Positions 1-64,000 of a DNA stretch of 64,000 nt are shown here, piece by piece. How positions within the stretch are numbered: position 1 is the first letter of the stretch; each line of letters opens with the position of its first letter. The notes under the pieces are model-generated. The model did not search any database, was not told the DNA's origin, and saw only the letters and a list, made by a program, of their open reading frames with translations. The stretch lies in the NCBI GenBank assembly GCA_030041435.1, contig JASHNW010000064.1, positions 1 through 64,000 on the forward strand, read 5' to 3'. Source of the stretch: Acidobacteriaceae bacterium (GTDB lineage: Bacteria; Acidobacteriota; Terriglobia; Terriglobales; Acidobacteriaceae). Made by a program: the position numbers and the translations under genes.

Positions 1-1565
1 TCGGGCTTGTAGATCACACCCCAGATGTCCGTTTTGCCGTCGCGTCCCTTCGCCTTGAAGACTTCCGGCGGGTGCCAGCCGGCGGCGATCAGCTTGCTGA
101 TGTCACCCTTCTCCACGGTCATCAGTTCCTGATTGTCCTCGGCCCGATACAGCGTCAGCGTCGGCGCCAGATCGATCCGCGAATCCAGGTCCACGTAGTA
201 CTTCCCGTCTGAAGAAAACTCCACATTGTGATCCGTCGGCGCCGGGGTCAGCGGCGTGAGGCCCGTGCCGTCGAAGTTGATGCGATACGCATGGACAAAG
301 TACGGATCCTCCCCGGGATTCATCCCGCTGGCCTCAAACCATATCTGCCGCTTCTGCTCGTCCACATGGTCAACAGCGCGGACCACCCACTGCCCTTTCG
401 TGATCTGGTTCTCCAGTTCTCCGGTTTTTCCGTTGAACAGGTACAGGTGCTCCCATCCGTCGCGCTCCGAGGCCCAAATGATCTCCTTGCCGTCGGCGAC
501 GTCGTAGCGGAACTTCTTGCCTGTGTCGAACTGATTCATCTCGAGCGGGCCATAGTCGATAAATGTGTCGCTCTGCTCGGTGATCAGAGCGCGAGCCCGT
601 CCGGTCGCTGCATCCACGTCGATCACGCGATAGATCTGATGTCCACGCTGGTTATATTCGAAGGTGAATCCTCTGCTGTCCTTCCACCACTCGGCGCCGC
701 TCAGGTCGAATGGGTTGGGAAACAGCGCATTGTCGATGGGGATTTCCTTTTTCGTCGCGACCTCGAACAGCACTGGCTGCTCCAGGGTCAGCACATCTCC
801 CGCCTTGGGATACACCATCTCGGAGTACTTCGGCTGAATCTGGTCCGGCGGCGCCGCCTGCACGTAGCGGATGACGCGCCGATACCCGGGGAGAATCCGG
901 TATGCCACAAGATGTTTCGAATCGGGCGACCAGACTACCGTTTGCAGGGCGTAGTAATTGCCCTCCGACCCATCCTCGCTGAGTTCGAACCGCTGCTTGC
1001 CATCGGAAGAGCGCAGCCAGACGTTAAAGTCTTCGATAAACGTCAGCCATTTTCCGTCAGGCGAGGCCTTCGTATCCTCCGTGCTGTTCACGGCCGGCGG
1101 CGTGTCGTCGTAGCCGCCCTCTTCGTCGACCACGCCGTGTTTCGTGCATGTGTACGACGCCAGTGAGCAGCTCCATCGGACGCCGTCCGCGACAAACTCC
1201 AGGGCCGAATGCTTGTCGGCAAATCGGAACCGCGTAAACGGCAGATCGAAAGCAGTGTAGGTGTGCCCGCTGGCCGCCGAGAGGGCCGCGGCCAGCTTCG
1301 CATGGTCGAACGCAGGCTGTTTGCTCAGCGTTTCGGCATCGACTGCCATGAATTCGTAGCCACCCTCCACCGTCTTCCGGTACACGAAGGTGTGCGTCCC
1401 CTCTTCCCATACCGGGGTATCGGCTACGTCCACCGTAAGGCCCCTGTATTTGTGCTGAAGGCCAAGTGCGCGCTGAAAATCTGCCGCGGTTACCTGTGCG
1501 TGTCCGATGATGGTAGAGGCTGCCAGCAGGATGGCCGGCAGCAGCCGAATGGCGCCACGACGCAT
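1..1565 (-). CDS. Secreted S9 family (DPP-IV-like) peptidase, partial
   Basis: The frame stays open from the ATG at 1565 to the left edge, so about 521 N-terminal residues are present and the catalytic part is cut off. A hydrophobic signal peptide (MRRGAIRLLPAILLAAS) ending near HAQ precedes an eight-bladed DPP-IV N-terminal propeller, including the family motif ASERDGWEHLYLF. The last residues (GRDGKTDIWGVIYKP) mark entry into the alpha/beta-hydrolase domain, whose Ser-Asp-His triad lies outside the window. GGAGGA sits 8 nt before the ATG. Family members cleave X-Pro dipeptides from peptide N-termini in the periplasm or at the cell surface. The gene is divergent from the hydroxyproline operon, which fits supply of Pro/Hyp-containing peptides, but that link is inferred. 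Confidence 0.88.
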   Translation of the reverse strand, partial: MRRGAIRLLPAILLAASTIIGHAQVTAADFQRALGLQHKYRGLTVDVADTPVWEEGTHTFVYRKTVEGGYEFMAVDAETLSKQPAFDHAKLAAALSAASGHTYTAFDLPFTRFRFADKHSALEFVADGVRWSCSLASYTCTKHGVVDEEGGYDDTPPAVNSTEDTKASPDGKWLTFIEDFNVWLRSSDGKQRFELSEDGSEGNYYALQTVVWSPDSKHLVAYRILPGYRRVIRYVQAAPPDQIQPKYSEMVYPKAGDVLTLEQPVLFEVATKKEIPIDNALFPNPFDLSGAEWWKDSRGFTFEYNQRGHQIYRVIDVDAATGRARALITEQSDTFIDYGPLEMNQFDTGKKFRYDVADGKEIIWASERDGWEHLYLFNGKTGELENQITKGQWVVRAVDHVDEQKRQIWFEASGMNPGEDPYFVHAYRINFDGTGLTPLTPAPTDHNVEFSSDGKYYVDLDSRIDLAPTLTLYRAEDNQELMTVEKGDISKLIAAGWHPPEVFKAKGRDGKTDIWGVIYKP

Positions 1566-1720
1566 AGATTCTTCCTCCGTGTTCGATCGTTTCGCGAGTG
1601 TGGTCCTAGAATTTAGGCAGTACCCCCGGGGATGAACGCGCTCAGCCGCACCATTCGGCTTAACCAGGCATCGCCCAGGACGGATGCTTTTACAATCTTG
1701 TTCGCCATTTAGTATTCATT

Positions 1721-1732
1721 ATTGTAGACAAT
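1721..1732. promoter_or_regulatory. GntR/FadR-type operator overlapping the hydroxyproline operon start
   Basis: ATTGTAGACAAT is a perfect 5+5 inverted repeat around a 2-bp centre and ends one base before the ATG at 1734. The form matches the TTGT-N2-ACAA sites bound by GntR regulators of the FadR subfamily; rhizobial HypR, a hydroxyproline repressor, is in that family. No Shine-Dalgarno sequence lies upstream of this ATG, so a bound regulator would cover the initiation region. No GntR gene is present in the window. Confidence 0.55.
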
Positions 1733-1733
1733 C

Positions 1734-2693
1734 ATGGTAAAAAAGTTTGTGACCTTTTCTGCCGTTCAGGTCGTTGATTCCCATACCGCCGGTGAGCCGA
1801 CGCGCGTCATCGTAGCCGGAGGACCCCCGCTGGGGAACCACTCGCTCGCCGACCAGCTGCGAAGGCTCTCGACCGAGCACGACGACTTTCGCTCCGCGGT
1901 GGTGAACGAGCCGCGAGGCTCCGACGTCCTCGTCGGTGCGCTGCTTTGTAAGCCGCAGAACCGCAGCTGCGCCGCCGGCGTCATCTTCTTCAATAATGTC
2001 GGTTATCTCGGCATGTGCGGTCACGGCACCATGGGCGTCATGACCACCCTCGCCCATCTGGGCCGCATCGGCTGCGGTCAGCATGCCATTGAAACTCCGG
2101 TTGGTAAGGTCCTCGCGACGCTCCATCCCGATGGCAGAGTGACGGTCGAGAATGTGGCCAGCTATCGCCACGCTGCGGCCGTATCGGTCCCCGTGCCGAA
2201 CTATGGAACCGTGACCGGCGACATTGCCTGGGGAGGAAACTGGTTTTTCCTGGTGGAATCCCATCCCCTGCGCTTGACCGTTGAGAATACCGAGGCGCTC
2301 ACCGAATTTACGTGGGCCATTCGTAAAGCTCTCCGTGCCAACGGCATCTGCGGCGCGGGCGGAGAGGAGATCGATCACATCGAGCTGTTTGCGCCTTCCC
2401 CGGCCGCAGGCGTCGACAGCCGCAACTTCGTTCTCTGCCCCGGCAAAGCTTACGACCGTTCTCCGTGCGGTACCGGTACCAGCGCTAAGCTCGCCTGCCT
2501 CGCCGCAGACGGCAAGCTCGCTCCCGGCCAGACGTGGCGCCAGGAGGGAATCCTCGGCACGGTTTTTGAAGGTTCTTACCGGCTGGAGGAGGGCAGGATC
2601 ATTCCCAGCATCACAGGCGAGGCCTTCGTGATTGCCGAAAGCCGCCTGATTCTGCAGCCCAACGATCCATTCCGGTCGGGCATTCGAGCATGA
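1734..2693 (+). CDS. lhpA: 4-hydroxyproline 2-epimerase (proline racemase family)
   Basis: This is the first step of hydroxyproline breakdown: trans-4-hydroxy-L-proline is epimerised to cis-4-hydroxy-D-proline. The 319 residues have normal family length and both catalytic cysteines, C95 in MCGHGTMG and C245 in [10 protein letters not shown]. This rules out the trans-3-hydroxyproline dehydratase branch, which lacks one cysteine. The CGHG form is usual for hydroxyproline epimerases, while proline racemases tend to have CGHN. Its TGA overlaps the next ATG (ATGA), and the following genes encode the rest of the pathway, which settles the substrate better than sequence alone. There is no Shine-Dalgarno before the ATG; the mRNA may be leaderless or controlled by the operator that abuts the start. 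Confidence 0.92.
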
Positions 2694-3817
2694 GCGAGGT
2701 CTGGGATGTGGTGGTTGCAGGGGCCGGGATCGTCGGCGCGGCCTGCGCCGCTGAGTGCGCCGGCCTGGGGCTGCGCACCGCGGTTGTGGAAGCTGCGGAA
2801 ATTGGCGGCGGCGCCACTGCGGCAGGTATGGGGCACATCGTGGTCATGGACGATTCCCCCGCGCAGATGGCTCTCACCCATTACTCGCAGACCCTCTGGC
2901 ATGCACTGTCCCCTCACCTCGGCCCTGCCGTCGAATATGAGAGCTGCGGTACGCTCTGGGTGGCCGTCGACGATCAGGAGATGGACGAGGTTCGCCGCAA
3001 GCATCGGGTCTATGCTTCGGCTGGCATAACCACTGAGATTCTCGACAGCCACAGCCTCGCCGAAGCCGAGCCCCACCTGCGGCAGCCGCTCGCCGGTGCT
3101 CTCCTCGTTCCGTCGGATGGCGTTCTCTACCCTCCCTGCGCCGCCGCCTGTCTGATGGAGCAGGCGCAACACAATGGGGCGCGTCTCTATGCGCCGCGCC
3201 GCGTCGTGTTCGCGCGGGCCGGCACGGCTCGCCTCGACGACGGGACCGAACTCCACGCCGCGCATATCGTGCTGGCGGGCGGGGCGGATACCGTGCAGCT
3301 CCTTCCCGAGCTGCCCATCCGCGGGCGCAAGGGCCACCTCGTCATCACCGACCGGTACCCCGGCATGGTGCGGCATCAACTCGTCGAACTGGGTTATTTG
3401 AAGAGCGCGCATTCCGTCACCACCGACTCCGTCGCCTTTAACGTGCAGCCACGCCGGACCGGGCAGATCCTCATCGGGTCCTCGCGGCAGTACGGCGCGG
3501 AAGACAGCGCCGTCGATCACGAGATCCTCGCTGCCATGATCGACCGGACCCGCTGGTATCTGCCCGACGCCGGCAGCCTCTCCGCCATTCGCGTGTGGAC
3601 CGGCTTTCGTGCAGCCACTCCCGACAAACTGCCGCTCATCGGTCCCTGGCCCGGCGACGAGACGCTCATCCTCGCGACCGGCCACGAAGGATTAGGCATC
3701 ACGACATCGCTCGCGACAGCGCGGCTGGTGGCCGATCACCTGCTGGGCCGGAAGCCGAAAATTTCTATCGAACCGTATCTGCCGGAGCGATTCTCGAGGA
3801 GCCTGGCCCATGCCTGA
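2690..3817 (+). CDS. lhpB: D-hydroxyproline dehydrogenase, FAD (DadA/HcnC-like) subunit
   Basis: This 375-residue DAO-type flavoprotein has an N-terminal dinucleotide-binding motif ([16 protein letters not shown]) and a C-terminal [16 protein letters not shown] segment typical of the glycine/D-amino-acid oxidase fold. In the LhpBEF/HcnABC-like complexes, this subunit oxidises cis-4-hydroxy-D-proline to 1-pyrroline-4-hydroxy-2-carboxylate and passes electrons through an accessory flavin/iron-sulfur subunit. It starts within the stop codon of the epimerase (ATGA) and overlaps the next gene by 8 bp, implying coupled translation. The complex is probably cytoplasmic or membrane-associated; no signal peptide is visible. 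Substrate is inferred from the operon. Confidence 0.85.
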
Positions 3818-4094
3818 GCCTGCGCCAACGAGGATTGCATCGACCTCGGCATCCGCGCCGCCTGTCGCTCTCACCGTGAACGGCGTTCCGCTCACCGTAG
3901 CTCCGGGCACTACGGTCGCTGCTGCTGTTTGCATCGCCGGGGCGCACGCTCGCACTTCGGTGAGCGGAGAACCACGCGGTCCGCTCTGCGGCATGGGCAT
4001 CTGCTTCGAATGCCGCGTAACTGTCGACGGAACCCCGCACCGCCGCGGTTGTCAGGTTCTCTGCGCCCCGGGCATGGATGTGCGCACATCATGA
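3810..4094 (+). CDS. Small (2Fe-2S) subunit of D-hydroxyproline dehydrogenase (HcnA/SoxA-like)
   Basis: This 94-residue protein has the plant-type ferredoxin-like cluster motif of HcnA-type subunits, CGMGICFECRVTVDG, with a later cysteine in GCQVLCAPG. The fold is that of the 2Fe-2S domain fused or appended to sarcosine and opine oxidases. It overlaps the catalytic subunit by 8 bp and shares ATGA with the next gene, so the three subunits are likely made in a fixed ratio. Its role is electron transfer between flavins of the D-Hyp dehydrogenase. Confidence 0.85.
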   Translation: MPEPAPTRIASTSASAPPVALTVNGVPLTVAPGTTVAAAVCIAGAHARTSVSGEPRGPLCGMGICFECRVTVDGTPHRRGCQVLCAPGMDVRTS

Positions 4095-5404
4095 GCGCGC
4101 ACTTCGATCTGGTCGTTGTCGGCGCCGGCCCCGCCGGTATCGCTGCGGCGATCGCGGCCGCGCGCGCAGGCCGCAGCGTAGCTCTGGTCGACGACAATCC
4201 CGCGCCGGGTGGCCAGATCTGGCGTCACGGAGCGCACCTTCCGGCGGCGGCGCGCAAGTGGCTCGTCGAACTCCAGGCTTCCTCGGTCGTTCCCTTCTAT
4301 GGCTGGCGGGTGATCGACCATCCGGCGGCACGCCTCATCCGCGCCGAGAGCGGTGCGGACTGCACTGACCTTCAGTACGATCGCCTCATCCTGGCCACCG
4401 GCGCGCGTGAACGCTTTCTTCCCTTCCCGGGCTGGACCCTCCCCAATGTCCTCGGCGCGGGCGGACTGGATGCCATGGTGCGCGGGGGCCTGCCGATTGC
4501 CGGCAAACGTGTCGTGGTTGCGGGAACCGGCCCGCTGTTGTTTGCTGTCGCCGGTCACCTCGCCGCGCGTGGCGCGAAGATTCTTGCCATTTGCGAACAG
4601 GCGCAGCTCGGGCATCTGGCCTCCTTCGCCAGATGCCTGCTCTCCGATCCGGCAAAGCTGTTCCAGGGAGCTGGTTACATGCTGGCCGCCCGCGGCGCTC
4701 GATTGCATACCGGTTGCTGGCCGGTGGCAGCTGCCGGAACTACGCAGCTGGAATCCGTTACCCTCTGCCAGGGCAGTCGTAAGTGGACGGTGGCCTGCGA
4801 TTACCTGGCCTGTGGTTTTCATCTGGCGCCTAACACGGAGCTGGCCCAGCTCCTCGGTTGCCGTACTGCATACGGATTTGTCGTCACCGACGATCTGCAG
4901 CGAACCTCGGTCACGGACGTTTTCTGCGCCGGAGAGCCAACCGGCATCGGCGGCGTTGAACTGGCGCTGATCGAGGGCCAAATCGCCGGTCTGGCTGCAG
5001 CCGGCAAGCTGCGCGACGCCCAGAGCCTGGTGCCTCGGCGGCAACGCAAGCTTGGCTTCGTCGCAGCGCTGCGCGAGTCCTGTACGCTCAATCCCAGTCT
5101 TCGCAATCTGGCTGACGAAGACACCATCGTCTGCCGCTGCGAAGATGTGCGCCATGCGGCGCTGCGCGGCCGCGCGAGCTGGCGCGACGCGAAGCTGCAT
5201 ACGCGCTGTGGCATGGGCCCCTGTCAGGGACGCATCTGCGGCGTCGCGACGGAATTCCTGTTTGCCTGGCACGCCGACTCGGTGCGTCCCCCGGTGCTTC
5301 CAGCCATGGTTTCCAGCCTGGCTTCGCCTGGCCCAACCCGGAACCAGCCGGCGAGCCTCTCGGCTGAAACCGCAATTTCCGCACACTCGAAGGAGACTCC
5401 ATGA
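4091..5404 (+). CDS. D-hydroxyproline dehydrogenase, FAD/NAD-binding HcnB-like subunit with BFD-type Fe-S domain
   Basis: The 437-residue product starts at ATG 4091, overlapping the previous stop as ATGA. The same frame is open upstream to 3929, but that stretch only mirrors the 2Fe-2S gene. The N-terminus has a dinucleotide-binding motif (VVVGAGPAGIAAAIAAA) and GATGARERFLPFPGW-type pyridine nucleotide-disulfide oxidoreductase features. The C-terminus carries a BFD-like 2Fe-2S binding domain (CRCEDV followed by CGMGPCQGR). This layout matches HcnB/OoxA/LhpF-type subunits, which relay electrons from the DadA-like subunit toward the respiratory chain. The stop is again coupled to the following ATG. 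Confidence 0.86.
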   Translation: MSAHFDLVVVGAGPAGIAAAIAAARAGRSVALVDDNPAPGGQIWRHGAHLPAAARKWLVELQASSVVPFYGWRVIDHPAARLIRAESGADCTDLQYDRLILATGARERFLPFPGWTLPNVLGAGGLDAMVRGGLPIAGKRVVVAGTGPLLFAVAGHLAARGAKILAICEQAQLGHLASFARCLLSDPAKLFQGAGYMLAARGARLHTGCWPVAAAGTTQLESVTLCQGSRKWTVACDYLACGFHLAPNTELAQLLGCRTAYGFVVTDDLQRTSVTDVFCAGEPTGIGGVELALIEGQIAGLAAAGKLRDAQSLVPRRQRKLGFVAALRESCTLNPSLRNLADEDTIVCRCEDVRHAALRGRASWRDAKLHTRCGMGPCQGRICGVATEFLFAWHADSVRPPVLPAMVSSLASPGPTRNQPASLSAETAISAHSKETP

Positions 5405-6312
5405 AGTGGTATGGCGTAATGCCCGCAATGACGACCTGTTTCGACCGGAGCCTGCAGGTCGACCACGCCTTTATGACCCGCCATGTCCAGTGGCTGCTCG
5501 GCAACGGTTGTTCCGGAATCATCGCGCTCGGCTCGCTGGGCGAGGCCGCAACCCTGACCCTCGTTGAGAAGAAGGCGATTCTGCACAATGTCGTCGCGGC
5601 CGCGAAGACGGCTCCCGTGGTCGCCGCGATTTCTGCGCTCTCAACCGACGAGGCCGCGCACCTCGCCAAAACCGCCGAGCAGGCAGGCTGCTCCGGACTG
5701 ATGGTGCTGCCGCCCTATGTTTATCGCGGCGACTGGCGCGAGATGAAGGCCCACGTCGCGGAAGTGTTCCGCGCCACACCGCTCCCCTGCATGCTCTACA
5801 ACAATCCCGTATCGTACGGAACCGACTTTCTGCCGGAGCAGATCGCAGAGCTGGCCGGAGAGCACAGCAATCTCGCCGCCGTGAAAGAGTCAAGCACCGA
5901 TGTGCGTCGTGTAACAGCCATCCGCGCGCTCATCGGCGACCGGCTGCGGATCTTTGTCGGTGTCGACGACGCCATCGTCGAGGGCATCGCGGCCGGCGCC
6001 GTCGGCTGGGTGGCAGGGCTGGTGAATGCCTTCCCCGCGGAATCCGTCGCGCTCTTCGACGTCGCCATGAAAGGCAGCTCGGAAGAGGCATTCGCGCTCT
6101 ATCGCTGGTTCCTTCCCCTGCTGCGCATGGACACCGTTCCAAAATTCATCCAGCTCATCAAACAGGTGCAGCAGGAGACCGGCACAGGCAGCTCGCGTGT
6201 GCGCCCGCCGCGGCTCGAAGTAACAGGATCCGAACTGGAAGAGGTGCGCGCCGCGGTGGCGCAGGCACTGAAGCATCCGCCGGCGGTTCGGAGCACGGCG
6301 TTTCCCGCCTGA
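5401..6312 (+). CDS. lhpC: 1-pyrroline-4-hydroxy-2-carboxylate deaminase (DapA/NAL family)
   Basis: This 303-residue (beta/alpha)8 aldolase-superfamily protein has the Schiff-base lysine K162 (AAVKESSTDV) and the proton-relay tyrosine Y133 (MLYNNPVSYG). Family members include dihydrodipicolinate synthase, but position after the D-Hyp dehydrogenase and before a semialdehyde dehydrogenase points to the deaminase that turns 1-pyrroline-4-hydroxy-2-carboxylate into 2-oxoglutarate semialdehyde plus ammonia. The ATG overlaps the previous stop (ATGA), and GGAG lies 6-9 nt upstream. A real DapA is less likely because no lysine genes are near. Confidence 0.87.
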   Translation: MKWYGVMPAMTTCFDRSLQVDHAFMTRHVQWLLGNGCSGIIALGSLGEAATLTLVEKKAILHNVVAAAKTAPVVAAISALSTDEAAHLAKTAEQAGCSGLMVLPPYVYRGDWREMKAHVAEVFRATPLPCMLYNNPVSYGTDFLPEQIAELAGEHSNLAAVKESSTDVRRVTAIRALIGDRLRIFVGVDDAIVEGIAAGAVGWVAGLVNAFPAESVALFDVAMKGSSEEAFALYRWFLPLLRMDTVPKFIQLIKQVQQETGTGSSRVRPPRLEVTGSELEEVRAAVAQALKHPPAVRSTAFPA

Positions 6313-6328
6313 TGCTGAGGAGTGAAGG

Positions 6329-7918
6329 ATGAAACTTGCAGGAGTCTCACTGATCGCCGGGCAGCCGGCTGGTAAAACGGGCGCAGAATTTCGCGCCATC
6401 AATCCCGCCTCCAGCGAACTACTAAATCCGCCGTTCTTCTCCGCCACATCAGACGACGTGGATCGCGCGGCTCGTGCGGCCCACGACGCATTTCTGGCGT
6501 GGCGCAATCACAGTGGGCGGGAGCGCGCCCGGCTGCTGCGCTCCATCGCCGACGGCCTCGATGCGGCGACGGCAGAATTGGTCAGCCGCGCGCGTCTCGA
6601 AACCGCGCTGCCCGAAGCGCGCCTGCAGGGCGAGACCAAACGAACCAGCAATCAGTTTCGCCACTTCGCCGAGACTCTCGAAGAGGGTTCGTGGGTGGCT
6701 GCGCGCATCGATACAGCGCTGCCCGATCGCAAACCGCTGCCACGGCCCGATCTCCGCTCGATGCTGCAACCGCTCGGTCCGATCGCCGTATTCGGCGCCA
6801 GCAATTTCCCTCTGGCCTTTTCGGTAGCGGGCGGCGACACGGCTTCGGCTCTGGCGGCAGGCAATTCAGTTGTGGTCAAGGCTCACCCCGCGCATCCCGG
6901 CACCAGTGAACTGGCCGCCCGGGTCATTCTCGATAGCGTGCGCAGCTGCGGTGCGCCTGAAGGCCTCTTTTCGCTGCTTTTCGATGCGGGCTTTCACGCC
7001 GGCCAGTCCCTTGTGCAGCATCCACGCATCGCGGCTGTCGCCTTTACCGGATCGAGCAACGGAGGACGCGCCCTGATGGATCTGGCGGCGCAACGGCCTC
7101 ATCCTGTTCCCTGCTTCGCGGAAATGGGCAGCACCAATCCAGTCTTTGTCCTTTCCGGAGCACTGCGCAAACAGGGCAACGGCATCGCCGCCGGATTATT
7201 TGGATCCTTTACGCTCGGCGCCGGCCAGTTCTGCACCAAGCCGGGCATCGTATTCCTGCCGAACCAGGCAGAGACCGAGCCGCTGCTTGCGGAATTGCGC
7301 CGGCTGACCGCGGAAAGCCCTGCGTATACGTTGCTGACGCCCGGCATCGCGGCCACATACAGACGATCGATTGAAGACCGCCGTAGCCGGCGCGCAGTGG
7401 AAATGCGCACGTCGGCGCCGGCGGATGCCACATGCGCGGCCACGGCTGCGCTGCTGGAAACCGAGATCGAAACCTTTCTGAACTATCCGGAGCTGAGCGA
7501 GGAGATCTTTGGCCCCACCTCCCTGATCGTCCGCTATTCCGAACGCCCGGCGATGATGCGGGCCGCGGAGGAACTGGAAGGCCATCTGACGGCCACCATC
7601 CTCGGCTCCGATGAAGATCTCGCGGAACACCGGGACCTGATTGCCGTTCTGGAACGCAAGGTGGGCCGCGTACTCTTCAACGGCTTTCCCACCGGACTCG
7701 AGGTTTGCGATGCGGTGGTGCATGGCGGACCTTATCCAGCGTCGTCGGACAGCCGTTTCACGGCTGTCGGCAGCCGCGCCATCCTGCGCTTCGCCCGTCC
7801 GGTTTGCTGGCAGGGATTTCCCGAGCAGTCGCTCCCCGACGAGCTGCGCGACACCAATCCGCTGGGCATTTTGCGCATGGTGAACGGCAACATGAGCAGA
7901 GAGCCGGTTGCCGGCTAG
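6329..7918 (+). CDS. lhpG: 2-oxoglutarate semialdehyde (2,5-dioxovalerate) dehydrogenase
   Basis: This 529-residue aldehyde dehydrogenase has the oxyanion asparagine N159 (FGASNFPLAF), cofactor lysine K184 (VVVKAHPAHPG), general base E265 (CFAEMGSTNP) and nucleophile C302 (GAGQFCTKPG). The long form and CFAEMGSTNP context fit the NADP-preferring alpha-ketoglutaric semialdehyde dehydrogenases of hydroxyproline and sugar-acid pathways. It completes Hyp to 2-oxoglutarate, which enters the TCA cycle. It lies 16 bp after the deaminase with a GAGGAGTGAAGG ribosome site. The same enzyme could serve the L-arabinose/acid-sugar pathway hinted at by the nearby minus-strand operon. Confidence 0.9.
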   Translation: MKLAGVSLIAGQPAGKTGAEFRAINPASSELLNPPFFSATSDDVDRAARAAHDAFLAWRNHSGRERARLLRSIADGLDAATAELVSRARLETALPEARLQGETKRTSNQFRHFAETLEEGSWVAARIDTALPDRKPLPRPDLRSMLQPLGPIAVFGASNFPLAFSVAGGDTASALAAGNSVVVKAHPAHPGTSELAARVILDSVRSCGAPEGLFSLLFDAGFHAGQSLVQHPRIAAVAFTGSSNGGRALMDLAAQRPHPVPCFAEMGSTNPVFVLSGALRKQGNGIAAGLFGSFTLGAGQFCTKPGIVFLPNQAETEPLLAELRRLTAESPAYTLLTPGIAATYRRSIEDRRSRRAVEMRTSAPADATCAATAALLETEIETFLNYPELSEEIFGPTSLIVRYSERPAMMRAAEELEGHLTATILGSDEDLAEHRDLIAVLERKVGRVLFNGFPTGLEVCDAVVHGGPYPASSDSRFTAVGSRAILRFARPVCWQGFPEQSLPDELRDTNPLGILRMVNGNMSREPVAG

Positions 7919-7941
7919 GGGTTCCTCCGTTCCATCCCGGC

Positions 7942-7959
7942 ACGGCGAGCGGGCGCCGT
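7942..7959 (+). terminator. GC-rich hairpin after the hydroxyproline operon
   Basis: ACGGCG and CGCCGT pair perfectly around a 6-nt loop, 23 nt after the last stop codon. There is no T-tract (AAAAC follows), so it is at best a weak or Rho-assisted terminator or an mRNA 3'-end stabiliser. Confidence 0.35.
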
Positions 7960-8044
7960 AAAACAACATCGTTCAGCTGGGCTGCCTTGAGCGGCAGAAC
8001 AGGAAGTGCCGATCGCGAATTCTCTGACGAAAGGAAAAGGAAGA

Positions 8045-9805
8045 ATGCAGCGCAGAACCGCCCCGATGCCGGAGATGATGCGACCCGAAAAGCTGTGCGC
8101 CGCGTGCGCGCCAATAGCGACGGCGTGCCTGCTCGTTCTCTGTTGCAGCCTTGCGGCGTCCGCAGCCGGTCAGAATCCATCGAGCGATGCAGCAGCGTGG
8201 CAGCCTGGCCGGACGATCGTGAATCCTGCGGTCCATCAGGATCGCTCCGCTCCGCTGCCCTCGCTCTACGCCGCCTATCAGGCGCCTCCGCGCCCGCCGC
8301 ACAGGCCACGGCCCAGCGGTGCGGAGCAGGCGCAGAAGCCCGCGCCCATCCCGCCCGCGACCATCACCGCCCAGGGCGCAGCCGTGGAGCAGGTGTCGCA
8401 GGGCACGCGACCGGCGCCCACGCTGATCACCAGCTTCGATGGCCTCGGCGTGGGCTTTTCCGGCCCGCAGGGCACAGCGGAAGCCCGCAATCCCTCTGAC
8501 AACAGCCTCGGCGTCGGACCCGACGAGATCGTGCAGATCGTCAATTCCCGCATGGCGATTTACGCGAAGAAGGGCAAGCGCCATCCTGCAACCGGCGCCG
8601 TCCTCTTCGGCCCTGTCATCACCAACACCCTCTTTCAGGGCTTCGGCGGCCCCTGCGAAAAGATGATCAGCGGCGACGCGGTAGTCCGGTACGACCAGCT
8701 GGCCCAGCGCTGGCTTTTCGTTCTGCCCATCTTCCGCCGTCCGAATAACGACCCCACCGCGCCGTATGCCATGTGCTATGCCGTCAGCACCGGACCTGAC
8801 CCTCTCGGTTCCTACTACCGCTATCAGTTCAATCGTCCGCTCTTCCCCGACTATCCGCGCCCCGCCGTCTGGACTGACGGCTACTACCTGCCCACCAGCA
8901 CCGGCGACACCGTCATTCAGAAACAGCTCTGCGCAGCGGACCGCAACAAAATGCTGCAGGGCCAGCCCGCCGACGAGCAGTGCGTCATTATCGATGGTGT
9001 GAATTTTCTCAACGCCTCGGATATCGACGGCCAGCGCCTGCCCCCCGCCGGTACGCCGAATATTGTTATGGCCGCCGGCGGTACGCAGCTGCACGAAATC
9101 TTTGAAGACGACGGCATTTATGCGTGGACCTGGCACGTGGACTGGGATAACCCTGCGAAAACCCATCTCTCCGGCCCCGAGAAGATCGCCGTCGCCCCGT
9201 ATCACTACCTCTGCAACGGCCAGCTGAGCAAATGCGTCCCGCAGCCCAACACCGATGTCCGCCTCGACGCCCAGGGCGACAAACTGATGCAGCGTCTCGT
9301 TTACCGTAACTTTGGCCGTTACCAATCCATCGTCGCCGTGCACTCGATCGACACGAAGGCCGGCGGGGGAGGCGTGCGCTGGTATGAGTTCCGGCTCGAC
9401 AAGCAGGGATCCCCGCATCTCTACCAGCAAGGCACCTATGCACCCGACGGCAATTATCGCTGGATGGGCTCCATCGCCATGGACCGCCGCGGCGACATCG
9501 GTGTGGGCTATTCCTTCGGTGGATCCTCTGTCTATCCCGGACAGCGCTTTGCCGCGCGCCTCGCGAGTGATCCCAAAGGCCAGATGACCCTGCACGAAGC
9601 CGTCCTCGCCGATGGCCAGGCTTCCCAAACCAACACCCTGCGCTGGGAAGACTACTCCACCCTCGACATCGATCCAGACGATGACTGCACCTTCTGGTAT
9701 GCCGGCGATTATTTCCGCGCCGGCGCAGAAGATTACTCAACGCGCATCGGCGCCTGGCGCCTGCCCGGCTGCGGCGCGCACCATAAATGGCTCGGCCTCT
9801 TTTGA
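8045..9805 (+). CDS. Secreted propeller-like protein of unknown function
   Basis: I do not recognise a named family. The ATG at 8045 is preferred over 8006 because AAAGGAAGA lies directly upstream and it gives a 586-residue precursor with a membrane-spanning signal (CAPIATACLLVLCCSLAASAAG). A proline-rich linker (PPRPPHRPRP) leads to a mature domain with repeated GVGPDEIVQIVNSRMAIY-like and MDRRGDIGVGYS-like strands, which suggests a beta-propeller. Several cysteines (C at MCYAV, QLCAAD, EQCVII, YLCNG, GCGAHH) could form disulfides, fitting an extracytoplasmic location. It is not coupled to the Hyp operon (126-bp gap) and converges on the VPS10-like gene. Function is unknown. Confidence 0.75.
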   Translation: MQRRTAPMPEMMRPEKLCAACAPIATACLLVLCCSLAASAAGQNPSSDAAAWQPGRTIVNPAVHQDRSAPLPSLYAAYQAPPRPPHRPRPSGAEQAQKPAPIPPATITAQGAAVEQVSQGTRPAPTLITSFDGLGVGFSGPQGTAEARNPSDNSLGVGPDEIVQIVNSRMAIYAKKGKRHPATGAVLFGPVITNTLFQGFGGPCEKMISGDAVVRYDQLAQRWLFVLPIFRRPNNDPTAPYAMCYAVSTGPDPLGSYYRYQFNRPLFPDYPRPAVWTDGYYLPTSTGDTVIQKQLCAADRNKMLQGQPADEQCVIIDGVNFLNASDIDGQRLPPAGTPNIVMAAGGTQLHEIFEDDGIYAWTWHVDWDNPAKTHLSGPEKIAVAPYHYLCNGQLSKCVPQPNTDVRLDAQGDKLMQRLVYRNFGRYQSIVAVHSIDTKAGGGGVRWYEFRLDKQGSPHLYQQGTYAPDGNYRWMGSIAMDRRGDIGVGYSFGGSSVYPGQRFAARLASDPKGQMTLHEAVLADGQASQTNTLRWEDYSTLDIDPDDDCTFWYAGDYFRAGAEDYSTRIGAWRLPGCGAHHKWLGLF

Positions 9806-9826
9806 TCCATCGTCCAAAATAAGACC

Positions 9827-9844
9827 GGGGGCGCAACGCTCCCC
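9827..9844. terminator. Hairpin between convergent genes
   Basis: GGGG-GCG and CGC-T-CCCC can pair with one bulged T around a CAA loop in the 63-bp gap between the convergent genes ending at 9805 and 9869. No T-run flanks it on either strand, so a bidirectional terminator role is only a suggestion. Confidence 0.25.
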
Positions 9845-9868
9845 GCTCACCATCGGTGATCGGCCCGC

Positions 9869-12800
9869 TCAGCTCTCCGGGTTCGGGGACGGCGCCGGTG
9901 GGGGAGCCCCTCCGGCCGCCAGCGGCGTAACGCTGTGCGCAGCCAGAGTCTTATTGAACGCCGGCACTTCTTTGCTCATCAGGTTGTTGTAATCGCTCTC
10001 GGCTTGAGTCAGCTTCTGTTCGATGTCCCCCAGCAGCCCGGCCTCGGTGTCGGTCGGCCGATAGTCCTCGCCGCCTGCCACGTCGCCCGCGCCCGGACCT
10101 ATCTCCGCGGACAGCCACAGCAGGTTGTAGTAAATCTTCCAGGCCGAAATGTAAGTCTTGTCGTCGCTCGCGGCCAGCGGCTTGGACAGCAGTTCGTACT
10201 CCACGTCCTGCATCTTCTCGTCCATCTGGTTGGCGTCCTGCAGCATCTGCTTGTCGCCCTCCTGCCCGCCTTCCATCTTCTCCACGTCCGCCAGCTGTTT
10301 GCGCATCCACTCAATGCGGTTCACCATGTCGGATACCTTGTCGACGTCCTTGCCGATGCGCAACTGCATCTGCACCGAGGCTTCAATATCTGCCTGCGTT
10401 CCCGCGCTGTGCGGATCCATCAGGATGGTCAGCGGCTGCGTGAATGTCTGTCCGTCCACGGTGAGACGCGCTTCGTACTTGCCCGGCGCAGCCATGGGGC
10501 TCGGAATCCTCTCCATCCCCCAGTGCGTCACCGGCCGCGAGTCCATGTCCAGGAACCGCCCCTCCTGCCAGATGTGCGGGTCCTCCGGCGGAATCGTCCG
10601 CAGCACGATCTGCCGCGGTGCGTCATAGTGCATATCCCAGCCAACGCGATTGATTCCCTCATGCCCCGTCGCCGTCAGCTTGCGCACCAGATTGCCCTTC
10701 GCATCCAGAATCTCCACCTCCACGGGTTTCGCCGGCGCCGACTTGAGATCGAAATCGAGGAATGCGAATTCGTTGCGCAGCAGGCGATAGGTCGGACGCG
10801 GCGTGAAGAACCGCACCTTCTCGTCGGACTTTTGCGTCGCCATCTGCTCCAGCGGCGTGATGTCGTCCAGAATGTAGAAGCCGCGTCCGTAAGTCGATAC
10901 CACAAGATCGTGAAACCGCTTCTGCACCACCGTCCACGTCACCGGCGAAGGCGGCAATCCCTTGTTGAAGTGGGTCCAGCTGCCCCCGTCGTCCAGCGAG
11001 TAATACAACGCATTCCCGGTGCCGGCAAACAACAGCCCCCTGCAGTTCGGATCCTCGGACACATTGCGCACGTAAGCCAGCGGCCCTTTGGGCAGATTGC
11101 TCGCGATGCTCGTCCAGGTCCTGCCGTAATCGGTTGTCTTGTAGATATACGGATCGCGGTCGTCCTCCAGGTGGAAATCGATCGAGACATAGGCTGTCCC
11201 CGCATCGAAGAACGATGGCTCGATGCTCGTCACCGTGCCCCACGCCGCCAGCCCCTGGATATTCGCCGTCACATCGTTCCAGTGCCCGCCTCCGTCGTGC
11301 GTATTCCATATCTTGCCGTCGTTCGTGCCCGCCCACAGCAGCCCGCGCTCCACCGTGGAGGGCGCCAGAGCAAACACAACCTCTCCGTAAAACTGCCCCA
11401 GGTTGTCCCCAATCAGTCCGCCCGAGGAAACGATCCGCGACGGATCTTTCGTCGAGAGATCGGGGCTGATCACCGACCAGCTCTGCCCCCCGTTGCTCGT
11501 CTTGAAAACCACCTGGCAGCCGTAGTACACCGTGTTGTTGTCGAACGGATCGATGGCCAGCGGCGGCGTCCAGTGGCAGCGGTACTTTACCTGGTCCGGC
11601 GCCGAGTCCAGCGTATGCATCCACGGGCTCACCGAGCGCGCCTCCCGCGTCTTCGCATTCCACACCGTTACCTCGTCCCCGTAGCACGAAGCCCACACGA
11701 TGTTCGGATCGCTCGGATCGGGCAGCGTGAATCCCGATTCGCATCCGCCCATCCCGTGGTCCCACCCGGCATCCGGCGCATAGCCTTCCACGGGCACGCT
11801 CGGGCCGCGCATCGTCGAGTTGTCCTGCATATTGCCGTACACCTCGTACGGAATCTGATCGTCCACCGCAACGTGATACATCTGCCCGATCGGCAGCGTC
11901 ACGTCGTGAAATCCGCGCCCCCCCACCGTCGTAATCGCCAGTCCTCCGTCGAAGGAGATGGCGAAGCGGTTCGCGTTTGTGGGGTCCATCCAGATGTCGT
12001 GGTTGTCGCCGCCCCAGGGCCGCGCCTGGAAGGTGTGCCCACCGTCCACCGACACCAGAAAGCTGCTGTTCGAAACCAGCACTTTGTTCTCGTCGTCGGG
12101 TGCAACCGCAATGCGGATGTAATACCCTGCGCGCCCGATCAGCGTCCGATCCCAGCTCTCCACGTGCCAATTCGCCCCTCCGTCGTCGGAGCGCCACAGC
12201 GATCCCTGCTCGCTGGTTTCCATCAGCGCGTACACGCGGTTCGAATCCGTCGGCGCCACCGCTACATCGATCTTGCCCACCGGCGAGTGCGGCAGCCCGT
12301 GTCCCTCAAGGTGCGTCCACGTCGTTCCCCGGTCGTGGGACACATACAATCCGCTCCCCGGCCCTCCGCTGAACTCGCCCCAAGTGTGCATCGCCACCTG
12401 CCACATCCCGGCGAACATCGTGCGCGGATTCTGCGGATCGATGCCCAGGCCCGAGCACCCCGTGTTCTCGTCCACAAACAGCACCCGGTCCCACGTCTTG
12501 CCGCCGTCGCTGCTGCGATACACGCCGCGCTCCTGCTGCGGCCCCGACAGCCGTCCCAGCGCGCACACGTACACCCGCTCCGGATCCTGCGGGTCGACCA
12601 CAATCCGCCCGATGCGCCCGGTTTGATCCAGTCCCATGTGCTGCCAGGTTTTGCCGGCGTCCGTCGATTTATATACGCCATCTCCGGTCACATCGATATC
12701 GCGAATGGCCCAGGCTTCGCCCGTCCCCACCCACACCACGTTCTTGTCCGACGGCGCAACCGCCAGCGCGCCGATCGCCGCTACCGGCTCCTCATCGAAG

Positions 12801-13060
12801 ATCGGCGTCCAGCGATTCCCGCCGTCCGTCGACTTCCACACGCCGCCCGAAGCAGCGCCCGCATACCAGGTGCTGGGGTCGCCAGGTATTCCGGCGACCG
12901 CGGAGACGCGATTGCCCACCGCCGGCCCCAGAAACCGAAACGCAAAGTCGTTGGGGAAGTCGCCGCGCCGTCGTCGCTGTGCGGATGCCCACCCGCATCC
13001 GATGGCCACACACAACGCAAAGAGGACGAACTTTCGGACTGCCGGCGTTTTCCAGGACAT
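9869..13060 (-). CDS. Secreted VPS10/sortilin-like BNR-repeat beta-propeller protein
   Basis: The ATG at 13060 gives 1063 residues with a signal peptide (FVLFALCVAIGCGWASA), chosen over the TTG at 13282 because the extra 74 residues have no signal character. The body carries many BNR/Asp-box motifs (VWKSTDGGNRW, VYKSTDAGKTW, VYRSSDGGKTW and others), forming two tandem propellers as in VPS10/sortilin-like and WD40/YVTN-type glycosyl-hydrolase-like proteins common in Acidobacteriota. The C-terminal ~200 residues are alpha-helical (DIEASVQMQLRIGKDVDKV), ending in a proline-rich tail. No enzymatic residues can be assigned. It is probably extracytoplasmic, binding peptide or polysaccharide. Confidence 0.85.
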   Translation of the reverse strand: MSWKTPAVRKFVLFALCVAIGCGWASAQRRRRGDFPNDFAFRFLGPAVGNRVSAVAGIPGDPSTWYAGAASGGVWKSTDGGNRWTPIFDEEPVAAIGALAVAPSDKNVVWVGTGEAWAIRDIDVTGDGVYKSTDAGKTWQHMGLDQTGRIGRIVVDPQDPERVYVCALGRLSGPQQERGVYRSSDGGKTWDRVLFVDENTGCSGLGIDPQNPRTMFAGMWQVAMHTWGEFSGGPGSGLYVSHDRGTTWTHLEGHGLPHSPVGKIDVAVAPTDSNRVYALMETSEQGSLWRSDDGGANWHVESWDRTLIGRAGYYIRIAVAPDDENKVLVSNSSFLVSVDGGHTFQARPWGGDNHDIWMDPTNANRFAISFDGGLAITTVGGRGFHDVTLPIGQMYHVAVDDQIPYEVYGNMQDNSTMRGPSVPVEGYAPDAGWDHGMGGCESGFTLPDPSDPNIVWASCYGDEVTVWNAKTREARSVSPWMHTLDSAPDQVKYRCHWTPPLAIDPFDNNTVYYGCQVVFKTSNGGQSWSVISPDLSTKDPSRIVSSGGLIGDNLGQFYGEVVFALAPSTVERGLLWAGTNDGKIWNTHDGGGHWNDVTANIQGLAAWGTVTSIEPSFFDAGTAYVSIDFHLEDDRDPYIYKTTDYGRTWTSIASNLPKGPLAYVRNVSEDPNCRGLLFAGTGNALYYSLDDGGSWTHFNKGLPPSPVTWTVVQKRFHDLVVSTYGRGFYILDDITPLEQMATQKSDEKVRFFTPRPTYRLLRNEFAFLDFDLKSAPAKPVEVEILDAKGNLVRKLTATGHEGINRVGWDMHYDAPRQIVLRTIPPEDPHIWQEGRFLDMDSRPVTHWGMERIPSPMAAPGKYEARLTVDGQTFTQPLTILMDPHSAGTQADIEASVQMQLRIGKDVDKVSDMVNRIEWMRKQLADVEKMEGGQEGDKQMLQDANQMDEKMQDVEYELLSKPLAASDDKTYISAWKIYYNLLWLSAEIGPGAGDVAGGEDYRPTDTEAGLLGDIEQKLTQAESDYNNLMSKEVPAFNKTLAAHSVTPLAAGGAPPPAPSPNPES

Positions 13061-13297
13061 TCGATAATCGCTCCGCAAATGGGGATCGGCAAAGGTGGGA
13101 GAATTGTATACCAAATGAAATGCAATCTGGAGCAGCCAGCACGACAGGGCGATCAGGTCGCGCCGGAGCTGCTCGGACATGCTGCGGCATAATCCATGCC
13201 GTTCGGCAAGCTGGCCACTGGATTCCGGCGGAAATACGTTTTCCAAAGAACAGACACAACCATTCCTGTCGGATCGCAACAATCGCGAACGGCTGTC

Positions 13298-14176
13298 TTA
13301 CGCGCCGCCGCGCACCACCTCCACTACGGCCGCCATATCTTTCTCGCCCTGTCCCTGCTCCTGGGCCTTGTCGAATAACCGCTCCGCGGCCACTCCCATC
13401 GAGAGCGGCACGCCCTGCTGTGCTGCCGCCGCCTGTGCATAGCGCAGATCTTTCGCCATCAGCCGCAGCAGAAAATTCACATCATACTTGCGCTCCGTCA
13501 TCCGTTCCGCCATGGTGTTCAGAATGCCGCTGCCGGGCGCGCCTTTTTTCAAAAATCCGAGCGCCGTCTCCTCATGGAGCCCCGTCCGTTCGATCCATGC
13601 CAGCGCCTCGGCAAACGAAGCCGCCTGCACGCCGCATAGAAAGTTATTGATCAGCTTCATCTGCGCGCCGCACCCAACCGGCCCCAGATGCAACACCTCC
13701 TTACCCATGCACCGCAGAACGGGCAGCACGCGTTCCAGCGTCTGCGCGTCCGCCCCGGCCAGAAAAATCAGCTGTCCACCCTCGGCCTGCGCGCGGCTTC
13801 CCGTTACCGGAGCTTCCACGAACCGCACTTCCTTCTCGCGCGCTGCTTCTGCCAGCTCCGCAATCCACTGTGGGCTCAGCGTGCTGCACTCCACTGCACT
13901 GCTCCCGGGTTTCATGGCGGAAAGCGCGCCGTCCTGCCCCGTCCATGCCGCACGCGAGGCATCGTCGTCCGCCAGCATCGACAGCACCACCGACGCGCCC
14001 GCGGCCGCCTGCGCCGGAGTTTTCGCCACGACGGCTCCCTGCCCCGTCAGCGCCTCCGCCCTGGCTGCCGTGCGGTTGTACACCGTCAGCGGAAAACCTG
14101 CGCGCAGCAGGTTCGTTGCCATGCCGTGCCCCATCGTACCCAGGCCCAGCAGGGCCACAGTCGTTTTCGATTCCAT
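13298..14176 (-). CDS. NAD(P)-dependent beta-hydroxyacid dehydrogenase (3-hydroxyisobutyrate dehydrogenase family)
   Basis: This 292-residue protein has a Rossmann motif (LLGLGTMGHGMATNLL), the substrate-binding EAPVTGSRAQAEGG loop and catalytic lysine K174 (GAQMKLINNFL). The family includes 3-hydroxyisobutyrate dehydrogenase, tartronate-semialdehyde reductase and succinic-semialdehyde reductases. It is the last gene of the minus-strand sugar operon, 8 bp after the FAH-fold gene. A role in oxidising or reducing a C3-C5 intermediate of acid-sugar breakdown is likely, but the substrate cannot be read from the sequence. Confidence 0.85.
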   Translation of the reverse strand: MESKTTVALLGLGTMGHGMATNLLRAGFPLTVYNRTAARAEALTGQGAVVAKTPAQAAAGASVVLSMLADDDASRAAWTGQDGALSAMKPGSSAVECSTLSPQWIAELAEAAREKEVRFVEAPVTGSRAQAEGGQLIFLAGADAQTLERVLPVLRCMGKEVLHLGPVGCGAQMKLINNFLCGVQAASFAEALAWIERTGLHEETALGFLKKGAPGSGILNTMAERMTERKYDVNFLLRLMAKDLRYAQAAAAQQGVPLSMGVAAERLFDKAQEQGQGEKDMAAVVEVVRGGA

Positions 14177-14184
14177 TCTGCCTC

Positions 14185-15195
14185 CTATCGCATCGCCCGC
14201 ACCCGGATAGTTTCCCTGACCGGCTCTTCTCTTGTGATGACGTTGCGCAGCGGCCGCCCGAATCCCTCGAATTGCACCTCTGTCGTATCTCCTGCCTGCA
14301 GCCGGATGCCCTCGCCGAACGACAGGGCGTCTGCACCCATAAAGTGAACGTGCAGCATCCCCGGCTGCCGATGTCCCGCGAACTTAAAGTGATGATGCTC
14401 GAGATTCTCCAGGCTGTGGCACATGTTCTGCTCGCCGGTGCGGATCGCCTTTTCCCACAACACCTGCCCGCCGCGCCGGATCCGCACCTGCCCCCGCACA
14501 TCGTCGAAAGCCGCATCCACCACCAGTTCCGGACCGATACTGCAGGTGCGCAGCTTCGATCCTGCCAGGTTCAGATAATTGCGCTGCTCGAAAATATGAT
14601 CGGAAAACTCGTTGCCCGTCGTCATCCCAATCCGCCACGGCGATCCATTCTCGGCGACAAAATACACCCCTGCCGCCTCGCCTTCTTCGCCCCCGTCTTC
14701 GCCGTGACCAGGAATCTCCAGCGCCGCAAAGGGCCCGCGCAATACGCTCCCGTCGCCCTTGTAGAACCACTCCGGCGCAATCCCTGCCGTCCCCGCCGGC
14801 GGCCTTCCCTTCTGCATGCCCCATTCAAACATGCGCATACTGTCCGTCATCTCCGCCTGCTCTTTCTCTGACGCCGCAACGTGCATCGCCTGCCGCTCCC
14901 GCGCGCTGCCCAAATGCGTCAGTCCGGTGCCGGAGACCAGCACCCGCTGCGGATTCCCTGGACAATCCACCGGCCCCAGCAGCTTCCATGCCGACCGTCC
15001 CTCATAGACATCGTCGTAACCCACCGCTTCTTCTGAAACCAGCTTCTTCGCGGTCTCTGTCAGCGCCCGGCCCTCGGCCACGCTCCGCTCCACCAGCGCC
15101 AGTACGGAGTCCACTTCGCGCACCACGAGCAGTTGCGGTTCCCGCACCACCGCCACCCGCCGCCCGGCAGGGCCGGCAATCTGTACCAGATGCAT
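14185..15195 (-). CDS. AraD1/GguC-like FAH-fold protein (acid-sugar catabolism)
   Basis: This 336-residue protein resembles the AraD1/GguC group of the fumarylacetoacetate hydrolase fold. It has a C-terminal metal-site region (EWFYKGDGSVLRGP, VYFVAENGSPWRIGMTTGNE, LHVHFMGADALSFGEG). Members sit in L-arabinose and other pentose loci and act on 2-keto-3-deoxy or 2,4-diketo-3-deoxy acid sugars as dehydratase or hydrolase. It lies 12 bp after the enolase-superfamily dehydratase, whose product would be a 2-keto-3-deoxy acid. If it is a dehydratase, its product would be 2-oxoglutarate semialdehyde, the substrate of the aldehyde dehydrogenase at 6329. The reaction assignment is inferred. Confidence 0.8.
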   Translation of the reverse strand: MHLVQIAGPAGRRVAVVREPQLLVVREVDSVLALVERSVAEGRALTETAKKLVSEEAVGYDDVYEGRSAWKLLGPVDCPGNPQRVLVSGTGLTHLGSARERQAMHVAASEKEQAEMTDSMRMFEWGMQKGRPPAGTAGIAPEWFYKGDGSVLRGPFAALEIPGHGEDGGEEGEAAGVYFVAENGSPWRIGMTTGNEFSDHIFEQRNYLNLAGSKLRTCSIGPELVVDAAFDDVRGQVRIRRGGQVLWEKAIRTGEQNMCHSLENLEHHHFKFAGHRQPGMLHVHFMGADALSFGEGIRLQAGDTTEVQFEGFGRPLRNVITREEPVRETIRVRAMR

Positions 15196-15207
15196 CTGCC
15201 TCGCCTC

Positions 15208-16380
15208 CTACTCGATGATGTGAAACCGCTGCAGCGATTCCTCCCTGACCCGCAGACCCAGCCCAGGCAGATGATCGTCCAGCTGGATAGATCCTCGCTC
15301 CGGCTCCGGCTCGCCGTCGAAGATGTACCAGAAAAGCTCGTTGCCCACCTCCACATCCACGCGCGGAAAGAATTCGGCGATCGGAGAATTCAGGCTCGCC
15401 ATCACCACGTGATAGTTGTGCATCTGTCCTGCGTGCGGCACCACCGGAACCTGAAACGATTCCGCCAGCGCGCAGATCTTTCTTGCCTGGCTGATGCCCC
15501 CCACGCGGTTGGTGTCGAACTGGATGTAGTCCAGCGCATTTGCTTCCAGCAGCTCGCGGAACCCAAAGATCGTGAACTCGTGTTCGCCCCCGGCAATGGG
15601 AACGCGCCCATAGCTCTTCAGCTCCCGGTAGCCTCGCGTATCGTCGGGAATCACCGGCTCCTCCAGCCAGCGCAGATGGAACGGCTCCAGCAGCGGCAGC
15701 ATGCGCTTCGCATAATCCAGCGTCCACCCCATATAGGCATCCGCCATCACGTCGATCTCGTCGCCCACCACTTCCCGCACCGCTCGCAGCAGCTCCACGT
15801 TCTTCTGCATGCCGGCGGCGCCGTCCAGCGGCCCCCATCCAAAGCGCAGCTTCATCATGGTGTAGCCTTCATCCTTATATCGCTGCGCCTCGGCCCGCAG
15901 CTCATCGATCGGCAGGGCATAGAGCCGGCTCGCATACACGGGAATCTTCTCCTTCGTGCGTCCCCCCAGCAGGCGAAATACCGGTTGCTTCGCATCTTTG
16001 CCCAGCAGATCCCACAACGCGATGTCCACCGCGGAGATCGCCGTCAGCGCCACACCCTTGCGCCCAAAGGCGAGCGTCCGCCGGTACATCTGCTGCCACA
16101 GAAACTCGATGTCCCATGGATCCGCGCCTAAAAGTAACGGTCGCAGGTACATGTCGATCAACGTCTTTGTCACCGCCGGCGACAGCGCCGCATTGCCCAG
16201 CCCCACCAGCCCCGCATCCGTGAAGATCTCCACCAGCAGCCAGCTGTGGAATGCAAAGTTCTCCATCGACGCCGTGCGAAACGCCACCAGATCCATCGGA
16301 TTGGTGCAGAAGTGCGGCGGCAGCGGAGCGGTCTTCCCTTCCCACTGCACGACGCGCGTGCGGACTTCTGTGATTTTCAT
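15208..16380 (-). CDS. Mandelate racemase/muconate lactonizing enzyme family acid-sugar dehydratase
   Basis: The ATG at 16380 overlaps the MFS stop (ATGA) and gives 390 residues. Metal ligands are visible as D in VMADAYMGW, E in WLEEPVIPDD and E in GGEHEFT. A KLRFGWG strand supplies a base, and the His in VVPHAGQMHNYH the opposite one. This is the mandelate-racemase subgroup that dehydrates aldonates such as rhamnonate, fuconate or pentonates to 2-keto-3-deoxy acids. The exact sugar is not certain. Being next to an AraD1-like enzyme makes an arabinonate/xylonate-type acid plausible. The family is cytoplasmic and Mg2+-dependent. Confidence 0.85.
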   Translation of the reverse strand: MKITEVRTRVVQWEGKTAPLPPHFCTNPMDLVAFRTASMENFAFHSWLLVEIFTDAGLVGLGNAALSPAVTKTLIDMYLRPLLLGADPWDIEFLWQQMYRRTLAFGRKGVALTAISAVDIALWDLLGKDAKQPVFRLLGGRTKEKIPVYASRLYALPIDELRAEAQRYKDEGYTMMKLRFGWGPLDGAAGMQKNVELLRAVREVVGDEIDVMADAYMGWTLDYAKRMLPLLEPFHLRWLEEPVIPDDTRGYRELKSYGRVPIAGGEHEFTIFGFRELLEANALDYIQFDTNRVGGISQARKICALAESFQVPVVPHAGQMHNYHVVMASLNSPIAEFFPRVDVEVGNELFWYIFDGEPEPERGSIQLDDHLPGLGLRVREESLQRFHIIE

Positions 16381-17615
16381 TGAGCGCCCTCCAGTTGCCC
16401 CAGATCGAATGTGCGCATCGGTTGAATTCTCCCCCCTCTGAGAAGAATGGCGGCATAACCGATCAGGTGGAACGTTCCCACAGCCACAAACAGAGCGCCG
16501 TAGTGAACCCCGTGCCCCAGCAGGTATCCTGCCACCACTCCGAATACAGCGCCGCCCATCGCCCCGCCAAGACCGATCAGCCCGGCCACCGTACCCACCG
16601 CGTTCAGCGGAAAAATATCCGCGGGCAGGGTCATCACCAGCCCCGACCACGCCTGCTGCGCGAAGAACGCCACGCTGAACAGGGCCAGCGCCATCGAGAC
16701 CGGCGCCAGCGAAACCAGCATCACCACCGGCATTGCCGCCGCACAGCAGCCCAGCGCCGCCTTGCGCGCAAAGTCCAGCGACCAGCCTTTGTGCAGCAGG
16801 GCCGACGAGAACCACCCTCCCAGAAAGCTCCCCACACCCGACGCCGCGTAGGGAATCCACGCGTAGTAGCTCACCTGTTTAATATCGAATCCGCGCGCGT
16901 CGTAGAGATACTTTGGCAGCCAGAACAGCAGGAAATACCATGCCGAGTCGCTCATGAATTTGGCAAACACAAACGCCTGCACGCTGGGCAGCCGGAGCAC
17001 CAGCCGCCATGGAATCGGCCGCGCGCCCTGGGCAGGGTTTTCCGCCGCCGCGGCCTGCGGGCGGTAGCTCACTGCCCACCACAGCACCCAGCACAATCCC
17101 CCTGCTCCCGATGCAAGGAACACGGCGCGCCAGCCGCTGCGCAGCAGGATGAACCCGATGATCGGCGGCGCCAGCAGCGACCCGATCGCTGTGCCGGCAT
17201 TGATGAGGCCCATCGCCGTCGACCGCTCTCCAGGCTCGATCCACTCCGCCACCACCCGCGTCGCCGCCGGAAACCCTCCGCCTTCCCCGGCGCCCAGCAG
17301 GAATCGCGCCACCAGCAGCAGCACGAAGCCCGTCGCCAGGCTGTGCAGCGCGCAGGCCAGCGACCACCAAAGCATGATCAGCAAAAACCCTCGCCGCGTG
17401 CCCAGCCAGTCCAGCAAGCGTCCGCCGATCACGTACAACGCTGCATACGACAGCAGAAACGAAGTCTGCAGCCACGAGAACTGCTCGTTCGAGAGCGGAA
17501 TATTGTGCTGGATGGCGGCAATGGCCACCGGCAGCGTCAGCCGGTCGAAGTAGCTGATGGCAATGGCGGCCGCCACCAGCAGAACGTAGTACCATTTGCG
17601 CGCCAACCCTGCCAT
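16377..17615 (-). CDS. MFS transporter, anion:cation symporter (sugar-acid) family
   Basis: The ATG at 17615 lies 8 bp after the GH39 stop and gives 412 residues with 12 predicted membrane segments. The first holds the ACS-family hallmark (AIAISYFDRLTLPVAIAAIQ) and the second the LLDWLGTRRGF loop. ACS carriers take up hexuronates, galactonate, gluconate and similar acids with protons. In the operon it would import the acid sugar processed by the following dehydratase. An open frame upstream to 17708 overlaps GH39 and is not needed. Translation is coupled to the dehydratase through ATGA. Confidence 0.88.
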   Translation of the reverse strand: MAGLARKWYYVLLVAAAIAISYFDRLTLPVAIAAIQHNIPLSNEQFSWLQTSFLLSYAALYVIGGRLLDWLGTRRGFLLIMLWWSLACALHSLATGFVLLLVARFLLGAGEGGGFPAATRVVAEWIEPGERSTAMGLINAGTAIGSLLAPPIIGFILLRSGWRAVFLASGAGGLCWVLWWAVSYRPQAAAAENPAQGARPIPWRLVLRLPSVQAFVFAKFMSDSAWYFLLFWLPKYLYDARGFDIKQVSYYAWIPYAASGVGSFLGGWFSSALLHKGWSLDFARKAALGCCAAAMPVVMLVSLAPVSMALALFSVAFFAQQAWSGLVMTLPADIFPLNAVGTVAGLIGLGGAMGGAVFGVVAGYLLGHGVHYGALFVAVGTFHLIGYAAILLRGGRIQPMRTFDLGQLEGAQ

Positions 17616-17623
17616 CCGCCCGG

Positions 17624-19393
17624 CTACCAGCGCATCGTCACCAGAGAAACGCTCTCCGGTGGCATCTGCGTCGACAGGTGGATCGCGCCATCCGTCACGT
17701 TCGCCCACTGCGGCGATTCGAGCAGTTGCAGGCCTTCCGCAGCCCGCAGCTCTTCATACTGTTCTGCCGTTGGCTGCTGGGGCGATCCCATGTCCTTCCA
17801 CGCCGTATAGGCGTTGCTGTGCGTTTTGTCGATGCGGTAATCCTCCACCAGCACGCGGCGCGCGCTCGCCGGAATTCCCTTCACCGTCACCGAAACCGGA
17901 GTGGCCGGCCCAGGCTCATCCGCGTCGCGATAGTTCCAAACCAGCACGGCTGCCCTGCGCTCCGCGCGCGTCGCCAGAGCATCGGTGTCGCATGTGCCGC
18001 GCACCCCCGTGTTCACCTGCGTATCCAGCGGCACGCTTCCTGTGCTCCTCACCGCAACGCGATCGCCGCCCATCATCCCCAGCATGCGAAACAGATTCAA
18101 AATCGGCTTGTCGATGCCGTTGGTCGACAGCGACCGGAACCCCTCGAAATAATCCCTGCCCTCAAATTCAAACGACCAGCTCAGCATCGCAATCAGATTC
18201 GTATCGTGACGAGCGGCCAGGTTCAGCATCGCCTTGAACGCCGTCGCCGTGTACGCGGGATAGAGCGTGCCGTTGCGGTAATTATTTGCAGGATTCATGC
18301 GCGACGAGCACGCCGCGCAGCCCTCCGGATCGGCCTCGCTCAGGATCACCGGCAGCCGGTGAAATTCCGGATACTGCGCGATCAACGCGAACCCCCGGTC
18401 CGCGTCGGCCAGCTCGTGGCTCAACCCCATCGTCACCTGTCCGTTTTTAATTGTCGGATGTCCCTTCACGTGAAACGAGATGAAGTCGAGTGGCACCTTG
18501 CCGCCGGTCGCGGCGCTCCTGCCGTTCGCCACATGATCGAGAAACGCCTTCAGATAGTCGAATGCATGCTGGTTCGCAGGCCCGGTTGTTGCCGGCCCTC
18601 CCACGCGCGACGTCGGCAGCGCCGCGCGCACGCCCGCCACCGCAAAATCGTACAGCCGGAAATAGTCCTCCCGCGAAGCGTGCCAGTAATCGATGTCCGG
18701 CTCGTTCCACACCTCGAAGTGCCACTGCTCAACCGCCGCCCGCCCGTAGCGCTCCACCAGATGAGCCGTCACCGCGCGCGCCAGGTCGCGCCATTTCGCA
18801 TAATCCTTCGGGGGGTTGTTCGACGCGCCGCTGATCGTGCTCTGCGGAAAGTGCACCTCATACGGCTCGTGACGGTTCGGCAAATCGGCGGCCAGGTCCT
18901 TCGGCATAAACCCCAGTTCCACCAGCGGCTCAACGCCGGCGGCTTTATAAGCGTCGAAAATGCCATCGAGGATTTTGAAATCGTAGACCGGCCGCCCCTC
19001 GGCATCCTCGCTGTACACATTGGTCGAGCTGAATTTCAGCTCCGCCTTGCCGTCGCCCGAGGTCAGCAGGTGGTGCACGCGGATGTGCACCGTCGCCGGA
19101 CTCAGATCGTGCAGTTCCCCCAGCAGCTGTCCCCCCAGCGCCGTCGTTGTGTAATTCGCCTCGTCATACCCGAACCAGCTGTAGATCGGCCGGAACGCTC
19201 CGGTCGTCTGCGACAGGTCCGCGGTCACTGTCACCGTCGGCTCGTTCGACGCAGCCGCCTGCGGTGGGATCACTCCCTGCCCACGCGCAGCCATCGCCAG
19301 GCACAGGCAAGCCAGCACCGGAACCCGGCAAACGTTCCGCCGCAGCCTGGCACTCACAGGGAACAATGTTCTTGGAAAAAACTGAGCCGTCAT
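17624..19393 (-). CDS. Glycoside hydrolase family 39 (beta-xylosidase-like), secreted
   Basis: This 589-residue protein has an N-terminal signal (VPVLACLCLAMAARG). The GH39 TIM-barrel shows acid/base E231 in HFEVWNEPDID and probable nucleophile E353 in VILSEADPEGC. A C-terminal beta-sandwich follows (VSVTVKGIPASARRVLVED). Known GH39 members are beta-xylosidases and alpha-L-iduronidases, with broader specificities in newer members. It overlaps the GH31 stop by ATGA and precedes the MFS carrier. It would release monosaccharide or acid sugar in the periplasm for import. The actual glycan is not determined. Confidence 0.85.
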   Translation of the reverse strand: MTAQFFPRTLFPVSARLRRNVCRVPVLACLCLAMAARGQGVIPPQAAASNEPTVTVTADLSQTTGAFRPIYSWFGYDEANYTTTALGGQLLGELHDLSPATVHIRVHHLLTSGDGKAELKFSSTNVYSEDAEGRPVYDFKILDGIFDAYKAAGVEPLVELGFMPKDLAADLPNRHEPYEVHFPQSTISGASNNPPKDYAKWRDLARAVTAHLVERYGRAAVEQWHFEVWNEPDIDYWHASREDYFRLYDFAVAGVRAALPTSRVGGPATTGPANQHAFDYLKAFLDHVANGRSAATGGKVPLDFISFHVKGHPTIKNGQVTMGLSHELADADRGFALIAQYPEFHRLPVILSEADPEGCAACSSRMNPANNYRNGTLYPAYTATAFKAMLNLAARHDTNLIAMLSWSFEFEGRDYFEGFRSLSTNGIDKPILNLFRMLGMMGGDRVAVRSTGSVPLDTQVNTGVRGTCDTDALATRAERRAAVLVWNYRDADEPGPATPVSVTVKGIPASARRVLVEDYRIDKTHSNAYTAWKDMGSPQQPTAEQYEELRAAEGLQLLESPQWANVTDGAIHLSTQMPPESVSLVTMRW

Positions 19394-21600
19394 AACTTCA
19401 CTTCCGTGCTCGGCCCCTGCAGGGTCACCACCCTGGGCGAGCCCTGCCCTGCCAGTTCCACCTGCACCTTTTTTCCTGCGGCTGGCTTACCCTTCGGATC
19501 GCTGCGCAGCGTCAGCGTGCGCTCGCTCTCCTTCCAAATGCAGAAGATCCGCGTAAACTCCCCCTGCAGGTAGCGAAAACTCTCTCCATCGTCTTCGTAC
19601 AGCGTAGAGCTCCCGTCGGCTCTCGGATACACGCGCAGCGTCAGCGGCTCGTCCACCGCCTCCGTGGCATGCTGCTTCACAGGTCCGAACGGCACCACAG
19701 CGCCCGCCTTCACATACAGCGGCATGGTCTTCAGATCCACCCCGCGCGTCACCGTGCTGCCGCCCGTCACCGCCTCGTGGCTCCAGAAATCCCACCACTG
19801 GCCGGCAGGCAGGTAGACCGCCCGCTGCTGTGCCCCGGCCGCCAGCACCGGAGCCACCAGAAAGCTGTCTCCAAACAGATACTCGTCCTCGCGCCCCACG
19901 CTCTGCTGGTCCCTCGGAAATGCGAGCCAAAGAGCCCGCATCAGCGGCAGCCCCGTCTCATGCGACTGCGCCGCCGCAGAATACAGATAAGGAAGCAGCC
20001 GGTAGCGCAGGTTGAGATACTCGCGGCAAATCTCCTCCACCTGCGGGTCGTGCAGTTCCGCTGTCGGCGGCCAGTTCGGACCCAGCCGTTCCGCGCCCTC
20101 GAGCGGACCCGCATCGCCCGTGTTCCATCCCCACGGCCGCCGCAGTTTCCAGGCGCGCCCGTGAGCGCGGAACAGCGGACAGAAAGCGCTGAACTGAAAC
20201 CACCGCACGTACAGCTCCGGCGTCAGCTCCCGCGTCGGAGAAAACCCGCCCGTATCCGTGCCCCAGTATGGGATGCCGCACAGACCCACATTCATGCCGG
20301 TCCGCAGTTGCGCGGTCAGCGCCGCCCAGTTCGATTCGATATCTCCCGACCAAAGCCACCCGAACCGCTGCAGCCCCGCGTATCCGTTGCGATGCAGCGC
20401 AAAGGGACGGCGTTCAGGATGCACGCTCAGCGGTCCATCCCAGTACATCTGGTTGCGCCGGAATCGCGCGTACACCGAGAGCCGGTCGCCCTCGTCCGGC
20501 CACCATCCATCCACGCCCGTCGCTTCTACCGGCAGATGTTCCTGCCAGTAGCTCACCGCATCGCCGGGCGTCTTCGCTTCCGAACCGGTGTCGTGGATCG
20601 TCCCGTGAAAATCACCCGGCGGCACCACGTGCAGCACCACCTTAAAGTTCTCTTTGTGCAATTCGTCGATCATCGCCTTCGGATCGGGGAAAACGTTTGC
20701 GTTATACGTGAACGCGCCGTGATCGGTGTTCCAGCCCGACGGGCAAAACCCCGTCCCCAGATAAATGAGCGTGTCGCACGGCAGCTTCTTCTCGCGAAAC
20801 GTTTTCGCCTCGGCCATCACCTCATCGCGGCTCGCCAGCGTCCGGTGCGACTGCTGATACCCCAGCGACCACAGCGGCGGCAAATGCGGATAGCCGGTCA
20901 GCTCCGCGTATCCCTGCAGGATCTCCGCCGGCTCTTCGCCCAGGATCAGATAGACGTTGCGGCTCGAAGTAGCCTCCACCGGCTCGAACACACCGATCGG
21001 CCCCGTCAGGTCGAAAAATCCCGACGGTTGTCCGATGAACAAACCCCATCCGCCAGCGCTCATCAGCCACGGAATCGGCAGCCGCGCGCCGTCGACGTCC
21101 AGATGCGGCGTCCCTTCTCCGTTCCGCATCCCGTACCTCGCTCCGCGCAGATCCCAGGTCGGCAGTCCCTCCCCCAGCCCAAAGACCGGTGCATCGCCGA
21201 TGCCAAAGCGCACCGCCGTGCTGTCGTTATCGAACTGGACCGTCTGCCGGAAATTCCGCTCCGCGCGCGTCACCGTCACGCGCAGCGGATTCTCCTCCAC
21301 CGTGATCCCATACTTGCCCCACGGCAGCTGCGCCACGGGATGCGGCTTCCGCAACAGTTCTGCCGCCGCTGCACGCTCGACGATCCCCAGTTCCGCTTCC
21401 GGCTGCCATGCGTTCACCGGAGCAATCGCAATCCGAAGAACGTCAGGCGTTACTGCCTCCAGGCAGAGGTCCAGTGCACCCGGCTCTCCGGTCAGTGGCG
21501 CCGTCACGTTGGCGGCAGCCAAACGCCGGCTGAAAAGCATCTGGCCCAGTGCGGCGCCGATTCCTGCAATCGCCGCCCTGCGGGAAACAAACGTGGTCAT
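19390..21600 (-). CDS. Glycoside hydrolase family 31 alpha-glycosidase, Tat-exported
   Basis: This 736-residue protein has a twin-arginine-like leader (SRRAAIAGIGAALGQ) and GH31 hallmarks: nucleophile D369 in DGWWPDEGD and acid/base D420 in WLWSGDIESNW. GTDTGGF and FCPLFRAHGRAW follow, with a C-terminal beta-sandwich ending TLYEDDGESFRY. GH31 enzymes remove alpha-linked xylose, glucose or galactose; alpha-xylosidase is a reasonable guess beside GH39. It is the first large gene of the minus-strand sugar operon, and its stop is coupled to GH39. Expression probably comes from the TTGACA promoter at 22144. Confidence 0.87.
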   Translation of the reverse strand: MTTFVSRRAAIAGIGAALGQMLFSRRLAAANVTAPLTGEPGALDLCLEAVTPDVLRIAIAPVNAWQPEAELGIVERAAAAELLRKPHPVAQLPWGKYGITVEENPLRVTVTRAERNFRQTVQFDNDSTAVRFGIGDAPVFGLGEGLPTWDLRGARYGMRNGEGTPHLDVDGARLPIPWLMSAGGWGLFIGQPSGFFDLTGPIGVFEPVEATSSRNVYLILGEEPAEILQGYAELTGYPHLPPLWSLGYQQSHRTLASRDEVMAEAKTFREKKLPCDTLIYLGTGFCPSGWNTDHGAFTYNANVFPDPKAMIDELHKENFKVVLHVVPPGDFHGTIHDTGSEAKTPGDAVSYWQEHLPVEATGVDGWWPDEGDRLSVYARFRRNQMYWDGPLSVHPERRPFALHRNGYAGLQRFGWLWSGDIESNWAALTAQLRTGMNVGLCGIPYWGTDTGGFSPTRELTPELYVRWFQFSAFCPLFRAHGRAWKLRRPWGWNTGDAGPLEGAERLGPNWPPTAELHDPQVEEICREYLNLRYRLLPYLYSAAAQSHETGLPLMRALWLAFPRDQQSVGREDEYLFGDSFLVAPVLAAGAQQRAVYLPAGQWWDFWSHEAVTGGSTVTRGVDLKTMPLYVKAGAVVPFGPVKQHATEAVDEPLTLRVYPRADGSSTLYEDDGESFRYLQGEFTRIFCIWKESERTLTLRSDPKGKPAAGKKVQVELAGQGSPRVVTLQGPSTEVKL

Positions 21601-21716
21601 AGTGCGAGCCGTCCTTCACGAATCGATGTAGTCTGGGTGGCCCGGCTGGCGCCGGCTGCCGCCAAGGTTGAACAGCCCGAATCAATTTGGCCCTCAGCGC
21701 CTCGGTTTGCACCGCG

Positions 21717-22055
21717 TCACGAGTCCGGTTCTTCCTGGAGAACGTAACTCCGGCTCGCCCGTTCCTTCTGCGCATTCTCGCTGCGCATCACGGCGAGCTG
21801 TTTCACCAGCGCCTGGATCTTGTCGGTCTGGCCCAGCCGGCGTCGCGCCATGATCTTGTGATCGAGCGCTCCGTCGTCGTTCGGCTCGATTTTTCGGAGC
21901 CGCGACGGCCTGCTCAACAGCTCGCTGTGGCTGGTCCGCGGAGGGCAAAGCAGAGCCAGCAGGACGCGCGCTGGCCCGTATTCCGGATCGATCGCCACCG
22001 ATCGCTCCGCTGCCTGGATCGCCTTCAAAAACGCCAGCGCTGACAGAAATCGCAT
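21717..22055 (-). pseudogene. Short TPR-like ORF, probably a remnant
   Basis: The 112 codons encode one TPR-like pair (AAERSVAIDPEYGPARVLLA) and a tail (GQTDKIQALVKQLAVMR) that resembles the C-terminal end of much longer Acidobacteriota TPR proteins. There is no good Shine-Dalgarno before the ATG at 22055, and the upstream part expected of such proteins is missing. It lies about 50 nt downstream of a strong promoter-operator pair and 116 bp before GH31, so it may be a leader ORF of the operon instead of a dead fragment. Both readings are open. Confidence 0.45.
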
Positions 22056-22086
22056 TCGTTTCGTCGATCTTCTTTTTGTACCTGTA

Positions 22087-22144
22087 GATAACGTTTACCC
22101 ATCTCGACCTAATTTGGATACGCCGCCCGCTGCTTATTTGTCAA
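22087..22144 (-). promoter_or_regulatory. Sigma-70-like promoter with LacI-family operator for the GH31-GH39 operon
   Basis: On the minus strand a perfect -35 TTGACA (22144-22139) and a -10 TATCCA (22120-22115) are 18 nt apart. About +9 to +21 from the predicted start is GGTAAACGTTATC (22099-22087), an imperfect palindrome with the central AACGTT typical of LacI-family sites. This layout is classic for repression by blocking transcription. A LacI-family gene lies at the right edge of the window. Confidence 0.55.
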
Positions 22145-22462
22145 GAGGCAGACCTCGCGATCCCCGTCGCAGACCCCGGTCACGCTCATTCCTGCATAAG
22201 GTCTTCACGGCATAAAACGCTGCGTGAGCGGGTTGTTCTGCCGCGTTTTGGAGAATCATCGCGGAAGGGTTGCATTTCCTGGCGCATTGCATCGCAGAGC
22301 CCTTGCCTGGCACGCCTCTCCGCGTCAGGAGGGTTCGCCCCGGCCGCGAGTCCGAAAAATCTCACTGCGTCGTGCCCCCCCCGAACCGGCCCCGCGTGAC
22401 GTACAGTGAAGGGAGTTCGCAGCAGTACAAAAGCATGGCCATCGCGCGGCGTTGCCGTCCCT
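22145..22462. other. Divergent intergenic stretch with no gene
   Basis: Between the GH31 promoter and the GH127 promoter, no open frame has homologous character or a ribosome site, and no repeat or hairpin stands out. Confidence 0.5.
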
Positions 22463-22491
22463 TTGACAGACGCGTATCCCGCCGGTAGCAT
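22463..22491 (+). promoter_or_regulatory. Sigma-70-like promoter for GH127
   Basis: TTGACA (22463-22468) and TAGCAT (22486-22491) are separated by exactly 17 nt. The predicted start near 22498 leaves a ~43-nt leader with GGAGGA before the ATG at 22541. No LacI-like palindrome is seen here. Confidence 0.6.
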
Positions 22492-22540
22492 CTGCGGCGG
22501 ATCGTTGTTTGCATGGAGAGCTTCCCACCCTGGAGGACAC

Positions 22541-24370
22541 ATGAGTAAACGCTTCTCTCGCCGGTCTTTCCTCAGAGGTGGCATGACCGCTGCCGCCGCA
22601 GGCGTCCTGCCGCGTCGCATCATGGCCCAGGCAACGGCCTCCGCCGACCGGGGTCCGACGGTGCTCAGCCAGTTCTCTTATGGCGACGTGCAGCTGCTCG
22701 ATGGGCCCATGCTCGCGCAGTTCCGGGCCAATCATGAGTTCTTTCTCGCTATCGACGAGGATGCCCTGCTCAGGCCCTTCCGCCAGCGCGCGGCTCTGCC
22801 TGCGCCCGGTCCTAACATGGGGGGCTGGTATAGCTGGTCGGATGAGTTCGATCCGCCCAATAACATGACCGGCTATATCCCCGGCCACACCTTCGGACAG
22901 TACATGTCGGGACTCGCGCGCGCGTATGCCGCCACCGGTGACAAAGCCACGCAAGCCAAAGTTCACCGGCTGGTGCGCGGATATGCCGAGACCATTACAC
23001 CGAAGTTCTACGCCGGCTATCCACTTCCCTGTTACACGTTCGATAAGATCAACTGCGGCCTCATCGATGCCTTCCAGTTTGCTCAGGATTCTGCGGCGCT
23101 TCCTGCCCTGGCGCACGCCACTGATGCGGTGATGCCCTCGCTTCCGCCTCAGGCGCTCACGCGGCCGGAAATGGCCGCGCGCCCGCACCCAAACATTGCC
23201 TATACCTGGGATGAGAGCTACACACTGCCGGAAAATTTCTTCCTCGCCTGGAAGCGCTCGGGTGACCAGCGTTACCTTGCCCTCGCGCAGCGCTTCCTTC
23301 AGGATACGGATTACTTCGATCCCCTGGCCGAGGGCGACAATGTCCTGCCGCACCAGCACGCTTACAGCCATGTCAATGCTCTAAGTTCCGCCTCCCAGGC
23401 CTATCTGGTTCTGGGCAGCGAGAAACATCTGCGCGCCGCTCGCAACGGTTTCAACTTCGTGCTGGCGCAGAGTTTTGCCACCGGGGGATGGGGGCCCAAT
23501 GAGACTTTTGTCGAGCCCGGCAGCGGCGGACTCGATGACAGCCTGGCGACCACCCACGCCAGCTTTGAGACACCCTGCGGCTCCTACGGCCACTTCAAGA
23601 TCGTCCGCTACCTCATGCGCATTACCGGGGACAGCCGCTACGGCGACAGCATGGAGAAGGTACTGTACAACACCATCCTCGGCGCCGAGCCGCTGCAACC
23701 CTCCGGCTTTAGCTTTTACTATTCCGACTACAACAACAACGGTGCGAAGGTTTATTACCCCGAGCAATGGCCTTGCTGCTCCGGGACCTTCCCGCAGGCT
23801 ACGGCCGACTACGGCATCAGCTCTTACTTCCGTTCCCGCGACGGCATTTACGTCAATCTGTTTGTCCCCTCGCGGCTGAATTTCCAGCAGGGCGGGCGCT
23901 TTACTCTGGAACAGCAAACAAATTACCCGTACGAAGGTGAAACCACATTGCGCCTTCGCGCCGGAAGCCCCCAGACGTTCACCATTGCGCTGCGCGTCCC
24001 GGCCTGGGCCGGGCCTGGCACTTCAGTTTCCCTCAACGGGCGCCGCTGGGATGGCGAGCTCCACCCGGGCACGTTCGCCTCGGTGCGCCGCGAGTGGAAG
24101 GACGGAGACAAGATCGAGTACTCCATCGACATGGTCAAACGCCTGGAGGCAGTCGATGCGCAGCACCCGAACACCGTCGCGCTCCTGTCCGGTCCGCTGG
24201 CGCTTTTCGCAATCAACTCTCCGGAGAGCCGCTTTACTCGGGAACAGTTGCTCGCCGCAAACCGCAACGGTTCTTCGTGGATCGCAGACTCCGCGGCCGC
24301 TCCCGTCACATTCAGGGCTTTCCCCGACATCCGCCATGAGGAATATCGGCTCTGCCACAACCTGTCCTGA
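22541..24370 (+). CDS. Beta-L-arabinofuranosidase (GH127/DUF1680 family), Tat-exported
   Basis: The ATG at 22541 follows TGGAGGACAC and gives 609 residues with a Tat leader (RRSFLRGGMTAAAAG). The (alpha/alpha)6 barrel carries the zinc-thiolate site of HypBA1-type enzymes: E343 and C346 in FETPCGSYGHFK, and C412-C413 in EQWPCCSGTFPQ. In characterised members one cysteine is the nucleophile that releases L-arabinose from beta-L-arabinofuranosides attached to hydroxyproline in extensins and solanaceous lectins. Here E and C are two residues apart (ETPC) instead of E-x-C, a small difference worth modelling. The frame is open to 22406 but lacks a start signal there. The gene is divergent from the GH31 operon. 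Confidence 0.83.
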   Translation: MSKRFSRRSFLRGGMTAAAAGVLPRRIMAQATASADRGPTVLSQFSYGDVQLLDGPMLAQFRANHEFFLAIDEDALLRPFRQRAALPAPGPNMGGWYSWSDEFDPPNNMTGYIPGHTFGQYMSGLARAYAATGDKATQAKVHRLVRGYAETITPKFYAGYPLPCYTFDKINCGLIDAFQFAQDSAALPALAHATDAVMPSLPPQALTRPEMAARPHPNIAYTWDESYTLPENFFLAWKRSGDQRYLALAQRFLQDTDYFDPLAEGDNVLPHQHAYSHVNALSSASQAYLVLGSEKHLRAARNGFNFVLAQSFATGGWGPNETFVEPGSGGLDDSLATTHASFETPCGSYGHFKIVRYLMRITGDSRYGDSMEKVLYNTILGAEPLQPSGFSFYYSDYNNNGAKVYYPEQWPCCSGTFPQATADYGISSYFRSRDGIYVNLFVPSRLNFQQGGRFTLEQQTNYPYEGETTLRLRAGSPQTFTIALRVPAWAGPGTSVSLNGRRWDGELHPGTFASVRREWKDGDKIEYSIDMVKRLEAVDAQHPNTVALLSGPLALFAINSPESRFTREQLLAANRNGSSWIADSAAAPVTFRAFPDIRHEEYRLCHNLS

Positions 24371-24436
24371 CCATCTTTCTTTTCGTGAACAAGCCGCGAC
24401 GGTCGGTTCGGCGCACGTCGGTCTCCTTCACTCGCG

Positions 24437-25735
24437 CTACGATTGCGGCGTCTTCGGCGTGGAGCCCGCTGTCGGCGCCTGTAACGGAGCCGTCGTCTTG
24501 TCCGCGGCTTTCTCGCGCTGCGCCGCCGCCCGTTGCAGCTCCTGCTCGTGCTTGGTCTTTTCCGCCGCCGCCTCCGCATCGGTCACATAGCGGAACTCCT
24601 GCAGCCGTCCCGGATACTGCTCGGTCGTGAACACGCGGTTCTGCTTGTCGATGGCCACGCCCACCAGCGCCTTGAACTGCCCCGGCAGCTCTCCATGTCC
24701 CATCCCGATATAGGTCAGCAGCTGCCCTTGCTGGTTGAACACCTGCAGCCGGTCCTGCATCTCGTCCGCCACCCAGATGTGCCCATCGCTGTCGACGGCA
24801 ATCCCCTTCGGCCGCGCGAAGTATCCCGGGCCGTCACCCGGCTTGCCGAACGTGCTGATGAAATTCCCGTCCGCATCGAAAATCTCCACCCGGTCGTTCA
24901 GCGTGTCGGTCACATAAACGTTTCCGTCTTTGTCCACAGCCACGCCCTGCGGCGCCGCAAAATCGCCAGGCGATGTCAGGTAGTGGTTCTTTCCTCCCGT
25001 TCCAATCCGCCGCAGCAGCTTCAGACTGTCCGCGTCGTACACCAGCACCTGGTCCTGCTGCGTGTCCACCACATACAGGAACCGGTTGTTCGCGTCGATC
25101 GCCAGCCCCACCGGATCCTGCAGCCCTTCGGCAATCTGGTCCTGCAGCTCGTGCTTCGGGCTGAAGACGAGCACCCGGTGCATCTTGGCGTCGGAGACAA
25201 ACAGCCGGTCGTCGTCGTCGATCGCCAGACCGTTGATCCAGCCAAAGTGCGCTTCAAAGCCATTGCGGATGAGCTGCGTGTCGTGGGTCTGTGTATTGAA
25301 AATGAATACCGCCCCGACCCGTTGATCCGCCACGTAAACCAGGCCCTTCGAATCCACGGCGATCCCATACGGACCGATCATCTGGAACGGAAATGTCTTC
25401 GGGTTGAACTTTTCCTGGTCGGTCTGGCCGCCCGCCAGCCGGTCCATCCAGGTGGCTTTCGGCTTCGCATTCGCCGCCGGCGTGTAGTCGATCTTTTCTC
25501 CTGCAAAATAATCCGTCCAGCGCACGCGGGCGATGTTGGGTGGGCTCGGCCACACCAGCTTCGTCGGATCGAACGCGAACTTGTGCGGTCCCGCCGCGGC
25601 TGCGGCTGTGCTGTCGGTCTTCTTCTTTTTCCTGTCTCCCTGGGCGGAAAACGGCAGCGTCACGCCGATGGCCAGCAGCAGCAACGCCACCAGCATCCTG
25701 CGTTGATACATCGAATGGTTGGGGATACGGCGCAT
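24437..25735 (-). CDS. Secreted NHL-repeat beta-propeller protein (redox locus)
   Basis: The ATG at 25735 is preferred to 25747, which directly abuts the previous TAA, because TGGAGAAAATT precedes it. The product is 432 residues with a signal peptide (MLVALLLLAIGVTLPFSAQG), a lysine-rich stretch, and six NHL blades (GPYGIAVDSKGLVYVAD, PQGVAVDKDGNVYVTDT, PKGIAVDSDGHIWVADE). It ends in a Gln/Ala/Lys-rich helical tail. NHL proteins often accompany multihaem cytochrome-porin gene sets, probably as scaffolds. It is the last gene after the 16-haem cytochrome with only 12 bp between, and a second NHL protein is in the same locus. No enzyme function can be assigned. Confidence 0.83.
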   Translation of the reverse strand: MRRIPNHSMYQRRMLVALLLLAIGVTLPFSAQGDRKKKKTDSTAAAAAGPHKFAFDPTKLVWPSPPNIARVRWTDYFAGEKIDYTPAANAKPKATWMDRLAGGQTDQEKFNPKTFPFQMIGPYGIAVDSKGLVYVADQRVGAVFIFNTQTHDTQLIRNGFEAHFGWINGLAIDDDDRLFVSDAKMHRVLVFSPKHELQDQIAEGLQDPVGLAIDANNRFLYVVDTQQDQVLVYDADSLKLLRRIGTGGKNHYLTSPGDFAAPQGVAVDKDGNVYVTDTLNDRVEIFDADGNFISTFGKPGDGPGYFARPKGIAVDSDGHIWVADEMQDRLQVFNQQGQLLTYIGMGHGELPGQFKALVGVAIDKQNRVFTTEQYPGRLQEFRYVTDAEAAAEKTKHEQELQRAAAQREKAADKTTAPLQAPTAGSTPKTPQS

Positions 25736-25747
25736 AATTTTCTCCAT

Positions 25748-27232
25748 TTACTGCTTCGCGGGAATCGGGGCCGTCGTCTGTTCCATGTTGAGGCGGTTCT
25801 TGTGGCACATATCGCAGAACGCCATGTTGTTGGCCTGATCGTTCACCAGCAGATCGGGCTGCGCCGACGCATGCGGCTGGTGGCAGGAGAGGCAGCTCAG
25901 TTTCGTCTTCACCTTGCTCTGGTTGGTGGGATCCATCACGTCGGAAACCGGGTGATACTCCACCGGATGCCCCAGCCCAAAGCGCAGCGGCAAGATCGGC
26001 ACTTTGTTCTTCTGGTAGTAGTCCCCGGGCAGCGTCACCGCGCCGTTGAAGATCGTCAGATTGCCGTCGGCCGTTTTCTGCGGAACGGAATCGGGTCCGT
26101 GGCACTCGAGGCACAGTCCATTGCCCGCCACACGCAACAGCTTCTCGTTGTCCCCGCCGTGCGGCGTGTGGCAAATGCCGCAGGCCTGCCCAAATGCGGG
26201 CTGATGGTGGAAGGGCTTCTTCCGCAGGTCGTCGATATCCGTGTGGCAACCGGTGCAGATGCTCACCCCATTCGTCTTCGGCAGCCCCGGCTCCCTGCTC
26301 GCGTGCGGGCTGTGGCAGTCCGTGCAGTCGCCCATCGCCCCCGGATGCGGCACCTTCGCCCCGGCAATCAGCTTTACCTGATCGTCGTGGCATGTCCCGC
26401 ACAGCGACTTGATGTCCGTCTGCGTCAGCACCACCTTGCCGTCCTTCGCCTGCGCGTGGCAGGTATCGCAGCCGCCCGGCGCAAAGGGAGGATGCGTAAA
26501 CTTCGCCATCAGCTTCGGCTGCGCCGACTGATGCGGATCGTGGCACTCGAGGCAGTCAGCCGTCGCAAACGGCTGGTTGTCGTGCGCCTTCTGGAGGTCG
26601 GCATCCTTCGCGTCATGGCAGTCGAGGCACAGCGCCGGAGCCGGCTTGGTCAGGTGAAACTGATTTTCCGGCGTAGGATCCGGACCGGTTTTATGGATCG
26701 TGTGGCACGTGTCGCACCCCATATCGAGCGCGGCATGCCGGCTGCCTTTGTCCGGCACGTGGAGTCCCGTGTCGTGGCAGCTCAGGCACAGATTCTCTTT
26801 CTCCCCGCCCGAGGTCGGCTTCAGCAGCTGATTCTTGTTGTCGCTCGTATGCGGATCGTGGCACGCCAGGCAATCCCGCACCGCGGGCGGATGCACCGTG
26901 CCCTGGATGTCCGCGGCCTTTTTGTCCGCATGGCAGCTCACGCACAGTGACACCGGTGTCGCGGTGATCAGCTTCACCCGCGTCACATCTTTGTTGACGC
27001 GGATCTCATGGCAGCTCAGGCACCCCATGGCCATCGCCGAATGCACCGACTTGCCCTTTGTCTTGTCCTGATGGCATTCCAGGCACTTCGCCGGGTCCGT
27101 CTTCGCGTCCAGCGGCACCGGATGAATTTGCGCCGGCGCGCGCGTGCTCAGCAACGCGGCAAGTGCCATGCCGAGCCAGACACACCTGATGAGAGCGCGT
27201 CCCCGCCCGCATCCCCACATGGTCCGGCCCAT
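25748..27232 (-). CDS. Secreted 16-haem c-type cytochrome
   Basis: I count 16 CXXCH motifs in order: CLECH, CLSCH, CVSCH, CLACH, CLSCH, CDTCH, CLDCH, CLECH, CDTCH, CGTCH, CTDCH, CTGCH, CGICH, CLECH, CLSCH, CDMCH. Several occur as doubled CXXCH-x-PH repeats (cytochrome c3/NrfB/DmsE-like). A signal sequence (GMALAALLSTRAPAQ) is present and there is no lipobox or membrane anchor. The density, about one haem per 30 residues, suits a molecular wire. The start is uncertain: ATGs at 27232 and 27280 are possible and the frame opens at 27301; GGAGG is one base from the 27232 ATG. It lies upstream of, and is co-transcribed with, an NHL protein. Confidence 0.88.
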   Translation of the reverse strand: MGRTMWGCGRGRALIRCVWLGMALAALLSTRAPAQIHPVPLDAKTDPAKCLECHQDKTKGKSVHSAMAMGCLSCHEIRVNKDVTRVKLITATPVSLCVSCHADKKAADIQGTVHPPAVRDCLACHDPHTSDNKNQLLKPTSGGEKENLCLSCHDTGLHVPDKGSRHAALDMGCDTCHTIHKTGPDPTPENQFHLTKPAPALCLDCHDAKDADLQKAHDNQPFATADCLECHDPHQSAQPKLMAKFTHPPFAPGGCDTCHAQAKDGKVVLTQTDIKSLCGTCHDDQVKLIAGAKVPHPGAMGDCTDCHSPHASREPGLPKTNGVSICTGCHTDIDDLRKKPFHHQPAFGQACGICHTPHGGDNEKLLRVAGNGLCLECHGPDSVPQKTADGNLTIFNGAVTLPGDYYQKNKVPILPLRFGLGHPVEYHPVSDVMDPTNQSKVKTKLSCLSCHQPHASAQPDLLVNDQANNMAFCDMCHKNRLNMEQTTAPIPAKQ

Positions 27233-27347
27233 GCCTCCGGGGTCTCTGCGGATTGGTCTCTGCAGCGTGGTGGACGTCATAGATGAACCAACAGCGCGCA
27301 TTCAGTTCCTGCAAGGCCCATTAAAACCAACCCGGGTGCCTCCCGGC

Positions 27348-27363
27348 TGTGCGATATATCACC
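27348..27363. promoter_or_regulatory. CRP-like site in a divergent cytochrome promoter region
   Basis: TGTGC-GATATA-TCACC matches the CRP consensus TGTGA-N6-TCACA at 8 of 10 positions. It lies between the divergent 16-haem and 4-haem genes. The rest of this ~380-bp intergenic stretch (27233-27613) shows no gene. A perfect version of the same motif is in the other divergent region of the locus. Confidence 0.35.
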
Positions 27364-27613
27364 GACGTCATGTACCCGCATCCTCGCCGATCCGGGCCGG
27401 TTCCATTGCGCACTCCGTGCGGAGGTCTCCTGCCGTTGCATCCTTCCCCTCGCCCGAACTGCTGGCCGCCTTTCTCTAATGCGCTCGCTTGCTGCGCCCC
27501 TGGCTTGCCAGGCGCTCCGCCGCCTGTTCCGGGAATGGTCACTCGCACTGCCCCACTGAAGTTCCGCCGGACCCCGGACGATGAGCACAGTAAGCCCAGG
27601 GAGGCTCGGCTCG

Positions 27614-28468
27614 GTGAATCGAAGGGTGTTGCTCGCAGTGGTGTTCCTGGCGGCCGCGGGTGTGGCGGCGGCCCAGATCGTGTCGCCGTCGACGGATGTT
27701 CTCGGCGCACACCTCAACTACGGCCGCGGCTGCGGCGCCTGCCACGCGCCCCACAGCGGCGCCACCGGCAACGGCAGCGCCCCATCCGCCGGCTCCGGAT
27801 CCGGAAACGTCGCCCTCTGGGGCGAGGATGTTTCCAGCCTGTACGGCAAAACCATCGTCACCGGCGGCGGCGCCTATGTCGAAGTCCTGCCCACCAGCAT
27901 GTCCGCTGCGACGCCCGACGTTGCCGGGATGCTCACCTGTCTCAGCTGCCACGACGGCAACTATGCGCAGACTGCCATGATGAAGAACAAAATCTATGAG
28001 GCCCTGCCGTCCACATACGGCACCGCCAACTCCGTTCCCACCCTCATCGGCGTCAATGGAAACTACCTCAGCGAACATCCTGTCGGCCTCAGCGCCGCCA
28101 TCACCTGCGGCAGCTCGTCCGGCTGGGACTGCACCCAGTCCAACGGCGTTATTCACATGACCGGGGCGCGTTCCTCGCAGTTCGTCTCCAACTACGGCTT
28201 TTTCGTCCAGCCGGGCAGTTACAACAACACCGCCGTAGTGGTGTGCACCACCTGCCACGAGCCGCATGTCATGAACGTCGTCACCGTCGCCAGAGGTTCC
28301 AGCTCTGGCTTGCCCGCGGGCACCTACGCCACCATGTTCTTCCTGCGTGCGCCCTACAATCCCAACGATCCCAACCCGCAGTCCAATCAAACTGCGCAGT
28401 TTTGCCGCCAGTGCCACGCCGACAAATCGAACGAGATGAATGGCAGCACCGCCAGAACCGTGTTTTGA
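27614..28468 (+). CDS. Secreted tetrahaem c-type cytochrome, copy 1
   Basis: GTG 27614 is favoured over ATG 27581 because GGGAGG lies 9 nt upstream and the signal peptide (VNRRVLLAVVFLAAAGVAAAQ) then aligns with that of its paralogue. The 284 residues hold four CXXCH sites (CGACH, CLSCH, CTTCH, CRQCH) with long haem-free stretches. The start DVLGAHLNYGRGCGACHAPH and the end QTAQFCRQCHADKSNEMNGS are shared with the copy at 34493. Probably periplasmic. It is divergent from the 16-haem gene and convergent with the 12-haem gene. Its electron partners are not known. Confidence 0.87.
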   Translation: MNRRVLLAVVFLAAAGVAAAQIVSPSTDVLGAHLNYGRGCGACHAPHSGATGNGSAPSAGSGSGNVALWGEDVSSLYGKTIVTGGGAYVEVLPTSMSAATPDVAGMLTCLSCHDGNYAQTAMMKNKIYEALPSTYGTANSVPTLIGVNGNYLSEHPVGLSAAITCGSSSGWDCTQSNGVIHMTGARSSQFVSNYGFFVQPGSYNNTAVVVCTTCHEPHVMNVVTVARGSSSGLPAGTYATMFFLRAPYNPNDPNPQSNQTAQFCRQCHADKSNEMNGSTARTVF

Positions 28469-28506
28469 AATTCTGCAAACCCTCTGCCGGCGATGCTGGC
28501 GGGGGG

Positions 28507-30399
28507 TCACTTCCTTCCGCCCAGCCCGCGCCGCACCACCATCGACGTTACCGTCCCGTCCGGATTGTGCGCCGTCCCGTGGCAGGCCAGAACGCAAGTA
28601 TTCGCGGCGTGACTGTAGGAGATGGGCAGGCCGCCGGTCGGCGCCACCACATTCATGTCGAAATTCACCAGCCGCTCGCCGCTGATGCTTCCGCTGGTGG
28701 CCCCCATGCCGTGCGCCGTATGGCACGTGGAGCAACTGAAGCCCGCGCTGATGTGACTGGCGTGCTGGTTCCAGCTCGCGCTCTGCACGACCTTCGATAA
28801 GTCATGGCACTTGGCACACAGCCCGTAAGGCCCATTCACGCTCAGGTCCGGATTGGGAAAGAGATTCGAGATCCGGCTGCCCGGCGTGGCCGCCTGGCTG
28901 AACTCGTAGCGCCGCTCCAGAATGTGCGTCCACTTCGATCCGTGCGGGCCGTTCGCTCCCGTGCCCCCGAACTCGCGGTTGTCATCGCTGTTGTGGCAGT
29001 CGGTGCAGAAGATCTGCGATCCCATGGCGCGGCCCTGCGTCACGCCATCCAAGTTCAGCATGTACGAGCGCAGGCTCGGCTGCGGATACGGGCTGCTCCG
29101 CGGATGCATCACCGGATGGCTCGACGTCGCTGTGACCGCAAACTGCGGAATCAGATTCAGCGGATCGCCCGCCGACACCGCGCGCACCGGGAAGTATCCG
29201 TAGATCGGCAGCACCTGTTTGCCCGCGCTCGTCCCGTGGCAGCGCAGGCAGTTCTCGTATTGATTCACCGCAGGCGTGAGCACCGTGACTCCGTCGCTGG
29301 CGCTGATGCCGAGTGCGCCCTTCTGCGAGACACGGATGAGCGGCGGCGGCGGGAACAGGCTCACAGCTTCTGAGCCATGCGCATTGTGGCAGTCCACGCA
29401 GGTTGCGTGCCGGTTGTTGTTCAGCAGCACCGCCTCCGCCGCATCGTGGGGATTCGTGGAGGTCGGGAACGGATGCCCCACCTTGGGCGAGGCGTATTCG
29501 GCGAACACATTCTCCCAGGTCGGCATAGGCGAAACATTCGCGCCGTTGTGGCACCCCATGCACGCCTGCTCGTTCTGCCCGCGCAGCAGCCGCGCCGTGC
29601 TGCCCGCGTTGTGCGGCGTGTGGCATGCGATGCACGCGTCCGCCCCTACCGTCGTGTAACTGCCCAGCTGTGCCGTAGACGCAATCTTGTCGCTGGAGAG
29701 CGCATGCGCGCTCGTTGCCCAGTCCGCCAGCGGATTCACGTGCCCGCTCATCTGCCGCGCCGGATCGTGGCAGGCCAGGCACAGCGCGCCGTACGAGCTG
29801 TCCTTCACCAGAAAATTCTGCGATACCACATCTCGCGCCTGCACGTGCGGGTCGTGGCACGACGTGCACTCGACGTTGCCGCCGATCAGCTTCACTGCGC
29901 CGGTAGGATCTGCGGTCTTGCCGCTGGCTGCCAGCGTGGACACCAGATCGACGTTGTCTTTGAGCGGCATCGCCAGGCTGAAGGGGTGCTGCGGCTGCAT
30001 GTTGCTGCCGAAAACATCCTGGGTGTACATGGATCCCTTCATCGTCACCTGGCCGTACGCCACCGTCGTTCCCACGGCAACCGTCCCGTCGTGGCAGCTA
30101 AGGCACTGGTTGCTCACACGGCCGAGCGTTGGCTGGCGGCCCGTATTGGCTTCTGTGGTGCTGGTGTAGCTGGTGTACACCTGCGTGGTCAGTTTTTGGT
30201 TCCACAGGCCCCGGTTCAGTCCCGAGTGTGGCGCGTGGCAGTAGGAGCAGGCGTCAGGACGCGCGCCCGTAATCGGCGACTGGCTGCCGGGCCCCAGATT
30301 GTGCACCCCCATCACATCGACTGAGCTCTGCCCGTGCACGCCCGTCCCGCTCAGCGCCAGCGCGATCGCGAGCCCCGCCCCCATCGCCCCGCGCCTCAC
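28507..30399 (-). CDS. Secreted 12-haem c-type cytochrome with one CX3CH site
   Basis: This 630-residue protein has a signal peptide (AGLAIALALSGTGVHG). Eleven CXXCH motifs (CSYCH, CLSCH, CTSCH, CLACH, CIACH, CMGCH, CVDCH, CLRCH, CTDCH, CAKCH, CSTCH) are followed by a twelfth likely site with three intervening residues, CVLACH, near the C-terminus. CX3CH haem sites are rare and can need a particular lyase. The GTG start overlaps the NHL stop (GTGA), so translation is coupled in the isomerase-barrel-NHL-cytochrome operon. There is no lipobox, so if it is surface-exposed it must be held by the barrel. Convergent with copy 1 of the tetrahaem gene. Confidence 0.88.
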   Translation of the reverse strand: MRRGAMGAGLAIALALSGTGVHGQSSVDVMGVHNLGPGSQSPITGARPDACSYCHAPHSGLNRGLWNQKLTTQVYTSYTSTTEANTGRQPTLGRVSNQCLSCHDGTVAVGTTVAYGQVTMKGSMYTQDVFGSNMQPQHPFSLAMPLKDNVDLVSTLAASGKTADPTGAVKLIGGNVECTSCHDPHVQARDVVSQNFLVKDSSYGALCLACHDPARQMSGHVNPLADWATSAHALSSDKIASTAQLGSYTTVGADACIACHTPHNAGSTARLLRGQNEQACMGCHNGANVSPMPTWENVFAEYASPKVGHPFPTSTNPHDAAEAVLLNNNRHATCVDCHNAHGSEAVSLFPPPPLIRVSQKGALGISASDGVTVLTPAVNQYENCLRCHGTSAGKQVLPIYGYFPVRAVSAGDPLNLIPQFAVTATSSHPVMHPRSSPYPQPSLRSYMLNLDGVTQGRAMGSQIFCTDCHNSDDNREFGGTGANGPHGSKWTHILERRYEFSQAATPGSRISNLFPNPDLSVNGPYGLCAKCHDLSKVVQSASWNQHASHISAGFSCSTCHTAHGMGATSGSISGERLVNFDMNVVAPTGGLPISYSHAANTCVLACHGTAHNPDGTVTSMVVRRGLGGRK

Positions 30400-31493
30400 G
30401 GCTGGTCTCCCCGCGCCGCGGTCCGCAAGCCGGCATAGCGAAACACCTGCACGCGGCGGTTAAACGAATCCACCACGAACACGCGGTCGTCGCGATCGAT
30501 GAACAAACCCGTCGGCAGCTGGAACTCACCTGCATGTGTGCCTGCCGCGCCGAAGTAGTACAGCAGCTGTCCCTGCCGGTTGAACACCTGCACCACTCCC
30601 CACAGCGCGTCCACCACGTACAAGTCGCCTTCCGAATCTACGCCGGCCGCCTTCGGCCGAAACATCGCCCCCGGCTGGTCGCCGATCCTCCCGATCGCGT
30701 ATTCGAATTTCCCTGCGCGGTCGAACACCTGCACGCGGAAGTTCATCGCGTCCACCACCAGCAGGTTGTCGCCCTCCAGGCGCAGCTCGGTCGGGAAATT
30801 GAATTCACCCTCCGCTTCCCCTCTCTGGCCGATGGTCGCCAGCACCGTGCCCTGCATGTCGAGGACGTACACCTTGTCGCGCAGCGTGTCGGTCACGAAA
30901 ATCCGCTGCGCGGCCGAATCCACCGCGATGCCCGTCGGCCGTTTGAAATATCCTTCGCCGCCCTTCAGTGCGCCGATTGCCCGTACAAACTTCCCGCCCG
31001 GCTCGAAGACAAAAATCACCCCCGTGTCCGAATCCGTGACGTAGATGTTGTCCTGGGCATCCACCGCCACGCATTGCGGCGACAACATCGAAAATTGTTT
31101 TCCGAGGTGCTGCAGGAATTTGTATTTATGCTGCTCGAAGTCGAAGATGTGTACGCCCGCCGCTCCCGGATCCGTCACGATGACCCTTCCCCGCGAATCC
31201 TCCGCCACGCTGTACGGCCGCACCATGGAGCGGTAGTCCGGCTCACCGGCGATTACATCCCACACCTTGTTCCAGAAGCCCCGGTTCGTCTTTACCTCCG
31301 CTTCGGAGTGGAAGCTTCGCTCCCAGGTGAGCGTGCGCCCGCCATCGAGCGACATCTCCCACATCTCCGGCGGCGTAGCGGACTTCGCCGGCCGTGCGGC
31401 CGACAGCGGGGCAGACAGCACCGCGAGGCCGGCCAGCATCAGAGCCGCGCTCCGCCATCTCCGCCGCAATCCGCTTAGAAGAAGTTGAACCAT
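30396..31493 (-). CDS. Secreted NHL-repeat beta-propeller protein of the barrel-cytochrome operon
   Basis: This 365-residue protein has a signal peptide (ALMLAGLAVLSAPLSAA) and six NHL blades (RPYSVAEDSRGRVIVTD, SPQCVAVDAQDNIYVTD, RPTGIAVDSAAQRIFVTD and others). Its start lies inside the 3' end of the barrel gene (19-bp overlap), and its stop is shared with the next GTG (GTGA). Barrel, propeller and 12-haem cytochrome are thus made as a coupled set, which supports a complex. It is paralogous in architecture to the NHL protein at 24437. A scaffold or docking role is inferred. Confidence 0.84.
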   Translation of the reverse strand: MVQLLLSGLRRRWRSAALMLAGLAVLSAPLSAARPAKSATPPEMWEMSLDGGRTLTWERSFHSEAEVKTNRGFWNKVWDVIAGEPDYRSMVRPYSVAEDSRGRVIVTDPGAAGVHIFDFEQHKYKFLQHLGKQFSMLSPQCVAVDAQDNIYVTDSDTGVIFVFEPGGKFVRAIGALKGGEGYFKRPTGIAVDSAAQRIFVTDTLRDKVYVLDMQGTVLATIGQRGEAEGEFNFPTELRLEGDNLLVVDAMNFRVQVFDRAGKFEYAIGRIGDQPGAMFRPKAAGVDSEGDLYVVDALWGVVQVFNRQGQLLYYFGAAGTHAGEFQLPTGLFIDRDDRVFVVDSFNRRVQVFRYAGLRTAARGDQP

Positions 31494-33310
31494 CGCGATA
31501 TCCCGAAGTAATACGACGCCACAATCTGCGGTGGCAGCCCGGTACCCCCGAAACCCTGCTCCAGCCGTGCATAGCCGCTCGTGTAATACAGCTTGCGCGT
31601 CTGGTACTGGATCAGCGCGTTATATTGTTCGTTCTGGTTGGCCGACGATAGCCCGTCGCTGGAGATGTTGCTGTTCGCGCGCGCATAGGCCGCCTCCAGG
31701 ATCAGCTTCTTCACCGGCGTGCTCGCCAGCCCAAAGGAATAACTGCTGCCTCCGTACAAAGCGATCAGGCTCGCCGGAATCACCGGCGGCGGCACCGGGA
31801 TTGTCGTCAGTCCTCCACCCGTCGTCAGCGCCTGCCCGCTGGCTTTGGAGTAGCTGCCGTTCGCGTTGATCCACGCCCCATAACCCATGCTGGCGTTGTA
31901 GCTCTCGCTGCTGCTCGTCGTTCCTGCCTGCTCCGTCAGCCCCGTCTGTGACGCGCCCGCGCCCGCGCTCACGTTGAACTGGCCCCACCGCCTCCGCACA
32001 TTCACCGTGTAGTTGTAAAACGAGTTCATGTACGTCACCAGCAGCGTCTGCACGTTCTGCGCGTACCCGAACGTCCCGTTCACGTGCCATCCCGCAATCT
32101 CCCGCGAGTAATTGCCGCTGGCCGAGAAGCCCAGCGTGTCCTGGCCCGTCTGGTCGTCCACGTTTTCCGTCACCGTCACCGATCCGTTGAAGGTCCCCTC
32201 CAGAAGGTTCTGCATATACGTCGCGCTTCCGCCGTACGACCGCACGCCGTAGCTTTCTCCCAGAAACGTCTGCGTCCGCAGCTCGCCGAACAGCGACGTC
32301 TGCAGGTGCGGCATCGGCGTGTATGTCGCCACGCCCAGCACGTCCAGAGAATTCGACGTCTCATTCGCATTGATCCCCGCCACCACTCCGCCGGCCGCCA
32401 CAATCGACTGCAGCAATTGCCCGCTCAAATTGTCCGAGTATGTTGTATTCGCCAGGAAGGCCAGCTTTTCCGTCGGGTGCACCGCCGCCGCCGCGGTAAT
32501 CAGATCGATCGTTCCGCTCGTGGACGTTCCCAGATAGCTGCTGCTGAACTGCGACCGGTTGTAGCCGGCTGAAACCGACCCCTGCAACGGCAGCAGGTGG
32601 GTTACATTGATCCCCTCCGCGTCGTCGCTGGAGTGCGTCTCGGCAGGCAACCCCTCGCTCACCACATCCGGAATCAGCGATTGCGCGCCCCCGTTTGCGT
32701 AGTACGCGCCCATGTTGAAACCCGCCAGCTTGTATCCCGAATGCAGATTCAGCGAGTGAAACGCGTTTTGCCCTTCGTCGTTCACCCCATACACCGAATA
32801 CTGGCTCGTGCCCTGCTGGTACCCGGCGGAGAAACTCGGCGCGTTTTGCAGATTTTCGCTCCAGTTAACCCCCAGCGTGCCGCTGTTGCCGTGAGTCACG
32901 TAATTCGGCAGGCCCGGAACGGCATAGTTCCCTTCGCTGTTGTAGGCCTTTGAATAACTGATCGAGCCGGGAAAATGGCTGCCGCCGAAGATATTGCTGC
33001 TCAGGTTGACTCCGCTGGCGTTGGAGATGGACTGAAAATCCGAATCCGCCCGCGATTGGTTCAGATAGTAACTGGCCGTGAACGACAGAAAGTTGGGGTT
33101 ATAGTATTGCCCCGTCAGCGTGCCCGCTCCCGCCAGCGCCCATGTGTGGTCCGACTCGGTTTCATTCCCGTATTCGGCGGAGTAACCCGGTGAGACTGTC
33201 CCGCTCAGGTGTGTGCTCAGCTGGCCGAGTTTCACTTGCGCAGCCACTGGCCATCCCAGCAGCAGTACCCCTGCCTGTGCCAGCCACGCAACTCGTTGCC
33301 AACTCACCAC
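31475..33310 (-). CDS. Outer-membrane beta-barrel protein, candidate porin of a porin-cytochrome conduit
   Basis: GTG 33310 gives 611 residues with a signal peptide (VAWLAQAGVLLLGWPVAAQ); AAGGA lies 9 nt upstream. The frame runs on to 33424, but those residues are low-complexity and overlap the isomerase gene. The mature part is made of alternating amphipathic strands rich in Y, S, N and G with no helices or cysteines. It ends ISRWFNFF, the C-terminal aromatic signature read by the BAM machinery. By composition it is a large (~20 or more strands) barrel, as in MtrB/OmbB-type proteins that hold multihaem cytochromes in the outer membrane. Sequence identity to MtrB was not evident; the role rests on gene context. 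Confidence 0.75.
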   Translation of the reverse strand: MVSWQRVAWLAQAGVLLLGWPVAAQVKLGQLSTHLSGTVSPGYSAEYGNETESDHTWALAGAGTLTGQYYNPNFLSFTASYYLNQSRADSDFQSISNASGVNLSSNIFGGSHFPGSISYSKAYNSEGNYAVPGLPNYVTHGNSGTLGVNWSENLQNAPSFSAGYQQGTSQYSVYGVNDEGQNAFHSLNLHSGYKLAGFNMGAYYANGGAQSLIPDVVSEGLPAETHSSDDAEGINVTHLLPLQGSVSAGYNRSQFSSSYLGTSTSGTIDLITAAAAVHPTEKLAFLANTTYSDNLSGQLLQSIVAAGGVVAGINANETSNSLDVLGVATYTPMPHLQTSLFGELRTQTFLGESYGVRSYGGSATYMQNLLEGTFNGSVTVTENVDDQTGQDTLGFSASGNYSREIAGWHVNGTFGYAQNVQTLLVTYMNSFYNYTVNVRRRWGQFNVSAGAGASQTGLTEQAGTTSSSESYNASMGYGAWINANGSYSKASGQALTTGGGLTTIPVPPPVIPASLIALYGGSSYSFGLASTPVKKLILEAAYARANSNISSDGLSSANQNEQYNALIQYQTRKLYYTSGYARLEQGFGGTGLPPQIVASYYFGISRWFNFF

Positions 33311-33380
33311 TCTGTGCCATCCTTCACCCGGAGTTCCGCGGCCCCTGGTCTCCGCGTCGCCTCCTGGCACTTCCCGCGCC

Positions 33381-34406
33381 TCACTGCAACTCTTCGACCT
33401 TCGCGTTCTGCCGCAGCCGCGCATCCAGCGCAGCGCGCAACTGGTTTCTCTTGTTCTCGTGCAGTTGCTTTTCCAGCTGTGCTTTCACTTCGTCGAACGT
33501 CGCCAGCCCCGCAGGCGTGTGCGCGCCCAGCCGCACGATCGTCCAGGCCTGATCGAGCTGGATCAAATCGCTCACCTCGCCCACATGCATTCCGCGCAGC
33601 GTCGCCGCCACCGGAGGCGGCAATTGATCCACCGGCACCGGCTTGTGCTGGCCCATCATCACGCGGTAGTCATCGTCGGAGGCTTTCTCCGCCAGCAGCC
33701 CAAATTCTTCTGCTGACCTCGTCGCCTTCGCCTGGCGCAGCGCCTGTTCCGCCCGCTTCCTTCCCTCGCTCAGCTGGGCGGCCGTGGCATTCGCCGGAGG
33801 CAGCACAGAAATCGTCTGGAAGGTGTAGGACTCCGGGTGCTCGAACCGCGCCGGGTTTTTCCCGTAGTAAGCCCGCGCCTCAGCCTCGGAAACTGTGCTC
33901 CGGTTCTCCACTTCCGTCTTCAGCAGCGCATCGATCAGCAGCGACCGCCGAATCTTCTCGTCCAGCAGCTTCTGCGAACCCTGAAAATCGCCCTGCACGA
34001 ATGCACGAAATGCATCCGGTGAACCAAACTGTTTGCGGAATTCCGCTTCCGCCCGCTGCATCTGCGCCGGCGCAATCGTCATCTTCCGCCGCAGCGCTTC
34101 CTGATACACCAGCTCCTCGAAAATCATCATCTTCATCGCGCCGTCGCGAATTTGCGCTTCCAGCGGTTTCGGAATTCCGTTGTGCTGCCCTGCGTACGGA
34201 AAAATCGCATATTCCTCGCGCAGCAGGTCCGCGCCCGTCAGCACCGCGCCATTCACCCGTGCCACCGGCATATTCGCCGCGGGCTGTGCCGCCGTCTGCT
34301 GAACAGGCGGCTGGCTCAGCGCCGTCGGCGCATGCGATGCCACCTGAGCCCCGGCTGTCGCGCACACCAGCAGCAGAATCGCGGAAATTGAGTTTGTGTG
34401 CTTCAT
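33381..34406 (-). CDS. SurA/parvulin-like peptidyl-prolyl isomerase, periplasmic
   Basis: The ATG at 34406 follows CCAGGACGGTCAAC and gives 341 residues with a signal peptide (SISAILLLVCATAGAQ). An N-terminal helical chaperone region (VNGAVLTGADLLREEYA ... FEELVYQEALRR) precedes a PpiC-type segment (SYTFQTISVLPP, SAEEFGLLAEKASDD, LIQLDQAWTIVRLG). Such proteins help barrels and secreted cytochromes fold, and they occur in many porin-cytochrome gene sets. It is the first gene of the isomerase-barrel-NHL-12-haem operon, with a strong terminator only 32 bp upstream of its ATG. Confidence 0.82.
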   Translation of the reverse strand: MKHTNSISAILLLVCATAGAQVASHAPTALSQPPVQQTAAQPAANMPVARVNGAVLTGADLLREEYAIFPYAGQHNGIPKPLEAQIRDGAMKMMIFEELVYQEALRRKMTIAPAQMQRAEAEFRKQFGSPDAFRAFVQGDFQGSQKLLDEKIRRSLLIDALLKTEVENRSTVSEAEARAYYGKNPARFEHPESYTFQTISVLPPANATAAQLSEGRKRAEQALRQAKATRSAEEFGLLAEKASDDDYRVMMGQHKPVPVDQLPPPVAATLRGMHVGEVSDLIQLDQAWTIVRLGAHTPAGLATFDEVKAQLEKQLHENKRNQLRAALDARLRQNAKVEELQ

Positions 34407-34437
34407 GTTGACCGTCCTGGGTGACGTTGTTGCCCGG

Positions 34438-34472
34438 AAAAAAAGGGAGGGAAGTCTGTCGCACCCCTCCCT
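34438..34472 (-). terminator. Rho-independent terminator after tetrahaem copy 2
   Basis: On the minus strand AGGGAGGG and CCCTCCCT form a perfect 8-bp stem around a 13-nt loop, followed by a run of seven T (34444-34438). It starts 21 nt after the tetrahaem stop. The isomerase ATG is at 34406, so the downstream operon must rely on read-through or a very short promoter. Confidence 0.85.
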
Positions 34473-34492
34473 GTCATGCTTTGCAGCAAAGG

Positions 34493-35374
34493 TCAGAAAA
34501 CGGTCCCCGCCGTGCTGCCGTTCATTTCGTTCGACTCTCCGCCATGGCACTGACGGCAGAACTGCGCCGTCTGGTTGGTGTAGATATTGCCATCGGCCGG
34601 GTTATACGGGCCGCGCAGGAAGAACATGGTCGCGTACGATCCCGCCGGCAAACCGGACTTCGAGCTGGCCGTGATGTTCACCACATTCATCACGTGCTGG
34701 TTGTGGCAGGTCGTGCACAGAACCACCGGCGTGTTGTTGTAGTTGCCCGGGCTGACAAAGAAGCCGTAGTTCGTGATGAACTGCGACGAATGCGTTCCGG
34801 TCATCTGCACGGTGCCGGTGGCGCTGACGGTGCAATCCCAGTTGTACGCGCCCCCGCAACCCATCACCGCGTTCAGGCCCACCGGGTGGTCGTTCAGGTA
34901 ATTGCCGACCGTGGAGCCGTCGTCGCCCAGCAGCGTTGGGACGTTGTTCGCGGTGCCGTATGTCGATGGCAGCGTCTCATACACCTTGTTCTTCATCATT
35001 GCGCCCCGGGCGTAGTTGCCGTCGTGGCAGCTCAGGCACATCAGCACGCCGCCCACGTCCGGTGTTGCGGCCGTCAGGGCGGTCGGCAGAACTTCCACGT
35101 ATACCGCGCCGTTGTCCATCTGGCCGGTCGTGATCGTCTTGCCGTACAGGCTGCCGACATCCTCGCCCCACAGTGCGACATTGCCCGAAGTGGCATCGGC
35201 CGTTTTGGCGTTGCCGTTTCCATAGGCGCCGCTGTGCGGTGCGTGGCAGGCCGCGCAGCCGCGGCCGTAGTTAAGGTGGGCGCCGAGGACGTCGGTCGAC
35301 GGCGTTGTGATCTGGGCCGCCGCAAACGTCGCGGCTGCCAAGAGCATGAGAGGTATAAAAACGAAACGCTTCAT
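34493..35374 (-). CDS. Secreted tetrahaem c-type cytochrome, copy 2
   Basis: The ATG at 35374 has AGGAGG upstream and yields 293 residues with a signal peptide (FVFIPLMLLAAATFAAAQ). There are four CXXCH motifs (CAACH, CLSCH, CTTCH, CRQCH). It is collinear with the copy at 27614 over its whole length (LGAHLNYGRGC, GNVALWGEDV, SLYGKTI, CLSCHDGNYA, NYGFFV, SNEMNGST), so the two arose by duplication. The frame is open far upstream to 36259, but that region lacks any start signal and overlaps the divergent gene. It is followed directly by a strong terminator, so it is probably a highly expressed single gene. Confidence 0.9.
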   Translation of the reverse strand: MKRFVFIPLMLLAAATFAAAQITTPSTDVLGAHLNYGRGCAACHAPHSGAYGNGNAKTADATSGNVALWGEDVGSLYGKTITTGQMDNGAVYVEVLPTALTAATPDVGGVLMCLSCHDGNYARGAMMKNKVYETLPSTYGTANNVPTLLGDDGSTVGNYLNDHPVGLNAVMGCGGAYNWDCTVSATGTVQMTGTHSSQFITNYGFFVSPGNYNNTPVVLCTTCHNQHVMNVVNITASSKSGLPAGSYATMFFLRGPYNPADGNIYTNQTAQFCRQCHGGESNEMNGSTAGTVF

Positions 35375-35751
35375 AGATTGAAGCCTCCTGGTACGGTTTT
35401 CGGGTCTCCTGGTTGAACCGCGACGCTGGCTTTGCTGGTCTGGTCTTCGTTTGGATTCTGAATCGCAAGACTGCGCGAATGTGCCGTTGCCGTCCGGCCC
35501 TGTCGATGCTGTACTCCTGCGTGTGCTGCCTGCTGCTGAAGCCGCCCGCATGCCTGCCGACCGAATGGATTGAGTTCCCCGTGGAACTTCACCCTGCAAC
35601 CACCAGCGCTCCAACCCCGCATCATCGGTGAGGTTCCCCAATGGGACTCGTTCCCTCTTTGGGAATCGGATCCGGGAAATAGTCGAATATTCGTTGACAT
35701 TCGCGTGCGTCCTGACTTCGTCCATGCAATCATCTCCGGCGCTCCCCACGA

Positions 35752-35767
35752 TGTGACCATGGTCACA
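35752..35767. promoter_or_regulatory. Perfect CRP-type palindrome
   Basis: TGTGACCATGGTCACA is a perfect 16-bp palindrome and an exact TGTGA-N6-TCACA. It lies in the 577-bp divergent gap (35375-35951), 378 bp from the tetrahaem ATG and 184 bp from the TPR ATG. I could not place a convincing -10/-35 at a fixed distance on either strand, and nothing else stands out in this gap. A CRP/FNR-superfamily regulator is the likely ligand. Confidence 0.55.
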
Positions 35768-35951
35768 GTCCGCTGTGACGCAGATTGCTCCATTCCCCTC
35801 ATGTCCGCCGTTACAGTGAATCAGCAGGCTGGAACTACGCGGAAATCCGCCTCCGCAGCGCCCTTCGCTCTCCATCCGCGGGTTTTCCGGCGCACGGCGG
35901 AGCAGCTGCAGTGTCCGATCCTGCGACAGCCCTGCGTGGAAGGAGCTCACC

Positions 35952-36644
35952 ATGGCCCTCAAACCCGCCTCCAGCCCCGCGTCCCCGCAGACCCTGCCCG
36001 CCCTCCAGGTCTGGAGCATGGCTTTCATCTTCCTGGCCATCGGCCTGGCCATCGGCTGGCTCTTTCCCGGTTCAACGGCTCCTTCAGCCTCCACGCAGGC
36101 TGCCGCCGCGCCGTCACCGCCAGCCAGCGCCATTGGCAACGCGCACAGCATCACCATGCAGGACATGAAGCAGATGGCCGACCAGCAGGCCGCGCCGCTC
36201 CTCGCAAAGCTCAAGTCCGATCCCAATAATCCCGCCCTGCTCGCGCAGCTCGGCGCCATTTACCACATCACGCATCAGTTCCAGCAGGCGGCCGCGTACT
36301 ACGGAAAAGCCGTTGACGCCGATCCCGATAACGTCGTTCTGCGCACCAGGCTCGCCTCCAGCCTCTTCCGCGCGGGCGATGTCGACGGCGCGCTCGCCCA
36401 GCTCAACCTGGCGCTCAAACAACGCCCCTCCGATGCCAATGCTCTCTTCGATCTCGGCATGATCCGTCTGCAGGGCAAAGGCGATGGTCAGGGCGCGGTC
36501 GCCGCCTGGCAGCAGCTGTTAAAGGCGAACCCTCAGCTCAGTCCCGATCGCAAGGCCACGGTGGCGAACCTGATTGCCGGCGTAATGGCTACGCTCGACA
36601 GCCGGCACCCAACGCACGGAGAACGCAACCATGACGGATACTAA
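35952..36644 (+). CDS. Membrane-anchored TPR protein (CcmH/NrfG-like), first of a pair
   Basis: The 230-residue product starts at an ATG with GGAAGGAG upstream. One N-terminal membrane segment (VWSMAFIFLAIGLAIGWLF) is followed by an Ala/Pro-rich linker and three to four TPRs (ALLAQLGAIYHITHQFQQAAAYY, ALAQLNLALKQRPSDANALF). NrfG/CcmI-like TPR proteins assist haem attachment to apocytochromes. Being next to 36 predicted haem sites makes such a role plausible, but no haem-lyase gene is present. It overlaps the next gene by 14 bp. Confidence 0.78.
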   Translation: MALKPASSPASPQTLPALQVWSMAFIFLAIGLAIGWLFPGSTAPSASTQAAAAPSPPASAIGNAHSITMQDMKQMADQQAAPLLAKLKSDPNNPALLAQLGAIYHITHQFQQAAAYYGKAVDADPDNVVLRTRLASSLFRAGDVDGALAQLNLALKQRPSDANALFDLGMIRLQGKGDGQGAVAAWQQLLKANPQLSPDRKATVANLIAGVMATLDSRHPTHGERNHDGY

Positions 36645-37299
36645 AGCAGCGCCGGCCCCGGCGCCGAACGCGCGCTGGTCGATACAGCAGGCCCTCGTCC
36701 TCGCCGCCGCCTGCTTTCTCGCCGGCATCGCCGGTGGTTACATGCTGCACGTCTGGCGCGCTCCCTCCGCCCCGGCATCGGCGCAGGCCGGCCCTCCCGC
36801 TCGCGAGGCGAGCGCGCCGGCGCCCGCGACCAATGATCCTGCTCGTCTCCGGCAACTGGCGGACGCCAACGCAGCGCCCATCCTTATCAAACTCCAGTCC
36901 GATCCCGAGAACCCAGATCTGCTCACCAGCCTCGGCAACCTCTATTACGACGCGCAGCAGTATCCCACCGCAGTCGATTACTACGCCCGCGCCCTCAGGG
37001 TCCGTCCTGCCGACGCCAGCGTCCGCACCGACATGGGCACCGCGTACTGGTACGTGGGCAACGCCGACGCGGCCATTGCGGCTTTCAATCAGGCGCTCGT
37101 CGACTCTCCCAACAATCCCAACACGCTCTTCAACCGCGGCCTGGTCAAATGGCAGGGCAAACGGGACGCCGCAGGCGCGCTCGCCGACTGGAACCAGCTG
37201 CTCGAGATGAATCCTGCCTACGGCGGCCGCCAGCAGGTTGAGCAGCTCATCGCCGAGGTCCAGAATCAGGCAGCCACGGCGCCATCGGCATCGCGGTAA
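36631..37299 (+). CDS. Membrane-anchored TPR protein (CcmH/NrfG-like), second of a pair
   Basis: This 222-residue paralogue of the preceding gene has one N-terminal membrane helix (ALVLAAACFLAGIAGGYML), a Pro/Ala linker, and TPRs (LLTSLGNLYYDAQQYPTAVDYY, DAAIAAFNQALVDSPNNPNTLF). The two share the LIKLQSDPENP/LAKLKSDPNNP start of the TPR domain, so they are a tandem duplication. The start is inside the preceding gene, implying coupled translation. A role in cytochrome c assembly is inferred from family and position. Confidence 0.77.
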   Translation: MTDTKAAPAPAPNARWSIQQALVLAAACFLAGIAGGYMLHVWRAPSAPASAQAGPPAREASAPAPATNDPARLRQLADANAAPILIKLQSDPENPDLLTSLGNLYYDAQQYPTAVDYYARALRVRPADASVRTDMGTAYWYVGNADAAIAAFNQALVDSPNNPNTLFNRGLVKWQGKRDAAGALADWNQLLEMNPAYGGRQQVEQLIAEVQNQAATAPSASR

Positions 37300-37368
37300 G
37301 CGTCCTCACCGGCAAACTCGATTGGCCCATGCGCAGTGTCCGACGGCATCTCCCTTGCCCGCGATCTC

Positions 37369-37938
37369 TCAATAAATTCCCGGAATCAGCCGCTTTGTAC
37401 TGCGGCTGTAGTCTTCGTAATCGGCTCCAAAAGCCAGGCGGAGCGCGGTCTCTTCAACATGAATGCGATACAGCACAGCCAGCGTCGGAGGAACGAGCAC
37501 AACCGCAAAACAGGCCCAGGTGCGTGCGTGCAGGGCAAATGCCAGGAAAATCAGTTCCAGGCCGAGATAGGAAGGATGACGGACCAGGGCGTAGAGTCCG
37601 CTGCGCTGTAATCTCTGCCCGGCGCGCATCGCGACGTTTGCGCTAAAGGCTCTGCCCAGCGTGCCGATGGCGACTGCACGAACTCCCAGCCCCAGAATCA
37701 AAATCCCCAGCGCCGCCGGCCGCAGCCAGCTATGGCTCCCCGGCATGTCGACCGGGAGAAAGCCGTGCATCCACTCATCGATTTTGAACGATGCAATGAT
37801 GACCACCCAGAGGACGATCTGCGTTCCGCGATCCTGTATCTTGCCTGCGCCCTCGCGCGTTGTTGTCAGCACCGCAATCAGGAGTTCCCCCACTCCCCAC
37901 AAAGTTGTCAGCGCACTAAAAAAGAACTCCAGATTCAT
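37369..37938 (-). CDS. Isoprenylcysteine carboxyl methyltransferase-like membrane enzyme
   Basis: This 189-residue, four- to five-helix membrane protein has the ICMT/PEMT-type SAM-binding signature at its C-terminus: GLYALVRHPSYLGLELIFLA, then VEETALRLAFGADYEDYSRSTKRLIPGIY (HPSY, EE and RLIPG are the key groups). Bacterial members methylate small lipophilic carboxylates or amines; the substrate is rarely known. It is divergent from a DesK/DesR-like pair and shares its control region, so it is the best candidate target of that system. The gene converges on the TPR pair. Confidence 0.8.
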   Translation of the reverse strand: MNLEFFFSALTTLWGVGELLIAVLTTTREGAGKIQDRGTQIVLWVVIIASFKIDEWMHGFLPVDMPGSHSWLRPAALGILILGLGVRAVAIGTLGRAFSANVAMRAGQRLQRSGLYALVRHPSYLGLELIFLAFALHARTWACFAVVLVPPTLAVLYRIHVEETALRLAFGADYEDYSRSTKRLIPGIY

Positions 37939-37996
37939 GACCGTCCTCGCGTGTCGTAAGAGAAGAATGCCCTGGACGGCCGGCGAAAAACAGTAG

Positions 37997-38063
37997 CAGC
38001 TGTCATCGACGAGAGATGACAGGCATCACCATGACGCCTGTCATGCGTTCTCCGTGACAGCTG
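37997..38063. promoter_or_regulatory. Four-arm nested palindrome between ICMT and the DesK/DesR genes
   Basis: Four 9-bp arms lie symmetrically around 38030: CAGCTGTCA (37997-38005), ATGACAGGC (38016-38024), GCCTGTCAT (38036-38044) and TGACAGCTG (38055-38063). The outer pair and the inner pair are each perfect inverted repeats. Both outer spacers are 10 nt, and every arm contains CTGTCA or TGACAG. This is the expected form of a multi-dimer response-regulator operator serving both divergent genes. Confidence 0.65.
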
Positions 38064-38102
38064 CGGGTGCCGGGGCCGTTCGCGTGGTGGGATGATGAAC
38101 GT

Positions 38103-39281
38103 ATGAGCAACCGGCAGGTCCGCGCACCGGAACCGAACGCGGCAGCCCACGTCACCCAGGCCAGGCGGGAGTTCGTCCGCGGCCGCTGGATCGTGCGCGG
38201 GTTGGGGTTGCTGTATGCCGCATATTTCTTTCTCGTGCCGGCGTACCGGCACTCGTTTGCCGTCTGGACGGAATGCGCGGCGTTTTTCGCGGCCTTTCTG
38301 GTGCTTTTTTTCCTTGCCGTGCTGCTGACCGGCCGCCGCCAAACCGTGACGTTTGTGCTGTTCTTTCTCTTCACCCTTCTCTATTACCCCTTCAGCCAGG
38401 AAACCTATGGAGTGTTTGTCTACCCTTTCGCGATCCTCTGCCTTTACCTCACTCGCATGGGCACTCTGTTTCTGGTGCTGGCTGCGATGATGGCCGGAGT
38501 CGTGGTGGAGACTCGATATCTCGGTCACCCCCTGATTACCGCCGAAGAAACTCTCTTCTTCTGCGTCATTATTGGGCTGACCAACTTTGCCTTTGCCCAG
38601 CAGGCCCGAACCAATGCTCTTCTGCAACGCGCCAATTCTGAGATCGAACGTCTGTCCCAGGAAGCAGAGCGCGAGCGCATCGCACGCGATCTGCACGACC
38701 TCCTTGGCCATACCCTCACCGTTATCGCGGTGAAGCTCGATCTCGCCCGGCGGCTCCTCTCCCACGACTCGGACCGCGCACGCAACGAGATCGTGGACGC
38801 GGAGCAGACCGCCCGGAATGCGCTTGCCGAGGTGAGAGAAGCCGTCTCCGGCTACCGCGCCGATGGTCTGGACGCGGAGATCGGCCGCGCCCGGCGAAGC
38901 CTGCTTTCCGCCGATGTCAGGCTGACCGCTACTCTCGCTTCGGTGCAACTTTCCTCTCGCCAGGTCGACGTGCTTTGCCTTGCCCTGCGCGAGGCCATAA
39001 CGAACATCGTCCGCCATGCTCACGCAACCCTGTGCCGCGTAGCCCTCCTCGAAAAGGACGGGACGATTCATCTCACCATCGAGGACAATGGGCTGGGCGG
39101 CCCGATTCGTGAAGGCAACGGCCTGCGCGGCATGCGCGAGCGCCTTCAATCCGTGGCTGGGAACGTGAACCTGGCAGCTTTGGCCAATGGAGGAACAAGC
39201 CTCCAGCTGACGTTGCCGCTGGAGAGTGAACCTCCGGCACAATGGGCTTCGCGATTTGCCGGAGAGGCGGATACGCTTTGA
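38103..39281 (+). CDS. DesK-like sensor histidine kinase (HisKA_3 family)
   Basis: The ATG at 38103 gives 392 residues; the frame is open to 38067. Five to six membrane helices (about residues 28-165) form a compact sensor without a periplasmic domain, as in DesK. A short linker and the HisKA_3 box with phospho-acceptor H198 (ERIARDLHDLLGHTLTVI) follow, then an ATPase domain (IVRHAHATLC, IEDNGLGG, GLRGMRERL). DesK-type kinases sense membrane thickness or fluidity. The stop overlaps the response-regulator TTG start. The neighbouring ICMT-like membrane enzyme fits a lipid- or membrane-related output. Confidence 0.86.
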   Translation: MSNRQVRAPEPNAAAHVTQARREFVRGRWIVRGLGLLYAAYFFLVPAYRHSFAVWTECAAFFAAFLVLFFLAVLLTGRRQTVTFVLFFLFTLLYYPFSQETYGVFVYPFAILCLYLTRMGTLFLVLAAMMAGVVVETRYLGHPLITAEETLFFCVIIGLTNFAFAQQARTNALLQRANSEIERLSQEAERERIARDLHDLLGHTLTVIAVKLDLARRLLSHDSDRARNEIVDAEQTARNALAEVREAVSGYRADGLDAEIGRARRSLLSADVRLTATLASVQLSSRQVDVLCLALREAITNIVRHAHATLCRVALLEKDGTIHLTIEDNGLGGPIREGNGLRGMRERLQSVAGNVNLAALANGGTSLQLTLPLESEPPAQWASRFAGEADTL

Positions 39282-39892
39282 CGCAACCGATACGCGTGGT
39301 GCTGGCGGAGGACCAAAGCATGTTGCGGGGAGCGCTCGCAGCCCTGCTCTCGATCGAACCTGATATTGAGGTGCTCGGATCTTTCTCCGATGGAGAGCAG
39401 GCCCTGCATGCAGTCGGGAAACACCGTCCGGATGTTTTGGTCACCGACATCGAGATGCCGAAGATGAGCGGACTCGAACTCACCGCCCGGGTGAGAGAGC
39501 TCTACCCGGACACACACGTCCTCATCCTGACCACCTTCGCGCGTGCCGGATATTTGCGGCGAGCACTGGAAGCCGGAGCCTCTGCCTATCTTCTCAAGGA
39601 CCGCCCCTCGGAAGAACTCGCCGACGCGGTCCGGGGAGTCAGTCGCGGAGCTCGCATCGTGGATCCCCAGCTGGCCTCGCAGATCTGGAGCACCGAAAAA
39701 GATCCGCTTACCGACAGAGAACGCTTGATCCTGCGCCGCGCCGGCGACGGTGAAACCACCGCGGAGCTGGCCCGTTCGCTGCGGCTCACAGAGGGGACCG
39801 TGCGCAACTATCTCTCCGAGGCCATCTCCAAGCTGCACGCCTCCAACCGGTTTGATGCCGCCCGGATTGCTCGCAATAAAGGATGGCTTTGA
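39278..39892 (+). CDS. DesR-like response regulator (NarL/FixJ family)
   Basis: A TTG start at 39278 is preferred: it overlaps the kinase stop (TTGA), has GGAGAGG 9 nt upstream, and yields 204 residues beginning MTQPIRVVLAEDQ, the usual receiver N-terminus. Phospho-acceptor is D57 (VLVTDIEMPKMSG), with conserved T and K (ILTTFARAG, YLLKDRPSEE). The C-terminal LuxR-type HTH (LTDRERLILRRAGDG ... LTEGTVRNYLSEAISKL) binds DNA as a dimer. It forms a two-gene operon with the kinase and likely binds the nested palindrome upstream. Confidence 0.9.
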   Translation: MTQPIRVVLAEDQSMLRGALAALLSIEPDIEVLGSFSDGEQALHAVGKHRPDVLVTDIEMPKMSGLELTARVRELYPDTHVLILTTFARAGYLRRALEAGASAYLLKDRPSEELADAVRGVSRGARIVDPQLASQIWSTEKDPLTDRERLILRRAGDGETTAELARSLRLTEGTVRNYLSEAISKLHASNRFDAARIARNKGWL

Positions 39893-40140
39893 CGCACCCC
39901 CTGCGTGCCTTCCAGGCCGATTTGCCTCTGGACACATCTGCCCAATAAGGACAACAATCGCCGGAACAGATTGCGCATAAGCGCCGGGATCGCCTTTCGC
40001 GTGAACACGAACGCCCGGCAGCGGAGCCGCAACTGCTGGAAGCGGGCCTGCGTGAAGATCAAAGCGGGCACGAAGATTAACTTTCGTGCCGACGACGCGG
40101 CGTGACGAACGATCTCGGCGGAATCACGGATGAGGATGAA

Positions 40141-41544
40141 ATGAGCCAGCCAGACTTTCGGGTCGAGAAGGATTCCCTGGGCGACGTTGCTGTCCCGGTG
40201 GACAAGCTGTGGGGAGCGCAGACCCAGCGTTCGCTCGAACATTTCAGCATTGGGACCGATCTCATGCCGCGGGAGATGATCGCGTCGTACGCGGTCCTCA
40301 AGAAGGGAGCGGCGAGTGCGAATCGCGCGGGCGGCAGGCTCGACGCTGAGCGGCATGCGCTCATTGTTCGCGTGTGCGATGAGATTCTCGCCGGGCAGCA
40401 CCAGGATATGTTTCCCCTGCACGTGTGGATGACGGGCAGCGGCACCCAATTCAACATGAACGTGAACGAGGTCATTTCCAACCGCTGCTGCCAGCTTGCC
40501 GGGACATCGCTGGGCAGCAAAACGCCCGTTCATCCCAACGACCACGTGAATATGTCGCAGTCGTCGAACGATTCCTTCCCCTCGGCAATGAACATCGCGG
40601 TCGCCGTGAATGTGAAAGAACGGCTGATTCCCTCCGTTCGCAATCTGCACGACGCGATTGCGGCGAAGGCCGGGGAATGGAAGGACATCGTCAAGATCGG
40701 CAGAACGCACATGCAGGACGCCACGCCGCTGACGCTGGGTCAGGAGTGGTCAGGCTATGCGGCGATGCTCGCCGACAATCTCGACCGCATCGAGGATGGA
40801 CTGAAGGGCGTCTATCGTCTGGCGCTGGGCGGAACTGCTGTGGGCACCGGCATCAACGCGGCGCCGGATTTCGCGGACGCGGTTGCTGCCGAGATCGCCA
40901 AACTGACGAATCTGCCGTTCATCACAGCGCCTGACAAGTTTGCGGTGCAGGGCGCCCACGACGATCTGGTGCAGGTATCGGGGACGCTGCGCACTCTGTC
41001 CGTCTCGCTGTACAAAATCGCGAATGACATTCGTCTCATGTCGTGCGGTCCTCGGGCCGGATTTGCCGAGCTGCTCATTCCTGAAAACGAGCCCGGCTCC
41101 TCGATTATGCCCGGCAAGGTGAATCCCACGCAGGCTGAAGCCCTGGCCATGATCGCTGTGCAGGTGATGGCAAACGACGTCGCAGCCGGATTCGGCGGCG
41201 CCGGAGGCTATCTGGAGATGAACGTTTACAAGCCGCTGCTGATTTTCAACATCATGCATTCCATCGCCATCCTGAGCGGCGGCTGCACGAATTTCCGTAA
41301 ATTCCTAATTGAAGGCACAAAGCCGAACCTGAAGAAGATTCAGGAGTACGTGGAGCGATCCCTGATGCTGGTGACGGCGCTCTCCCCCGTCATCGGTTAT
41401 GACAAGGCGTCGAAGATTGCGCACTTCGCAATGGAAAACGACCTCACCTTGAAGGGCGCCGCGCTGCAGCTTGGCTTCGTCACAGAGGATGAGTTCGACC
41501 GGGTTGTCGATCCGAAGAAGATGGTTCATCCTTACCTTGCTTAA
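40141..41544 (+). CDS. fumC: Fumarate hydratase class II
   Basis: The ATG at 40141, with ATGAGGATGAA upstream, gives 467 residues, a length typical of FumC. The fumarase/aspartase signature [11 protein letters not shown] is intact. Substrate-site motifs WLTGSGTQ-like ([15 protein letters not shown]), [14 protein letters not shown] and [11 protein letters not shown] are all present. It interconverts fumarate and malate in the TCA cycle and needs no Fe-S cluster. A GTG at 40102 is in frame but poorly placed. It stands alone, 79 bp before the ThrE-like exporter. The 2-oxoglutarate from hydroxyproline would pass through this step. Confidence 0.95.
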
Positions 41545-41623
41545 CCCGCGGCGATGCAGCAGGGGCTTTCGCGTTCGTCGTCGACACGCGTGATCGGGAT
41601 TTGCCGGGAGTGTGAGAAACGGA

Positions 41624-42886
41624 ATGACCCCAGAGGAGCGGTCCGGTTTGGTTCTCGGCTTCGCCCAGGTTCTGTACGAAAACGGCCAGAGTACCGACCA
41701 GGTTCTGGCCGCCGTGGAGAGCTTCGGAAATGCGCTCGGGCTGCGCGCCCGGCTTATCCCTCGCTGGGGCGAGCTCCAGCTCCGCACTCAGGATGGAAAC
41801 AGCGACCTGATGATGACCGTCGAGGCCACACCGGCCAACGTGCACATGGCGCGAGTGTCTTCAGCCATGCAGGCCCTGGAGGATCTCCGCGCAGGGCGCC
41901 TGTCTCCGGCAGCCGCGGGCGGAGCGATCTCCGCAATCGGCAGGATGCCGCCGGCGCCCACCTGGCTGTTTACGCTCGCCGCTGCAGCCGGCGCCGTGGC
42001 GCTTGCGGTGATCTTCGGAGTTCAGCATCTGCCGGCCGCTGTGCTTATCTTTTTCAGCGCCGGGGCCGGCGCCATCCTCCGCCGCGGCGCGGCACGCTTC
42101 AGTGCCAACCTCTTCCTTGAGCCATTCTGCGCCGCGTTGCTGGCCGGTGTAGTTGGCGCACTGGCCGTGCGGTACCAGTGGAGCTCATCGCTGCGTCTGG
42201 TCGCAGTGTGCCCCTGCATGGTCCTGGTGCCAGGGCCCCCGGTTCTCAATGGCGCGCTCGATCTGCTGCGCGGCCGCGTTCATCTGGGCGCATCGCGCCT
42301 CATCTACGCAGTGCTGGTGGTCGCCGCTATCTCCACCGGCCTGCTCTTCGGTCTCGCTCTTCTGGGTGTTTCATTGCCCGTCGGCCCGGAGGGAAGAACC
42401 GTGCCCCTGTGGTTTGACGCGATCGCCGCCGGCGTCGCTGTTGCCGCTTACAGCATCTTCTTCTCAGCGCCCTGGCGGATGCTGCCCTGGCCGGTGGTCA
42501 CCGGCATGCTCGCCCACAGTCTGCGCTGGTGGTGCATGGTCGTCCTGCACTCCAGCTCAGCGACGGGCGCCCTCGTTGCCTGTCTGCTGGCCGGCCTCAT
42601 CCTCACTCCCGTCGCGCTCCGCCGCCACATGCCCTTCGCCGCCATCGGATTTGCTTCCGTAGTATCGATGATCCCCGGCGTCTATCTGTTCAGGATGGCG
42701 AGTGGCCTGCTCCAGCTTGCCAATGGGTCGCACACCTCTTTGGACCTGATCGGCGCGACCATCGCCGACGGTTTGACCGCGGGCGTGATTATTTTTGCTA
42801 TGAGCTGTGGCCTGCTCATTCCCAAGCTGGCCATCGTTCGCCTGGCACGGCAACAACAATCGCGCCACAACCGGAAACGAAGTTGA
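41624..42886 (+). CDS. ThrE-like threonine/serine exporter family membrane protein
   Basis: This 420-residue protein joins the two ThrE domains. The N-terminal soluble and membrane part (GLVLGFAQVLYENGQSTDQVLAAVESF, ALEDLRAGRLSPAAA) is the DUF1212 domain, and the C-terminal half is the ThrE_2 domain (FFSAPWRMLPWPVVTGMLAH, SVVSMIPGVYLFRMASGL). About ten membrane helices are visible. ThrE of Corynebacterium exports threonine and serine with the proton gradient. Substrate here is not established. The start could also be GTG 41612. Confidence 0.85.
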   Translation: MTPEERSGLVLGFAQVLYENGQSTDQVLAAVESFGNALGLRARLIPRWGELQLRTQDGNSDLMMTVEATPANVHMARVSSAMQALEDLRAGRLSPAAAGGAISAIGRMPPAPTWLFTLAAAAGAVALAVIFGVQHLPAAVLIFFSAGAGAILRRGAARFSANLFLEPFCAALLAGVVGALAVRYQWSSSLRLVAVCPCMVLVPGPPVLNGALDLLRGRVHLGASRLIYAVLVVAAISTGLLFGLALLGVSLPVGPEGRTVPLWFDAIAAGVAVAAYSIFFSAPWRMLPWPVVTGMLAHSLRWWCMVVLHSSSATGALVACLLAGLILTPVALRRHMPFAAIGFASVVSMIPGVYLFRMASGLLQLANGSHTSLDLIGATIADGLTAGVIIFAMSCGLLIPKLAIVRLARQQQSRHNRKRS

Positions 42887-42904
42887 GTATCGCAGGGCCT
42901 GCGG

Positions 42905-43057
42905 GCCGACTCTGATGTTGAGTTTATAGGCAGCGACGGTAATCAGCTCTCCGAGCAGCATACTGAGGCCGCCGTCGCCGATGATGCAGAAGACGGGACG
43001 GTTGGGCCAGGCCACGGCAGCCGCGATGGCGTAGGATCGGCACGCCTCCGGCTGCAC
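42905..43057 (-). pseudogene. Fragment of a TPP-dependent enzyme (pyruvate oxidase/acetolactate synthase type)
   Basis: About 50 codons read AIAAAVAWPNRPVFCIIGD and then GGLSMLLGELITVAAYKLNI. This is the TPP/Mg2+-binding GDG-x(~25)-N segment of PoxB/IlvB-type enzymes (compare GDGGFSMLMGEF in PoxB). There is nothing upstream but the 3' end of the kinase gene, and the frame then runs antisense into the ThrE gene, so only this piece survives. It is a decayed remnant, possibly left by deletion at the kinase boundary. Confidence 0.7.
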
Positions 43058-43068
43058 AAACCGGCCGG

Positions 43069-46000
43069 TCAGGAGTCAACAGACTGTGGGTTTGCGTCGC
43101 CTGGCAGAAAGACCGTGAAGACGGTGCCTGATCTTCCCGGCGTGATCCGGCTTCTGAATCGAATTGTTCCGCCGTGCCTCTCCACAATGCCTTTCGAAAT
43201 CCATAACCCCAAACCCGTTCCCACATCCTTGTTCGTGGTAAAGAATGGTTCGAACAGCTTCGCACGGTCTTCGCGAGCGATGCCGCGTCCCGAATCTGCG
43301 ATCGTCAGTCGAATTCCGGACAGAGAAGGCGGATTCCAGGCGCGGCCGGCGGAGACCCTGACACGTATCGTTCCCCCACTGGCAATTGCATCGATGCTGT
43401 TGTTCAGCAGGTTCGTTACCAGCTGCCGAATCTCGCTCTCGATCGCACAAATCTCCGGATCCTGCCGTATCTCCAGTTTGATTTCGATCGATCTGTTTCT
43501 GGCCTTCGGCGTCAACACGGTCACCAGCGAGCGGACGATGCTTCCTGTTCTAAGCGCCGTCGCCCCGTTTTTTTCTCGATAGAAGCCCAGGGTTTGCTTG
43601 CTGAGCAGCGCCACACGGTTCAGTTGTTCATCCGCCTCGACGAGAAGCGAATGAATTTCTGCCGGATCCTGAACCGATCCCGCCAGGTAAAGCAGATTCG
43701 TCAGAGCTTCGAGAGGGTTATTGATTTCATGCGCTATGGTCGTCGCCAGCCGTCCCACTGAGGCTAACCGTTCCGACATGCGAAGAGCCTGCTCCACTCG
43801 CCTTTTCCGGGTAACGTCACGCGCGATTTTTGAAGCTCCGACGATTCGTCCGCTTTCATCGCGGATGGGGGAAATAGTCAGCGAGACGTCAATCGGCCTG
43901 CGGTCCTTCGCAACTCGGACCGTTTCATAATGTTCGATTCGCTCACCGCGCGCGATGGTGGCCAAAATGCGGTCTTCGTCGTCCTGCAATTCGGGTGGGA
44001 TTATTTTTCGTATTGGCTGGCCAATGATCTCCTGCGCGGAATAGCCGAACAGTCGTTCCGCCTGAGGGTTCCAGCTCCTCACGATTCCGTTCAAGTCCTT
44101 GCTGATGATCGCATCGTCGGACGACTCGATAATTGCCGCCAGATGGCGCCGCGCGTCTTCCGCGGCCTTACGCGCGGTCACATCGATGTTGATTCCCGCC
44201 ATGCGTGCCGGCCTTCCGGAATCGTCTGCAAAGACCTGCCACCTGCCCAGAATCCAGTGCGTGCTCCCGTCCGGCCACACGATGCGCCATTCTGCCTGGA
44301 CAGGAACCCCGCTCTGGACAGCCGCTTCGACTTGTGCCAGCGCATTCGATCTGTCCTCAGGATGAATCAGCCGCTCCCAGTCTTCCCGCGTACCTCCGAA
44401 ACTTCCCGGAGCCAATCCATAGATTGCTTCCAGTTCAGGCGCCCAGCGGGCTTCATTCGTTTCCAGGTCCAGTTCGAACGTGCCGATTCCAGCAGCCTGT
44501 TGGGCCAGGCGCAGCCGCTGTTCATTCTCATGCAGCACACGCTCTGTCCGCCCGCGCTCTTCAGCTTCCTGGTTTCTCGAAATGATGATGGCCGCGGCCT
44601 GAGTCAGCACGTTGGCAAACTGAAGATCGCGTGGTGTCGCTTCGCGTGGCTCCCTGAAATACATCGCAAACGTGCCGATTGTCTTCCCCGTCGAGGTCTT
44701 CACGGGAAAAAACCAGCAGCCGCGGTATTCGTATCGTTGCGCGTGCCACAACCACGGTTTCCAGCCCGGATCCTCGCCAACGTCCGGGGTAATTCGCGGC
44801 TCGCCGCTATCGACGGCCAGGCCGGATTTCAGCGATTCCGGGCCGATCTTAAAGCCTTCAGCGCATCCCGCGTACTCTTCGGGCATTCCCACGGCATGCT
44901 GCAACTCGGTGCCGGCGGCATTGGTAATGTAAAAAGCGCACCTGGCTTCGCCACGGAATTGCCTGATGGCGGTGCGGATGAGCATGTCCAGAGACTCCGA
45001 GAGCGGCGAGCCGCTGACCGCAGCCTGGAAAGCCTGTTTCTGTCCTGCCAGCCAGAGTTCCGATTCGCGCAGGGACTCTTCAGCGTTTCTGCGGCTGGTA
45101 ATGTCGGTGCACGCGCCCACGAACCAACTCAGCTGGCCATCGTTGTTCTGCAACTTGGCTCGTCCGTACAGCCAGCGACGGCTGCCCCCTGGCAACGAAA
45201 CGCGGAATTCCATATCGAGGTCGGCGCCCGCCCGGCAGGCGTCTATGGCGAAATTCAAACGCGTCGTGTCGTCCGCATGCACGAGACGAACGAAATCCTC
45301 CATCGTCGACACCGTTTCGTCTCGTGCCAGTCCCAAAAGCCTCTTCAGGTTCTCGTCGATCTCCACAAGATCTGTCTGCGGATTCCAGCTGAACGTGCCG
45401 GTAGCCGATGCTCCTAACGCTATCTCGAGGAGTTCTTTGCTCCGGCGCACCGCTTCGCCGGCGCTGCGGACCTTCTCTGCCGCTTCCTTTTGATCGTGAA
45501 TGTCGAGACAACCACCGACATATCCTTCGAAGATTCCTTCCGGGGTGTAGCGCGGCACGCCATGATCGAGAATCCAGCGGTATTCGCCACTGTGATGGCG
45601 CAGCCGGTATTCCATTTCAAACGGCTGCCGGGCATCGAAACTGCTGATATAGATTTGCAGACAACGGTCGAGATCGTCGGGATGAACGTTTTCCGCCCAG
45701 CCATTGCCGGTTTCCTGCTGCAGCGTGCGCCCAACGAAATTCAGCCAGCTTTTGTTGAAGTAGTAGCAAAGGCTGTCTGTGCCGGATAAGCAGATCATGA
45801 CGGGAGTGGCTTCAGTAATAATCCGGAGTTGCTGCTCGCTTTGTCGCACAGCATTCTCTGCAATCCGCTGTTCCGTGATGTCTCGTGTAAAGCAGCGGGT
45901 GTGAAGAAACTTGCCGTTCTCGAACAACGCACTGGAATCGATCACCACATAGCGAATCGAGCCGTCTTTCGCACGCAATCGTGCCCGGCATTCGCGGAGT

Positions 46001-48999
46001 CTTTCCCCGCTGCGGAGGCGGCCGAGGATGTCGTCGAGCACGATCGAATCGACGTGGAATTCCGCGATGTTGTGGCCGATGTATTCCTCTGCCCCATAGC
46101 CAAGCATTTCCAGTTCTGCCTGATTCGCCCAGAGGATGGTCCCATCGGACTCCACCCAGTGCATCGCGATAGCCGCTGTTTCGGCGAGGTCGCGAAACTT
46201 TCTCTCGCTGGTTTCGACGGCTCGTCTCGACAGCACCCGTTCAGTCACTTCCATGGCATGAACGAGAACCCCTTCCATTCCCCCGCTGGCATCGCGCACC
46301 GGCTGGTAAACGAAATCCCAATAGGACTCGTCGGACAGCCCGCTGCCGGACCGGTTCAGGAGGGCTTTCATCTCGCGGCCTGCGTAAGGCTCTCCGCTTC
46401 GGTAAACCTCGTCCATGAGTTTGGCGAAAACCTGTGTCTCGATTTCCGGCAAACTCTCAAGAAGTGTTTTCCCCAGGAAATCGGATGGGCTGCGCCGTCC
46501 GGTTAGCCGCACATATTCGTCGTTTACGTAGGTCCATCGATGATCTGGTCCGCTCAGCACGCCAATGGCCGCGGGCGCCTGCGTAAGCAGTTCCTGGAAG
46601 CGTCGGCGTTCCAGCTCGGCCTCGGCCCGCAGCCGTGCCTCGCGTTCCGCCGCCTGCCGGCGCACCTTGGCCATGTTCACGTGAGTTGTCACTCGTGCGA
46701 TGAGCTCTTGTGCGGTGAATGGCTTCACCAAATAATCGTCTGCACCCGCCTGCAGGCCCTCGACGCGCGATTCCTCGCCGGCGCGGGCCGAAAGCAAAAT
46801 AACCGGTGTGCTTCTCAGCGCTTCGTCGCTCCGAATCGCGCTCAGCACAGCAAAGCCGTCGCTTCCTGGCATCATCACATCCGCCAGCACCAGCGCCGGC
46901 CGCAGCCGGCGTGCTGCCTCGATGGCCTCAATGCCATCGCGAACTGCATGAATGATGTAGTGCTTGCCAAGCAGATGCGTCAGGTATTCGCGCATGTCCG
47001 CATTGTCGTCAGCGATGACGATCGCGTCGCGTTCGTGCTGTGGGTGCGCGTCAGTCGCCTCATCTTCCGAGTGTGGAACTGAGGACTCGCTCAGAGAATC
47101 GGGGTACAGTCCCTGCAGCCACTTTTCAGCTTCTTCGACGTAGGCTTCAGCAGACACTGCCGTCGAACCCTGAGATCTGACCAGCTGAATTCGTTCTGTC
47201 GGAAGGTGGGCCGTCCCTGTGGGTATCGTCACGCGGAACGTGCTTCCCGCGCCGGGCGCACTCTCGGCCTGTACGGAACCGCCATGCAGTTTGACCAGTT
47301 CCTCTACCAGCGCCAAGCCGATGCCTGTGCCCTCGTGGGTCCTGGCGCGTACGTTCTCAACCCGGTGGAACCGTTCAAAGATGCGTGGCAGTTGATCTGC
47401 TGGTATTCCCACTCCGCTGTCGCAGACAGTCAGTTCAACACCGCCTTCGACCGGGCTCAGGATCAGTTGCACCTGGCCTTCAAAAGTGAACTTGAACGCG
47501 TTGGAGAGAAGATTGAGGACGATCTTCTCCCACATTCCGCGGTCGACGTAAACTGGTTCCTCGATGCGGCCGCAATCCACTGAGAAACCCAGCCCGGCTC
47601 TTTCTATAGCCGATCGAAAGGCGCTGGCAATATCCGCGGTAACGCTGGAAAGATCCGTAGGCTCATAAATGGCCTGAACCCTCCCGGCTTCAATTCGGGA
47701 GAAATCAAGCAGAGTATTCACCAGCTTCAGAAGCCGGAGTTGGTTGCGATGAACCATCTCCAGCTCTGCCCCTTTGAGGGCCCCATCCCTCGCAGCCAGC
47801 GCCGATTCAGTTGGTCCGAGCAGCAGGGTCAGGGGAGTGCGCAGCTCGTGGCTGATATTGCTGAAGAACAGAGTTTTGGCGCGGTCCAGTTCCGCAAGCG
47901 ACTCGGCGCGTTGCCGCTCCTGCTCGTACGCGTGCGCGTTCCCGATCATCGTCGCGATTTGCGTTGACACCAGCTCAAGAAAGTCCCGGTAGCTCTGGTT
48001 GAAACGGATTCTGGGACTCAACCCCGCAATCATGAATCCGGCCAGCTGATGTTGCATGTTGGAGCGAATCGGCACCACGGCCGCCATGTTCGGTGCATCG
48101 GTCCACGGGCCTTGTGGAACGGCGTCGAACCTGGTTTTCATTTCGTCCACCAGCTGAATTTCCTCCGCAGCATTCGCAGCCAGCAGTGGCCACATTGCGT
48201 CGGCTTTCACGCTCAGTTCAATCGTTTGCGGGCAAGCCTGATCGTGGGGGTCGACGCCGACGCAACCTGCCCGTCTGGCCGTTTTCCCCTCGTCGAGCAG
48301 GTACAGGAGAAGGAAAGGAATGTCCTTCGCAAAGGGCGCGAGCGTTGCGCCCACGATGGCACATGCTTCTTCCGCCGACTTTGCTTCGGCGGAGTGTGCT
48401 CCCAGATCGCGCAATGCGTGGACTCTCCGTTCACCGATTACCTTTTCGGTGATCTCGTGTACGGTGGCCAGAACTCCGCCGATTCCGCTCGGAGCTGTTT
48501 CGTCCGGAACAGGGCTGTAGGCGATCGTGAAATGCGTCTCTTCGAAGAAGCCGCTGCGGTCGATCTCGAGCGGGATGTCTTCCATCCAGGTGGCTGGGCC
48601 GCCGTGAAACGGGGTTTCGATGAGCGGTTTCAGGACATGCCAGATCTCCTTCCACACCTCGCTCACCGGCCGGCCAAGCGCCCAGGGGTGCTTGCTTCCA
48701 AGGATCGGAATATAGGCGTCGTTGTAGAGTGAGCAGAACTGAGGACCCCACCACAGCAGTTGCGGAAACCGATTGGCGAGCAGAAAACCCGCCATCATTC
48801 GCAATGCCGGCGACCAGCTCTCCGGAGGGCCGAGGGGCGTGTTCGCCCACGCCCTGGTGCGCATCAGATCGCCCATCTCACCGCCGCCGGAAAGCAAAAA
48901 AACGTGACTTCCGGATTCCGCATCGCCCCCGTTTGCGCTGCGGGCAGGGCTTACTTCGAGGGGTTCACCAACAGGTGGGTTGGCAGTGAGGGAATTCAC
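43069..48999 (-). CDS. Giant soluble hybrid sensor histidine kinase with two kinase cores
   Basis: The GTG start gives 1976 residues and no membrane helix. Order: PAS-like sensor (~30-190), GAF (~205-360), HisKA with H384 (FFSNISHELRTPLT), HATPase (~495-600), receiver with D708 (LVLADVMMPG) and K760, a run of PAS/PAC domains (~800-1300), a second GAF (~1310-1470), more PAS (~1480-1735), then a second kinase core with H1757 (IAHEINNPLEAL) and HATPase to the end (NLLNNSIDAIASGG, IADSGRGI, GTGLGLWISKGIVERHGG). The first core and receiver look like a complete hybrid kinase, and the second like a NtrB-type kinase, so the gene may be a fusion. No cognate output regulator is adjacent. Confidence 0.9.
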   Translation of the reverse strand: MNSLTANPPVGEPLEVSPARSANGGDAESGSHVFLLSGGGEMGDLMRTRAWANTPLGPPESWSPALRMMAGFLLANRFPQLLWWGPQFCSLYNDAYIPILGSKHPWALGRPVSEVWKEIWHVLKPLIETPFHGGPATWMEDIPLEIDRSGFFEETHFTIAYSPVPDETAPSGIGGVLATVHEITEKVIGERRVHALRDLGAHSAEAKSAEEACAIVGATLAPFAKDIPFLLLYLLDEGKTARRAGCVGVDPHDQACPQTIELSVKADAMWPLLAANAAEEIQLVDEMKTRFDAVPQGPWTDAPNMAAVVPIRSNMQHQLAGFMIAGLSPRIRFNQSYRDFLELVSTQIATMIGNAHAYEQERQRAESLAELDRAKTLFFSNISHELRTPLTLLLGPTESALAARDGALKGAELEMVHRNQLRLLKLVNTLLDFSRIEAGRVQAIYEPTDLSSVTADIASAFRSAIERAGLGFSVDCGRIEEPVYVDRGMWEKIVLNLLSNAFKFTFEGQVQLILSPVEGGVELTVCDSGVGIPADQLPRIFERFHRVENVRARTHEGTGIGLALVEELVKLHGGSVQAESAPGAGSTFRVTIPTGTAHLPTERIQLVRSQGSTAVSAEAYVEEAEKWLQGLYPDSLSESSVPHSEDEATDAHPQHERDAIVIADDNADMREYLTHLLGKHYIIHAVRDGIEAIEAARRLRPALVLADVMMPGSDGFAVLSAIRSDEALRSTPVILLSARAGEESRVEGLQAGADDYLVKPFTAQELIARVTTHVNMAKVRRQAAEREARLRAEAELERRRFQELLTQAPAAIGVLSGPDHRWTYVNDEYVRLTGRRSPSDFLGKTLLESLPEIETQVFAKLMDEVYRSGEPYAGREMKALLNRSGSGLSDESYWDFVYQPVRDASGGMEGVLVHAMEVTERVLSRRAVETSERKFRDLAETAAIAMHWVESDGTILWANQAELEMLGYGAEEYIGHNIAEFHVDSIVLDDILGRLRSGERLRECRARLRAKDGSIRYVVIDSSALFENGKFLHTRCFTRDITEQRIAENAVRQSEQQLRIITEATPVMICLSGTDSLCYYFNKSWLNFVGRTLQQETGNGWAENVHPDDLDRCLQIYISSFDARQPFEMEYRLRHHSGEYRWILDHGVPRYTPEGIFEGYVGGCLDIHDQKEAAEKVRSAGEAVRRSKELLEIALGASATGTFSWNPQTDLVEIDENLKRLLGLARDETVSTMEDFVRLVHADDTTRLNFAIDACRAGADLDMEFRVSLPGGSRRWLYGRAKLQNNDGQLSWFVGACTDITSRRNAEESLRESELWLAGQKQAFQAAVSGSPLSESLDMLIRTAIRQFRGEARCAFYITNAAGTELQHAVGMPEEYAGCAEGFKIGPESLKSGLAVDSGEPRITPDVGEDPGWKPWLWHAQRYEYRGCWFFPVKTSTGKTIGTFAMYFREPREATPRDLQFANVLTQAAAIIISRNQEAEERGRTERVLHENEQRLRLAQQAAGIGTFELDLETNEARWAPELEAIYGLAPGSFGGTREDWERLIHPEDRSNALAQVEAAVQSGVPVQAEWRIVWPDGSTHWILGRWQVFADDSGRPARMAGINIDVTARKAAEDARRHLAAIIESSDDAIISKDLNGIVRSWNPQAERLFGYSAQEIIGQPIRKIIPPELQDDEDRILATIARGERIEHYETVRVAKDRRPIDVSLTISPIRDESGRIVGASKIARDVTRKRRVEQALRMSERLASVGRLATTIAHEINNPLEALTNLLYLAGSVQDPAEIHSLLVEADEQLNRVALLSKQTLGFYREKNGATALRTGSIVRSLVTVLTPKARNRSIEIKLEIRQDPEICAIESEIRQLVTNLLNNSIDAIASGGTIRVRVSAGRAWNPPSLSGIRLTIADSGRGIAREDRAKLFEPFFTTNKDVGTGLGLWISKGIVERHGGTIRFRSRITPGRSGTVFTVFLPGDANPQSVDS

Positions 49000-49347
49000 T
49001 GTGCTCTGGTCATCCCTTCATCCCAGCGGGAATAATTCTGCCCACACGAGCGCTCATCGGGCAAATCTGTAGTGCTGTTATTTCCACTGGAAATGCAGAT
49101 TTCTCATGGACTCTGCGAACGCCGAATAGCGGCGTAGATGCGCCAATCAGGCGCGGGGGTAGCCTGGACAGTACGTTTTTCATCCCCGGACTGGGAATCC
49201 CGTGCTCGAAGGACGCAGCTTCGCCGGCTGTGACACCCGCGATAAGATGCGTCAGCGTTCGCGGCGCCGTCGGACAGGGGCAGTACTCCTCCCCTGTCCT
49301 CGTGAACTCGAGCAAGGTTTCAGGCCACAGTCAGCGCCACCGGCACA
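49000..49347. other. Intergenic stretch
   Basis: This 348-bp gap between the repeat protein stop and the kinase start contains one hairpin (49273-49298) and no convincing gene. Confidence 0.5.
49273..49298 (-). terminator. Terminator-like hairpin after the repeat protein
   Basis: GACAGGGG (49273-49280) and CCCCTGTC (49291-49298) form a perfect 8-bp stem with a 10-nt loop, about 50 bp downstream of the stop at 49348 on the minus strand. There is no T-tract, so it is either Rho-assisted or only stabilises the mRNA end. Confidence 0.4.
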
Positions 49348-52300
49348 CTATGGCGCCGTATACGCCGTGAAGGTATACGGGGTCGACACCTGCACACTGC
49401 CGTAGTCGGTAATCAGCGTCGCGTAAATCGTCTCGCCGTTGGTGGGCAGCCCGGTGGCCGTAATGGAAGTGGCTGTGATCTCACCGGATGCGAGCAGGTT
49501 GTTCGTGCCCGGGGTGGTTCCCAGCCGGAAGTTGTACCCTGTGGCGCCGATAGCTGCCGTCCACGTGAACGTCACGGTGGGACCGGTCAGCACCGAGCCC
49601 GGCGTGGGAGACGTCACCGCCGCCTGCGTGGACGCCGTGAAGGTATACGGGGTCGACACCTGCACCGTGCCGTAGTCGGTAATCAGCGTCGCATAAATGG
49701 TCTCGCCGTTGGTGGGCAGGCCGGTGGCCGTGATGGAAGTGGCTGTGATCTCACCGGAGAAGAACAGATTGTTCGTGCCCGGCGTGGTTCCCAGCCGGAA
49801 GTTGTACCCAGTGACGCCGGCGCCGGTAGCTCCCTTCCACGTAAACGTCACGGTGGGACCGGTCAGCACTGAGCCCGGCGTGGGAGACGTCAGCGACGCC
49901 TGCGTGGACGCCGTGAACGTATAGCTCTTCGATACCTGGATAGACCCGTAGTCGGTATACAGCGTCGCATAGATCGGCTCACCATTCGTGGGCAGGCCGG
50001 TGACAGTAACCGAGGTGGCTGTGATCTCACCGGAGAAGAACAGATTGTTCGTGCCCGGCGTGGTTCCCAGCCGGAAGTTGTACCCTGTGGCGCCGGTAGC
50101 TGCCGTCCACGTGAACGTCACTGTGGGGCCGGGCAGCACTGAGCCCGGGGTGGGAGACGTCAGCGCCGCCTGCGTGGACGCCGTGAAGGTATAGCTCTTC
50201 GATACCTGGATAGACCCGTAGTCGGTATACAGCGTCGCATAGATCGGCTCACCGTTGGTGGGCAGCCCGGTGGCCGTAATGGACGTGGCTGTGATTTCAC
50301 CTGAGGCGAGCAGATTGTTCTCGCCCGGCGTGGTTCCCAGCCGGAAGTTGTACCCTGTGGCGCCGGTAGCTGCTGTCCACGTGAACGTCACGGTGGGACC
50401 GGGAAGCACCGAGCCATTGGCGGGAGACGTCAGCGCCGCCTGCGTGGACGCCGTGAACATATAGCTCTTCGATACCTGGACAGACCCGTAGTCGGTATAC
50501 AGCGTCGCATAGATCGTCTCGCCGTTGGTGGGCAGCCCGGTGGCCGTAACTGAGGTGGCTGCGATTTCACCGGAGGCGAGCAGATTGTTCGCGCCCGGCG
50601 TGGTTCCCAGCCGGAAGTTGTACCCGGTGGGGGCGCCGGTAGCTGCTGTCCACGTGAACGTCACGGTGGGACCGGTCAGCACCGTGTCATTGGCGGGAGA
50701 CAGCAGCGACGCCTGCGTGGACGCCGTGAAGGTATAGGTGTTATACGGAGTTGACGTCCCCAGAGGGCCCTGGTCGGTATACAGCGTTGCATAAATCGGC
50801 TCCCCGTTGGTGGGCAGGCCCGTGGCCGTGATGGAGGTGGCTGTGATCTCACCGGAGGCGAGCAGGTTGTTCCCGCCCGGCGTGGTTCCCAGCCGGAAGT
50901 TGTATCCCGTGGCGCCGTAAGCTGCCGTCCATGTAAACGTCACTGTAGGACCGGTCAGCACCGTGCCCCCGGCGGGAGACGTCAGCACTGCCTTCGCAGG
51001 CTCGATGGGAAGCGGCAGCCCAGGCGAAGAAGTCCCTCCTCCCGGCGTGGGATTGGTGACAGTCACCAGCGCGGTGCCCTGGGCTGTGAGGTCGGTAGCC
51101 AGAATGGCTGCCTGCAGCTCAGTCCCGCTCACGTAGGTCGTGGCGCGGCCGCTGCTATTCCAGTTCACGGTCGAAGTCGGGACAAAGTTGGTCCCGTACA
51201 CCGTCAGTGTGAAAGCTGCGCCACTCACTTCGGCGCTGGTGGGCGAGAGCGAAGTTGCCGTCGGCGCCGGGTTGTCGCAGGTGAAGGTCTGTCCATTCGA
51301 AGTTCCGCCGCCAGGCGTGGCATTGAACACCGTAACCGTGGCTGTCCCCGCAGTGGTGCAGTCGCTGGCAGGAACCGTGGCTGTCAGTTGCGTCGCGCTC
51401 ACGTAAGTGGTGGCGAGGGCAGTGCCATTCCACTGCACCGAAGAACTCGTGACAAAGCTGGAGCCGTTCACGGTCAGCGTAAACGGTCCGGTACCCACGA
51501 CGCAGCTCGCCGGCGAGAGCGGCGCTGTCGTGGTCGGCACGGGGTTGTTGACGGTGAAATACAGCGGCGGAGTCGAGGTGCCGCCGGAGCTTCCGCCCGG
51601 AGGCGTGAAAACGGTTATCGGGAAGGTTCCGGCAGTAGCAGTATCGGTGCCCGGAACCGCAGCCGTCAGTTGATTGGTGCTGACGAAGGTGGTGGTGAGG
51701 CCGCTGGTGTTCCACTCTACCTGCGACTTTTCCAGCACGCTGGCGAAACCTGTGCCGTTCGCCGTCAAAGTAAAGGGGCCGCTGCCTGCCAGAACGTTGG
51801 TTGGCGATATCGAGGTAAGCGTCGGCGCCGGCAATGCGCAGGTGCCAAGGCATTCAGCCTGAAGCGTGTAAGTACCGGTGGCAACGTCTGCGCAGTCTTT
51901 GATGAACACGTTATACGTGCCGGTCGCAGGAACCCGGTACCCGTCCATCGTTACGTCTTGACTATAATTGCCGCCGGCAGAGTCGAGCGGCTGCGTGCCA
52001 GTAGCGTTGTAAAGCAGGATGCACGGACCGAAAGTGGCGACGCTTGTCGGGCTTGTAGTACCGTCCACGGTGAAATTAAGAACGTCGCCCGCTGTGCCGA
52101 TTAGGGTATAGGCATTTGATTGTGCCGTTGAACCGATGCTTCCGGTCTGCACCTGGTCGTAGACAATCGGAAAAGAATCGATCGGATCGTTCGTCTTCTG
52201 CAGGAAAACCACGTAATTGCCCGTCGCCACGTCTGCGCAGTCCCTGATGAACACGTTATAGGTGCCGGTCTTGAGGATCTGGTAGTCGTTCATCTCTACG

Positions 52301-52926
52301 TCGGTGGAATAATTGCCTCCCGCAGAGTCGAGCACCGGCGTTCCGGAGCTGTCGTAAAGCAGGATGCACGGGCCAAAACTGCCGCTGGTAGAGCTTGTAG
52401 CGACCACCGTAAAGCTGACCACGTCGTTTTTGTTTGCGGTGAAGTTGTAAGCGTTCGACTGTGTCGTCGAAGTGATCTGACCGGTCGTCGGTTGGGCATA
52501 AGGAAGGGCAACAACCGGACTCGGATTGTTCGTCTTCTCCACGAAGATCTCGTAGTCGCCGGTAGCCACGTTTGCGCAGTCCTGGATGAGCACGGTGTAG
52601 TTACCGGTCAAAAGCGCCTGGTACCCGTTCATCTCTACATCCGTCGAATAATTGCCGCCGGCAGTGTCGACCAGGTTATTATTCGGGTCATAAAGCGAGA
52701 TACACGGGCCGAACGCGCCGCTTATAGAGCTTGTAGCAACCACGGTGAAATTGAGGACGTCGTTGGCGTTTACAGGGAGCGTGTAGGCGTTGGACTGTGC
52801 TGCCGAGCTGATCGTGCCGGGTGTTGGCTGCTCATAGGGAAGAACGGGAACCTGCGCCCATGCGGGCAAACACAAACTCGCCAGCATGCACACCGCAGCC
52901 AGCAGATGGAGCTTCGGACTCTTCAT
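49348..52926 (-). CDS. Secreted PPC-IPT/TIG protein with six near-identical C-terminal repeats
   Basis: The ATG at 52926 follows AAAGGACAAATTCCG and gives 1192 residues with a signal peptide (LLAAVCMLASLCLPAWA). Three bacterial pre-peptidase (PPC)-like domains (about 27-130, 141-245, 252-358) each hold GGNYS-x-DV and a FIRDCADVATGNY-type motif with paired cysteines. Three IPT/TIG Ig-like domains follow (~366-640), then six Ig/Fn3-like repeats of ~90 residues (646-1192) with TFTWTAATGATGYNFRLGTT and LPTNGE as the shared core. No catalytic domain or anchor is seen, so adhesion or matrix binding is the likely role. The frame opens as far up as 53166, but without a start signal. Confidence 0.83.
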   Translation of the reverse strand: MKSPKLHLLAAVCMLASLCLPAWAQVPVLPYEQPTPGTISSAAQSNAYTLPVNANDVLNFTVVATSSISGAFGPCISLYDPNNNLVDTAGGNYSTDVEMNGYQALLTGNYTVLIQDCANVATGDYEIFVEKTNNPSPVVALPYAQPTTGQITSTTQSNAYNFTANKNDVVSFTVVATSSTSGSFGPCILLYDSSGTPVLDSAGGNYSTDVEMNDYQILKTGTYNVFIRDCADVATGNYVVFLQKTNDPIDSFPIVYDQVQTGSIGSTAQSNAYTLIGTAGDVLNFTVDGTTSPTSVATFGPCILLYNATGTQPLDSAGGNYSQDVTMDGYRVPATGTYNVFIKDCADVATGTYTLQAECLGTCALPAPTLTSISPTNVLAGSGPFTLTANGTGFASVLEKSQVEWNTSGLTTTFVSTNQLTAAVPGTDTATAGTFPITVFTPPGGSSGGTSTPPLYFTVNNPVPTTTAPLSPASCVVGTGPFTLTVNGSSFVTSSSVQWNGTALATTYVSATQLTATVPASDCTTAGTATVTVFNATPGGGTSNGQTFTCDNPAPTATSLSPTSAEVSGAAFTLTVYGTNFVPTSTVNWNSSGRATTYVSGTELQAAILATDLTAQGTALVTVTNPTPGGGTSSPGLPLPIEPAKAVLTSPAGGTVLTGPTVTFTWTAAYGATGYNFRLGTTPGGNNLLASGEITATSITATGLPTNGEPIYATLYTDQGPLGTSTPYNTYTFTASTQASLLSPANDTVLTGPTVTFTWTAATGAPTGYNFRLGTTPGANNLLASGEIAATSVTATGLPTNGETIYATLYTDYGSVQVSKSYMFTASTQAALTSPANGSVLPGPTVTFTWTAATGATGYNFRLGTTPGENNLLASGEITATSITATGLPTNGEPIYATLYTDYGSIQVSKSYTFTASTQAALTSPTPGSVLPGPTVTFTWTAATGATGYNFRLGTTPGTNNLFFSGEITATSVTVTGLPTNGEPIYATLYTDYGSIQVSKSYTFTASTQASLTSPTPGSVLTGPTVTFTWKGATGAGVTGYNFRLGTTPGTNNLFFSGEITATSITATGLPTNGETIYATLITDYGTVQVSTPYTFTASTQAAVTSPTPGSVLTGPTVTFTWTAAIGATGYNFRLGTTPGTNNLLASGEITATSITATGLPTNGETIYATLITDYGSVQVSTPYTFTAYTAP
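49351..50991 (-). repeat. Six tandem ~270-bp coding repeats
   Basis: Six units of 87-93 codons encode the Ig/Fn3-like repeats of the secreted protein. Identity is very high at DNA level, e.g. GTTCCCAGCCGGAAGTTGTA recurs in each on the + strand, and the last four are closest. Small indels (one to two codons near TGATGYN) separate some units. Such arrays expand and contract by recombination. Confidence 0.9.
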
Positions 52927-53320
52927 CGGAATTTGTCCTTTCGCAGCACAGATATTTTGGCTATCCCGAGCCCGCGCATCGGGACGCATGAGAGCCATCA
53001 CAGCTCCCGCAAAAACCGCGGCGGCCAGGGCAGAAGAACTGCTGCCCATTTCGATGGCTGTGCTTCGCGCCCAACCCAATCCGCCGGAGGCAACGGCCCG
53101 AGCGCCGATCCATACCGCCCGAATTCGCCCAAACTCCCGACGCCTCATCGGTTTATTCCCCTTCACCTTCGAATGCGATTCCGCATGACTCGGCCCGGCA
53201 CGCTCGCCTGGCGATCCAATCCGCCGAGTTCACAAGCGGTTTAGCTTTGCTGTGATCATCCCAGCTTGGCACTTGGCTGTGGAGAATAGCTCTTTGGGGC
53301 GACCGCCACGAATGGCAGCA

Positions 53321-53350
53321 CGGGACAGATAACGGGACATAACGGGACAT
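53321..53350. repeat. Triple direct repeat upstream of the HTH-TPR gene
   Basis: CGGGACAGAT, AACGGGACAT and AACGGGACAT stand head to tail, so GGGACA recurs at 53322, 53334 and 53344, close to one helical turn apart. It lies in the 550-bp divergent gap 52927-53476, ~45 bp before a possible -10 (TATACT, 53393-53398). This looks like an operator for a protein binding one DNA face. The rest of the gap holds no gene. Confidence 0.5.
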
Positions 53351-53476
53351 TTGCCTGGAACGCACCCCGCTAAGTTCGGATTGCCCGAGGGGTATACTGT
53401 TGGCCTCCCCCCCAAGCGGACATTTCTCTCTGCCGTCGCTCCTTTGGCTCATGAGGCGGATGAAAGGGAGCATCGT

Positions 53477-54994
53477 ATGGAAACTCCCGGGAAAGTTGGC
53501 GGCGTTCCTGACGAGCCGGGCGTTTTGGCCTCCTGGAAGTCGATCGGGCAGTTTTTCCATTGTGACGAGCGAACGGTCAAGCGCTGGGAACAGGAGCGCG
53601 GCCTGCCCGTTCATCGCGCGCCGGGCGGCAAGCGGGGTTATGTCTTTGCTTATATCTCGGAGCTCAACAATTGGCTTCGTATCCGGGAACAGCACGAGAA
53701 TCCGGACTCCACAGGGGGGGAAATGGCGTTCGCTGTCACCCCGTCCCTACCCCGGTCCGCTTCTGCAGTGCCCGCAGCCGAAGGCATACACCCGGCGCCG
53801 TTAGCAAAGCCCATATTCCCCAGCCGTCGATGGATGTGGGGAACCGCTGCCGTGGTTATCCTGCTGCTCGCCGCCGCGGCGCCTCGCATCCTCAAAGATA
53901 GCCATGCCGTTCCGCCGGCCGAGTCGTCGGGAGCTGGCGGCACTCTGGCGACACTGCGGCATACTCCCGCCCCCGGTGCGGAAGATCTCTACGTTCGCGG
54001 CCAGTATTTCTGGAACCTGCGCACCGCCGATGGCCTTGCCAAAGCCATCGATTTCTACACCCAGGCCATCGTGAAGGATCCGCAGTACGCCGAAGCGTAT
54101 GCGGGGCTGGCCGAGAGTTTCGACCTGTTGCCGCAGTTCGGTCGCGCCGAACTGGGCGAATCCCTCAGCAAGGCGGAAGAGGCCGCCGACCGCGCCATTG
54201 CCCTGAATCCCCATCTCGCCGACGCGCACGCTGCGAAGGCCTTTGCGCTCTTTTATTGGGACTGGGATGTTGCCGGCTCGGACGCCGAGTTCCAGCGCGC
54301 CCTCGCTCTGGACCCAAACTCCGCACGGACGCACCACTGGTATGCCAGCACCCTGCAGAACAGGATGGAAGGTACTGCATGTCTCAGGCAAATCGACCAG
54401 GCGCTCCGTCTGAACCCAACGTCGGCCGCAATCGCCACGGATGCCGCGTTCTTCCGCGCCGATTTCGGCGATCTCGATTCCGGCATGAAAGCTTTAAAGG
54501 AGATCGAGCAGACCCAGCCGACGCTGGCGACCCCTCCGGACTTTCTGGGATCTATTGACTTCGCGAAAGGGAATTTTCCCGGTTACATTGCGGATCTGCG
54601 CCGCTACGCTGCAATTACGCACAGCCGGGACGACGTGGCCCTGGCCGATGCTGTCGCGCGCGGCTGGATACGAGCCGGGAAGGTCGGCCTGCTGGAAGAA
54701 AGGGCGACGGTTCTGAAGGCGGAACTCGATCATGGCTCCGGCTGGGGCGTCGCGCTGGGTGAGACCTTATTGCTGCTCGGGCGGAAGCAGGAAGCGCTCC
54801 CCTATTTCAGGGCTGGTCTGACCCACCATGATGTGGGGCTCGTTATTATGCTCCAGCTCCCCTGGGCACAACAGCTTGCAACGGACCCCGGGTATTCCGC
54901 ACTTTTCGCTCAGGTTCGCCAGCAGCTGCATATGGGCGACGTGCCTTTCGGTAAGGACATACCGGTTTCGCAGGGCTTGCCCTGGAATCCTTAG
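53477..54994 (+). CDS. Membrane-anchored HTH-TPR regulator (CadC-like layout)
   Basis: ATG 53477 has AAAGGGAG upstream and gives 505 residues. An N-terminal MerR/excisionase-like winged HTH (VLASWKSIGQFFHCDERTVKRWEQERGLP, residues ~15-75) is followed by a proline-rich linker and one membrane helix (WMWGTAAVVILLLAAAAP, ~120). The periplasmic TPR region (AIDFYTQAIVKDPQYAEAYAGLAE, AFQRALALDPNSARTHHWYAS) runs to the C-terminus. This arrangement is widespread in Acidobacteriota and parallels CadC/ToxR, with DNA-binding inside and sensing outside. It probably controls itself or the divergent repeat-protein gene through the triple repeat. Confidence 0.8.
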   Translation: METPGKVGGVPDEPGVLASWKSIGQFFHCDERTVKRWEQERGLPVHRAPGGKRGYVFAYISELNNWLRIREQHENPDSTGGEMAFAVTPSLPRSASAVPAAEGIHPAPLAKPIFPSRRWMWGTAAVVILLLAAAAPRILKDSHAVPPAESSGAGGTLATLRHTPAPGAEDLYVRGQYFWNLRTADGLAKAIDFYTQAIVKDPQYAEAYAGLAESFDLLPQFGRAELGESLSKAEEAADRAIALNPHLADAHAAKAFALFYWDWDVAGSDAEFQRALALDPNSARTHHWYASTLQNRMEGTACLRQIDQALRLNPTSAAIATDAAFFRADFGDLDSGMKALKEIEQTQPTLATPPDFLGSIDFAKGNFPGYIADLRRYAAITHSRDDVALADAVARGWIRAGKVGLLEERATVLKAELDHGSGWGVALGETLLLLGRKQEALPYFRAGLTHHDVGLVIMLQLPWAQQLATDPGYSALFAQVRQQLHMGDVPFGKDIPVSQGLPWNP

Positions 54995-55153
54995 CAATTT
55001 GCCGCAAGCGGCTGCGACTCAAACGAATCATATTTCCATCCCTGCGATCGCACCGCTGTCCTCTTTTCCCGTTCGCAGAGCCCCCATGGGCCGTAAGGCC
55101 GTGCAACGCGGTCGTGAAGCACACACGCACGATCTCTCCGAACTGCAGCCAGT

Positions 55154-55702
55154 TTAAGAATTCACGGATGCAGCAACCGTTTCTGGTTCCTGCGATGGGG
55201 TTTTCTTCTCAAAGGCCAGGGAACTGAGCGCCACCAGCGCCCATATCTCCGCGCAACCCTCCAGCGTTCCTATGACGGCCCGGATCGAATCCCATCGATA
55301 AAAACCTTCAAATGCCTGCTGCAGCGCGCGAGGGTCATCCCCGATGCGATGCAAGCTCAGCATAATGGGAGCGGCTTGCGTAGTGGTGAGGATGACACAG
55401 ATCGCCAACAGAGCCGATCCATAAAGGGGAATCGCCACAAACCACGGCCGCCGTGGACCGAGGCGAAAGGTGATCGCAGCAGCCAGAATCAGCAAAGTCC
55501 CGCCGATGCCCGCCAAAGGATAAAGAATTGTGCCATTCCCAAGGTCCGCGCTTCGGCTGAACGTGGCCCACGCCTGGGCCCCGAGATGCTGCCAGGCCGG
55601 CATCTCCACTAACGTCCGGTTCAGTGTGTCGACTACGGTTCCCAGCAGTTGTTCCACGACGATAAGACAGAGCGCCACGGCCAGCGCAGTTCGGGTTTTC
55701 AT
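55154..55702 (-). CDS. Four-helix membrane protein of unknown function
   Basis: This 182-residue protein has a good ribosome site (AAGGAG, 8 nt) before the ATG at 55702. Four hydrophobic segments are visible (TALAVALCLIVVEQLLG, LAGIGGTLLILAAAITF, AIPLYGSALLAICVILT, IRAVIGTLEGCAEIWALVAL). The layout recalls small DUF1772/anthrone-oxygenase-like membrane proteins, but I see no diagnostic residues. It is divergent from the PadR operon and shares a control region that contains a TGTA-N5-TACA repeat, so PadR may control it. Confidence 0.6.
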   Translation of the reverse strand: MKTRTALAVALCLIVVEQLLGTVVDTLNRTLVEMPAWQHLGAQAWATFSRSADLGNGTILYPLAGIGGTLLILAAAITFRLGPRRPWFVAIPLYGSALLAICVILTTTQAAPIMLSLHRIGDDPRALQQAFEGFYRWDSIRAVIGTLEGCAEIWALVALSSLAFEKKTPSQEPETVAASVNS

Positions 55703-55741
55703 GATCGGTCTCCTTTCTTTCGTTCATACCTCGTTATGCGA

Positions 55742-55754
55742 TGTATAAGGTACA
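55742..55754. promoter_or_regulatory. PadR-like inverted repeat
   Basis: TGTATAAGGTACA (TGTA-N5-TACA) lies between the divergent membrane-protein and PadR genes and overlaps a possible -10 (TACAAT, 55751-55756). PadR proteins commonly bind ATGT/ACAT-type dyads near their own promoters. Assignment is by position and form only. Confidence 0.4.
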
Positions 55755-55900
55755 ATGACGGAGAGAACACTGTCAACCGAGCAATAGAAAATCGCTGTGC
55801 AGCCGGGAGACAGGCGCGGAAATCGCGTCTTGCTTCCGGGATCGCGTCGCACTACAATACTGTTTTAGCCGATGTAACGGAATGTCCGAGGTGCGCAGGA

Positions 55901-56236
55901 ATGGGGTTCGATCGGGAATTGCTAAAAGGAAGCATCGCGCTCTTGCTACTCAGGCTCCTGTCCGAACGCGACATGTACGGATACGAGATCATCCAGGAAT
56001 CGATGCGCCGCAGTCAGGATGCATTTGAGTTCAAAGAGGGCACGTTGTACCCGGCCCTGCACCAGCTGCACAAGCGTGGCTATATCCGCTCGGAATGGCG
56101 CACAGGGGAGAACGGAAAGCAGCGGAAGTATTACGGATTGACCGCCGCTGGCAAAAAGGCAGCGCGCCGCAGCGAACAGGAATGGTTTTCTTTCACGAAA
56201 GTAGTGAACGCCATACTTTCGAAGGCCAACACGTGA
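55901..56236 (+). CDS. PadR family transcriptional regulator
   Basis: The ATG at 55901 gives 111 residues, the usual length of the short PadR type, with GAGG 9 nt upstream. The winged HTH is clear: LLKGSIALLLLRLLSERDMYGYEI, EFKEGTLYPALHQLHKRGYIRSEW and GKQRKYYGLTAAGKKA. PadR proteins are mostly repressors. Its stop is shared with the next GTG (GTGA). An open frame further upstream has no regulator-like content. Confidence 0.92.
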   Translation: MGFDRELLKGSIALLLLRLLSERDMYGYEIIQESMRRSQDAFEFKEGTLYPALHQLHKRGYIRSEWRTGENGKQRKYYGLTAAGKKAARRSEQEWFSFTKVVNAILSKANT

Positions 56237-57003
56237 CGCATTCGGATCGCATTGTTTCCCGGGTCATTTCGCTGGCCAGGCTTCCCGGCAGCAAGCGTGG
56301 CCGCGAAGTGGCGAAGGAGTTGCGCGCTCACCTGGACGATCTCGCTGAGGAGGCACGATCGCAGGGTTACGACGAAGAGGGCGCGGCCCGGATTGTCAGG
56401 ATGCGCTTCGGCGAACCGGAGGAGATTGCCGCAGCGTTCGCTTCTGTTTACGCGCCGGAACGATGGGCGACGCGCATTCTTCAGTCGGCCATTCTGCTCG
56501 CCTCCTCCACCCTGGCCGTGATGGTTGTGGTCGGCACGGTGCAGTCCATCGCTGCCGTCTTTTCTTCCGGGTCGATCGTATCGACCTTGCGCGCGCTCCA
56601 TCAGGAGAGTTTCGGCTTCGCCGCGATTACAGCCGGCTATTGCAGTCTCTATGCAGGGGAACGTCTTTTCCCGGCCTCCCTGGCGAAAGCCGTCCTGCCG
56701 AGCGTCGCTTTGGGCCTGTGTCTCGCCGCACTGTTCGTCTGCCTGATCCCTCAGCAGGCGGTACTGCCTTTGGCTGCATTTGCGTGTGCCGCTTGCGCCC
56801 GCCTGCTGCAACGCCGAGCGATATCCTTCCTTTGGTTTGCCGGAACCGCGCTGCCGCTGCTGATCGCGTGGGTGTTGTTTGGCCGGCTGATTCCCTGCTG
56901 GCAGTTCCCCTGCCTGGTATGGATCGGCCTGACAATTTCCTGCAAGGCGCTGCAGGAAATTGTTCGCCTCTTTGAACGAGTTTTTATGCTGCCGGCACAC
57001 TAA
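56233..57003 (+). CDS. HAAS-domain (permease-prefix-like) membrane protein paired with PadR
   Basis: The GTG start overlaps the PadR stop. The 256 residues begin with a helical HAAS/DUF1700-type domain (ELRAHLDDLAEEARSQGYDEEGAARIVRMRFGEPEEIAAAF), then six membrane helices. PadR-HAAS gene pairs are common in Acidobacteriota and Firmicutes. The membrane partner is thought to sense or modulate PadR, but the mechanism is not established. Confidence 0.82.
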   Translation: MTHSDRIVSRVISLARLPGSKRGREVAKELRAHLDDLAEEARSQGYDEEGAARIVRMRFGEPEEIAAAFASVYAPERWATRILQSAILLASSTLAVMVVVGTVQSIAAVFSSGSIVSTLRALHQESFGFAAITAGYCSLYAGERLFPASLAKAVLPSVALGLCLAALFVCLIPQQAVLPLAAFACAACARLLQRRAISFLWFAGTALPLLIAWVLFGRLIPCWQFPCLVWIGLTISCKALQEIVRLFERVFMLPAH

Positions 57004-57107
57004 ATGTCCGGGCTCACTCACCCGGTAGCGGAGTTGTCCCCATCTTTGGCGCAACCAGCTAAGACTCGATCTTCGGCGAACGGAGAGAATCAGGGTTGGG
57101 ACTGTCA

Positions 57108-57233
57108 CGCAGGACATTCACCAGGGAGTTTAACCTGGCCGCTGTGTGGCGGCTGGAAGCCGGGGTTCGATTGCAGAAGTGGCGTCGACGGTGGAATTGA
57201 ATCCCTGCGTGCTGTACGGCTGGCAATGTGTGT
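57108..57233 (+). pseudogene. Frameshifted IS3-type transposase OrfA remnant
   Basis: One frame from 57111 reads RTFTREFNLAAVWRLEAGV, and the next frame continues SIAEVASTVELNPCVLYGWQ. Together they match the N-terminal HTH of IS3-family OrfA (transposase_8: REF-x-AV-x-LVE-G-x-SIAEVAR-x-L-x-VNPNVL-x-RW). A single shift near 57165 breaks the frame, and no OrfB or terminal repeats are visible. It lies in the ~360-bp stretch 57004-57366, which otherwise holds nothing. Confidence 0.65.
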
Positions 57234-57366
57234 TCAGGGCCGTCACCGCGACTCCCCGGTTATGCAGGCGTCAGCGGTCAGCCAGGGGACCGTGCGCGGC
57301 GTTGAGCTTCGGGCGGTTGGGAGAGCGGTTCTTCTCTGCTGCGGGAAGTACCTGGATGGTTTGGGG

Positions 57367-58401
57367 TTATCGCAAACCGCTCAGGGCAGACAGTGGCGGC
57401 GGCTCCCACGGATTCTCCTCCAGCTCCTCATCGATCAGCGAGCCAATGTCGCTCCACACGCGAGGGTCGCTCTCGATTTCGATGTGCGTTCTGGTCAACA
57501 GGCGCGAGTACCACGGATATTCATCGCAGCGAACCGGATGCGCCTTGTAGCTCATTTGAAAATTCCCGATAATTTTCGTCCGTGCCGGGTCGGCCGCCCT
57601 GATGTCCCTGGCTCCATGCAGAAGACCGCGGGTCTGATAGAAGTTCACAGCACGGGCCACGTTGGAAGGGATGACTGAGTCGTGATGCCCCGGCTTGCCG
57701 ATGCTGTCGATCTGGATTGTGAGCAGAACCGGTATGCCGTCCTTCCCCAGTTCGCGCGCCAGCTCGACCACTTCGGAGGCTCCCCAGCTGTGCCCGTACA
57801 GGATGACCCGCGCGTTCTGTTTTTCCGAAGCCGTCAGGATGCCATCATGATTTGTATCGAGGAGGGCCAGAATCCGCCGAAATGCCAGCGCGCCCTGGTG
57901 GTTGCTGTAAACCTCGGCATGGACGCGCGCGTATCGCTCGCGGATGCGGTCGGCGAATCGTATCTCCTCATGTTTCTGATCGTTACGCTTCACAAAGCCG
58001 CCCACAAAACCGATGATGATAGATTCGGGTGTCGGCGGGCGCGCCTCGATCCCGGCGCTCCCGGTCTCGGTCGAACCAGGATTAAGAGTGCCCTGGTTCT
58101 CCCCTGCCGCAATCCCTGTGAAACCGGCGGCGGGACTGGCAATCCTGGGGCGAGGGTTTGGCGTCGACTGCGCCGGTGCACGAAAGCCCGCGAGAGCCAC
58201 GAGCAGCAGTGCCGGTAGCCAGCGCCAGGTGCTCCGGGGAATCCCGAAACTCCGGCGCTGGCCGGGTAGCGCAGCGCCGTCTATGGCGCAACCGCTTCCC
58301 GCAGGGATCCGACCCGCAACATTCGCTCTCGGTCGCTCAGCGGACAGTGCCTTCCCGGAGCTTGCCACCTCGTCGACTCCGGCGCGGGAAGTCCTGAGCA
58401 C
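57367..58401 (-). CDS. Secreted alpha/beta-hydrolase with an EF-hand loop before the nucleophile elbow
   Basis: This 344-residue protein has an internal hydrophobic signal (WLPALLLVALAGFRAPA, ~61-77). The nucleophile elbow GHSWG places the serine at S205 (VILYGHSWGASEVVELA). Just before it is a canonical 12-residue EF-hand loop, DTNHDGILTASE (182-193), with D182, N184, D186 and E193 as ligands. A later EYPWYSRLLTRTHIEIESDP segment may supply the His. It is lipase/esterase-like by fold, with unknown substrate. The start is weak (GTG without a clear Shine-Dalgarno), and the true start may lie nearer the signal. Confidence 0.65.
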   Translation of the reverse strand: MLRTSRAGVDEVASSGKALSAERPRANVAGRIPAGSGCAIDGAALPGQRRSFGIPRSTWRWLPALLLVALAGFRAPAQSTPNPRPRIASPAAGFTGIAAGENQGTLNPGSTETGSAGIEARPPTPESIIIGFVGGFVKRNDQKHEEIRFADRIRERYARVHAEVYSNHQGALAFRRILALLDTNHDGILTASEKQNARVILYGHSWGASEVVELARELGKDGIPVLLTIQIDSIGKPGHHDSVIPSNVARAVNFYQTRGLLHGARDIRAADPARTKIIGNFQMSYKAHPVRCDEYPWYSRLLTRTHIEIESDPRVWSDIGSLIDEELEENPWEPPPLSALSGLR

Positions 58402-58745
58402 TGCAATTCACCGTCCAGTCCCGATCCGTCTTTAGGAAGGAGGTTACTCCTTTTTGGCGAGGATGCGTGCCTGCCGAAAAATCGGAAAATTCTGAGGCGC
58501 GGAATCCAGGTCGGCCTCTGAGGATGGCAACATTCCCGCATTTGTTGGGCGGCGAGAGTGCGGGGTGACCTCGCCTGTATACAGAATGGAAGCTGCTCCA
58601 CCTTTAGAGAATGCTGCGGAGAAAGCGATTGTCGAACTTGCTCTCCCGATCGCACACTGGTGGAGGGCAGAGGACGCAGAAAACAGCGCATCCTGGTCAG
58701 AGGTTACGGATGCGGTCGCCACGAGCCAACGTGCCGATCCGACGC
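58402..58745. other. Intergenic stretch with a short hairpin
   Basis: There is no convincing gene. AAGGAG-GTTA-CTCCTT followed by TTT (58437-58455) could be a small + strand terminator-like hairpin, but no + strand gene ends nearby. Confidence 0.35.
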
Positions 58746-58795
58746 TTGACAGCGGTCCCCTGAACTCCTAGTGTGAAGTTGCGGTAACGTACACA
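58746..58795 (+). promoter_or_regulatory. Sigma-70-like promoter with LacI-family operator for the DUF5107-transporter operon
   Basis: TTGACA (58746-58751) and TAGTGT (58769-58774) are 17 nt apart. TGCGGTAACGTACACA (58780-58795) overlaps the predicted start. It has TG...CA ends and a TAACGT core like the site before GH31. The neighbouring LacI-family gene at the right edge is the natural candidate regulator. Confidence 0.5.
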
Positions 58796-58864
58796 ATCTG
58801 GCGAGCTGGCGGCTTTTCACAGGAGTAACAACTCCGCCCGGCGAGCGCGAGGAGCCGATCTCCG

Positions 58865-61800
58865 ATGAAGCAGCGAGCACAGGAACCCACCGGAAGCCTC
58901 GAAGGACCCTGCGTCCGAGACCGTCCTGCCGAGCTAAAGCTGCCGGAAGCTCCCGCCTCTGAATCGGGCCCCGTGAAAGCCTGGGAGCAGCCGGTTGTGC
59001 TGCGAACGTATCTGCCTGCCGAACCGGATCGCAACCCTCTCTTCCTGGAGAAGCGGGTGTATCAGGGCAGCAGCGGGCGGGTGTATCCGCTGCCGGTCAT
59101 CGACCGCATTGCTACCGCAGCCGGCGATCGCGCATGGAAGGCAGTTCATCTCGAGAACGAATACATCCGCGTCATGATCCTGCCGGAGATTGGCGGGCGC
59201 ATCCACGTCGGCCTCGACAAGCTGAATCGATACGATTTTTTTTATCGCCAGAACGTCATCAAACCGGCATTGGTGGGACTGGCCGGCCCGTGGATGTCCG
59301 GTGGCGTGGAATTCAACTGGCCGCAGCACCATCGTCCCGCCACGTTCATGCCGACCGAAGTTGCCATTGAACGCGAGGCAGACGGCACGGTCATCGTGTG
59401 GTGCAGCGATTACGATCCGATGACGCGCCTGAAGGGGATGCACGGCGTGTGCCTGCATCCGCACAAGGCTTATCTGGAGCTGCGCGTGCGGCTGTACAAC
59501 GGCACCGGGGACACGCATACCTTCCTGTGGTGGGCCAATGCCGCCACTCACGTTCATGAGCACTATCAGTCCTTTTTCCCTCGCGACGCGCACTTCGTCG
59601 CGGACCATGCCCGGCGAGCCATTACGGAATTTCCGTTGAGCCAGGGAATCTACTACGGGGTGAACTACGGTGAGCGGGCGCGGGAAGGCGTGCCCGAGGA
59701 AGAAAAGCCTCGGCAATTCATTCCTGACGGCTCCTGTGCGCCCAACGATCTGAGCTGGTACGCGAACATTCCCGTTCCCACCAGCTATATGATCATCGGC
59801 TCGCGCGGCGATTTCTCAGGCGGCTACGATCACCGTCGCGATGCTGGCCTGGTGCAGTTCGCGAACCACCACATCGCACCCGGCAAAAAGCAGTGGACGT
59901 GGGGCAATCATGAATTCGGCTATGCATGGGATCGCAGCCTGACCGACTTCGATGGACCCTATGTCGAGCTGATGGCCGGCGTCTACACCGATAACCAGCC
60001 GGACTTTTCCTGGCTGGCGCCGGGAGAAACAAAAACATTCCGGCAATGGTGGTATCCGATTCGCGAGATCGGCATTCCGGACATGGCAAATCTGGATGCG
60101 GCGCTCCGCCTGGAGCCGGCAGGCGAGCACACCGTGGTGCATTTGCTGGTGACCAGTGCCTGGTCGCGCGCGAGCGTTCGTCTGTCGATCGATGGTCGGC
60201 CTTGCGGAACATGGCACGGGGATCTGATACCCGAAGCTCCGCTGCACCACACCTTTCCTGTGCGCGCCACGGATGGCGATCCTGAGGTTGTGCTGGAGCA
60301 GGAGGGACATGTCGTGCTGCGTTATGCGCCAGCCGAGATCGTGGCGGCAGACATGCCCACGGTCGCTGCCGAACCTCCGTCGCCTGCCGAGGCGAAGAGC
60401 AACGACGAGCTGTTCCTGATTGGGGTTCATCTGGAACAGTATCGGCATCCCACGCGTCGTCCCGAACTCTACTGGCAGGAAGCGGTGCGCCGCGATCCGG
60501 AAGACAGCCGCGCCCACCACGCACTGGGCCGCTGGCATCTGCGGCGCGGCGAACTGGCCGCAGCGGAGAAGCATCTGCGGGTCGCGATCGCGCGCCTGAC
60601 CGCTCACAATCCGAATCCCGCAGATGGCGAGCCGTTTTACAACCTGGGGCGAACGCTCGCGTATCGGGAGCGCTTCGACGACGCGTATGCGGCGTTTTAT
60701 AAGTCCACATGGAACGCGGCCTGGCGTGGGCCGGCTCACCAGCGTTTGGCGGAGATCGACTGCAGACGCGGCGACTGGAAGACGGCGCTCGATCATCTCG
60801 ATCGCTCGCTGAGCGCTGACAGCGATAATCTGCACGCGCGCAATCTCAAATCCATCGTGCTGCAAAAACTGGAGCGCGCGGACGAGGCGGAGACGTTGCT
60901 GCGTTCCACCCGGGCTCTCGATCCGCTGGACGCGTTGACTCGCTTTCTGGAATCCGGCGAGTTGCCCGGCGGTGGTCAGGAAAGGCTCGATCTGGCCTTC
61001 TTTTTTCTGCATGCAGGAATGGCGGACGAAGCCCTCCGCATCGCCGCGGCCGGAGATGTGCATGCGAAGGATGGCTCCGGGACGATGTTGCTTTACCTGC
61101 AGGCAGACGCGCTGCACAGGCTGGGCCGCGTTCAGGAGAGCACCCGAGTTGCCAGACAGGCGGCGGTCGCGGACGCCGGCTATGTCTTCCCGAGCCGGAT
61201 CGAGGAAATGCTGCTCCTCGAGCATGCGATACGGAGAAATCAGGAGGATGCGCGCGCACCGTATTATCTGGGGAATCTGCTGTACGATCGCAGACGGCAT
61301 CGGGAGGCGATTGCCATGTGGGAGCGCGCGGCAGAACTCGATCCCGGCTTTCCCACCGCGTGGCGCAATCTGGGCTTCGGCTATTTCAACGTTTTGCACG
61401 ATTCTCGGCGAGCTCTGGCTGCCTTTGCGCGCGCGCGTCAGCTCGCGCCCGATGACGCTCGCATCCTTTACGAACAGGATCAGCTGGCGAAGCGCACCGG
61501 TGAATTGCCGGAGCGGCGCCTGGCAACGCTGGAACTGAATCTCCCTCGCGTGCAGCAGCGCGACGACCTCTCGGTGGAACTGTCGACACTCTACAACAAT
61601 GTCGGCCACCCGGAGCGCGCCCTCTCGGTTCTGCTCTCTCGTCCATTTCAGCCGTGGGAGGGCGGAGAAGGGCTGGTGCTGGGCCAGTTTGTGCGCGCCC
61701 ATGTTCTGCTCGCCCAGCGGGATCTGAGACGGCGAAATCCGCGCGCGGCCATGGACTCGCTGCATTCCGCGCGCAAGCCGCCGGAAACTCTCGGGGAGGC

Positions 61801-62278
61801 GCAGCATCTGCTCGTAAACCTCAGCATTCTCGATTACTGGATGGGCGTCGCACATGAAGATTGCGGCGAGCCCACCGAGGCCGTGCGGTATCTGGAGCGA
61901 GCAGCACGTGCCCAGGGCGATTTCCGCCAGATGCAGATCCAGACCGTCTCGGATAGGACATACTGGAGCGCGCTCGCGCTGCGCCGCCTGGGACGCGAGC
62001 AGGAGGCAGTCGATCTGTTTCGGAAAATTCAGGAATATGCGCTGGCGCTCCGCCAGCAAACCCCGGTGATCGACTACTTCGCCACCTCGCTTCCTGAGAT
62101 GCTCCTCTTTGAGGAGGACCTGAAAGACCGGCAAACGGTTCACGCGTCCTTTCTGGAAGCCCAGGCACTGCTGGGGCTTGGCGCAACGCGGGACGCGCTG
62201 GAACGTCTGCACCAGATGCTTGGGATGGATCGCAATCACACCGGCGCCATCGATCTTCTGCGCGCGCAGGAAGTATAG
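58865..62278 (+). CDS. DUF5107-TPR protein, probable carbohydrate-active enzyme
   Basis: This 1137-residue protein has no signal peptide. Residues ~70-385 form a DUF5107 domain with a galactose-mutarotase-like beta-sandwich (MILPEIGGRIHVGLDKLNRYDFFYRQN is the hallmark; also GGVEFNWPQHHRP and LWWANAATHVHEHYQSFFP). The rest is a long TPR array from ~440 onward (NLGRTLAYRERFDDAYAAFY, PYYLGNLLYDRRRHREAIAMW, NLGFGYFNVLHDSRRALAAF). DUF5107-TPR genes usually sit beside sugar porters. The family role is not settled; sugar binding or glycoside cleavage is possible. It precedes the sugar porter by 3 bp and is preceded by a LacI-type operator. Confidence 0.8.
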   Translation: MKQRAQEPTGSLEGPCVRDRPAELKLPEAPASESGPVKAWEQPVVLRTYLPAEPDRNPLFLEKRVYQGSSGRVYPLPVIDRIATAAGDRAWKAVHLENEYIRVMILPEIGGRIHVGLDKLNRYDFFYRQNVIKPALVGLAGPWMSGGVEFNWPQHHRPATFMPTEVAIEREADGTVIVWCSDYDPMTRLKGMHGVCLHPHKAYLELRVRLYNGTGDTHTFLWWANAATHVHEHYQSFFPRDAHFVADHARRAITEFPLSQGIYYGVNYGERAREGVPEEEKPRQFIPDGSCAPNDLSWYANIPVPTSYMIIGSRGDFSGGYDHRRDAGLVQFANHHIAPGKKQWTWGNHEFGYAWDRSLTDFDGPYVELMAGVYTDNQPDFSWLAPGETKTFRQWWYPIREIGIPDMANLDAALRLEPAGEHTVVHLLVTSAWSRASVRLSIDGRPCGTWHGDLIPEAPLHHTFPVRATDGDPEVVLEQEGHVVLRYAPAEIVAADMPTVAAEPPSPAEAKSNDELFLIGVHLEQYRHPTRRPELYWQEAVRRDPEDSRAHHALGRWHLRRGELAAAEKHLRVAIARLTAHNPNPADGEPFYNLGRTLAYRERFDDAYAAFYKSTWNAAWRGPAHQRLAEIDCRRGDWKTALDHLDRSLSADSDNLHARNLKSIVLQKLERADEAETLLRSTRALDPLDALTRFLESGELPGGGQERLDLAFFFLHAGMADEALRIAAAGDVHAKDGSGTMLLYLQADALHRLGRVQESTRVARQAAVADAGYVFPSRIEEMLLLEHAIRRNQEDARAPYYLGNLLYDRRRHREAIAMWERAAELDPGFPTAWRNLGFGYFNVLHDSRRALAAFARARQLAPDDARILYEQDQLAKRTGELPERRLATLELNLPRVQQRDDLSVELSTLYNNVGHPERALSVLLSRPFQPWEGGEGLVLGQFVRAHVLLAQRDLRRRNPRAAMDSLHSARKPPETLGEAQHLLVNLSILDYWMGVAHEDCGEPTEAVRYLERAARAQGDFRQMQIQTVSDRTYWSALALRRLGREQEAVDLFRKIQEYALALRQQTPVIDYFATSLPEMLLFEEDLKDRQTVHASFLEAQALLGLGATRDALERLHQMLGMDRNHTGAIDLLRAQEV

Positions 62279-62281
62279 GCG

Positions 62282-63700
62282 ATGCGGCCTTCCGTTCCGC
62301 GGGACATGCCGAGCCGCATGGAAGGGCCTGCCGCCTATGTATGGTATGTGGCCGTGGCGGCGGCCCTTGGCGGGCTTCTATTCGGATGGGACTGGGTAGT
62401 AATCGGCGGCGCCCGCCAGTTCTACGAAATCTATTTTCATCTCACGTCGCCCACGGTCGTCGGGTGGGCCAACAGCTGTGCGCTGCTCGGCTGCCTGATC
62501 GGCTCGCTGGCTGCCGGTAGTTTCGCTGATCGCTGCGGTCGGCGCCGCGTGCTGCTGGCCTCAGCCGTTCTGTTCGCAGTCTCCTCTGTGTGCACCGGAT
62601 TGGCTGGCTCGTTCGATGCTTTCGTTCTATGGCGCATTGCCGGAGGCACAGCCATTGGCCTCAGCTCCAACATCTCCCCGCTGTACATTGCCGAAATCAG
62701 CCCGGCGACGATTCGAGGCAGGCTTGTCAGCCTGAATCAATTTGCCATCGTGATTGGCATCCTGCTGGCGCAGTTAGTCAACTGGCGGATTGCGCAGTCC
62801 GTTCCTGACAATCTGACAGGGTACGCGCTTCTGCATTCCTGGAACGTACAGCACGGCTGGCGGTGGATGTTCGTGGCTGTCGCCGCGCCCGCACTTGTCT
62901 TCACCCTTGCGTCGCTCTTTCTTCCCGAGAGCCCGCGGTGGCTGCTCACCCGCCGCCGGAACGAAGACGCTCGCGCGGTCCTCAGGCGCGTGGGAGGAGT
63001 CTCCTATGCTGACAGGGAGACGGCTGCCATCGAGGAAGGGCTGGCTGCGGACAGTGCGAACCAGACCGCCTGGCAGGAGCTTCTGCGCCACGGCATCCGC
63101 CGCATGCTGCTGGTGGGCATTGGCCTGGCGGTGCTGCAGCAATGGACCGGCATCAACGTTTTGTTCAACTATGCGGGCATCGTTTATCGCAGCGCGGGTT
63201 ACGGCGCGAACCAGATCTTTCTGGACATTGTGATCACCGGAACCATCAATCTCGTCTTCACGATCGTGGCCATGCTGCTGGTGGACCGGCTGGGCCGTCG
63301 CCGCATGATGCTGTTTGGGTGTCTCGGCATCGGGGTTTCCCACCTGCTCTGCGCGCTGGCGTATCGCCAGGGGTGGCCGCCGGTCGCAGTCCTGGTCCTG
63401 ACGCTGAGCGCTATCGCCTGCTACGCAATGACTCTGGCGCCGGTCACCTGGGTGCTGATCGCGGAGATCTTTCCCAATCGCGTCCGCGCGCACGGCGTTT
63501 CAATCGCCGTTTGCTCCCTCTGGGCAGCATCGTTTCTCCTTACCTACACCTTCCCATTGGTGCGTGACTGGCTCGGATCGGGCAATGTTTTTCTTGGCTA
63601 CGGGGTCATCTGTCTTATCGGTTTCGTTCTCGTGGCTGTCTTTGTGCCTGAGACGAAAGGGCACACCCTCGAGCAGATCGAAGCCGCTGTCCTCCGCTGA
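62282..63700 (+). CDS. MFS sugar porter (XylE/GalP-like)
   Basis: This 472-residue, 12-helix carrier has the sugar-porter motifs: GSLAAGSFADRCGRRR in loop 2-3, PLYIAEISPATIRGRL after helix 4, FLPESPRWLL after helix 6, QQWTGINVLFNY in helix 7, and PETKGHTLEQIE at the C-terminus. It imports hexoses or pentoses with protons. The ATG is 3 bp after the DUF5107-TPR stop, with AGGAAG upstream, so the two form one operon. It converges on the LacI-family gene. Confidence 0.92.
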   Translation: MRPSVPRDMPSRMEGPAAYVWYVAVAAALGGLLFGWDWVVIGGARQFYEIYFHLTSPTVVGWANSCALLGCLIGSLAAGSFADRCGRRRVLLASAVLFAVSSVCTGLAGSFDAFVLWRIAGGTAIGLSSNISPLYIAEISPATIRGRLVSLNQFAIVIGILLAQLVNWRIAQSVPDNLTGYALLHSWNVQHGWRWMFVAVAAPALVFTLASLFLPESPRWLLTRRRNEDARAVLRRVGGVSYADRETAAIEEGLAADSANQTAWQELLRHGIRRMLLVGIGLAVLQQWTGINVLFNYAGIVYRSAGYGANQIFLDIVITGTINLVFTIVAMLLVDRLGRRRMMLFGCLGIGVSHLLCALAYRQGWPPVAVLVLTLSAIACYAMTLAPVTWVLIAEIFPNRVRAHGVSIAVCSLWAASFLLTYTFPLVRDWLGSGNVFLGYGVICLIGFVLVAVFVPETKGHTLEQIEAAVLR

Positions 63701-63794
63701 AGGATGCGGACACGGCCGTTTCCAGCTTTCGATCAACCAGCAGTGCTCACTCGGTCGGACCGCTCCCAGGCCGAAGAGCCCCTGCAGACAGCTT

Positions 63795-64000
63795 TCACGC
63801 GCCCCCTTCATCGGTTACACCCAGCCGATCGACGAAGAGAGGCAGATTGCTGCGCAGGACGATATGCGGAGCAAAGCGTGTAATCGGATCCGGCGCGATG
63901 CCGTCCAGCAGGTAACGGACCAGTGCCTCAAAGGCGGCTTTCCCCTGCGTGGACGGCCGCTGATACAAGGTCGCGAGAATGCGACCCGATTCCAGAAACG
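63795..64000 (-). CDS. LacI family transcriptional regulator, C-terminal fragment
   Basis: The last 67 residues are inside the window. The reading FLESGRILATLYQRPSTQGK, then AFEALVRYLLDGIAP and FAPHIVLRSNLPLFVDRLG, matches the C-terminal subdomain of LacI/RbsB-type sugar-binding regulators. It includes the LYQRP-x-x-QG-x-A-x-E-L pattern. The stop is at 63795-63797; the DNA-binding part lies beyond the right edge. It is convergent with the sugar porter and is the most likely owner of the LacI-like operators seen upstream of GH31 and DUF5107. Confidence 0.8.
   Translation of the reverse strand, partial: FLESGRILATLYQRPSTQGKAAFEALVRYLLDGIAPDPITRFAPHIVLRSNLPLFVDRLGVTDEGGA

Follow-up and report, generated by a model that had tools for sequence, protein, structure and literature searches.

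MtrCAB of Shewanella (PDB 6r2q) combines the multihaem cytochrome MtrA, the barrel MtrB and a large multihaem partner, MtrC, which carries a lipoprotein anchor. The MtrB barrel has 26 strands, and some bacteria oxidise Fe(II) with systems of the MtrAB type. Porin-cytochrome gene clusters were surveyed in 2014, reportedly with acidobacterial genomes included. The core of a Desulfobacterota operon comprises a six-bladed propeller, 16-haem and 26-haem cytochromes and a peptidyl-prolyl isomerase (PPIase) (Skennerton 2017, PMC5539420). This operon is apparently OetABI (Murali 2023, PMC10553843), described as having a porin, a lipoprotein outer cytochrome OetB and, often, nanowire-type cytochrome genes nearby. 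In the family of OmcE, a cytochrome of Geobacter sulfurreducens (PDB 7tfs), polymerisation involves a His ligand supplied by the next subunit (PMC9473688). For Geobacter, the way in which electrons enter the cell from cytochrome filaments is described as incompletely understood (PMC10553843), and the role of such filaments as conduits is disputed even there (PMC11077965). In Acidobacteria, a 16-haem cytochrome of Koribacter versatilis with possible Fe(III) or humic reduction was reported in work on Arctic peat (PMC3669403); the available text of that paper contains decahaem-like matches only, not the cassette described below, and states that OmcE/S/Z were not found in Arctic peat. Neither this cassette nor a fusion of OmcE with an octahaem was found in the available text of open-licence papers.

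The locus described here lies in a 64-kb window (the whole stretch of DNA that was analysed), and its gene set very probably encodes an electron conduit. That this is a trans-outer-membrane conduit co-encoded with an OmcE-type extracellular cytochrome system is the reading we favour, with a lesser degree of assurance. Among all open reading frames of at least 60 aa in the window, just four contain three or more CXXCH motifs. These are the hexadecahaem H16, the tetrahaem H4a, the dodecahaem H12 and the second tetrahaem H4b, with 16 + 4 + 12 + 4 = 36 haem motifs, in agreement with the four secreted cytochromes and about 36 haems of the original prediction. The barrel (seen in an AlphaFold2 model) and the two NHL propellers, PPIase and two TPR proteins (found by Pfam scan), which it had also named, are all present.

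In Acidobacteriota these genes form a cassette with the conserved order H16-NHL1-H4-PPIase-barrel-NHL2-H12. We surveyed 68 loci, obtained from the best 80 of 133 relatives, dropping weak matches (below 150 bits for H16 and H12, 200 for NHL, 80 for TPR and 60 for H4). All seven genes are present in 46 of these loci, and 17 of the other 22 are shorter than 15 kb; the suggestion of a distinct acidobacterial set is supported. The window has a rearranged order and an extra H4. Sixteen further genomes carry the same gene set, mostly complete, and many of the 68 loci bear bog, palsa or fen isolate names. The haem counts of 16, 4 and 12 (counted as CX2-4CH) are kept in 50/55 H16, 82/84 H4 and 56/59 H12 orthologous frames, and this recurrence rules out a chance origin of the motifs.

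H16 (25748..27301, minus strand; true start probably near 27232) is homologous to MtrA. The profile of its orthologues (19 rows) matches PDB chain 6r2q_A with E=4.9e-30; we take this chain to be MtrA from the entry and its length, as the PDB listing names it oddly. The NCBIfam decahaem model of the DmsE family scores 175 bits against H16, below the curated cut-off of 192. In the orthologue alignment, 17 non-CXXCH His are conserved for 16 haems. The expectation of a porin-cytochrome type of conduit is supported, and H16 is MtrA/DmsE-like by sequence. The K. versatilis cytochrome (PMC3669403) resembles H16 by description, in its 16 haems and its acidobacterial origin. Among the ten proteins scanned we found no reductase that would point to DMSO respiration and no likely NrfA that would point to cytochrome c nitrite reductase, the TPR proteins being generic.

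The large putative outer-membrane barrel (31475..33424, minus strand) ends in F and has no match in Pfam or NCBIfam. Its orthologue profile (17 rows; locus L046 gave no barrel frame) has no match among PDB sequences up to E=1. The AlphaFold2 model built with the 17 orthologues is a large beta barrel with 28 strands (pLDDT 71.5, pTM 0.58), and its best PDB fold match is 6r2q_B (MtrB) by both Foldseek and VIA-align, albeit a loose one (TM 0.45, rmsd 11.9) with other large barrels close behind (Z 15.0 vs 13.5). The initial view that the barrel is not evidently MtrB-like holds for its sequence, but by fold MtrB ranks first. The barrel could alternatively be an unrelated porin or an exporter, e.g., of the tetrahaems with the help of the PPIase, with no electrons passing through it. 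The missing sequence family and the nearness of VDAC, LptD and usher barrels in the fold ranking would fit this, as would the adjoining tetrahaem, PPIase and barrel genes together with the absence of H16 (and of NHL1) nearby in three loci of about 20 kb (L070, L072, L113), so that H16 is not always co-encoded with the barrel. Locus L070, from Occallatibacter savannae AB23, carries H4, PPIase, barrel, NHL2, H12 and another H4. We nevertheless consider an unrelated barrel improbable, since MtrB comes first in two fold comparisons and the 68 loci contain 50 frames of a 16-haem MtrA homologue.

The MtrA/DmsE-like H16 brings the core of the locus nearer to MtrAB than first thought. The locus shares with MtrCAB an MtrA-like multihaem cytochrome (by sequence), a large barrel with MtrB as the best fold match and a large multihaem partner. 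It differs in having 16 haems in place of 10 in the MtrA-like cytochrome, about 28 predicted strands, additional propellers, PPIase and tetrahaems, an OmcE-type domain in the candidate outer cytochrome and, unlike in MtrC, no lipoprotein anchor on that cytochrome, H12.

The propellers and the PPIase recall OetABI. NHL1 (24437..25747, minus strand; Pfam NHL E=7e-33) adjoins H16 in the cassette, and NHL2 (30396..31493, minus strand; E=1.1e-18) lies between the barrel and H12 in most loci; both are predicted to be secreted. The PPIase (33381..34406, minus strand) is a putatively secreted PPIC-type enzyme (Pfam Rotamase_2 E=9.6e-19); of the proposed SurA-like isomerase, the isomerase part stands, whereas the SurA-like matches of the N-terminus are weak. 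As far as the published descriptions allow comparison, a 16-haem cytochrome, a beta-propeller and a PPIase are co-encoded in OetABI as they are here, together with a barrel and tetrahaems in our locus. Unlike OetABI, the locus has no 26-haem cytochrome, its outer candidate H12 has 12 haems and no lipobox, and its nanowire-type genes are of the OmcE type and not OmcS/OmcX. The overlaps claimed for the barrel, propeller and 12-haem genes are found as annotated, with 4 nt between H12 and NHL2 (only with the GTG start of H12) and 19 nt between NHL2 and the barrel; the barrel and PPIase genes overlap by 44 nt, the barrel start being uncertain. Two gene starts given earlier had to be corrected, to 34406 for the PPIase and 35374 for the second tetrahaem.

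H12 (28507..30399, minus strand; ATG start at 30384) contains 11 CXXCH motifs and one CX3CH. Its N-terminal domain with haems 1-4 (29752..30330, minus strand) is clearly homologous to OmcE by sequence, a nanowire-type kinship that had been missed. The H12 profile (18 rows) matches OmcE 7tfs with E=8.6e-25 and 9yuq with E=2.8e-19, the four haems being colinear. In hhalign, the alignment with OmcE covers 178 columns (E=6.3e-23), and none of 60 column shuffles was as good. The C-terminal octahaem domain (28507..29751, minus strand) ends in the CX3CH haem. In three genomes (loci L164, L165 and L166), tetrahaems and an H12-type octahaem are encoded by separate genes, and in L166 the octahaem gene has its own signal-like N-terminus and stands beside a separate tetrahaem gene. 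H12 is best read as an octahaem to which a tetrahaem module of the OmcE type has been fused.

Relatives of H12 were found at E 1e-20 in 48 of 396 genomes of the phylum, and at least 27 of the 396 have one covering at least 545 of 643 positions (a lower bound, since scoring was limited to three candidates per genome); plasmid sequences gave no match. We inspected loci in 20 of the 48 genomes, 17 of them chosen for H12 covering at least 545/643 and the other three being L164-L166. A standalone OmcE-type tetrahaem is also present in 15 of these 17 loci. The barrel profile, against the 48 genomes for H12, found only 8 of 396, two of them weakly, and matched frames in just 3 of the 20 inspected loci; the barrel thus seems to diverge faster than H12.

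H4b (34493..35374, minus strand; 4 CXXCH) stands directly upstream of the PPIase gene, as H4 does in 64/65 cases among the 68 loci. H4a (27581..28468, plus strand; 4 CXXCH) is a duplicate copy inserted into the interval that separates H12 from H16; it is read from the other strand and therefore lies outside any transcript of the minus-strand genes. In a tree computed without two partial H4 sequences, 20 of 21 H4 copies that do not adjoin a PPIase fall in one clade (support 100/99). H4 is present in just 3 of 12 genomes of the window's own genus, its own genome included. For the H4 alignment we took 22 rows, i.e., the two window sequences and representatives of 20 of 28 loci, leaving aside copies of the window genes, second segments and fragments. 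The AlphaFold2 fold of H4 was set aside (pLDDT 46.9).

H4 is homologous to the H12 N-terminus. In hhalign the two align across 178 columns and their four haems coincide (E=1.8e-22), a score reached by none of 60 column shuffles; control alignments with other haem regions extended over 15-46 columns, yet with up to 90% probability. Directly against OmcE, the H4 profile gives a weak match (E=0.11) with 58 hhalign columns, though above all 60 shuffles, so the link of H4 to OmcE is weak and mostly transitive, via the H12 N-terminus; this less direct kinship had been missed as well. A PDB search with the H4a sequence returned no cytochrome, the sole match being an unrelated chain (E=1.9), and a search with OmcE as the query missed both H4a and H4b even with E values of up to 10 allowed. 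The OmcE-order pattern of four CXXCH and four other His is present in H4, with the N-terminal His shifted relative to OmcE in the joint alignment. These four His (H44, H58, H166 and H229) are invariant in the 22 rows and presumably serve as haem ligands. Unlike OmcE, the window tetrahaems are longer and diverged and are not known to form filaments, and the H12 domain is fused to an octahaem.

Such a divergence leaves some room for a different role of the tetrahaems. With the conduit itself real, H4 could be a monomeric shuttle, either soluble or attached to the surface, and the OmcE-like domain at the N-terminus of H12 could be no more than an ancestral fold. With its signal, H4 has 293-295 aa against 232 aa in OmcE and mostly 207-291 aa in the frames of standalone relatives; it gave no direct OmcE match in single-sequence searches, and exactly four other conserved His could make it complete as a monomer. 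Less diverged relatives, which in other acidobacterial genomes stand beside cassettes of the same kind, do resemble OmcE: 19 of 20 standalone tetrahaem rows (a small set) match it at E 1e-13 or better, and the one compared with the PDB hit 9yuq with E=2.4e-30 and OmcE with E=4.5e-26. We therefore regard monomeric shuttles as a rather unlikely explanation, while the chances that the tetrahaems form filaments appear even.

In the mechanism that we propose for the conduit with OmcE-type cytochromes, the long MtrA-like H16 would sit inside the large barrel, take electrons across the outer membrane and hand them to H12 at the cell surface. H4a and H4b would be secreted and assemble into stacks, most probably OmcE-like filaments, and through these stacks electrons would travel between the conduit and a partner outside the cell, for instance Fe(III) minerals, humics or other cells. 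Secretion, folding or docking of the parts may be assisted by the PPIase and the propellers. Docking of a filament by the H12 N-terminus is a tentative suggestion. Slightly bolder still, we speculate that H12 may be the link between nanowire and cell, its OmcE-type domain capping or nucleating the H4 filament and its octahaem domain sitting on the MtrAB-like barrel; this would create a single, continuous chain of haems reaching from the periplasm to the tip of the filament, encoded by one cassette spread through Acidobacteriota.

The electrons could also move inwards, with Fe(II), humics or partner cells as the donors and oxygen as the acceptor. MtrAB-type systems are used for Fe(II) oxidation too, and no gene of the cluster fixes the direction. 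Elsewhere, the same genome encodes a NapC/NirT-type cytochrome, as well as a protein that combines 13 haems with a b561-type domain; both presumably resemble quinol-oxidising modules, which would speak against uptake, and we consider an inward conduit unlikely. Inward and outward use can coexist, and the alternatives discussed here are not mutually exclusive in general. A conduit of the kind proposed would also mean that Acidobacteriota of soil and peat have a plausible system for respiring minerals or humics. The co-occurrence of nanowire-related genes with a conduit may help to explain how nanowires are attached to cells, and the filament-cell link can be tested directly, because the putative conduit is conserved and co-encoded with an OmcE-type tetrahaem and with H12, which joins an OmcE-type module to a presumed surface octahaem.

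The absence of lipoprotein subunits was confirmed for the window, as no lipobox is present in the cytochromes (H12 included), barrel, propellers or PPIase. Among orthologues, a crude lipobox pattern occurs in 7/56 H12, 5/50 H16, 10/58 NHL2, 3/84 H4, 4/64 barrel and 1/57 NHL1 sequences, and in none of the examples read by eye does it coincide with the point where the signal peptide ends. The only match in the window is TPR2 (36631..37299, plus strand), where the pattern lies inside the N-terminal helix. TPR2 and TPR1 (35952..36644, plus strand; N-terminal membrane helix, assigned by eye) are of the same kind and possibly accessory. Their TPR nature is clear from the matches, but the NrfG likeness once ascribed to them is weak, NrfG being near the bottom of many TPR matches (E 0.003 and 0.009). 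A TPR gene of this kind is found near the cassette in 31 of the 68 loci.

Scanning the whole window for haem motifs found exactly four frames of at least 60 aa with three or more CXXCH, carrying 16, 4, 12 and 4 haem sites; the 12-haem frame (H12) has 11 CXXCH and one CX3CH. These cytochromes are accompanied by two NHL propellers, a PPIC-type peptidyl-prolyl isomerase (PPIase), a 649-aa barrel protein without a match among the protein family models, and two TPR proteins (TPR1 and TPR2, 35952-37299), so the motif scan and family matches confirm the originally predicted gene content. Start sites of the window genes were revised. The core proteins (24437-35374) have signal-like N-termini, as read by eye, and no lipobox was found in them, in agreement with the suggestion that no subunit is a lipoprotein; the sole lipobox pattern match lies inside the N-terminal helix of TPR2. 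Against ScyF, an NHL model for a scytonemin-associated protein (cut-off 350 bits), the two propellers NHL1 (24437-25747) and NHL2 (30396-31493) give matches of 130 and 154 bits. The genes flanking the cluster at 37369-42886 look unrelated to it: judged by eye, they code for an isoprenylcysteine-methyltransferase-like protein, a histidine kinase/response regulator pair, fumarase and a ThrE-like membrane protein.

The cluster is a real, conserved system. Relatives of the tetrahaem cytochrome H4a (27581-28468, plus strand) were found in 17 of the 100 genomes around the window's own (own genome counted), including three of the 12 genomes of its genus. In the 16 other H4-bearing genomes most of the other six core proteins adjoin H4; exceptions include one locus without a barrel frame (L046) and two which stop at contig ends (L047 and L063). 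A scan of named genomes detected 133 relatives; the best 80 of these gave 68 loci, whose titles all name Acidobacteriota or subgroups thereof. All seven core genes are present in 46 of them; 29 loci have the plain order H16-NHL1-H4-PPIase-barrel-NHL2-H12, and 11 share the full order of the window, with H16-NHL1 behind H12 and an inverted extra H4 between. Among the 22 incomplete loci 17 are shorter than 15 kb, three of about 20 kb (L070, L072, L113) contain neither H16 nor NHL1, L066 breaks off inside H16 and L127 shows no NHL2 frame of its own. Haem counts are almost invariant across the orthologues, and H4 directly precedes the PPIase gene in 64 of 65 cases, as H4b (34493-35374, minus strand) does in the window. 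In the H4 tree, with bootstrap not fully settled, 20 of the 21 copies not adjoining PPIase form one clade (support 100/99), which speaks for a single duplication behind the extra copies; the odd one, from L124, is located elsewhere.

The 16-haem protein H16 is related to a known conduit component. Its profile finds chain A of 6r2q, the structure of the Mtr complex (E=4.9e-30); we take this chain to be MtrA, although it is listed under an odd molecule name. H16 also scores 175 bits against the DmsE decahaem model, below the cut-off of 192. The number of residues per haem is about 31 in H16, compared with 52 for H12 and 73 for H4, which fits the shape of an extended wire. The barrel model built from 17 orthologues (pLDDT 71.5, pTM 0.58) has 28 strands of at least 10 residues, counted from the listed elements. 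Two fold comparisons placed 6r2q_B first: Foldseek among PDB entries (E=3e-9, TM 0.45, rmsd 11.9) and VIA-align (Z 15.0, 439 aligned residues; runner-up 13.5). This favours, without proving, a role of the modelled barrel in an MtrB-like conduit.

H12 consists of an N-terminal tetrahaem and a C-terminal octahaem domain. In profile searches its haems 1-4 match 7tfs (E=8.6e-25), named as OmcE in PMC12954529, and a second multihaem structure, 9yuq (E=2.8e-19), in both cases over nearly the full length. H4 has four CXXCH and four other invariant His; its profile matches 9yuq directly (E=2.1e-8) and OmcE weakly (E=0.11), while single-sequence search detected no similarity between H4 and OmcE. Profile-profile alignment with hhalign connects H4 to the H12 N-terminus (178 columns, E=1.8e-22), the latter to OmcE (E=6.3e-23), and H4 to OmcE (58 columns, E=3.5e-11). 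Haem motifs by themselves produce score, as the controls (H16 and the H12 C-terminus) reached 15-46 columns, E values of 1.4e-6 to 6.5e-4 and probabilities of up to 90%. When haem motifs and His were fixed and every other column shuffled, none of 60 shuffles was as good as any of the three real scores.

At E 1e-20 the H12 profile matched at least 48 of 396 acidobacterial genomes, at least 27 of them over 545 or more of its 643 positions and the remainder mostly by the tetrahaem part (up to three candidates were scored per genome, making these counts lower bounds). We inspected the loci of 20 genomes, 17 of them outside the family of the window; 17 were chosen for a full-length H12 match. The latter all have a fused H12, with 11 haems in L151 and 12 in the others, and all except L162 and L163 (15 of 17) encode an OmcE-type tetrahaem as a standalone protein as well; one from L157 matches 9yuq and OmcE with E values of 2.4e-30 and 4.5e-26. 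At least one NHL propeller is present in all 20 loci, a PPIase match in five and a barrel-profile match in three; several of those lacking the latter have a haem-free frame with an aromatic end at the barrel position. Instead of a fused H12, L166 has neighbouring genes for a tetrahaem and for an octahaem, the latter having its own signal-like start and a terminal CX3CH as in H12. Tetrahaems and octahaems are also separate genes in L164 and L165, which belong to one genus. By this comparison of gene structures, the fused H12 behaves like a Rosetta-stone protein linking the OmcE-type module with the octahaem.

Matches to the H16 profile in the inspected loci have 5 to 42 haems per frame. The largest, a 1031-aa frame of L165 (13457-16552, minus strand; 42 CXXCH, 503 bits), is a giant MtrA-like cytochrome located beside OmcE-type tetrahaems. 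L166 encodes a 600-aa, 21-haem H16-like protein (4614-6416, plus strand), whose cassette also contains two tetrahaems and the separate octahaem.

By parts, the cassette comes nearest to MtrAB and to the propeller-PPIase-multihaem operon, which seems to be the one later named OetABI. Compared with the latter by described features rather than by sequence, the cassette lacks a 26-haem cytochrome and a lipoprotein outer cytochrome. Porin-cytochrome clusters in themselves are no novelty in Acidobacteriota: in PMC13264449, 21 of 36 cluster-bearing MAGs were Gammaproteobacteria or Acidobacteriota, and PMC3669403 had already mentioned a 16-haem protein of Koribacter in 2013. No description of a joint cassette with OmcE-type tetrahaems and an OmcE-octahaem fusion was found in the accessible portions of the open-licence literature searched.

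Most likely, electrons would enter H16 from periplasmic carriers, cross the barrel, reach H12 on the outside and proceed to H4 tetrahaems stacked in the OmcE manner. In OmcE and OmcS, according to PMC9473688, a His of one subunit ligates a haem of the next. In our boldest reading, H4 filaments would dock onto the OmcE-type domain of H12. Location, polymerisation, electron direction and acceptor are all inferred here. The cassette offers a directly testable idea of how nanowires attach to cells.

The H16-barrel-H12 path could be fed by products of a second multihaem cluster of the same genome, located on another contig stretch (L061, C23:80001-100000, 3543-14178), namely by its MtrA-like decahaem and a 13-haem protein fused to a b561-type domain. 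We presume the architecture of this fusion to be CbcL-like. The cluster also encodes an 899-aa protein without a Pfam match, an 11-haem protein, a b561-type protein just under the cut-off and a NapC/NirT-type cytochrome.
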